This document shows, in pieces, positions 1 to 37,272 of a stretch of 37,272 nt of DNA. The notes under the pieces are model-generated. The model had not been told where the DNA came from, did no database searches, and saw only the letters and a program-made list of their open reading frames with translations. A program made the translations under genes and the position numbers. Source of the DNA: an uncultured Bacilli bacterium (GTDB lineage Bacteria > Bacillota_I > Bacilli_A > RF39 > UBA660). Location of the stretch: NCBI GenBank assembly GCA_947628275.1, contig CANQZD010000002.1:1-37272 (forward strand), read 5' to 3'. Each line of letters starts with the position of its first letter. The stretch's first letter is position 1.

Positions 1-873
1 TTTTATTTATTAAATGATAAAATAGTCAAAAAGCTATTTACTAATGGTTCAAAAGCTAGTGAAGAATTTTTATATTTAATAATAAGTACAGTTCTAAAAA
101 TACCCAAAGAAAAACTAAAAAGAGATTTTAAATTATTACATCCCGAAATAGGATTAAACGATAAAAATATTAATTCTGAAGCTGATTTAGTATTTGAAAA
201 TGAAAATTATTATATATCATTAGAAATAAACTATAATAATTATAAAAGCTTAATAGGAAAAAACTTCTCATATGTTTGTATATTATATTTACGAGATATA
301 AAGAATAAAAAAAATTATAAAAATCTAAAAGAAATATATAGCATAAATATTGATGGCTTTGATTATTTTGGAAGAAATGAATTTATATATGAAAGTGAAT
401 TAATAGAAAACAAATTACTACTAAAAAGGAATTTAGGAATTCATTATATAGATATAAATCTTGAATATTTACAAAAGTTGGGCTATAATGATATTATAAA
501 CAAAGAAGAAATAGAAAAAGCATGTTATATATTTGTATGTCAAAATGAAGAAATATTAGATAGGATATATGGTGATAGTTATATGAGTGAATTCAAAAAA
601 GAAGCTGAAAAATTAAGCAGTGAACTAGATGAAATGTTTTACTATGATAAAGAAAAATTAGATCAAGAAATAGCTTTTAATAATGGGTTAACAAGAGGTA
701 AAAAAGAGGGCATTGAAAAAGGTATAAAAGAAGGCTTGAAAGAAGGCAAAATTGCTGGAGCAAAAGAAAAAAGTCTTGAAATTGCCAAGAATATGTTAGA
801 ACAAAAAATTAATATTGATTTAATAGAAAAATCAACTGGACTAAGTAAAGAAGAAATAGAAAATATTAGATAG
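1..873 (+). CDS. PD-(D/E)XK nuclease family / Rpn-like transposase protein, 5' end truncated by window edge
   Basis: Frame 1 is open from base 1 to the TAG at 871-873, so the listed ORF at 478 is only its 3' part. Contains SEADLVFENENYYISLEINYNN (D-x(n)-E-x-N nuclease-like core) and a GKKEG-rich tail ending in TGLSKEEIENI, typical of the family. Confidence 0.75.
   Translation, partial: FYLLNDKIVKKLFTNGSKASEEFLYLIISTVLKIPKEKLKRDFKLLHPEIGLNDKNINSEADLVFENENYYISLEINYNNYKSLIGKNFSYVCILYLRDIKNKKNYKNLKEIYSINIDGFDYFGRNEFIYESELIENKLLLKRNLGIHYIDINLEYLQKLGYNDIINKEEIEKACYIFVCQNEEILDRIYGDSYMSEFKKEAEKLSSELDEMFYYDKEKLDQEIAFNNGLTRGKKEGIEKGIKEGLKEGKIAGAKEKSLEIAKNMLEQKINIDLIEKSTGLSKEEIENIR
551..698 (+). repeat. 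Direct repeat copy 1 (partner at 861-1008)
   Basis: 148 nt aligned by eye to 861-1008 with three mismatches; offset 310 nt. Confidence 0.9.
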
Positions 874-1008
874 GATATATGGTGATAGTTATATGAGCAA
901 ATTCAAAAAAGAAGCTGAAAAATTAAGCAATGAACTAGATGAAATGTTTTACTATGATAAAGAAAAATTAGATCAAGAAATAGCTTTTAATAATGGGTTA
1001 ACAAGAGG
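861..1008 (+). repeat. Direct repeat copy 2 (partner at 551-698)
   Basis: aaatattagataggatatatggtgatagttatatgag... repeated; the junction places a TAG in the upstream reading frame. Confidence 0.9.
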
Positions 1009-1132
1009 GAAAAAAGAAGGTTTGAAAGAAGGCAAAATTGAAATAGTAAAAAAAATGTTATCTCGTGGTGATAGTTTAGATGATATTAAAGAAATAACTG
1101 GTTTATCAAAAGAAGAAATAGAAAATATTTAA
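893..1132 (+). CDS. Freestanding duplicate of the nuclease C-terminal region (79 aa), lacks the nuclease core
   Basis: ORF begins MSKFKKEAEKLSNELDEMFYYDKEKLDQEIAFNNGLTRGKKEG, nearly identical to residues of the upstream ORF. May be a pseudogene fragment. Confidence 0.5.
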   Translation: MSKFKKEAEKLSNELDEMFYYDKEKLDQEIAFNNGLTRGKKEGLKEGKIEIVKKMLSRGDSLDDIKEITGLSKEEIENI

Positions 1133-1202
1133 AAAACCCCGTTTCTATATTCAAGAAACTGAGGTTACAATAAATTTGCTAGAATAAGTATATCTAACAA
1201 AA

Positions 1203-1233
1203 ATTGGGGGATAAAAATATTCCCCTTTATTTT
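1203..1233. terminator. Probable bidirectional rho-independent terminator
   Basis: GGGGgataaaaatattCCCC hairpin with T-rich flank (ctttatttta) on + and aatttttg on -; lies 3' of the minus-strand tRNA. Confidence 0.55.
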
Positions 1234-1252
1234 ATACTATTTTATAACACTA

Positions 1253-1329
1253 TGGTGTCCCAGGTAGGATTTGAACCTACGGCGTTTCGCTTAGGAGGCG
1301 AACCCTCTATCCACCTGAGGTACTGGGAC
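1253..1329 (-). tRNA. tRNA-Arg (anticodon CCT), CCA encoded
   Basis: Reverse complement GTCCCAG-TA-CCTC AGGTGGATA GAGG-G-TTCGC CTCCTAA GCGAA-ACGCC-GTAGG TTCAAAT CCTAC-CTGGGAC-ACCA folds as a cloverleaf; anticodon loop CTCCTAA. Confidence 0.95.
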
Positions 1330-1411
1330 TTAATAATATCTTATCACAATTTTAAAACCTTTGTAATAAAAATATAAATATGGTATCATATATTTAGAAA
1401 GAGGTGACGAT

Positions 1412-2350
1412 TTGACAAAGTTTAAAACCTTTATAGCAGCCATCTTGTCAGTTCTTGTTATAATTGCTTTGATTGGTTTTACTGGTTGTTATACGATAAA
1501 GCATCATATTAACAGTGAAATGATTAAACAAACTATAACTGATAATGATTTTAGTGGATTTTTAGATAATGTTTATCAAGAACATCAAGACTTACTAGAA
1601 AACACTAAAGAAGTTTTTAATATTTTACATCTTCCTGAGGATGCTATTGAACAAATTATTAATACTGATGCTACTAAAAATTTTTTAGGCATCTATGTTG
1701 CTAATAGTGTAGATGCCATTTTAGGAGAAAAAACAACTCATTTTTTAACTAAAGAAGATTTAAAGTCGTTACTTAAAGATAATTTAGACATTTTGCAACA
1801 AAATATGCCTAGTGAAGAAAAAAACTTTTTAGAAAATTATGAAAATAAAGCTTATGAATATCTTGATATTCATGGTGATGAAATAATTTCATATTTCCCT
1901 AATCCCCAAGATATTTTAAAAGAAGTAAATCAAGATGAAATTAAAATAACGGGTAACATATCTTTAAAAGATGCTATCACAATTTTAAATTTCATTTCTA
2001 ATTCTCAATTTCTACTTATTTATGCAATTAGCATTCTGATAATATTATTACTTATTTATTTGCTTAAAAGACCAATCCAATGGTCAAAATACTTTACTTT
2101 TATTTTTACTAGTTATGCCTTTATTATGATTGCTGTTGAAATTATTATTTTGACGATTATTAAAAAGATTTTTATGAATGAATTAGACAACATAAAAAAT
2201 ATTATTAACTATTTAATAAATGGGGTTAGTAAAACTTTATGGCTTTTTATCATTCCCGCAATTATTCTTGCTATAATTAGTTATATATTTTATCGAAAAA
2301 AAAAGGAGATTTTAAAACATGCGCAAGTATCTAACAAATTATCTAATTGA
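1412..2350 (+). CDS. Predicted membrane protein of unknown function
   Basis: 312 aa, TTG start with upstream gaggtgac; N-terminal TM/signal and several C-terminal TM segments. Confidence 0.7.
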   Translation: MTKFKTFIAAILSVLVIIALIGFTGCYTIKHHINSEMIKQTITDNDFSGFLDNVYQEHQDLLENTKEVFNILHLPEDAIEQIINTDATKNFLGIYVANSVDAILGEKTTHFLTKEDLKSLLKDNLDILQQNMPSEEKNFLENYENKAYEYLDIHGDEIISYFPNPQDILKEVNQDEIKITGNISLKDAITILNFISNSQFLLIYAISILIILLLIYLLKRPIQWSKYFTFIFTSYAFIMIAVEIIILTIIKKIFMNELDNIKNIINYLINGVSKTLWLFIIPAIILAIISYIFYRKKKEILKHAQVSNKLSN

Positions 2351-2639
2351 AGTAGAAAATTTACTTCACAAAAATCATTTAACTAAAGAAGAATTAGAAA
2401 ACTTAAAAACTAAAATTATGTTTTTTCAACATGAACGATTAATTCATTTGATTGTAACTTTGTTTTTTAGTTTATTTGCTATCATTTTTATGATTTTAGG
2501 AGTATTAAGTTATTATTTCTTAATAATCTTTGCTATATTATTAGTTTTTGTGATATTTTATATTTATCATTATTATTTTTTAGAAAAAAAAATTCAATAT
2601 TTATATACTTTATATGATAAATTAAGAGAAAGAGAGTAG
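2319..2639 (+). CDS. Small membrane protein
   Basis: 106 aa, overlaps the end of the previous ORF; aaaaggagat RBS; two TM-like segments. Confidence 0.65.
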   Translation: MRKYLTNYLIEVENLLHKNHLTKEELENLKTKIMFFQHERLIHLIVTLFFSLFAIIFMILGVLSYYFLIIFAILLVFVIFYIYHYYFLEKKIQYLYTLYDKLRERE

Positions 2640-2646
2640 TGATATT

Positions 2647-3864
2647 ATGACATTATGGGAAGATTTAGAATATCGAGGCTTAATTAAAGATGTAACCAAT
2701 CCGATATTAAAAGAAAAATTAAATCAAGGTGGTCTATCTTTTTACATTGGAGCAGACCCTACTGCTGAGAGTTTGCACATTGGTCAATTTCCAACCTTTT
2801 TAATGGTAGAAAGATTAAAAAGAGCTGGTCATAAACCTTATATACTAGTTGGTGGGGCAACCGGAAGAGTTGGTGACCCAAGAGGAACAGGTGAAAGAGA
2901 AAAAGCCGATATCAAAGTTATTGAGAAAAACTTTGTAAAAATTAAAAAACAAATGCAGCAATTATTTGGCAATGATGTAACAATTGTTAATAACTATGAT
3001 TGGTTTAAAGACATTAATTATATTGATTTTTTAAGAGATGTAGGCAAATATATTAACGTTAATTATATGCTAAATAAAGATTTAGTTAAAAGACAATTAG
3101 ATATTGGTATTTCTTATGCTGAATTTTCTTACATGTTAATTCAAGGTTATGATTTTAAAAAATTATATGATTTATATGGAGTAACCTTACAATTTGGTGG
3201 TTCTGATCAATGGGGAAATTTAACAACGGGAATTGAATTAATTAGAAAATTAAATAATGAAGAAGTTTTTGCTTTTAGTATGCCTTTAACAACTGATTCT
3301 AATGGTATGAAATTAGGTAAGTCTTATGGTAATGCTCTATGGCTTGATAAAGAAAAAACTTCCAGTTATGAATTATACCAATATATGTTAAATTTTGAAG
3401 ATGTAATGATGGAAGATTATTTAAAAAGATTTACTTTCTTAACTAAAGAAGAAATTGATAACATTATGAAAGAACATAATTTAAAACCGGAACTTCGTCT
3501 TGCTCAGAAAAAATTAGCTGAAGAAGTAATTACATTTTTACATGGCAAAGATGAATATCTTCATGCCAAAGAAGTATCCGAAGCTTTATTTACAGGTAAT
3601 GTAGCATCTTTAACTGACGAAGAAATCTTACAAGTATTTAAAGGAGTTCCAACATTTAATTATCAAGAAGATGAAGTATTAATTGACATTTTAGTTAATA
3701 ATCAAATTACCTCATCTAAAAGAGAAGCAAGAGAATTTTTAACCAATAATGCTATTAGCATTAATGGTCAAGTTATTAATGACGAAAATGCTAAATTGCC
3801 TAGGGAAAGAAAATATAATATAATAAGAAGAGGCAAGAAAAAATATTATATTCTTACTAAATAA
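2647..3864 (+). CDS. tyrS: Tyrosyl-tRNA synthetase
   Basis: YIGADPTAESLHIGQF (HIGH motif), GGATGRVGDP, LQFGGSDQWGNLTTG, MKLGKSYGNALWLD (KMSKS variant), C-terminal S4 domain. Confidence 0.97.
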   Translation: MTLWEDLEYRGLIKDVTNPILKEKLNQGGLSFYIGADPTAESLHIGQFPTFLMVERLKRAGHKPYILVGGATGRVGDPRGTGEREKADIKVIEKNFVKIKKQMQQLFGNDVTIVNNYDWFKDINYIDFLRDVGKYINVNYMLNKDLVKRQLDIGISYAEFSYMLIQGYDFKKLYDLYGVTLQFGGSDQWGNLTTGIELIRKLNNEEVFAFSMPLTTDSNGMKLGKSYGNALWLDKEKTSSYELYQYMLNFEDVMMEDYLKRFTFLTKEEIDNIMKEHNLKPELRLAQKKLAEEVITFLHGKDEYLHAKEVSEALFTGNVASLTDEEILQVFKGVPTFNYQEDEVLIDILVNNQITSSKREAREFLTNNAISINGQVINDENAKLPRERKYNIIRRGKKKYYILTK

Positions 3865-3906
3865 TTTTATCTTTTATAAAAACTATTATACGGGGGAAGT
3901 GAGAAA

Positions 3907-4380
3907 ATGGATTACATTGGTTTGCCAGATGATGTTTTATTTTTAGTAAAAGATATTGACTAATGTCTATTAGCTAAAGATTATGAAAGAACATATTTTT
4001 TAATTATTAGTTATGGAAAAATGATTCCTCAATTAAATCGCCAATTATATCTTGAAATTTTGTTAAATCATCTTAGTAAATTTATAAATCGAGAAGATAT
4101 TTGTCTTAAAATAGCAAATAATACTATTACTATTAATAAAAAATTGTTAGAGTTAAATAAATATTTATTAACGAAAATTAAACAAATTAAACAACCAACT
4201 GATGAACAAAATTATTTATTATTAACTTTAATTAAAAATTTTTGGCTTATCAGTCATTATGAAACGGATTGTGCTTTAGTAAATATTAATCCTGAACGAA
4301 CATATTATTATGATAAAAATAAACAAGAGATAACAGCTAAATTTGCCCAAAATGAAGAATTAAAATTAAGTATAAAGTAA
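3907..4380 (+). pseudogene. Hypothetical protein gene with in-frame TAA at codon 19 (3961-3963); the intact part is the 119-aa ORF 4021-4380
   Basis: ATG at 3907 after gggggaagtgag reads MDYIGLPDDVLFLVKDID*CLLAKDYERTYFLIISYGKMIPQLN... in the same frame as ORF 4021-4380. Confidence 0.5.
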
Positions 4381-4399
4381 ATTTATAAAAACCATAATA
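4370..4399 (+). promoter_or_regulatory. Candidate sigma-G-type promoter for gpr
   Basis: GTATA (4370-4374), 18-nt spacer, CATAATA (4393-4399), matching the GHATR-18-CATXHTA form known from Bacillus. Confidence 0.45.
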
Positions 4400-4415
4400 T
4401 TAATGGTGAAGTATT

Positions 4416-5150
4416 ATGAAACAAAATTTATTTTTAGATGCTGCCTTACCATTAGAAAAAGATTATTTAATTGCTAGTCAAAAAGAAAAAAATGTTTTAA
4501 TAAAGCATTATTATGTTAAAGAAGAAAAAAACTATAAAATTAAGCATGATAAAGGTGATTATTTTACTATTTCTTTTGATGATATAGTTATTTATCAAGA
4601 AAGTAAAAGTCTCGAAAAAATTATTTCAAAAATTTTTAAAATGTTTTTAAAAAAATATCATCATGGAGGAACAATCTTGATTTTAGGTTTAGGTAATTCT
4701 AGTATTTTAGGTGATTCTTTTGGTATCAAAACTTTAAATAAAATTATAGCTACTAATCATTATAATGATATTTATACTATTCCTAAAGTAGCTCTTTTTT
4801 CACCTGAAACAACTAATAAAACGGGCATTTCATCTTTTAAGTTAATTTCCATGGTTATTAAAGATTTAAAACCAGATATTATTGTATTAATTGATTCTTT
4901 AGTAACTACTGATAATCAGCATATCAATCGTACTTTAGAAATTAATGATTGTGGTATTGTTTATGCTGATGCTTTAAAAGATAATAAATGTATCAATTCA
5001 AAAACTTTTAATATTCCCGTTATTACTATTGGTTATCCTACTTTATGGAATTGTAAAAAAGCCTACTATACTAAATTAAATTTAGAAGAAGATATTAGAA
5101 TAATGAGTAATATTATTGCCAAAGTAATAAATCAAATAATTATGTCATAA
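4416..5150 (+). CDS. gpr: Spore germination protease GPR-like (peptidase A25), divergent
   Basis: LFLDAALPLE (propeptide-like), ILILGLGNSSILGDSFGIKTL, TNKTGISSFKLISMVIKDLKPDIIVLIDSL, INDCGIVYAD, IPVITIGYPTL match the GPR family pattern; synteny with spoIIP and lepA. Confidence 0.8.
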   Translation: MKQNLFLDAALPLEKDYLIASQKEKNVLIKHYYVKEEKNYKIKHDKGDYFTISFDDIVIYQESKSLEKIISKIFKMFLKKYHHGGTILILGLGNSSILGDSFGIKTLNKIIATNHYNDIYTIPKVALFSPETTNKTGISSFKLISMVIKDLKPDIIVLIDSLVTTDNQHINRTLEINDCGIVYADALKDNKCINSKTFNIPVITIGYPTLWNCKKAYYTKLNLEEDIRIMSNIIAKVINQIIMS

Positions 5151-5188
5151 ACTGACATTTTTTTTAATATTAATTTTGTATAATACTA

Positions 5189-6082
5189 ATGGTGAAAAAA
5201 ATGAAAAGATTTAAAAGTTCTAAAAAGCCTTCACTTAAATTTAAAATAATTAGTTTTATGATTTTATTTTCTATAGGCTTTTACTATGTTTTTTCTTATT
5301 TTATTAGTCCAGAAACTATTCTTGAAAATCTTAAAGAAAGATACTTTAATGATCATAATATCATTACTTACTATATTAATGATTTATTTGGTAGTCCAAA
5401 AGAAGATATGGGGTTTGGTAAAACAAAATATATAGCTGATCCGACTCCTTTAGAAAATAAAATAAATCCTGTAGTTTATCTATATAGTTCTCATCAAACA
5501 GAAGAATATTATGCTGATTTATTAATGGAACATGATATTATGCCTAGTGTTATGACTGCTAGTTATATTTTAAGAGAAAAATTAAATAATTTAAAAATTA
5601 ATACTATGGTTGAAACTAATGATATAAACGCTATTTTAACTAAACAAAATTGGAATTATTCGAAAAGTTATGATGCTAGTCGTCTTTTATTAGAACAAGT
5701 CAAAATAAATCATCCTACTTTAGATATTTTTATTGATATCCATCGTGATTCAATTCCTTATGAAAATTCTACTTTAGTAACCAATGATTTATCTTATGCT
5801 AAAGTTTTATTTGTGATTGGTACTGAACATGAAAATTATCAAGAAAATGAAGCCTTTGCTAGCCAAATAAGTGAAGCAATGAATAATCTTGTTCCTAATA
5901 TATCTAAAGGCATATTAGAAAAAAATGGTCAAGGAAATAATGGTGTATACAATCAAGATTTTTCTTCAAAAACAATCTTAATTGAAGTTGGTTCTTCATA
6001 TAATTATATAGCTGAAGTAACTGCTACAATGGATATATTAGCTAAAAGTCTTGCTTCAGTAGTAGGAGAGCAAAATGGATAA
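5189..6082 (+). CDS. spoIIP: Stage II sporulation protein P
   Basis: PVVYLYSSHQTEEYY, TLDIFIDIHRDSIPY, KTILIEVGSSYN motifs; N-terminal TM; located between gpr and lepA. The start could be 5201. Confidence 0.88.
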   Translation: MVKKMKRFKSSKKPSLKFKIISFMILFSIGFYYVFSYFISPETILENLKERYFNDHNIITYYINDLFGSPKEDMGFGKTKYIADPTPLENKINPVVYLYSSHQTEEYYADLLMEHDIMPSVMTASYILREKLNNLKINTMVETNDINAILTKQNWNYSKSYDASRLLLEQVKINHPTLDIFIDIHRDSIPYENSTLVTNDLSYAKVLFVIGTEHENYQENEAFASQISEAMNNLVPNISKGILEKNGQGNNGVYNQDFSSKTILIEVGSSYNYIAEVTATMDILAKSLASVVGEQNG

Positions 6083-6404
6083 GTCTAAGAAGCCAAATTG
6101 GCTTTTAAGAATTCTAGGAATTCTATTTGTAATTTATTTATCTTTAACTATTGCTATTAATACCGGTTATTATGAAGCTAAACTAAGTGAAAAAACTACC
6201 ATTACTGAAGAAAGTATGCGGAAGTTTGAAGAAGACGTTAAAAATGGTGAAGAAGTTGACATTAAAGATTATGTAACTAATACATATGAAGATTATTCAA
6301 GTAATACTAGTAAAGCTGGAATAAAAGTTGCTAATGTAGTTGAAAAATTTATGACTAATGGTATTAATGATATTATTGATATTTTAAAAAAGTTATTTAC
6401 TTAA
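6075..6404 (+). CDS. Small membrane-anchored protein of unknown function
   Basis: 109 aa, start overlaps spoIIP stop by 8 nt; single N-terminal TM. Confidence 0.65.
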   Translation: MDKSKKPNWLLRILGILFVIYLSLTIAINTGYYEAKLSEKTTITEESMRKFEEDVKNGEEVDIKDYVTNTYEDYSSNTSKAGIKVANVVEKFMTNGINDIIDILKKLFT

Positions 6405-6417
6405 AATTAAACTTTAA

Positions 6418-6446
6418 TTGTCAACCAGTTTAATTTTTTGTATAAT
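6418..6446 (+). promoter_or_regulatory. Sigma-A-type promoter for lepA
   Basis: TTGTCA (6418-6423), 17-nt spacer, TATAAT (6441-6446). Confidence 0.7.
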
Positions 6447-6463
6447 ATCCCTAGGTGAGACCG

Positions 6464-8272
6464 ATGGATTTTATAAAACAAGAAAATATTCGAAACTTTT
6501 CTATCATTGCCCATATTGATCATGGTAAAAGTACTCTAGCAGACCGAATCTTAGAAATAACTGGTTCTGTAAGTAATCATGAAATGAAAGATCAAATGTT
6601 AGATAGCATGGATTTAGAAAGAGAAAGAGGTATTACGATTAAACTAAATGCCGTAGGTCTAGAATATGAATATCAAGGTGAAAAATATTTACTTAATTTA
6701 ATTGACACCCCGGGTCATGTTGACTTTTCTTATGAAGTAAGTCGTTCTTTAGCCGCTTGTGAAGGCGCAATATTAGTAGTTGATGCTACCCAAGGAATTG
6801 AAGCTCAGACTTTGGCTAATTTATATTTAGCTTTAAATGTTGATTTAAAAATAATTCCAGTTATTAATAAAATTGATTTACCTAATGCTAATATTCCAAA
6901 AGTAAAAGAAGAATTACAAAAAGTTTTAGGTTTCAAAGAAGAAGAAATATTATTATGCAGTGGAAAAACTGGCGTTGGTGTAAAAGAGTTATTAATTGAA
7001 ATTATAAAAAAGATTCCCCCTCCAAAAATTGCTAATCAAAAACCTTTAAAAGCTTTAATATTTGATAGTTATTTTGATCCTTATAAAGGAGTAGTAGGGT
7101 TAATTAAAGTTTTAGAAGGTGAAGTTAAAATAAAAGATGAAATAACCTTAATGGCTAGTGAAAAATCTTTTATCGTTAATGAATTAGGAATTCATACTCC
7201 TAAAGAAAAACCGTTAACTTGTTTAAAAAGTGGTGAAGTAGGTTATCTATGCGCGGCTATTAAAGATATTTCTTCCTTTGCCGTAGGTGATACGATAACT
7301 TTAAAAAATAATCCTGCTAAGACAATGATTCAAGGATATCAACCGATGAAACCTATGGTTTATTCCGGAATTTTTCCTATTGAACCCAATAAGTTTGAAG
7401 CTTTAAAAGAAGCCTTCGAAAAATTAAAACTTAATGATGCAGCTTTAACTTATGAAGTTGAAAATAGTGATGCTTTAGGCTTTGGCTTTCGTGTTGGTTT
7501 TTTAGGCCTTTTACATATGGATATTATTACCACGCGAATTGAAAGAGAATTTCAAATATCCGTTATTGTAACAAGTCCTAATGTTGTCTACAAAGTTTAT
7601 CAAACAAATAATGAATTAGTTTTAGTGGATAGTCCTAATAAAATGCCTGAACAAGTTAAAATAAAAAGCATTGAAGAACCTTTTATATATACCAATATCA
7701 TTGTTCCTCAAGAATATATTGGAGCAATTATGGAACTATGTCAAAATAAAAGAGGTATTTATAAAACAATGGAATATTTAGATGAAACTAGAGTTAATAT
7801 TCATTATGAATTACCTTTATCAGAAATTGTTTATGATTTCTTTGATAAACTAAAAAGTAAAACTAAAGGCTATGCTTCTTTTGATTATGAATTATGTGGC
7901 TATAGAGAATCTAATTTAGTAAAAATGAATATCTTACTAAATGGGGAAATTGTTGATGCCTTATCAATCATTGTTCATAAAGATTTTGCTTATCAACGAG
8001 CTTTAGCAATGACTAAAAAATTAAAAGAATTAATTCCTAGACAATTATTTCAAGTCCCAATTCAAGCTCAAATTGGTTCTAAAGTAATCGCCCGAGAAAA
8101 CATCAGTGCAATGCGTAAAAATGTTTTGGCTAAATGCTATGGTGGTGATATAACTCGTAAAAGGAAATTATTAGAAAAGCAAAAAGAAGGTAAAAAGAAA
8201 ATGAAACAAATTGGTAGTGTTGAAGTTCCTAAAGAAGCCTTTTTAGCTATTTTAAACAGTGATGAAGAATAA
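6464..8272 (+). CDS. lepA: Elongation factor 4 (LepA)
   Basis: [61 protein letters not shown], and the C-terminal [26 protein letters not shown] signature. ATG at 6464 preferred over GTG at 6455. Confidence 0.98.
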
Positions 8273-8275
8273 TTA

Positions 8276-8303
8276 TTGACTTCATCTTTTTTTTGTGTAT
8301 AAT
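8276..8303 (+). promoter_or_regulatory. Sigma-A-type promoter for the HTH paralog pair
   Basis: TTGACT (8276-8281), 16-nt spacer, TATAAT (8298-8303). Confidence 0.6.
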
Positions 8304-8333
8304 ATGTATTAGCTAAAAAAGGGGGATTTTTTT

Positions 8334-9611
8334 ATGGAAAAAAATGAACAAAAAATAATTGAATTAGCTTTAAATGGTTATTCTAATCAAGAAATAGCCA
8401 ATAAATTATTAATAAATGTTAGATTTGTTGATAAAACAATTAGTGATTTAAACAATCCTAAAGAAGGAATTTATAATCAAGATATTTATTATAAAATCAT
8501 TATGGAAAAATCTTTACATAATATAAATGTTATTGATAAAGATTTATTAGATGAAATAATCAAAATGATTTTTAAAGGTTACATGGCTATTGAAATTGCC
8601 GTTATGTTAAATTTACACCGTCAACAAATGGAACAAATTTTAAATTCCTTAAAAAATAATATTAACAGTTATTATGATAATCAAACTAAAACTAAAATTT
8701 TTGCTAAATTAAGTCAAAATAATAATCTTAAAAGTCATGTTAAGTACCGCAGAATCTTACAATTAGAAAAAAATTATCCTGGTCTTAAATTAGAAGATTA
8801 TGGTTATGATGTATGTTTCTATCGTAGTTGGCAAAAATATCATCAAGTAGTTTATGATTTTTTAAATAATGGGTTAGATGTATTTACTTTAAGTTATAAA
8901 TATAATTTTTCACCATCAACTATTCGTAATATTTTAACGGGAAAAGATCCTGGTCAATTCATTGAATATAATTATCAATCCGAGACAGTTCAAAAAATTA
9001 AAGAATTATATTGTCAAAATAAAAAAACAAATAATAATGATAATTTACTACCTAGTACTGACAAACAAGATTTAATAAAAATTGAAAAAATTGTTCGCAA
9101 TGGTCGTTTTTGGATTTTATTTTTACTAACATTTAGAATTTCTTATCAAGATTTAGCCAGAATGTTTAAAATTACTAATGTCAAAAGACTTCGTAACGAT
9201 TTATTACAAAAAGCTGATGAATTAAATACTAGTTATCGAAAAGCTTTATTATATTTAGAAGCTAATTATAACTCTGAGAATTATAATCAAGCCTTAAATT
9301 TTTATAAAGAATATCTTCAAGCTAAAAAAACAAATCCTGAAAAAGCCAAAGAAATGCTTAAAACAATTGATGATCAAGAATTTATAAAATTATTAAAATC
9401 ATCTAAAAAATTATCTCAAATGACTGAAGAAGAACATCGTTTAATTGCTGATTATTGGGTTAAATATGCTTTATGTTCTAGGGCTTTTCCATATCATTAT
9501 GAAACCCTTTATAAATATTGCTTACCATATCATGAAGAAGAATTAAAGAAAATAATTAACTTCAATAGAGAAACAAGTAGTTTGTACTATCGTCGTTATA
9601 AAAGAGGCTAA
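8334..9611 (+). CDS. Multi-HTH DNA-binding-like protein of unknown function (paralog A)
   Basis: 425 aa; N-terminal IIELALNGYSNQEIANKLLINVRFVDKTISDL is LuxR/sigma-like HTH; a second HTH-like segment IIKMIFKGYMAIEIAVMLNLHRQQMEQIL and further ones follow; colinear with the next ORF. Confidence 0.65.
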   Translation: MEKNEQKIIELALNGYSNQEIANKLLINVRFVDKTISDLNNPKEGIYNQDIYYKIIMEKSLHNINVIDKDLLDEIIKMIFKGYMAIEIAVMLNLHRQQMEQILNSLKNNINSYYDNQTKTKIFAKLSQNNNLKSHVKYRRILQLEKNYPGLKLEDYGYDVCFYRSWQKYHQVVYDFLNNGLDVFTLSYKYNFSPSTIRNILTGKDPGQFIEYNYQSETVQKIKELYCQNKKTNNNDNLLPSTDKQDLIKIEKIVRNGRFWILFLLTFRISYQDLARMFKITNVKRLRNDLLQKADELNTSYRKALLYLEANYNSENYNQALNFYKEYLQAKKTNPEKAKEMLKTIDDQEFIKLLKSSKKLSQMTEEEHRLIADYWVKYALCSRAFPYHYETLYKYCLPYHEEELKKIINFNRETSSLYYRRYKRG

Positions 9612-9612
9612 A

Positions 9613-10863
9613 ATGACTGTTAACGATTATATAATTCAAGCTGCCTTGAAAGGTCAAAAAAATAAAGAAATAGCTGATAGTTTAGGAATAACTGAATACT
9701 ATGTAATAAAAAGAATTAATTCATTTAATCAAAAGACTATTGATAATATACTATTTTCTAAAAATTATTTTAATAATTTAATTGATAAAGATTTACTAGA
9801 TGAAATTATTGCCTTAGTTTTAAAAGATACAATGCTTATTGAAATAGCTATTAATAAAAATATGAAAGTTTCGGATATTAAAAAATTAATAGCTAACTTA
9901 GATAAAAAATCAAGTCCTTTTTATAATCAAGAATTATATTTAAAAGTTAAAGATAAAATCGATAAAGTAAATAAATCTTATGACCCTAAATATTATAAAA
10001 GATTATATAACTTAGAAAAAGAAGGCTATAATTTAGAAAACTATTCTAAAGATATTATTATTAAAAAATATTATAGTTTAAAAAAATATTATTTATTAAT
10101 GCTGGAATTTCAACAAAATGAATTTTCCAATTTTATGACTTTAACTAGTAAATATCATTTAACAAGTAATATAATTAATTTAATAGTTAACGAAAAAGAT
10201 AGTTATCATTTTTTAGAAAATTATGTAGATGCTTTTAGCAAATATCAAATTAAAAAAGTTTATTTAGAAAGACAAGAAAATCCTTATCATCCACGAATTA
10301 GTTATTGTGAAAAAACTGATCCTAAATTAATTAGTACTCAAAAAAATAGTAGCTTTTGGCTTTTAATAATGTTACATTTTCGTTTAAATATTTCTAGTTT
10401 AGCTACTTTACTAGATATTAAAGACGTTAAGCGACTACATTATATTATTAGTAATAAAGCTAGTGAAAATCCTAAATTTTATAATGCTTATATGTATTTA
10501 AATACAACAGTATCATCAAATGAAAATAATATTAAGGCTGCTAAAATGTTTTATAAAAAATATTTGTTGATGCGAAAAATTGATTTAAACCAAGCTAAAA
10601 AAATGTTAGATATTTTAAAAGACCAAGAATTTCATGATTTGTTAAATAGTAAAAAAGCTTTAAAAGATATGACTAAAGAAGAATTACTAATAGTCACTAA
10701 TTATTGGCTTAAATATGCTTTAGCAAATAAAAATCTTCCTTATAGTCAAGCCAGTCTAAATAAATATTGTCGACCTATAAACCCTAAGGAAGTTCAAAAA
10801 ATTGAAGAATTTAATCAAGAAACATTACAAATGTTTAAAAGAAAATCATTATGGGGTAATTAA
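9613..10863 (+). CDS. Multi-HTH DNA-binding-like protein of unknown function (paralog B)
   Basis: 416 aa; shares IDKDLLDEII, the FW.L..L.FR segment, and the MTxEE...YWxKYAL...YC C-terminus with paralog A. Confidence 0.65.
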   Translation: MTVNDYIIQAALKGQKNKEIADSLGITEYYVIKRINSFNQKTIDNILFSKNYFNNLIDKDLLDEIIALVLKDTMLIEIAINKNMKVSDIKKLIANLDKKSSPFYNQELYLKVKDKIDKVNKSYDPKYYKRLYNLEKEGYNLENYSKDIIIKKYYSLKKYYLLMLEFQQNEFSNFMTLTSKYHLTSNIINLIVNEKDSYHFLENYVDAFSKYQIKKVYLERQENPYHPRISYCEKTDPKLISTQKNSSFWLLIMLHFRLNISSLATLLDIKDVKRLHYIISNKASENPKFYNAYMYLNTTVSSNENNIKAAKMFYKKYLLMRKIDLNQAKKMLDILKDQEFHDLLNSKKALKDMTKEELLIVTNYWLKYALANKNLPYSQASLNKYCRPINPKEVQKIEEFNQETLQMFKRKSLWGN

Positions 10864-10877
10864 TTTTACTCTTTTTT

Positions 10878-11522
10878 TTAGCTTATCTTTCTTATTAATT
10901 TTTCTTCTTCATTAATTACATAATTAGTTGTATTTACTAAAGTTGTTAAATAAAATTTTAAAAGCCATAATTTATTAGTTAAAGAAGGATATTTATCTTT
11001 AGCATATAAAGCAAGAGGAATAACGTATTTTTCTGTTTCAGCTAAATATTTTTTCATTTTTTCAATAGAAAAAGCATTATTCATAGTTGAAAGATTATGA
11101 ATTCTATCTACTAATTTTATAATAATTGCTTCAATATTATTTCTAATATTTTCATAATATATATCTAAACATTCTTCTTTAGACATATTTGCCTTTTTAA
11201 CAAAAGTTAGCAAATATACAATTTTTTTAATATCTTCATTAATGTCTATTAAATCTAAATCGGCATTTTGATCTTCTACGGTATCATGAAGAAGGGAACC
11301 ACTTATTATAGTATCGCTATCTAATTGAACACCAATGGTAAAAAAAGCAACACTTAAAGGATGAATTATATATGGCTCCCCACCTAAACGTTTTTGATTT
11401 TGATGAACTTCTTTAGCAAATGGTAAAGCAATTAAAGAATTTTTATATTGCTTTTGTTCACAATAATTTTCTAAAAAATGATACATATTTTTAACATCTA
11501 ATTCCTTTTTTACTTCCATCAT
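10878..11522 (-). CDS. HD-domain hydrolase, RelA/SpoT hydrolase-like
   Basis: GGEPYIIHPLSVAFFTIGVQLDSDTIISGSLLHDTVED ... IIKLVDRIHNLSTM is the RSH/MESH HD signature; no synthetase domain in the 214 aa. Confidence 0.75.
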   Translation of the reverse strand: MMEVKKELDVKNMYHFLENYCEQKQYKNSLIALPFAKEVHQNQKRLGGEPYIIHPLSVAFFTIGVQLDSDTIISGSLLHDTVEDQNADLDLIDINEDIKKIVYLLTFVKKANMSKEECLDIYYENIRNNIEAIIIKLVDRIHNLSTMNNAFSIEKMKKYLAETEKYVIPLALYAKDKYPSLTNKLWLLKFYLTTLVNTTNYVINEEEKLIRKIS

Positions 11523-11537
11523 TAAACCTCTTTTCTA

Positions 11538-11567
11538 TTGACAATATATCACAACCAAAATTATAAT
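11538..11567 (+). promoter_or_regulatory. Sigma-A-type promoter for the LysR gene
   Basis: TTGACA (11538-11543), 18-nt spacer, TATAAT (11562-11567). Confidence 0.6.
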
Positions 11568-11609
11568 AAAAATATATATTATTTATATATAATATAACTG
11601 GAGGTTATA

Positions 11610-12491
11610 ATGAATTTAGATTTATGGAATTTGTTTTATGAAGTTGCTAAAACTAAAAATATTTCTAAAGCTAGTGAAAAATTACATATTTCTCAACCAG
11701 CCATCACTAAACAAATAAAAAAATTAGAAAGTATCTATAATTGCAAATTATTTATTAGAAATCAAAAAGGAGTTATTTTAACTAAAGAAGGTAATTTAAT
11801 ATTTAACGATATAGAAGAAGCTATAAACTTACTTTCTAAAGCTACCCAAAAAATTAAAGATGGTCAAGATTTATTAGTTGGAACAATTAGAATAGGAATT
11901 AGTACAACTTTAGCCAAAAACTTTTTGATGCCATATATTAAAATGTTTCATAAAGAATATCCTAATGTTAATTTTGAAATAAGCACTGATCCAACTAGTA
12001 AATTAAAAGAAGAATTAAAAAAAGGAAATATTGATTTTATTATTAATAAATTTCCTTTAATTATAACTGATGATTTATGGTATCAAAAATTAGGAACTTT
12101 AGAAGATATATTTGTCGTAAGTAAAGATTATCATGAATTAATTAATCAAAAAATTAATTTAAAAGACTTAATTAAATATCCAATCTTAATGCAAAAACAA
12201 CCATCAAGTTCTAGAGATTATATTGAAAAATATTGTAAAGAAAATAAAGTTACTCTACATAGTGTAATTGATGCTGCATCTTCCAATTTATTAATCGAAT
12301 TTACTAAAATAGGTTATGGTGTTGGTGTCGTAACCAAAGAATATGTTTTAAAAGAATTAAATAATCAAGAACTATATGAATTAGATGTTGTTCCCAAAAT
12401 TCCAGAAAGAGATTTTGGCATTATTTGTTTAAAACAAAATTATTTTAGTAGATGTTGTGAAACATTTCTAAAAATGATAGAAAAACAATAA
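11610..12491 (+). CDS. LysR-family transcriptional regulator
   Basis: N-terminal wHTH LFYEVAKTKNISKASEKLHISQPAITKQIKKLE; LysR substrate-binding domain follows. Confidence 0.93.
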   Translation: MNLDLWNLFYEVAKTKNISKASEKLHISQPAITKQIKKLESIYNCKLFIRNQKGVILTKEGNLIFNDIEEAINLLSKATQKIKDGQDLLVGTIRIGISTTLAKNFLMPYIKMFHKEYPNVNFEISTDPTSKLKEELKKGNIDFIINKFPLIITDDLWYQKLGTLEDIFVVSKDYHELINQKINLKDLIKYPILMQKQPSSSRDYIEKYCKENKVTLHSVIDAASSNLLIEFTKIGYGVGVVTKEYVLKELNNQELYELDVVPKIPERDFGIICLKQNYFSRCCETFLKMIEKQ

Positions 12492-12542
12492 TAGATGACC
12501 AAAGTTAGTAAAAGCTTGTGCTCAACTTAATTATAATTTTAT

Positions 12543-12571
12543 TTTACATCAATTTAAATTAATGTTAAAAT
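12543..12571 (+). promoter_or_regulatory. Candidate promoter of the surface-polysaccharide locus
   Basis: TTTACA (12543-12548), 17-nt spacer, TAAAAT (12566-12571); argues against translation starting at 12570. Confidence 0.45.
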
Positions 12572-12593
12572 GTTGCAAAGAGAGATGAAAAAT

Positions 12594-13514
12594 ATGAATG
12601 AATTTTTAGTAGGGTATACAGGTTTTGTTGGTTCTAATATTAATGATAAGCATGAATTTACAAAATGTTTTAATTCTAAAAATATTACCGAAGCTTTTGG
12701 TTTAAATCCTGATATTTTAGTTTATTGTGGAATCCCAGCCCAAAAATTTATTGCTAATGCTAATCCTGATGAAGATTTTAAAATTATCTTAAATGCTATA
12801 GAAAATATTAAAAAAATTAATCCCAAAAAATTGGTTTTAATTTCAACTATTGATGTATATGATAATCCAGTAAATGTTGATGAAGAAACTATGTTTGAAG
12901 TAAGTAAAGATGCATATGGTAAAAATCGAAAATATTTAGAAGATTGGGTTATTAACAATCTTCAAGATTATCATATTATTAGACTTCCTGGTTTGTATGG
13001 CAAAAATTTAAAGAAAAATTTTATATATGATTTAATTAATATTATTCCTAGTATGCTAAAAGAAAATAAATATGAAGAATTATTATCTAAAAATAATGAT
13101 TTAGAAAAATATTATTATAAAAGTGATAATGGCTTTTATAAATGTCGGGAATTAACTAAAGAAGAACATCAAAAATTAAAAAAAATTTTTAATGATTTAG
13201 GTTTTTCAGCTTTAAACTTTACTGATAGTCGAGGCTCATTTCAATTTTATAACTTAAATAATTTATGGGAACATATTTTAAATGTTATTAAAAATGATAT
13301 TAAAATTTTAAATGTTGCCACGGAGCCAATTACGATTAAAGAATTATATTATTATCTATTTGCTAAAGATTTTAACAATGAAATTAGTAATGTTATTCCA
13401 AATTATAATTTTAAAACTAAATATGCTAAATTATTTAATGGACATAATGGTTATATTTATAATAAAGATTATGTTTTAGAAGATATTAAAAAATTTGTTT
13501 TAGAAAGAAAGTAG
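12594..13514 (+). CDS. NAD-dependent epimerase/dehydratase-like SDR
   Basis: FLVGYTGFVGSNI (GxxGxxG), LVLISTIDVY, DAYGKNRKYLEDWV. Start moved downstream of the 12570 call. Confidence 0.75.
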   Translation: MNEFLVGYTGFVGSNINDKHEFTKCFNSKNITEAFGLNPDILVYCGIPAQKFIANANPDEDFKIILNAIENIKKINPKKLVLISTIDVYDNPVNVDEETMFEVSKDAYGKNRKYLEDWVINNLQDYHIIRLPGLYGKNLKKNFIYDLINIIPSMLKENKYEELLSKNNDLEKYYYKSDNGFYKCRELTKEEHQKLKKIFNDLGFSALNFTDSRGSFQFYNLNNLWEHILNVIKNDIKILNVATEPITIKELYYYLFAKDFNNEISNVIPNYNFKTKYAKLFNGHNGYIYNKDYVLEDIKKFVLERK

Positions 13515-13522
13515 GGATTTTA

Positions 13523-14311
13523 ATGAAAATAGCTATTTCTAATATTGCTTGGTCTAAAGACGAAGATTCAAAAATGTATGAATATTTAAAAAAAAATGAT
13601 ATTACTTCTTTGGAAATTGCTCCCACAAGAATAATTGAAGAAAATCCTTATAATCATTTAGATGAAGCACAAAAAATAGCTCAAGAATTAAAAAATAATT
13701 ATCAATTAGATATTGTGTCTATGCAATCAATTTGGTTTGGCAAAAAAGAAAATATTTTTGTAAGTGAAGAAAATTATCAAATATTAGTTGATTATACTAA
13801 AAAGGCCATTTTATTTGCCCATGCTATTGGGTGTCCTAATTTAGTTTTTGGCAACCCAAAAAATCGAAATATGGATAATTATGAAAAAGATTATCCAATT
13901 GCCTTAAATTTTTTTAAAGAAATTGGTCAATTTGCTTTAAACAATAATGTAGTAATTGCTCTTGAACCTAATCCAACCATTTATAACACAAATTTTTTAA
14001 ATACTACTAAAGAAGCTCTTGATTTTGTAAAAAAAATCGCTTTACCTAGTGTTAAAATAAACTATGATTTAGGAACCGTTATAGCAAATAATGAAGAATT
14101 AACTATTATTGAACAAAATCTTGAGTATATTAACCATATTCATATTAGCGAACCAAATTTAGAAATAATTCAAAATCGTCATCTTCACCAAGAATTAGCT
14201 AATATTTTAAAAACCAAAAATTATAATAAAGCTATTTCTATTGAAATGAACAAAAGCAATTTTCAAAATATAGCAAGTGTGTTACAATATGTAATAGAAA
14301 TTTTTAGGTGA
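13523..14311 (+). CDS. Sugar phosphate isomerase/epimerase (xylose isomerase-like TIM barrel)
   Basis: SLEIAPTRI, DIVSMQSIWFG, VVIALEPNPTIYNT, VKINYDLGT, HIHISEP, ISIEMNK. Confidence 0.8.
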   Translation: MKIAISNIAWSKDEDSKMYEYLKKNDITSLEIAPTRIIEENPYNHLDEAQKIAQELKNNYQLDIVSMQSIWFGKKENIFVSEENYQILVDYTKKAILFAHAIGCPNLVFGNPKNRNMDNYEKDYPIALNFFKEIGQFALNNNVVIALEPNPTIYNTNFLNTTKEALDFVKKIALPSVKINYDLGTVIANNEELTIIEQNLEYINHIHISEPNLEIIQNRHLHQELANILKTKNYNKAISIEMNKSNFQNIASVLQYVIEIFR

Positions 14312-14316
14312 GAGTT

Positions 14317-15126
14317 ATGAAAACAAAAAAAATTAATGGTGTTCCGGATTTTACAGTTAAAGAATACAAAAAAAAACAAAATAAATATTGCTTATTAATT
14401 CCTATTCTAAATGAAGGTGAAAGAATTAAAAATGAATTGCAAAGAGCCCAAAAGAAAAATATTGGTTCAATAGTAGATATAATCATTTGTGATGGAAAAT
14501 CAAGTGATGGTAGTACTGATGATAAAATTTTAAAATCATATGATGTAAATACATTACTTACTAAAACTGGTGATGGTCGTCAAGGTGCTCAATTAAGAAT
14601 GGGAATTTATTATGCATTACAAAAAGGATATGAGGGAATTATAACAATTGATGGCAATAATAAAGATAGTATTGAAGATGTTCCAAAATTTATAAAAAAA
14701 TTAGAAGAAGGCTATGATTTTGTTCAAGGCTCACGTTTTATTAAAGGTGGTGAAGCCATTAATACCCCAATAATTAGATATTTATCAGTTCGCTTTATCC
14801 ATGCTCCAATAATTTCCATTACTGCTCATAAATGGTATACTGATACAACTAATAATTTTCGAGCTTATTCTAAAGAATATTTAGAAAATGAAAATGTTCA
14901 ACCATTAAGAGATATATTTGTTACATATGAATTATTAGCTTATTTATCAGTTAAAGCTGATCAATTAAAAATGAAAACATGTGAAATTCCGGTAAAAAGA
15001 GAATATCCCAAAAACGCCAAAACACCTACTAAAATTAGTCCTATAAAAGGTAATTCTGATTTAATGAGAATATTATTTCAAAATTTATTTCATAAATATG
15101 ATGTAAAAAACATCAAAAGAAAGTAG
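14317..15126 (+). CDS. Glycosyltransferase family 2 (polyprenyl-P-sugar synthase-like)
   Basis: LLIPILNEGERI, IIICDGKSSDGSTD, ITIDGNNKDS, DFVQGSRFIKGG. ATG 14317 with aggtgagag RBS preferred. Confidence 0.88.
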   Translation: MKTKKINGVPDFTVKEYKKKQNKYCLLIPILNEGERIKNELQRAQKKNIGSIVDIIICDGKSSDGSTDDKILKSYDVNTLLTKTGDGRQGAQLRMGIYYALQKGYEGIITIDGNNKDSIEDVPKFIKKLEEGYDFVQGSRFIKGGEAINTPIIRYLSVRFIHAPIISITAHKWYTDTTNNFRAYSKEYLENENVQPLRDIFVTYELLAYLSVKADQLKMKTCEIPVKREYPKNAKTPTKISPIKGNSDLMRILFQNLFHKYDVKNIKRK

Positions 15127-15133
15127 TGATAAT

Positions 15134-16213
15134 ATGCAAGTAAATAATCTCAACAATAACCTAGGGGGGGGGGTTAGTCGTGCTACAATTTACGATTGGA
15201 CTAGATTATTTGCAACAATATTTGTTGTAATAGGGCATAGTGCATATTTAGAAATAAATTCTTTATATGGACATATTAACTATGTTTTACCATCATTTAC
15301 TAATTCGTTGTATACTAATCTATTACCTTTACTAGAAAAAGTAATAAGTGTTATCTACACATTTCATATGCCATTATTTTTTATTTTATCAGGGGCCGTT
15401 TTAGCACTTAAACCCTTAGGCTCATTTGAAAAAATATTTAAATCAAAAACTAAAAGATTGTTAATTCCTTATTTTATATATGGCTTATTATTTATGATTC
15501 CGATTAAATATTTTGGTAATTTTTATACCCTTAAATCACTACCAAAAGTAGTTAGTGGTTTTCTAATTGGTACTGAAGGTTCTCATTTATGGTTTTTACC
15601 AGCCCTTTTTTGGATTTTCATCATTTTTACTATTTTAAAAAAAGCTTGTCAGAAGTTTAATATAGATAATCCATATATCATTTTATTAATAAGTGGAATT
15701 ATTCAATTATTTTATCAATATATACCTTTCAACATTTTATGTTTACAAAATGGCATTCAATATATCTTTTGGTTTTCATTAGGCTATTGTTTTGAATATG
15801 AAAGGTCAAAATGTGAAAAATGGAATATGAAAAAAACTTGCTTAGCTTTTCTAATTTTATTAGCTATAGAGGTTTTAAATACAAAATTTAATTTAATAAA
15901 TCCCTTTTTTCTAATTATCTGTGGTTCATTTATGACTTATTTATTTGCTGATATATGTAACAGAGTATTTAAAAACGTTACTAATTCTAAAATTTGGAAA
16001 TTAATCATTAATAATTTATTCTTTGTTTATTTGTTTCATGACCCTTTAGAATATATTGTTTTAAGAGTTTTTATGAATTCACATTTGCTGAGTAGTGCAT
16101 TTGGGTGTATACTATATGTACTACTAAGAACTGTGGGAATATTTGCAATCAGCATTATCTTAGGCGAGGTAGTAGTATATTTAAAAAAATGTTTTAGTAA
16201 AATTTTAGATTAA
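15134..16213 (+). CDS. Acyltransferase family 3 membrane protein (O-acetyltransferase-like)
   Basis: YDWTRLFATIFVVIGHSAYLE, TFHMPLFFILSGAVL, KTKRLLIPYFIYGL, GSHLWFLPALFW; multi-TM. Confidence 0.9.
   Translation: MQVNNLNNNLGGGVSRATIYDWTRLFATIFVVIGHSAYLEINSLYGHINYVLPSFTNSLYTNLLPLLEKVISVIYTFHMPLFFILSGAVLALKPLGSFEKIFKSKTKRLLIPYFIYGLLFMIPIKYFGNFYTLKSLPKVVSGFLIGTEGSHLWFLPALFWIFIIFTILKKACQKFNIDNPYIILLISGIIQLFYQYIPFNILCLQNGIQYIFWFSLGYCFEYERSKCEKWNMKKTCLAFLILLAIEVLNTKFNLINPFFLIICGSFMTYLFADICNRVFKNVTNSKIWKLIINNLFFVYLFHDPLEYIVLRVFMNSHLLSSAFGCILYVLLRTVGIFAISIILGEVVVYLKKCFSKILD
15164..15173 (+). repeat. Homopolymeric G10 tract near the 5' end of the acyltransferase ORF
   Basis: ccta-GGGGGGGGGG-ttagtcg; the other G runs I noticed in the window are about 5 nt. 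Confidence 0.95.
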
Positions 16214-16244
16214 AATTAATAGAAAGGCTATACAGGGTGTTGTA

Positions 16245-17360
16245 ATGGAGTACGATAAAATTATTATAGGAGCTGGAATATATGGATTATATGCAGCCTT
16301 ATATTGCGGTAAGAAAGGGGAAAAAGTTTTAGTCTTAGAAAAAGAGGATAATGCATTTAAAAGAGCAACATATATCAATCAAGCCCGAGTTCATATGGGT
16401 TATCATTATCCGAGAAGTTATTCTACAGCAATTAAATCAGCACATTATTTTGAAAGATTTAATCAAGATTATGGGTTTGCAATTTTATCAAGTTTTGACC
16501 AAGTCTATGCCACAAGTTCTAAATTTAGTTGGACAGACGCTAAACAATTTAAAAAATTTTGCCAAAATGCGGATATTTTGTGTGATGAAGTAAGCACAAG
16601 CAAATATTTTAAAGAAGGAATGTGTGATGGAGCTTTTCTTACTAAAGAATATACTTATGATGCTCAAATTTTAAAAGATTATTTTTTAAAAGAAATTAAA
16701 AAATATAAAAATGTAACTATAAAATTTAATGAAGATATTACTGATATTAAAAAACAATCTAAAACTTATGATATTAAAACTAATACCGGAATATATAAAA
16801 GTGGTTATGTTTTAAATGCAACTTATGCCAGTGTAAATCAAATTCACGAAATGCTTGGTTTTGAACCATTTAAAATTAAATATGAATTATGTGAAATCAT
16901 TTTATGTACGGTTCAAGAGAAATTTAAAAATGTTGGAATAACCGTCATGGATGGTCCATTTTTTTCAATTATGCCTTTTGGAAAAACTGGTTATCACTCT
17001 TTAACTAGCGTAACTTTTACTCCACATAAAACGTCATATGATAGTTGTCCAACCTTTGAATGTCAAAAAAATTTAAAAGATAATTATTGCAGTCCTCAAA
17101 AGTTAGGTAATTGTAATAATTGTCCTCATAAACCTCAAAGTGCTTGGCCATATATGTCTAACTTAGCCAAAAAGTATTTAAAAGATGAATTTGGCTTTGA
17201 ATATGTTGGCTCTTTATTTTCAATGAAACCAATTCTTAAAGCTAGTGAAATTGATGATTCAAGACCAACTGTAATTAAAAAATTTAGTACAAATCCAACT
17301 TTTATAAGTGTATTGTCTGGAAAGATTAATACTGTATATGATTTAGATGAGGTGTTATAA
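16245..17360 (+). CDS. FAD-dependent oxidoreductase (DAO-like)
   Basis: YDKIIIGAGIYGLYAALYCGKKGEKVLVLEKE Rossmann motif; Cys-rich segment CPTFECQKNLKDNYCSPQKLGNCNNCPH. Confidence 0.85.
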   Translation: MEYDKIIIGAGIYGLYAALYCGKKGEKVLVLEKEDNAFKRATYINQARVHMGYHYPRSYSTAIKSAHYFERFNQDYGFAILSSFDQVYATSSKFSWTDAKQFKKFCQNADILCDEVSTSKYFKEGMCDGAFLTKEYTYDAQILKDYFLKEIKKYKNVTIKFNEDITDIKKQSKTYDIKTNTGIYKSGYVLNATYASVNQIHEMLGFEPFKIKYELCEIILCTVQEKFKNVGITVMDGPFFSIMPFGKTGYHSLTSVTFTPHKTSYDSCPTFECQKNLKDNYCSPQKLGNCNNCPHKPQSAWPYMSNLAKKYLKDEFGFEYVGSLFSMKPILKASEIDDSRPTVIKKFSTNPTFISVLSGKINTVYDLDEVL

Positions 17361-18292
17361 TGAATAAAGAAAAAAATTTTATATCTGCAGTTGTATATGT
17401 TCGAAATGATGAAAAAATAATTAAAAAATTTGCGTCAAAGTTAGATCAGATATTAGCTGAAAAGTTCTTAAAATATGAAATTATTTTTGTTAATGATGAA
17501 TCTACAGATAAGTCATTAGAAGAAATTAAATTGTTTGCTGACACAGTTAAAAATGCTACTGTAAGTGTAGTTAATATGAGTTATTATCAAGGTTTAGAAT
17601 TGTCTATGAATGCTGGCGTTGATTTAGCAATTGGCGATTTTGTATATGAATTTGACAATGTTTATATGGATTATAATTTAGATTTAATTTTTGAAATTTA
17701 TAAAAAATCATTAGAAGGTTATGATATTGTTAATGCTAGTAGTAAAGCCAAAAGGAAAAAATCTTCATCTTTATTTTATAAATTATTTAATCGCTTTGCT
17801 AATTATCAATATAAAATTGATACTGAAACTTTTCGGATTGTTTCAAGAAGAGCTATCAATCGAATGAATGCAATGAATAAAACAATTCCTTATCGTAAAG
17901 CTATTCAGGCTAATTGTGGTTTAAAAATAACAACAATTTATTATGATATTATAAATAAAATCACTAAAAAAGTTGATAAACAATTAAAAAAAGAGCGTGG
18001 TAAAAATGCTTTTGATGCTTTAATATTATTTACTGATGTAAGTTATAAAGCTACAATTATTTTAACAATGATTATGTTTTTGTTTAGTTTATTTGGTAGT
18101 ATTTACACTCTAGTTGTTTTCTTTACTAAACAAACAGTTGAGGGCTGGGCTTCAACGATGTTATTCATGTCTTTTGGTTTTACTGGGGTATTTCTAATTT
18201 ATGCAATTATAATTAAATATTTATCAATAATTTTAAATTTAATATTTAAAAAAGCTAATTATTTAATTGAATCTATTGATAAATTAAATTAA
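17360..18292 (+). CDS. Glycosyltransferase family 2, GtrB/DPM1-like, with C-terminal TM segments
   Basis: ISAVVYVRNDEKII, EIIFVNDESTDKSLEEI, DFVYEFDNVYMD; two C-terminal TM helices. Confidence 0.88.
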   Translation: MNKEKNFISAVVYVRNDEKIIKKFASKLDQILAEKFLKYEIIFVNDESTDKSLEEIKLFADTVKNATVSVVNMSYYQGLELSMNAGVDLAIGDFVYEFDNVYMDYNLDLIFEIYKKSLEGYDIVNASSKAKRKKSSSLFYKLFNRFANYQYKIDTETFRIVSRRAINRMNAMNKTIPYRKAIQANCGLKITTIYYDIINKITKKVDKQLKKERGKNAFDALILFTDVSYKATIILTMIMFLFSLFGSIYTLVVFFTKQTVEGWASTMLFMSFGFTGVFLIYAIIIKYLSIILNLIFKKANYLIESIDKLN

Positions 18293-18307
18293 GAAAGAGT
18301 GATATAA

Positions 18308-18649
18308 TTGATTAATTCATTAAAAAAAAATAAAAAAGGAATAATAATTATGTTATTATCTTCTTTTTGTGTATGCGTAGGACAATTATTTTGGAAATTA
18401 TCTGTTGATAATAATCTTTTATACTTGTTAGTTGGCTTTGGACTATATGGTTTAGGAGCTTTGCTTATGCTTTATGCATATAAATTTGGGAGCCTATCAG
18501 TTTTACAACCAATGTTAAGTGCTAATTATATTTTTACCATTATTTTAGCTTCGATAGTTTTAAAAGAACAAATATTTTGGTATGATTTCTTAGGTATTAT
18601 AATTATTATAATTGGTGTCGTTTTAATCGGAGGTGGCGATAATGATTAA
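18308..18649 (+). CDS. EamA/SMR-like small membrane transporter (subunit 1)
   Basis: Four TM segments; LQPMLSANYIFTIILASIVLKEQIFWYDFLGIIIIIIGVVLIG is the EamA/SMR C-terminal pattern. Confidence 0.8.
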   Translation: MINSLKKNKKGIIIMLLSSFCVCVGQLFWKLSVDNNLLYLLVGFGLYGLGALLMLYAYKFGSLSVLQPMLSANYIFTIILASIVLKEQIFWYDFLGIIIIIIGVVLIGGGDND

Positions 18650-18971
18650 ATATTATTTATTGCTAGTTTTAATGACTTTAATTGGTGCAGTAGCCTCATT
18701 TTTCTTAAAAAAAGCTTCAAAAAGTCAAACCATCTTAAAACTTATCAAAAATTATAATCTTTATTTAGGGGGTTTTTTATATTTATTATCAGCAGTATTA
18801 AATATTTACTTATTAAAGTATTTAGATTATTCACTTGTCTTACCAATGACATCAATAACTTATATTTGGACTTTAATTATTTCATATCAATTTTTAAAAG
18901 AAAAAATAAGTTTAAAGAAAATTATAGGGGTTTTTATTATTATCACTGGTGTAATCATATTAGCAATATAG
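18642..18971 (+). CDS. EamA/SMR-like small membrane transporter (subunit 2)
   Basis: LVLPMTSITYIWTLIISYQFLKEKISLKKIIGVFIIITGVIIL; overlaps subunit 1 by 8 nt from ATG 18642. Confidence 0.8.
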   Translation: MIKYYLLLVLMTLIGAVASFFLKKASKSQTILKLIKNYNLYLGGFLYLLSAVLNIYLLKYLDYSLVLPMTSITYIWTLIISYQFLKEKISLKKIIGVFIIITGVIILAI

Positions 18972-18980
18972 GAGGAAATT

Positions 18981-20561
18981 ATGAAGTATATAAAAAAATA
19001 TTATATTTATGCAATTGTATTTTTACTGATAGGTTTAAGTATTTTTTTTAGATTACCTAAAGAAAATAAAACTTATAAAAATGGCGATGCAACTTATCAT
19101 ACTTTACTAACTATTAAAGCCTATGATGAAAATCCAATTAGTGTTCATAAATTTTTACCTATAGTTTCTTTAGGAAATAAAGAGGATAAAGAAATTATTT
19201 GGGGAGCAACAGTAAAAGATGCTCAAGGAAATTATTACTATACTTCTTTTTCAGCCGCAGGTTTTATTTGCCCATACATATTTATGAAATTATTTTCTCT
19301 ACCAATTAATGAATCTAGTTTATATATTTTTAATAGTATAATTTTAATTATTTCTTTATTTTTAACAATTAAATTAATGCTAAAATTATTTTCTAAATAT
19401 TTATCTAAAAATTTTATAATTATTTTAGCCACTTTAATTTACTTGTTTCAAATTGAAGTAATGCATTCCCAAGGAGTGATTTATTGGGTTCATTCACTTA
19501 TGCAAGTATTGTTATTAGCTCATTTTATAACTTTTTTGAACTATGATAAAAATAAAAAGAATAAAGTTTTATTTTATTTATTATGTTTAATCTTGCCTTA
19601 TGTTGAGTGGACTGGTTTTGTTAGTAATGCCGCAATGATGTTATTACTATTTATTAAAAATTATCAAAAAGCGAAAAAAGTAAATTTAAAAACATTTAAA
19701 GAACCATTTATTGTTGGTATCATAACAGTTATATCATTATTATTGTTTGTGGGCCATTATTTATTAAATATTGAATTTTCTGTTGTTATTGAAGCAATGT
19801 ATCATCGTTTTTTTGCTAGAAATGCAATTTCTAAGATTGCAAGTATTAAAGGTTTAATAAAAGGATATATTTCTTCATATAAGTATTTAATAGCTTTAAT
19901 AAGTATTTTATTATTTTCGATATGCTTATTAAAAAAATATCGTCAAAGTTTTTTTAAATTATTAAAAGAATATGCATATCCACTTATCTTTTTTACCATT
20001 ATTATTTTAGAAAATCTTTTATTGATGCAACATGCTACTGAATATAGTTTTGATCGTTTAAAAATTATTTTCCTTTTAATTATTTTGGTATTCATTATTA
20101 TAATTACTGTTAATAATCAAAATAAAGATGATAAGTTTTTTGCAACATACATTTTGGTATTTATTACTTGTATAGCTGCTTTAAATAGTTATAATTATCT
20201 TCATAAAAATGAATATATTTCTAATTTTAAATATACTGCTAAAAATAATTTAATAGCTGATTATATTAAAGCAAATTATAATTATGAAAATAGTATTTTA
20301 ACTAGTCCATATTTTGTTAGGGGCTATCTAAATCTACTATTTGATCGGGGAATATATGAACTAGTTCAATATAATAGTGCTGATTATAATGAATTAAAAG
20401 AGCTAGCAATTGCCAAAAATAAACAATATCTTCTTAGTATAGATTGTATTAGTACAGAAAAAAGCCAAATAACTAATGTTTATGTTAGTGATTTAAAAAA
20501 TAAAAAAGAATACAAATTAAATACTAATAAATCAGATATTACACTTGAGGAAATAAAATAA
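18981..20561 (+). CDS. Polytopic membrane protein, probable GT-C-fold glycosyltransferase
   Basis: 526 aa, many TM segments, early KNGDATYHTLLTIKAYDENPISVHKFLPIV loop after TM1 resembling GT-C proteins; directly follows the GT2/SMR genes. Confidence 0.6.
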   Translation: MKYIKKYYIYAIVFLLIGLSIFFRLPKENKTYKNGDATYHTLLTIKAYDENPISVHKFLPIVSLGNKEDKEIIWGATVKDAQGNYYYTSFSAAGFICPYIFMKLFSLPINESSLYIFNSIILIISLFLTIKLMLKLFSKYLSKNFIIILATLIYLFQIEVMHSQGVIYWVHSLMQVLLLAHFITFLNYDKNKKNKVLFYLLCLILPYVEWTGFVSNAAMMLLLFIKNYQKAKKVNLKTFKEPFIVGIITVISLLLFVGHYLLNIEFSVVIEAMYHRFFARNAISKIASIKGLIKGYISSYKYLIALISILLFSICLLKKYRQSFFKLLKEYAYPLIFFTIIILENLLLMQHATEYSFDRLKIIFLLIILVFIIIITVNNQNKDDKFFATYILVFITCIAALNSYNYLHKNEYISNFKYTAKNNLIADYIKANYNYENSILTSPYFVRGYLNLLFDRGIYELVQYNSADYNELKELAIAKNKQYLLSIDCISTEKSQITNVYVSDLKNKKEYKLNTNKSDITLEEIK

Positions 20562-20598
20562 GATAAATGAGGGGTCAAATAAAAGGGAGTATGATAGA

Positions 20599-22896
20599 AT
20601 GAAGCATATCAAAAATAGCTTAAAAAATTTAAAAAAAGATAAGCGGAAAATTTCAACTATTGTTATGATTAGTCTCTTAATAATCTTAGCATTTATTGTT
20701 GGAATTAAAAGAATTCAATTTTCTGATTTTAATCCAATTAATGGTGATTTTCAAAATTATAATCCGGTAAGAAGATTTTTAACAGGTCAAATTCCTTTTA
20801 AAGATTTTAGCGTTTATCTAGGAATAGGACATATGTTAACCTTTTCTTTTATGCAATTAATATTGGGAATATTTTTTGGTAATAACTTTACAACTAGTTT
20901 GCTTGTTACCAATATGACAACCTTTATGGCATTTGAATTAACAGTTTTTTTGATTAGTTATTTTATCTTAAAAAATAAAAAGGGAGCTTTTTTAACAACA
21001 TTAATTTTTGCAATGGTAAATATTATTAGACCTCAATTTATTATTAATAATTTAGATGCTTTATTTGTAAGTGCTTTAAATTTTGGCTTAGAACCTGGTT
21101 TATCGGCAAGATTAATAAGAGTTATAATAGCTCCGCTTGCTACTATATTATTATTAGTGATGTTTAAAAAAACTAATAATTTAAAATCACAAAAGATTAA
21201 AAATGTTAATTTATTAAGAAAAGCTTTATTTGCTATAATTGGTGGAGCATGTATTGCTTGGAGTAATGATGGTGGAATTGCCACTTATATAAGTGTTTCT
21301 TTTGTTTTCTTCTTGTTTTTGATTAAAGAACATCAAAAAAATATCAAAGCTATTGTTAAAGATGTTTTAATATATATTGGCATTAGTCTTTTAAGTTTTT
21401 TTGCAGTTTTGTTAATTGTAACTAGAGGACATATTTTATCTTGGTTTAATTTTACTTTTCAAATTAGTTCTTATCAAAAATGGTATTATTATGAAGCTCC
21501 AGATAAGTTAAATATTTCACTTTTAGATATTGATTTAAATATTTATAATGTTTTATTAGGAGTAATTGCAGTTTATTACATTTATAGGTTTTTTAAAACT
21601 AAAGATAAAAAAAGTTATATAAATTATGCTATGCTACTTATTATTATTTTATCATCAATTATAAGTTGTTATTTATATCAATTTTTATCTGGTGGAACAT
21701 CAAAGGATATGATAATGCTTCTTTTAATGATTATTTTCTTTAGTTATGTTGTTAAAATTGTTTATCAAATGCTTGCTAACAATGAAAATAAAACTATTAT
21801 AGTTAAATCTCTTAAAGTTGCAACAATTATATGTGCTGTGGCTGTTATAATTAATAATACTGGAACAATTATTTCTAATATTCGAGAACGTAAAGCTAAA
21901 GTTTGGAATAATAATGCGGTATATATTAAAGAATTAGGTGGTTATTTTTCTGAATATGGTAAAAGTATCCAGAAAGTTATTAAAAATCTTGGTGATAAAA
22001 AATTATTTTCAACGTATGCAACTGCAATTGAAACTGCAACTAATCAATTTCATCCAACCGGTTTTGACTATATAATTCATTGTATGGGCGATAAACAACG
22101 TGAAGAATATCTAAAAGTTTTTAATGAAGGTAATTTTGATTATGTTACAACTGTTGATAAACAAAATGTGCCAGTTAGCAAATGGATATTGAATGCCAAT
22201 TGGTTCTTTTACCGTGAATTATATCAACATTATAAACCAGTATTTAGTACTGATTATAATGTTTTTTGGGAAAAAACTAATGAAGATTTAACAACTCATG
22301 AAAAAGCTAAATTAACTTACGAAAAAGTAAACGACCATACATATAATATTACGGTAACTACTGATGACAAATCATTTTCTGGTTTAGCGGATATTAAACT
22401 TGCTTATAATACAAAATTTAAAAAAAGTTTTTTCAAAAATTTAAACATTAATAAATATGTATATGTAAAAGATATAACCGGTAAAACTATTTTAAATGAT
22501 AAAACTGAAATGATTAATTATAATATTCCTGATTCTAAAGAAGAATATTATATTCCTATTACGATTATTAATGGTGTTGGTAAAATTCAAATTACTAGTT
22601 ATCCGCTTGCTAATTCTAAATTAAATATTGAAAATATTGAACTGCTTAATATTTATAATGGCTTACTTAAATATGGTTTATTAAGTAAAGATAAAAAAAT
22701 AAGCAATAATACTTTGTATGTTGATTATAATGATGAAAATAAAATTCTTTTTGAAAATGTCAAGAAAATTAAAATAAATGATATTGAAGAAGAAGTTTTA
22801 AAATATAAAGTAAATGGTAATTATATTGAACTTCAAGTTGCTAAAAATGCCGATAAATTTGCATATCCTAATTATTTTGAAATTATTAAAAATTAG
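20599..22896 (+). CDS. Polytopic membrane protein, probable GT-C-fold glycosyltransferase with large C-terminal extracytoplasmic domain
   Basis: 765 aa; TM1 then NPINGDFQNYNPVRRFLTGQIPFKDFSVYLGIG loop; C-terminal soluble region with YQHYKPVFSTDYNVFWEK. Confidence 0.6.
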   Translation: MKHIKNSLKNLKKDKRKISTIVMISLLIILAFIVGIKRIQFSDFNPINGDFQNYNPVRRFLTGQIPFKDFSVYLGIGHMLTFSFMQLILGIFFGNNFTTSLLVTNMTTFMAFELTVFLISYFILKNKKGAFLTTLIFAMVNIIRPQFIINNLDALFVSALNFGLEPGLSARLIRVIIAPLATILLLVMFKKTNNLKSQKIKNVNLLRKALFAIIGGACIAWSNDGGIATYISVSFVFFLFLIKEHQKNIKAIVKDVLIYIGISLLSFFAVLLIVTRGHILSWFNFTFQISSYQKWYYYEAPDKLNISLLDIDLNIYNVLLGVIAVYYIYRFFKTKDKKSYINYAMLLIIILSSIISCYLYQFLSGGTSKDMIMLLLMIIFFSYVVKIVYQMLANNENKTIIVKSLKVATIICAVAVIINNTGTIISNIRERKAKVWNNNAVYIKELGGYFSEYGKSIQKVIKNLGDKKLFSTYATAIETATNQFHPTGFDYIIHCMGDKQREEYLKVFNEGNFDYVTTVDKQNVPVSKWILNANWFFYRELYQHYKPVFSTDYNVFWEKTNEDLTTHEKAKLTYEKVNDHTYNITVTTDDKSFSGLADIKLAYNTKFKKSFFKNLNINKYVYVKDITGKTILNDKTEMINYNIPDSKEEYYIPITIINGVGKIQITSYPLANSKLNIENIELLNIYNGLLKYGLLSKDKKISNNTLYVDYNDENKILFENVKKIKINDIEEEVLKYKVNGNYIELQVAKNADKFAYPNYFEIIKN

Positions 22897-22926
22897 ATGG
22901 TTTTTCTTAAATCATCCTTTTTATTT
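22896..22926 (+). terminator. Rho-independent terminator
   Basis: GATGGTTT-ttctt-AAATCATC hairpin (one G-T pair) followed by CTTTTTATTT. Confidence 0.7.
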
Positions 22927-22960
22927 GTAACTTAAAAAAAATATGTATCTGTAAAATTAC

Positions 22961-22989
22961 TTGAACTAGTTAAATAATGATGTTACAAT
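22961..22989 (+). promoter_or_regulatory. Sigma-A-type promoter for the phosphoglycosyltransferase operon
   Basis: TTGAAC (22961-22966), 17-nt spacer, TACAAT (22984-22989). Confidence 0.55.
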
Positions 22990-23029
22990 TGATATACATA
23001 ACTAATATTCAAATGTTTAGGTGGTTTTA

Positions 23030-23674
23030 ATGAAAGGAAAGAAGCAAGTTAGAGAAAAAATATATTTATTTATTAAAAGAATCTTTGATATAATTTGCAG
23101 TATTGTAGGAATTATCTTTTTGATTCCCCTGACAATAATAGTTAAATTATGTTATATCTTAACTGGTGATTTTTCTAGTATCTTTTATACCCAAAAAAGA
23201 ATAGGCCAACATGGAAAAATATTTAACCTTTATAAATATCGGACGATGGTTTTAAATGCTGATGATATAATTGAAAAATGGTTAGAAGAAAATCCTGATA
23301 TCAGAAAAGAATATTTAAAAAATCGGAAATTAAAAAATGATCCGCGTATTACTAAAATTGGTCGACTTTTAAGAATTGCTTCATTAGATGAATTCCCACA
23401 ATTTGTAAATGTCTTAAAAGGCGAGATGAGTTTAATTGGGAATCGTCCTTACATGTTAAGAGAAAAAAAAGATATGGGTAAATATTATGAAGACATTGTT
23501 AAAACCAAGCCAGGTATAACTGGGTTATGGCAAGTCAGTGGTCGAAATGCTACAACTTTTAAGAAAAGATTGCAATTAGAGCAAAAATATTCGAAAACTT
23601 GTTCAATTAAATTAGATATAAAAATTTTACTTAAAACATTTGTAACAGTATTAAAAAGGGATGGAGCATTGTAA
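23030..23674 (+). CDS. Sugar transferase / polyprenyl-phosphate phosphoglycosyltransferase (initiating enzyme)
   Basis: KRIFDIICSIVGIIFLIPLTIIVKL, FYTQKRIGQHGKIFNLYKYRTMV, DPRITKIGRLLRIASLDEFPQFVNVLKGEMSLIGNRPY, KPGITGLWQVSGRN. Confidence 0.96.
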   Translation: MKGKKQVREKIYLFIKRIFDIICSIVGIIFLIPLTIIVKLCYILTGDFSSIFYTQKRIGQHGKIFNLYKYRTMVLNADDIIEKWLEENPDIRKEYLKNRKLKNDPRITKIGRLLRIASLDEFPQFVNVLKGEMSLIGNRPYMLREKKDMGKYYEDIVKTKPGITGLWQVSGRNATTFKKRLQLEQKYSKTCSIKLDIKILLKTFVTVLKRDGAL

Positions 23675-24675
23675 TGAAAAAAATATTATTAATTTTATTA
23701 TGTTTACTCACTTTTGGATGTGGAAAAAAAGTAGAAGAAACAATCGTCGTGCCTGAACCAGAAGAACAAAATATGAATGTTAAAGAAAAAATTGAAATTG
23801 TTGATGTTAATTCTAATACGAGACCTTTTGCTGTTGTAATCAATAATACTTCTGTTGCCGTTAAAGTTCAACAAGGCCTACAAAAAGCTTACATGATTTA
23901 TGAAGTGCCTGTTGAAGGCAGCCTAACAAGACTATTAGCTTTTTATAAAGATATTGATGATGTAAAAATAGGAACGATAAGAAGCGCTAGGCATAACTTT
24001 TTAGATTTAGCTTTTGAACAAGATGCTATTTTTGTTCATTGGGGCTGGAGTCGCTTTGCTAGAGATCAAATTAGTAGTTTAAATGTTAATAATTTAAATG
24101 GTTTATCTGACTCTTCATTTTGGCGGGAGAATCCTGAAGGCTTATCTTCAGAACATACTGGTTATACTAGCATTGCTAAATCAAGAGAACTTGCTAAATC
24201 AAAAGGTTATTCTCTAACTACTGATAAAGGATTAGTTTTTAACTATTCTTTAGAAGAAGTTAATTTAAGTGAAAAAGAAAATAGTCTAATAGCTAATAAC
24301 ATCATTATTCCTTCTAGCAATGAATTAAATACTAGCTATGTATACGATGAAGCTAATATGGTATATAAAAGAAGTGTTAATGGTAATCCACATCTTGACC
24401 ATGAAACCAAAGAACAATATACTGCTAAAAATATTATTATTCAAAAAATAGCTACTAGTTCTATCAAAAATAGTAAATATTGGGAACTTGGTTTAGTCGG
24501 TAGTGGTGATGGCATGTTTATTACTAATGGTTATGCCATTCCTATTAAATGGAGTAAAGCTGACCGTTATGCCAAAACTAAATATACTTACTTAGATGGT
24601 AGTGAAGTACTGTTAAATGATGGTAATCTTTATGTTCAACTAGAATCAACTAATCAAAATTATACTATTAAATAA
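23674..24675 (+). CDS. YerB-like DUF3048 lipoprotein
   Basis: Lipobox LLCLLTFGCGKK; RPFAVVINNTSVAVKVQQGLQKAYMIYEVPVEGSLTRLLAFYKD, KIGTIRSARHNFLDLA, HWGWS. Start overlaps the previous stop by 1 nt (taAtg). Confidence 0.85.
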   Translation: MKKILLILLCLLTFGCGKKVEETIVVPEPEEQNMNVKEKIEIVDVNSNTRPFAVVINNTSVAVKVQQGLQKAYMIYEVPVEGSLTRLLAFYKDIDDVKIGTIRSARHNFLDLAFEQDAIFVHWGWSRFARDQISSLNVNNLNGLSDSSFWRENPEGLSSEHTGYTSIAKSRELAKSKGYSLTTDKGLVFNYSLEEVNLSEKENSLIANNIIIPSSNELNTSYVYDEANMVYKRSVNGNPHLDHETKEQYTAKNIIIQKIATSSIKNSKYWELGLVGSGDGMFITNGYAIPIKWSKADRYAKTKYTYLDGSEVLLNDGNLYVQLESTNQNYTIK

Positions 24676-24686
24676 TAAATTATCAG

Positions 24687-24718
24687 GTAATAGCCTAAAA
24701 AACTATTACTTTTATTTT
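24687..24718 (+). terminator. Rho-independent terminator
   Basis: GTAATAG-cctaaaaaa-CTATTAC followed by TTTTATTTT. Confidence 0.75.
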
Positions 24719-24809
24719 GCCTTTGTTAATGTCTAATAGTCAAATAGGTATGTAAAAAAACAAATATTATGTTATACTTATATAAGAAATAAAAGAAAGG
24801 AGAATTATA

Positions 24810-25667
24810 ATGGTCAAAAAAACGGGTTTTAAAATTGCTATAATTGTACCATTATATAATGCTGAAAAGTATATTGAAAATTTACATCAATCTTTCTTAA
24901 ATCAAAAAAATGTAAAATTAAGTTCTATTAATTATATCTTAACAGAAAGTACTGATAAAACCGAAGAAATTTTAAAGAAAAATAAATATAAATATCAAAA
25001 AATTACTAAGGAAGAATTTTCTCATAGTACGGTAAGAGAAAATGCTGCTTTTAAAAGCCAAGCTGACATCGTCGTTTTTGTAACTCAAGATGTTCAAATT
25101 GAAGATGACAAATGGTTATATAACTTAACTAAAGATATCAATAATGAAATAATTTGTACTTATTCAAGGCAAATAACCAAATATAATAATATTGAAAAAT
25201 ATATTCGTCAAAAAAATTATCCAGAAAAATCTTATGTTGTCTCGCAAAAAGACTTGAATAAATTGGGACTCAAAACTTTTTTTTGCTCTGATGCCTCATG
25301 TGCTGTAAATCGTCAGATGTTCGTTCAATTAAATGGCTATGATCAAAAAAGACTTCCAATTAGTGAAGATATGTACTATGCTTACAAAGTTATAATGAAT
25401 GGTTACAAAATTAAATACTGTGCTAATTCAGTTGTTTATCATTCCCATAAGTTTACTCTTAAACAATTATATAATCGTTATAAATTAACCGGAAAATTTT
25501 TTAAAGAAAATAATTATTTAGATAAATATGGAACAAATCAAACTGGTGGTTCTTTAGCAAAATATGTCTTAATAAATGCTTTAAAAGATTTTAACATTAA
25601 AGTTTTAATTAGGTATCCTTTTGATATGACTGCCCGATTTATTGGGATGAAAGTAGGAAAAAGATGA
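24810..25667 (+). CDS. Glycosyltransferase family 2 (rhamnosyltransferase-like)
   Basis: IAIIVPLYNAEKYIENLHQSFLNQ, VVFVTQDVQIED, DASCAVNRQMFVQLNGYDQKRLPISEDMYYAYKVIMNGYKI, VVYHSH. Confidence 0.92.
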   Translation: MVKKTGFKIAIIVPLYNAEKYIENLHQSFLNQKNVKLSSINYILTESTDKTEEILKKNKYKYQKITKEEFSHSTVRENAAFKSQADIVVFVTQDVQIEDDKWLYNLTKDINNEIICTYSRQITKYNNIEKYIRQKNYPEKSYVVSQKDLNKLGLKTFFCSDASCAVNRQMFVQLNGYDQKRLPISEDMYYAYKVIMNGYKIKYCANSVVYHSHKFTLKQLYNRYKLTGKFFKENNYLDKYGTNQTGGSLAKYVLINALKDFNIKVLIRYPFDMTARFIGMKVGKR

Positions 25668-26509
25668 TGAAGAAAAATAATAGTTTAAGAGATTTGCAAT
25701 TATGTGAATTAGAAGTTTTAAAAGAAGTAGTAAAGTTTTGTGAAAAAAATCACTTAACTTATTATATAAGTGGCGGGACCTATTTAGGTGCTGTTCGCCA
25801 TCATGGTTTTATTCCATGGGATGATGATGTCGATATAGCCATGCCAAGAAGTGATTATGAACGTTTTTTAAGTCTAAAAGATAAATTTGAAAAACAGTCT
25901 AATTTTAAAATAAACAATTATCAATTTACTGATGACTACATATTTTATCCAACTAGAGTTGTAAATGAAAAAATTAAAGTAAAAAGTACTTCAGCAAAAG
26001 AAGATCAAATTTGGTCCGCTTGGGTTGATGTTTTCCCATTAGATGGACTACCTAAAAATCCTCTTTTAAGATGGTTTCATAAAATGAATTTATTAGAAAA
26101 AAGATTATTATTAAAATATTCCTGTTTTAACGAAGTTGTTAATCTTCACGATAAACATCGGAATATTATTGAACGTTTCTTTATTTTTATTGGTAAACAC
26201 GTTAATTTTGAAAAATATTTAAATACAAAAAAAAGATTAGATAAGTTAGATAAAACTTTAAAGAAATATTCTGATAAAGATTCGTTATTTTATATGAATT
26301 ACATGGGTGCTTATAAATTTAAAAGCATTATGGAAAAATCTTTATTTTATGGTGAAGGTGCCTATTATGATTTTGAAGGTCTAAAATTATTTGGCCCGAA
26401 AAATTATGATTTATATTTAACTAGAATTTATGGCGATTACATGAAAATTCCTAGTAAAGAAGAGCAAAATAAACATAATACGGAGTTGATAGAAGATGAC
26501 AAAATATAA
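25664..26509 (+). CDS. LicD-family phosphotransferase
   Basis: LRDLQLCELEVLKEVVKFCEKNHLTYYISGGTYLGAVRHHGFIPWDDDVDIAMPRSDYERF is a classic LicD signature. Confidence 0.96.
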   Translation: MMKKNNSLRDLQLCELEVLKEVVKFCEKNHLTYYISGGTYLGAVRHHGFIPWDDDVDIAMPRSDYERFLSLKDKFEKQSNFKINNYQFTDDYIFYPTRVVNEKIKVKSTSAKEDQIWSAWVDVFPLDGLPKNPLLRWFHKMNLLEKRLLLKYSCFNEVVNLHDKHRNIIERFFIFIGKHVNFEKYLNTKKRLDKLDKTLKKYSDKDSLFYMNYMGAYKFKSIMEKSLFYGEGAYYDFEGLKLFGPKNYDLYLTRIYGDYMKIPSKEEQNKHNTELIEDDKI

Positions 26510-26924
26510 AGTAGGTTATACGCAAGGAACGTATGATTTATTCCATGTTGGACATTTAAATTTGTTAAAAAATGCCAAAAAAAATTGTGATTATTTAATT
26601 GTTGGTATTAATTCTGATAAATTAGTTCATGAATATAAACATAAAAATCCTATTATTCCTGAACAAGAACGGTTACAAATTATTGAAGCTCTAAAAATAG
26701 TTGATGAAGTATTTATATGTAATACTCTTGATAAATTAACTATTTGGCAAGACCATCACTTTGATGAAATTTTTATTGGTACTGATTGGCAAGGTTCACC
26801 AAGATGGAATGATACCGAAAAACAATTAGCTAAAATAGGTGTTAAAGTAACTTATCTTCCTTATACTAAGCACATATCTAGTTCAATTATTCGCGACAAA
26901 ATAGGAGTAGAAAATGAAAATTAG
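26496..26924 (+). CDS. Cytidylyltransferase-family protein (glycerol-3-phosphate cytidylyltransferase-like)
   Basis: GYTQGTYDLFHVGHLNLLKNAKKNCDYLIVGINSD (HxGH), ISSSIIRDKI; overlaps the LicD gene by 14 nt. Confidence 0.92.
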   Translation: MTKYKVGYTQGTYDLFHVGHLNLLKNAKKNCDYLIVGINSDKLVHEYKHKNPIIPEQERLQIIEALKIVDEVFICNTLDKLTIWQDHHFDEIFIGTDWQGSPRWNDTEKQLAKIGVKVTYLPYTKHISSSIIRDKIGVENEN

Positions 26925-27975
26925 TATTATAATGCCTATTTATAATTCTGCAGATTATCTTAAAAAAACTATTAATTCCATCATTAACCAAACATATCAA
27001 AATTGGGAATTAATTGCTATTGATGATTGTTCTAGTGATGATAGTTATCAAATAGTCAAATCATTTTCGCATCAAGATTCTCGAATTAAAGTTTATCGTA
27101 ATCAAAAAAATTTAGGTATATGTGGTAATCGGAATGTTGGTATTTCTCATGCGACAGGGCAATATCTAGCTTTTTGTGATGACGATGATTTGTTTAATCC
27201 CAATCTTTTACAAGATAATGTTGCTATTTTAAAAAAAAATCCTCAAATTGACATGTTAAAATTTGGCAGGGAACTAATAAGTGTTAATAATAACAACCAA
27301 ATATTTAAAAAAAATGCTACTAAAATGGAGATAACCGGTTTAATTAAAGGTGAGAAAAAATATGATAAATACTTTTTAATTAGACAATCAGATATTTTGT
27401 ATAATTTATGGAATGGCTTATACCGTAAAGAATTATTAATTAAAGAAAAAATAAATTTTGATGAAGAAATGAAGTATGGAAGTGAAGACGCTAAATTTTC
27501 ATATCAAGTATATTTAAAAAGCAAAAATATATACTTAAATCCTCAAATATATTATTATCATTATAAAAGACAGATTTCCTCAACTTCTCGAAAATTTAAT
27601 ATAAATAAAATTTATTCTATTTTAAAAACTTGTGAAACTGAGTTCTTGATTTGGCAAAATATCGATTTTCAAAATTTAGAGAATCAATATCATCGAATAA
27701 TTGCTATTAATATTAATATTAATAATATAATGCATAATCAAGTTTTTCATCCACATTCAAAATTAAAATATCAACAGCGAAAAGCAATTTATGAAAAAAT
27801 AAAAAAACAAATTTTAGATAAGCATTATTTAACAAATAAAGAAATTATCAAAAAATTACGACATAATAATCGTAAACACTATATTGTAACCAAAGTATTA
27901 AGTTTAAAAAATTATTATTTTATTGATATTTTTTATAAATTATCTGCTAAAATAAAAAATCGTAAATGGAAATAA
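26914..27975 (+). CDS. Glycosyltransferase family 2
   Basis: ISIIMPIYNSADYLKKTINSIINQTYQNWELIAIDDCSSDDSY, NVGISHATGQYLAFCDDDDLF. Confidence 0.95.
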   Translation: MKISIIMPIYNSADYLKKTINSIINQTYQNWELIAIDDCSSDDSYQIVKSFSHQDSRIKVYRNQKNLGICGNRNVGISHATGQYLAFCDDDDLFNPNLLQDNVAILKKNPQIDMLKFGRELISVNNNNQIFKKNATKMEITGLIKGEKKYDKYFLIRQSDILYNLWNGLYRKELLIKEKINFDEEMKYGSEDAKFSYQVYLKSKNIYLNPQIYYYHYKRQISSTSRKFNINKIYSILKTCETEFLIWQNIDFQNLENQYHRIIAINININNIMHNQVFHPHSKLKYQQRKAIYEKIKKQILDKHYLTNKEIIKKLRHNNRKHYIVTKVLSLKNYYFIDIFYKLSAKIKNRKWK

Positions 27976-27986
27976 GGTGATGAAAA

Positions 27987-29399
27987 TTGTTTATTTTATT
28001 GGGAATAGTTTTATTTTTAATCTTTTTTAAAGTTTATCAATATTTTAAAAAAGATTTATTTTCACCTTGTGTAATAGTCTGTGCAATGTTTTGCATAAGT
28101 TATCTATGTGCATTATATAATTATGATAGCTGGGGTTTAGATAGTTATCACTATCAAACATTATTGTTAATAGTAACAGGACTTTTAAGCTTTGTCTTAA
28201 CATCTATTTTTGTTAATGATTTTTTCGCTGTTCGCTTAAATAATCCTCAAGTCTCAATTAAAACTTTACTCAAATTAACTTGTAAAGAATTTTGGAACTT
28301 TTTTAAATCAAACCATCAAGTTTCCCTTACTTTAAAATCTAAATATCAATCTTCTAAACCAAAACATATCCCACTTTTTTTGCAAATATGTATTATTTTA
28401 TTTCCATTATTAGCCATTATTTGGAAAATAAATGATATTTTTAAGGTTTCCTTTTTATATGGTGGTCCAGATTCGTTTTCATCTAAAATTGATTTTTATC
28501 GAGGAATTATTTCTTATTCTCGAGAAAACATCGTTTACAATGCTCCCTTTTTGATGAACCAATTTGAAAAAGTTATTACAGTTTTAGCCTATATAATAAT
28601 ATACTATTTAATAGGTAATTTATTTAAAAAAGATAAATTAAAAAATAATATTTTTCTAATTTTATATTTAATATTTTTTGCCATTTATATTATTCTTACA
28701 GGTGGAAGAATGCCTTTATTAAAATTAGCTGCTGCCAGTGTTTTATTTTGCTATGTATATTCTAATCGCCTTCATAATTGGCAAAAAGATATTAGCAAAC
28801 AATATATCAAAATTGGTATAATTAGTTTAATCATTTTATGTGGAGCTTTTTTCCTTCTTCATGGAATAATTGGTCGTAATCGGAGTTTTACTCCTGATTA
28901 CTATATAACTATGTATGCTGGAGGACCATTAAAACTATTTGATATGTATATTGAGGATCCCGTAGAAAAAAGCAATATAATTGGTAAAGAAACATTTTAT
29001 AATATTAATTCTTTTTTATATAAATTAGGTATCATAGATACTAAATATATTAAGCATTTAGAATTTCGCACTTATAATGACTTATTTTTAGGAAACGTTT
29101 ACACTCCATTTAGAAGATATTATGCAGATTTTAAAATTCCAGGAGTAATTATTTTACCATTAATATTTGCTTTAATTATTAATATCTTTTATTTAAAAAT
29201 GAAATTTAAAATTCAAAAAGATGAACATAATGATTTATGGTTATTATTATATAGTTTAATAATATATATTTTATTTCTATATTCTATTGATGAACAATTT
29301 TACTTAGTTGGTTTATCAACTACGTATTTTGTAATGTATATTCTAATGATTTTATTATATTTTGTTTTAGAGTTTTCAATAGAAAAGGGGCATCAATAA
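27987..29399 (+). CDS. Oligosaccharide repeat-unit polymerase (Wzy-like)
   Basis: Polytopic protein, LTGGRMPLLKLAAASVLF, GRNRSFTPDYYITMYAGGPLKLFDMY; adjacent to the Wzx-like gene. Confidence 0.78.
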   Translation: MFILLGIVLFLIFFKVYQYFKKDLFSPCVIVCAMFCISYLCALYNYDSWGLDSYHYQTLLLIVTGLLSFVLTSIFVNDFFAVRLNNPQVSIKTLLKLTCKEFWNFFKSNHQVSLTLKSKYQSSKPKHIPLFLQICIILFPLLAIIWKINDIFKVSFLYGGPDSFSSKIDFYRGIISYSRENIVYNAPFLMNQFEKVITVLAYIIIYYLIGNLFKKDKLKNNIFLILYLIFFAIYIILTGGRMPLLKLAAASVLFCYVYSNRLHNWQKDISKQYIKIGIISLIILCGAFFLLHGIIGRNRSFTPDYYITMYAGGPLKLFDMYIEDPVEKSNIIGKETFYNINSFLYKLGIIDTKYIKHLEFRTYNDLFLGNVYTPFRRYYADFKIPGVIILPLIFALIINIFYLKMKFKIQKDEHNDLWLLLYSLIIYILFLYSIDEQFYLVGLSTTYFVMYILMILLYFVLEFSIEKGHQ

Positions 29400-29401
29400 T
29401 C

Positions 29402-30757
29402 ATGAATTTAAAAAAGAATCTTTTAAAAGTTTTTTCAGCTAACTTCATTCAAACTCTTACTAGTATTTTAGTTGGTTTTATTGTACCATCAATTTTAACA
29501 ATTGAGGGTTATGCAGATTTAAAAACTTATACCTTATATATGACTTATGTAGGAGTTTTACACTTAGGTTTTGTTGATGGTCTTTATTTAAAATATGGTG
29601 GAAAAAATCTTGAAAAAATTTCTAAAGGTAAACTAAAAGGAGAGCATACTTTACTAATATTTATGCAACTATTAATGACCATTATTTTTTTAATTGTTGC
29701 TTTAATAAATCAAGATATGGTCTTATTTTTAATGACAATCTCTATTTTGCCAACAAATTTAGTAAGCTTTCATAAACAGTTTTATCAAGCCGTAGGTAAT
29801 TTTACAAAATATTCCCGCATTATGAATATTTATTCTTTTACTTATGTTATTTTTAATTTAGCGTTAGTATTTTTAATAAAAAGTACTTCTTTTGAAATAT
29901 ATTGTTTAACTAATTTTATTTGTAACACTTTTGCTTTAATTTATTCTGAATATCATTTTTATAAATTAGTTCATAATGAAAAACAACAATTAAGTAAAGA
30001 AAGCTTAAAACATATTAAATCTGGTTTTATGTTGATGAGTGGCAATCTAGCAGCAATTTTTCTTTATTCTATAGATAAATGGTTTGTTAAATTATTCTTT
30101 ACTGTTGAAGATTTTTCTTATTATTCTTTTGCTGTTTCCATGTTTAATATTATTGTGGTCATCCTAAATTCAGTAAGTATTACTTTTTATAATGTTTTTG
30201 CTAAAGAAGAAAAGCAAAATTTTGTTGCTAAAGTTAAAGATACATTATTAGTATTAGGCGCCTTTGCCAGTGCCGCATACTTTCCTTTAGCAGTATTTTT
30301 AAAATTATTCTTAGCTAAATATACACCATCTTTAACTATTATTGCTTTATCATTTGCTACTTTTCCATATTTATTTATTATCAAAGCTATTTTTGTTAAT
30401 TTATATAAAAGTCGAAAAAAAGAAAAGAAATATACTAAAGTAGTTGTTGCAATGTTAATTGTTGCTAGTATTTTAAACGCTTTATCAATGATAATCTATA
30501 AAGATATTCAAGCCATTGCTATTGCAACTTTATTATCATTTATTATTTGGTATATAGTTTCATTTTATGATTTTGGATACCTTAAATCCGATCTTCGTGA
30601 GATTAGTTTTTTGCTAATAGCTACTAGTTCTTTTATAATTTGTAGTCATTTGTCTAATATTATTCTTGGGGGTTTTATTTATCTTGTTGTTATTATTCTT
30701 AGTGAAGTAATTATTTATCGTAAATTATCAATCAGAACATTTAAATTAAAGGAGTGA
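29402..30757 (+). CDS. Polysaccharide flippase (Wzx-like, MOP superfamily)
   Basis: About 12 TM segments; FSANFIQTLTSILVGFIVPSILTIEGYADLKTYTLYMTYVGVLHLGFVDGLYLKYGG, SIDKWFVKLFFTVEDFSYYSFAVSMF. Confidence 0.85.
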   Translation: MNLKKNLLKVFSANFIQTLTSILVGFIVPSILTIEGYADLKTYTLYMTYVGVLHLGFVDGLYLKYGGKNLEKISKGKLKGEHTLLIFMQLLMTIIFLIVALINQDMVLFLMTISILPTNLVSFHKQFYQAVGNFTKYSRIMNIYSFTYVIFNLALVFLIKSTSFEIYCLTNFICNTFALIYSEYHFYKLVHNEKQQLSKESLKHIKSGFMLMSGNLAAIFLYSIDKWFVKLFFTVEDFSYYSFAVSMFNIIVVILNSVSITFYNVFAKEEKQNFVAKVKDTLLVLGAFASAAYFPLAVFLKLFLAKYTPSLTIIALSFATFPYLFIIKAIFVNLYKSRKKEKKYTKVVVAMLIVASILNALSMIIYKDIQAIAIATLLSFIIWYIVSFYDFGYLKSDLREISFLLIATSSFIICSHLSNIILGGFIYLVVIILSEVIIYRKLSIRTFKLKE

Positions 30758-30762
30758 GGACC

Positions 30763-33561
30763 ATGAAAAAAACATTTAAATGGGTAAAAGAACATAAAAT
30801 AATAATTTTTATAGCTTTAATTATTTTAATACTTTGCCTAGCATCATTTCAAATAACACCATCTTCTTTCAAAGATCGAGTTATGGGTCAGGCTTTAATG
30901 AATAATATTGATATCAATAAAATAATTAATAATCATTATTTAATTTATTGTTTTCTTTTACCATCTGTGGTATTAATATTAGCTTATTTTTATAATCAAT
31001 ATTCATCAAGATTAAATGAAAAAATTTTAAAAACTTTAAATTGTTTAATTGTGTTTGACATTATTAGTTTTATTTTAGGAATCATTGATTACTTTAAAAA
31101 TGATTATCATTCATTATTTAGTCTTACTTTAATTATTATCAATGGTCTTATAATAATTCTTATTTTATTAAATAAACTATTAAAAAAATCGTTTGATTTA
31201 GAAAAATTTAAATGGTCTTGCTTAGCTTCAGTACCTTTAACTTTTGCATTTTTATTAATTTGCAATATTATTTGTCCGTCAAAGATTAGTTTTTGGTTAG
31301 GCTATTTTATTATGGTTATTCTTGCATATATGCTAACAACTTCTAAAAAAATAAATTTTAATATTTTATCTAAATCTTATCTTATTTTTTTAGTTGCTCC
31401 AATTATAGAATGTCTTTTTTTAGAAACATACAATATTTTAAATCAAGCAAATATTATTTTACAACATAAAATTCGTTATCTATTAATTATTTACATAGGA
31501 TGTTTTATTTTAATGATTATTCATTATTTCTATTCTTTATCAAAAAAAACAAATCAAAAATTTACTTATCAAAAATATTATTATCCTTTAATTATTACCA
31601 TCATGAGTCTTATTGTTTTTTTACCTAAAATGGTTACAACTGTTAATGTTGATTTTTTTGAAAATGCCAATGAAGGTTTAGGCATTTATGAATTTTTAAA
31701 ATATCACAAAATTCCTATTTTAGAAAATTTTGATGCTCATATGTTAAAGCAAGAATTTATGGGAATAATTTATGGAATATTAAATCAAGATTATCTAGGC
31801 GCCGCCTTTAATATTTATAGTAATTTTGAATTGGTTATCTTTTATTTATTAGTTTATTTTCTTTTAAGTAAAGTCTTTTCTAAGGACCTTGCTTTTCTAG
31901 CAGTTCTATTTTTCCCACTTTTATCTGATAGCGGTTTAAAATATTTTGGCTTTTGTTTTCTAGCACTTTTAGCTTTGTTAAAACTCGTTAAAAAACCGCA
32001 ATTTATTAATTATGTAATTTGTTGGCTAACAATTATCTTTCTTTGCTTATGGCGTTTAGACCTTGGCTTTTCATCAGCTATAGCAAGTATAATAATTTTG
32101 ATTTATTTAATTTTCAAAAAACAAATTAATTTTCGACAATTATTTTTAGCTTTTCTACTTGTTATCGTTCCTTTAATTTTGTTATATATTAGTTTATGTT
32201 TCATTAAAAACATTAACCCAATAACAAGAATTATTGAATTTTTAAAATTAGCTTCTTCTAATTCTAATTGGGCTTATAAATCAATAGGATCACCTAAATT
32301 GCTAGCATATAGTATATTATATATTTTTATTCCTGTATTTGTGGTTATAAGTTTTGCCCATACATTTTATAAAAATTATAAATCAAAAACAATTAAAACA
32401 TTAGATATTATTACTTTATTTTTAGGATTATTTTATCTTTCTAATCTTTCTAGAGGATTAGTAAGACATTCTTTAGTTGAAGAAAAAATAAATGTTATTA
32501 TGGGAGTAGTAACTATCTATATTCCTTTATATTTTTACCAATTTAAAAATAAAATATCAACATTTTGGTTTAGTTATCTAATTGTAATTATAATTAGTAG
32601 TTTACTAATTTCACCAACTACAGCAAATTATAGTAATTTATTTAATAATGCTATCAATAAATATCAATCATTTAAAATTCAAAATGAGAAATATTTTGAA
32701 AAAGTAAATCGGGTTGTTTTTTCTAAAGAAATAGATGATTCTTGTAAAGAATTAAAAAATATTTTAAATAAACTTTTAAATAAAGGGGAGACTTACTTAG
32801 ATTTATCTAATCAAACGTTACTATATGCTATTTTAGATTATCCTAAACCTGTTTATGTTAATCAATCACCAGGTTTATTAAGTGGTGAATATACTATGCA
32901 ACAATTTTTAAAAGAACAAGCTAATTATCAAATTCCAGTTGTTTTAAAAGCTAATCAACAAAAACATTCTAATAGTTTAGATGGCCTTGTTAATAATTAT
33001 CGATATTATTTAATTAGTGAATATGTTTATCAAAATTATGAACCGGTTTTAGAAGTTAACAATTATGAAATTTGGTTAGATAAAAATTTGACTTCAAGAT
33101 TAGACAATCTTGATATTATAGAAAATTATTCTATCAAAAGATTAGACAAAACTGAATATTTTGAACCAGAAACAACTATTAATTTAGGTTATTTACCATA
33201 TGTCTGGGGACAATTTGATAATAAAAATAAAATTAAAAAAACCAAAGGACAATCACTTAATTTGAAATCAGACACAGAAATTTTAATTAATCAGTCTCAA
33301 ATAAATAAAGATAATGGTAATTACTTAGAATTGGAATTAGAAAGTAATAAAGATACTAAAATTACTATAAAATTAATGAATGATGATAATAACTTAAAAA
33401 CAATAAAATTAAATGTTTTATCAGGAAAACACCTATATAAAATAAGAGTAAGTTCTTTTTATGAATGGTATAACTATAATATTAATGAGTTAAAAATTAA
33501 TATTCCAAATTCTCAAATAAATAAAATTATGATTACGCCAGGAGACATTTTAGAATATTAA
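30763..33561 (+). CDS. Large polytopic membrane protein, probable GT-C-like glycosyltransferase with C-terminal extracytoplasmic domain
   Basis: About 930 aa; many TM helices then a soluble region with YVYQNYEPVLEVNNYEIWLDK. Confidence 0.6.
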   Translation: MKKTFKWVKEHKIIIFIALIILILCLASFQITPSSFKDRVMGQALMNNIDINKIINNHYLIYCFLLPSVVLILAYFYNQYSSRLNEKILKTLNCLIVFDIISFILGIIDYFKNDYHSLFSLTLIIINGLIIILILLNKLLKKSFDLEKFKWSCLASVPLTFAFLLICNIICPSKISFWLGYFIMVILAYMLTTSKKINFNILSKSYLIFLVAPIIECLFLETYNILNQANIILQHKIRYLLIIYIGCFILMIIHYFYSLSKKTNQKFTYQKYYYPLIITIMSLIVFLPKMVTTVNVDFFENANEGLGIYEFLKYHKIPILENFDAHMLKQEFMGIIYGILNQDYLGAAFNIYSNFELVIFYLLVYFLLSKVFSKDLAFLAVLFFPLLSDSGLKYFGFCFLALLALLKLVKKPQFINYVICWLTIIFLCLWRLDLGFSSAIASIIILIYLIFKKQINFRQLFLAFLLVIVPLILLYISLCFIKNINPITRIIEFLKLASSNSNWAYKSIGSPKLLAYSILYIFIPVFVVISFAHTFYKNYKSKTIKTLDIITLFLGLFYLSNLSRGLVRHSLVEEKINVIMGVVTIYIPLYFYQFKNKISTFWFSYLIVIIISSLLISPTTANYSNLFNNAINKYQSFKIQNEKYFEKVNRVVFSKEIDDSCKELKNILNKLLNKGETYLDLSNQTLLYAILDYPKPVYVNQSPGLLSGEYTMQQFLKEQANYQIPVVLKANQQKHSNSLDGLVNNYRYYLISEYVYQNYEPVLEVNNYEIWLDKNLTSRLDNLDIIENYSIKRLDKTEYFEPETTINLGYLPYVWGQFDNKNKIKKTKGQSLNLKSDTEILINQSQINKDNGNYLELELESNKDTKITIKLMNDDNNLKTIKLNVLSGKHLYKIRVSSFYEWYNYNINELKINIPNSQINKIMITPGDILEY

Positions 33562-33571
33562 TTTGCAAACC

Positions 33572-33600
33572 TTGTTTTTTAATTAAATCCATTTTATAAT
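33572..33600 (+). promoter_or_regulatory. Sigma-A-type promoter for rmlA-glf-rmlDC
   Basis: TTGTTT (33572-33577), 17-nt spacer, TATAAT (33595-33600); aggagg RBS follows. Confidence 0.5.
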
Positions 33601-33632
33601 TAAACAAAAGTAAGTTTCAAATAGGAGGTCCA

Positions 33633-34523
33633 ATGAAAGGAATTATTTTAGCTGGTGGAAGTGGAACCAGACTTTATCCCATAACTGAAGGAATCAGTAA
33701 ACAATTGATGCCCATTTATGATAAACCCATGATTTATTATCCCTTATCAACTTTAATGCTTGCTGGGATTAAAGAAATATTAGTAATTACTACTAAAGAA
33801 GACCAAGAAAGTTTTAAACGGCTTTTAAAAGATGGTCAAGATTTCGGAATTAAAATAACTTATCAAATTCAAGAAAAACCTGAAGGCTTAGCTCAAGCTT
33901 TTATGATTGGAAAAGATTTTATTGGTAACAATCCTTGTGCAATGGTTTTAGGTGATAATATTTTTTATGGCAATAAATTCAATGAAATGTTAGAGCATGC
34001 TAAAACTAATGCTTATGAAGGTAAAGCTACCATCTTTGGTAATCAAGTAAAAGACCCAGAACGCTTTGGAATTATGGAATTAGATGCTAATAATAATGTT
34101 TTAAGTGTAGAAGAAAAACCAAAATATCCTAAATCTAATTATGCTATTACTGGCTTATATTTTTATCCCAAAGGAGTTAGCAATCTTGCTCAAAATATAA
34201 CTAAATCAGCTCGGGGTGAATATGAAATTACTACCTTAAATGAACTATATTTAACTAATGGTTTACTAAAAGCAGAAATTTTAGGTGAAGAATTTACTTG
34301 GTTTGATACGGGTACTTTTGATAGCGAACTAGATGCTGCTAATATGATTAGAGCTATTGAAAAAAATAAAGATAAAATAATTTGCTGTCCAGAACAAATA
34401 GCTTATTATAGTGGTTGGATTAATAACGAACAATTAGAGCAAAGAGCCAAGTTATTAAATAAAAATCAATATGGAGAGTATTTACTAAAATTAGTTAAAA
34501 CTCCTAAAGAAACAAAAAGATAG
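33633..34523 (+). CDS. rmlA: Glucose-1-phosphate thymidylyltransferase
   Basis: MKGIILAGGSGTRLYPITEGISKQLMPIYDKPMIYYPLSTLMLAGI; EYEITTLNELYL; FTWFDTGTFDSELDAAN. Confidence 0.98.
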   Translation: MKGIILAGGSGTRLYPITEGISKQLMPIYDKPMIYYPLSTLMLAGIKEILVITTKEDQESFKRLLKDGQDFGIKITYQIQEKPEGLAQAFMIGKDFIGNNPCAMVLGDNIFYGNKFNEMLEHAKTNAYEGKATIFGNQVKDPERFGIMELDANNNVLSVEEKPKYPKSNYAITGLYFYPKGVSNLAQNITKSARGEYEITTLNELYLTNGLLKAEILGEEFTWFDTGTFDSELDAANMIRAIEKNKDKIICCPEQIAYYSGWINNEQLEQRAKLLNKNQYGEYLLKLVKTPKETKR

Positions 34524-34539
34524 ATATAAGGAAAATTTT

Positions 34540-35652
34540 ATGAAAAAATATGATTATTTAATTGTTGGAGCTGGTTTATTTGGTTCAACATTTGCTTATG
34601 AAATGACTAAAAGAGGCTACAAAGTCTTAGTAATTGAACGTAGAAATCACCTTGGTGGTAATATATATTGTGAGAATATCAATGGAATTAATGTTCATAA
34701 ATATGGGGCTCATATTTTTCATACCTCAGATAAAGCCCTTTGGGATTATGTTCACCAATTTTGTGAATTTAATAATTATATTAATTCTCCTATTGCTAAT
34801 TATAAAGGAACATTATATAATTTACCGTTTAATATGAATACTTTTACTAAATTATGGCCAGATGTTATAACTCCTTCTGATGCTTTTCAAAAAATTGAAT
34901 CTCAAAAGCAAATGCTTAATGGTAAGAAGCCAGAAAATTTAGAAGAACAAGCCATAAGCTTAGTTGGAGAAGATATTTATGAAAAATTAGTTAAAGGTTA
35001 CACTGAAAAACAATGGAATAGGGAGTGTAAAGATCTTCCAAGCTTTATTATTAAAAGATTACCTGTTCGCTTTACTTTTAACAATAATTATTTTAATGAC
35101 CGTTATCAAGGAATTCCAATTGGTGGCTATAATATAATTATTGAAAAAATGCTTGAAAAATGTGATGTAAAGTTAAATACGGATTATTTGAAATCTAAAG
35201 AAGAGTATAATGCTTTAGCTTCTAAAGTTTTATATACAGGTATGATTGATGAGTATTTTGATTATCAATTGGGTAATTTAGAATATCGTAGTCTAAAATT
35301 TGAAAATGAAATTTTAGAAGATATTGATAATTATCAAGGTAATGCTGTAGTAAATTATACTGACCGCGAAACTCCTTATACAAGAATAATTGAACATAAG
35401 TACTTTGAGTTTAGTGAACAATGTGGTACAATTATTACGAAAGAATATCCAAGTGATTGGCATGTTGGTGATGAAGCTTATTATCCTATTAATGATGAGA
35501 AAAATACTAAACTTTATGAAGAATATCAAAAGTTAGCTTTAAATGAAAAACAAGTTATCTTTGGAGGAAGATTAGGAAATTATCAATATTATGATATGGA
35601 TAAAACAATAAAAGCAGCTTTACAATTAGTTGAAAGTCTTAGGGAGGATTAA
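34540..35652 (+). CDS. glf: UDP-galactopyranose mutase
   Basis: YDYLIVGAGLFGSTFAYEMTKRGYKVLVIERRNHLGGNIYCE, KYGAHIFHTSD, GYTEKQWNRECKDLPSFIIKRLPVRFTFNNNYFNDRYQGIPIGGYN, GRLGNYQYYDMD. Confidence 0.98.
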   Translation: MKKYDYLIVGAGLFGSTFAYEMTKRGYKVLVIERRNHLGGNIYCENINGINVHKYGAHIFHTSDKALWDYVHQFCEFNNYINSPIANYKGTLYNLPFNMNTFTKLWPDVITPSDAFQKIESQKQMLNGKKPENLEEQAISLVGEDIYEKLVKGYTEKQWNRECKDLPSFIIKRLPVRFTFNNNYFNDRYQGIPIGGYNIIIEKMLEKCDVKLNTDYLKSKEEYNALASKVLYTGMIDEYFDYQLGNLEYRSLKFENEILEDIDNYQGNAVVNYTDRETPYTRIIEHKYFEFSEQCGTIITKEYPSDWHVGDEAYYPINDEKNTKLYEEYQKLALNEKQVIFGGRLGNYQYYDMDKTIKAALQLVESLRED

Positions 35653-37169
35653 TGAAAATTTTAGTTACAGGGGTTACTGGACAATTAGGATACGATGTTT
35701 ATAAAGAATGTTTAAAAAGGGGATATGAAGTTATAGGTTGTGGAAGAAAAACCGAATATCAACTAGATTCTTATTTAAAACTTGATTTATTAAATTTTAC
35801 TTCCTTAGAAAAAACAATAAAAGAAATAAAACCTGATGTTATTATTCACTGTGCAGCCTGGACTAAAGTGGATGACGCTGAAAAAGAAGAAAATAAAAAG
35901 GATGTATTTGATAGTAATTATAGTTGTACTAAAAATTTAGCAAAAATTTGTCATGATATTGATGCTAAAATGATTTATCTTAGTACTGATTATGTTTTTA
36001 ATGGAATAGAAAATAAACCTTGGAATCCTACTGATGCAACTACTTTTCCTTTAAATTATTATGGGGTAAGTAAGGCTTTGGGAGAAGATGCGGTAAAACA
36101 ATATTTAGATAAATATTATATTGTCCGTATTTCTTGGGTCTTTGGTCTAAATGGTAAAAATTTTTTAAAAACTATGTTAAATGCTAGTAAGAATCATGAT
36201 GTAGTAAAAGTTGTTAATGACCAAATTGGTAGACCTACTTATACTAAAGATTTAGCAAAACTTTTACTTGATATGGCTAATAAAGAAGAGTATGGCATTT
36301 ATCATGCTACAAATGAAGGTGATTATATTTCTTGGTATGATTTAACTAAATATTTATATCAAGAAGCCGGGATAAATACTAAAGTAATACCAGTTACTAC
36401 TGAAGAATATGGTACTACTTTAGCAAAAAGGCCTAAAAATAGTCGCCTAGATACACATAAATTACAAGCAAAAGGTTTTGAACCTTTACCTGATTGGCAA
36501 GATGCCATGAAAAGATATTTAAAAGAATTAAATTTAGAAAAAGAAAAGGAAAGTGTAAAAATGAGTCAAATTAATGTTAGTAAATGTCCAATTGAAGGAT
36601 TATATGAAATAACTCCAACTGTTCATGGGGATGATAGGGGATATTTTATGGAAACCTATAATGCAAAAGATTTAGCTAGTTTTGGTTTAAATATGAATTT
36701 CGTTCAAGATAACCAAAGTTGTTCTAAAAAAGGGGTTTTAAGAGGATTACATTTTCAAAAAGAATATCCGCAAGGCAAACTTGTGAGAGTCATAAATGGT
36801 AAAGTCTTTGATGTTGCTGTTGATTTAAGAGCCAATAGCAGTACTTATGGTAAATGGTATGGCGTAATCTTATCTGCGGAAAACAAAAAACAATTTTATA
36901 TTCCTGAAGGCTTTGCACATGGTTTTCTAGTTTTAAGTGAAACGGCTGAATTCTGTTACAAATGCACCGATTTTTATCATCCTGGTGATGAAAGTGGTCT
37001 TGCTTGGAATGACCCAAGTATTAATATCGCTTGGCCAGAAGTTGTTGGTGACTATCCTGGTAATGCTATAGCCAGTAATTATACCTTAGAAGATGGTACA
37101 CCATTATCACTAAGTGAGAAAGACCAAAAATGGCTAACCTTGGAAAAGACCTTTAAATTTAAACGTTAA
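35652..37169 (+). CDS. Fusion of dTDP-4-dehydrorhamnose reductase (RmlD, N-term) and dTDP-4-dehydrorhamnose 3,5-epimerase (RmlC, C-term)
   Basis: RmlD: ILVTGVTGQLGYDVYKE, DVIIHCAAWTKVDDAE, YLSTDYVFNG, YYGVSKALGE. RmlC: TPTVHGDDRGYFMETYN, QDNQSCSKKGVLRGLHFQKEYPQGKLVRVINGKVFDVAVDLR, YIPEGFAHGFLVLS. Confidence 0.95.
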   Translation: MKILVTGVTGQLGYDVYKECLKRGYEVIGCGRKTEYQLDSYLKLDLLNFTSLEKTIKEIKPDVIIHCAAWTKVDDAEKEENKKDVFDSNYSCTKNLAKICHDIDAKMIYLSTDYVFNGIENKPWNPTDATTFPLNYYGVSKALGEDAVKQYLDKYYIVRISWVFGLNGKNFLKTMLNASKNHDVVKVVNDQIGRPTYTKDLAKLLLDMANKEEYGIYHATNEGDYISWYDLTKYLYQEAGINTKVIPVTTEEYGTTLAKRPKNSRLDTHKLQAKGFEPLPDWQDAMKRYLKELNLEKEKESVKMSQINVSKCPIEGLYEITPTVHGDDRGYFMETYNAKDLASFGLNMNFVQDNQSCSKKGVLRGLHFQKEYPQGKLVRVINGKVFDVAVDLRANSSTYGKWYGVILSAENKKQFYIPEGFAHGFLVLSETAEFCYKCTDFYHPGDESGLAWNDPSINIAWPEVVGDYPGNAIASNYTLEDGTPLSLSEKDQKWLTLEKTFKFKR

Positions 37170-37197
37170 AAGTATCCTAGTTGATACTTTTCTTATT
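37168..37197 (+). terminator. Rho-independent terminator of the rml operon
   Basis: AAAAGTATC-ctagtt-GATACTTTT followed by cttatt. Confidence 0.65.
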
Positions 37198-37206
37198 GTA
37201 TGAGAA

Positions 37207-37229
37207 AACCCCTAGCTAGGCTAGGGGTT
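37207..37229 (-). terminator. Strong hairpin, probably terminator of a convergent minus-strand transcript beyond the window
   Basis: AACCCCTAG-ctagg-CTAGGGGTT; preceded on + by aaaa (U-tract on the minus strand), no T-tract on the + side. Confidence 0.5.
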
Positions 37230-37272
37230 CAGTATAGCTTAAGCGATGAGTTGAAAATAAAAACTCCTTCTA

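Follow-up and report, generated by a model that had tools for sequence, protein, structure and literature searches.

A run of ten guanines near the start of an acyltransferase-3 gene very probably acts as a slipped-strand phase-variation switch for this enzyme, in a polysaccharide locus of the rhamnose, galactofuranose and choline-phosphate type. An earlier note on the 37,272-base stretch of DNA analysed here (the window) had proposed the tract as a candidate phase-variable switch, and this proposal is supported by relatives of the gene assembled in both registers and by the abundance of poly-G tracts in the genome and genus.

A poly-G tract in an acyltransferase-3 gene

The features of the gene are as follows.

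15134..16213, + strand: acyltransferase-3 gene (PF01757), 359 aa, ON (in frame) at the assembled tract length; from ORF and Pfam
15164..15173, + strand: G10 tract, the proposed slippage switch; spans codons 11-13 and opens codon 14
15174..15179, + strand: TTAGTC, source of the out-of-frame TAG right behind the tract at G8 and G11
15203..15238, + strand: TM1 motif R-X10-H (R24...H35), missing from the product in either OFF register

Direct reading of the sequence places ten Gs at 15164-15173 on the forward strand, inside the acyltransferase-3 ORF. A scan of the 37,272-base window found no further run of six or more Gs or Cs, which bears out the earlier description of a G10 tract in AT-rich surroundings. 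The tract had been assigned to codons 11-14; glycines do occupy codons 11-13, whereas codon 14 is a valine (GTT) that the tenth G opens. Under a first-order model of the window sequence, G runs of at least ten are expected 0.0008 times in the window and 0.02 times in the 947,542-base assembly, and the homopolymer is thus far longer than composition would lead one to expect. Among the glycine codons of the window's genes GGG is also used least (6.5% of them when the tract is left aside), and the chance of three consecutive GGG codons is about 3 × 10−4.

We translated the gene at each tract length. The full-length protein (358-360 aa) is obtained at G7, G10 and G13; at G8 and G11 the product is 13-14 aa, owing to a TAG stop immediately 3' of the tract, and at G9 and G12 it is 31-32 aa with the C-terminal end LVVLQFTIGLDYLQQYLL. 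In two of the three registers translation thus ends by codon 14 or 32, and a change of one base at this position would switch expression. These translations agree with those made by hand in the earlier note (TAG with 11 Gs; a short product ending in TAA with 9) and with its claim that only lengths in register with ten give the full-length protein.

A Pfam search matched residues 20-343 to PF01757 (E = 2.1 × 10−30; 106 bits against a cut-off of 31), and AT3 is the only domain found in the 359-aa product. R24-X10-H35 provides the R/K-X10-H signature of acyltransferase-3 in TM1, with both residues invariant in an alignment of four relatives; the R-X10-H motif is reported to be essential in OafA and OafB (PMC9558356). 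In the alignment of relatives the tract falls in the variable N terminus, and the part of the protein that is lost starts just before this motif. Enzyme family and locus together predict acyl transfer to a surface glycan.

The genes around the acyltransferase are listed here.

12543..12571, + strand: candidate promoter TTTACA-17-TAAAAT with extended -10, for the gene string 12570-18292; a consensus match only
12570..14311, + strand: NAD-dependent epimerase/RmlD-like and sugar-isomerase-like TIM-barrel genes, part of the acyltransferase gene string
14308..15126, + strand: immediate upstream gene, probably a glycosyltransferase
16245..18292, + strand: FAD oxidoreductase and family-2 glycosyltransferase, downstream; from ORFs and Pfam
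23021..37169, + strand: polysaccharide locus; gene content given below

The acyltransferase thus sits in a co-directional string (12570-18292) that is followed by the polysaccharide locus. The candidate promoter of the string (12543..12571) contains no poly-G. In the loci L257 and L258 the probable glycosyltransferase still adjoins the acyltransferase upstream, and a similar FAD oxidoreductase lies 3' of it; the OFF state could possibly exert polarity on the genes at 16245..18292. The polysaccharide locus encodes a WbaP-type sugar transferase, glycosyltransferases, LicD, a cytidylyltransferase and a repeat-unit polymerase, as well as an RmlA-like nucleotidyltransferase, UDP-galactopyranose mutase and RmlD/RmlC. 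Given this gene content, the substrate of the acyltransferase is likely to be a surface polysaccharide with rhamnose and galactofuranose, and possibly phosphocholine. Elsewhere in the window, genes for a germination protease and SpoIIP (4416-6082) indicate that sporulation genes are retained in the reduced genome, and two overlapping half-length EamA-family genes (18308-18971) are apparently a split transporter pair.

Tracts and registers in related acyltransferases

A search of 386 genomes of the family returned six other matches to the acyltransferase, four of them close. Tracts of 8-10 Gs occur, at one of two sites, in four of the five closest family acyltransferases (window gene included); the counter-point is the copy in G645 (61% identical), which has no tract. 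As assembled, the gene is ON in the window's genome (G000) and in G679, and OFF in G086 and G756. In the G086 copy (50% identical), G8 occupies the site of the window gene's tract; with the lead-in ATGCTTGC-G8 read from an ATG eight bases upstream, this copy would be ON at G6 or G9. The second site, at the conserved Gly-Gly after TM1, is used in G679 (59% identical; G8) and in G756 (40% identical; G10, ON at 8 or 11); one relative's tract coding this Gly-Gly lies at L071:3135-3142. The existence of a second site suggests either an independent origin or a movement of the switch. In all OFF copies the remainder of the gene is open. The earlier note had advised a comparison of tract length; made here across four family relatives, three with a tract (two OFF and one ON) and one without, it speaks for a switch.

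A protein search of 40 relatives for a closer match among congeners gave a weak match in G014 only, and further genomes from the genera of G679 and G086 all lack the gene. Both G679 and G645 are MAGs from Lapin samples, presumably rabbit. Further afield, a Treponemataceae relative (L073:3001-4022; 41% identical) carries two frameshifts, and only G4 where the window gene has its tract. Carriage of the acyltransferase by phages was considered and rejected, as viral contigs give weak, partial matches only.

Tracts are also found in other acyltransferase-3 genes of the genus, three or four of them besides the window gene; among 30 acyltransferase-3 loci examined across the genus, 5, the window gene included, have a genic tract of at least 8. 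A non-orthologous gene in G008 has G10 after TM1 and is OFF (ON at 8 or 11), and another in G001 has G10 in its C-terminal part, in frame. A fragment in G006 carries G9, and none of the lengths tested opens a full-length frame; the tract in G009 (L298), where the N terminus lies at a contig end, is not strong evidence.

These comparisons bear on whether the tract might simply be a fixed and neutral stretch of glycine codons, without any switching, in an N-terminal lead-in that is not conserved. Its place in the variable N terminus and the tractless copy in G645 fit such a view. We nevertheless consider it unlikely, given that GGG is the glycine codon used least in the window's genes, that the relatives' tracts occupy two sites and leave two copies out of frame with the gene otherwise intact, and that tracts greatly exceed expectation across the genome and cluster in promoter spacers and genes (see below).

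Homopolymers can slip in transcription too, and the resulting mixture of products could dose the enzyme; programmed transcriptional slippage or ribosomal frameshifting would then yield a fixed mixture of full-length and short protein rather than a heritable switch. This is improbable, because both out-of-frame products are useless stubs, because tract position and register vary among relatives and because equal tracts lie in promoter spacers of the same genomes, where frame is irrelevant. There is very little room for a reading of the tracts as marks of decaying genes, with the out-of-frame relatives as pseudogenes on their way out: the copies in G086 and G756 are indeed frame-shifted as assembled and the G006 fragment lacks a full-length frame, but those in G086, G756 and G008 are frame-shifted at the tract alone, one extra G restores 340-352 aa in each, and the window and G679 copies are intact.

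Poly-G tracts across the genome, genus and family

The assembly to which the window belongs (947,542 bases, 25% GC, 51 contigs, 66.8% complete) contains many more such tracts. Pattern searches gave 43 overlapping G8 matches, which correspond to 15 separate tracts of 8-11. These 15 G or C runs of at least 8 compare with about 0.85 expected from base composition over the whole assembly, and the 11 runs of at least 10 with about 0.026. Seven of the 15 lie between -35 and -10 elements and eight within genes. The promoter tracts are flanked by TTGAC and TATGAT- or TATAAT-like hexamers (for example, TTGACATC-G10-TCTTATGAT); they are 9-11 long and include L038:7290-7299, L039:7491-7500, L035:30-40 and four others. 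Among the genes behind them that were readable are some for very large secreted proteins, the longest of 1,447 aa. The genic tracts are that of the acyltransferase and those of seven copies of one paralogous surface-protein family with an N-terminal membrane segment, in which one copy is in frame at the tract and the others are out.

Contig C24 ends, and C27 begins (L037 end and L038 start), with the same 95 bases flanking a tract whose length differs by one between the two contigs (G10 and G11), and these flanks differ from those of the other family copies. The simplest reading would be one locus caught at two tract lengths, although the difference could also stem from sequencing slippage or from two paralogs with identical ends. 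Among four other congeners examined, no overlapping contig ends with differing tract lengths were found.

In G000, G016, G013 and G041, unusually many contigs stop no more than 250 bases from a poly-G tract, and repeated promoter and signal-peptide sequences beside the tracts are the apparent reason. In related assemblies, all of them fragmented and short, many tracts are found a few hundred bases or less from where a contig ends, as might be seen if poly-G were a sequencing or assembly artefact (for instance, if two-colour chemistry called a missing signal as G). An artefact is nonetheless hardly credible: the acyltransferase tract has unique sequence on either side and no contig end closer than 15 kb, tracts recur in many genomes at exact functional positions (in the -35/-10 spacer, or in frame in genes), a reversed promoter pattern has no matches, and repeated 5' sequences common to paralogs explain the contig breaks better.

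Tracts of at least nine Gs occur in 34 of the 37 genomes of the genus. A TTGAC-N-G7-N-TATNAT pattern matches 29 of these 37, and the reversed pattern, used as a control, has zero matches in the same 37 genomes. The number of promoter-spacer matches per genome, partly overlapping, reaches 85 in G048 and is 20 in G002, an extreme promoter-switch repertoire. In a class-wide sample, a slightly stricter pattern matches 24 of 395 genomes, with most matches in the same family; outside the family, 12 genomes have 1-3 promoter-pattern matches each. G10 tracts are present in 120 of 290 genomes of the family. Among the matches listed, the TTGACN-to-TATAAT spacing is 15 or 18-22 in the genus at assembled lengths, 15-21 in other genera and 14-19 elsewhere. 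The position of the tract within the spacer varies between genomes; similar spacing despite this shifting place is as expected if spacing itself matters.

In congeners, the first genes behind promoter tracts and the genes that contain a tract mostly encode proteins of unknown families with an N-terminal membrane segment; others encode a bacterial sugar transferase, a GtrA-like protein, an ABC transporter ATPase, a C5-cytosine DNA methylase and another acyltransferase-3. In G012 (L227:2272-2742), G17 and G10 tracts flanked by repeated TTGACAAT lie about 0.2 kb upstream of a C5-cytosine DNA methylase gene, and methylation in this genome could possibly be phase-variable.

Twelve matches of the promoter pattern in viral contigs (GC 0.36-0.55), with no common downstream gene, are attributable to chance. 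Loss of mismatch repair was rejected as the cause of tract abundance, as MutL is present in 33 of the 37 genus genomes, our own included; there is therefore no repair defect that raises the slippage rate, and no mutator background is needed.

Proposed mechanism and relation to known switches

We infer that slippage takes place at the acyltransferase tract in living cells. During replication, a G would be gained or lost by slipped-strand mispairing; tracts of 7, 10 and 13 would keep the frame (ON), and other lengths would lead to a stop within 14 or 32 codons (OFF), ahead of the first membrane helix with the essential R-X10-H. Cells would thereby alternate reversibly between making and not making the integral-membrane acyltransferase; the most likely role of this enzyme is O-acylation (acetylation) of the surface polysaccharide that the surrounding locus builds. 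The acyltransferase switch would belong to a larger set of poly-G switches throughout the genome, which fall into two mechanical types, acting on frame (genic) and on promoter spacing (-35/-10), with surface proteins and surface-glycan enzymes as the predicted main targets. The benefit may be escape from antibody or phage.

The closest match among known systems is Neisseria pglI (NMB1836), a poly-G phase-variable O-acetyltransferase of the pilin glycan with a tract range of 9-15 (PMC5953494), likewise an acyltransferase-3 that modifies a surface glycan and carries a genic G tract (PMC5953494, PMC9558356). PglI, from a Gram-negative organism, is a fusion of AT3 with SGNH and modifies pilin glycan, whereas here AT3 is the only domain found in 359 aa, the locus is of Bacilli capsule or exopolysaccharide type and the tract has two alternative sites among relatives. 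Haemophilus influenzae oafA (a LOS O-acetyltransferase) is also a phase-variable acyltransferase-3 acting on a surface glycan, but switches by tetranucleotide repeats rather than poly-G (PMC9558356). The phasomes of Campylobacter and Helicobacter canadensis resemble ours in being AT-rich with dozens of G8-G16 tracts in surface-structure genes and promoters; H. canadensis has the same mix of promoter and genic poly-G. These organisms belong to another phylum, and there length variation was seen in reads (PMC2823697). In Neisseria porA and Treponema pallidum tp0126, poly-G lies between -35 and -10 and a 17-nt spacing is optimal, compared with the 15 or 18-22 of the genus at assembled lengths (PMC7864442). 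That layout is the one of the seven promoter tracts in our genome; it is absent at the acyltransferase tract, which is genic and would work by a different mechanism. The pilus clusters of Bifidobacterium breve are a replication-slippage ON/OFF switch in a Gram-positive gut commensal, but concern Actinobacteria and pili rather than glycan modification (PMC9187656).

The mechanism is therefore already known, with Neisseria pglI close to it; what is new is the host lineage and the scale. Poly-G contingency repertoires have mostly been described in host-adapted Proteobacteria, Campylobacterota and Treponema. In the phase-variation literature searched on RF39, Tenericutes, Mollicutes, Firmicutes and MAGs, the coverage of which is incomplete, we found no description of this repertoire, and we state its novelty cautiously. 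The earlier remark that such a switch would be unusual for a low-GC Firmicute holds for the searched literature and fails within the family, where tracts are common. On balance, we favour the view that this family of uncultured, genome-reduced gut Bacilli has one of the larger known repertoires of poly-G phase variation, with dozens of promoter-spacer and frame switches per genome that act on surface proteins, on glycan enzymes (acyltransferase-3 genes among them, which gained tracts repeatedly and at differing positions) and also, in one species or more, on a DNA cytosine methyltransferase.

Annotation of such genomes will label many switched-off genes as pseudogenes, and tract lengths can be counted per sample in existing metagenome reads, without culture. 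The expanded repertoire suggests that these common but poorly known AT-rich gut commensals use slippage to vary their surfaces, probably as a defence against phages or host antibodies.
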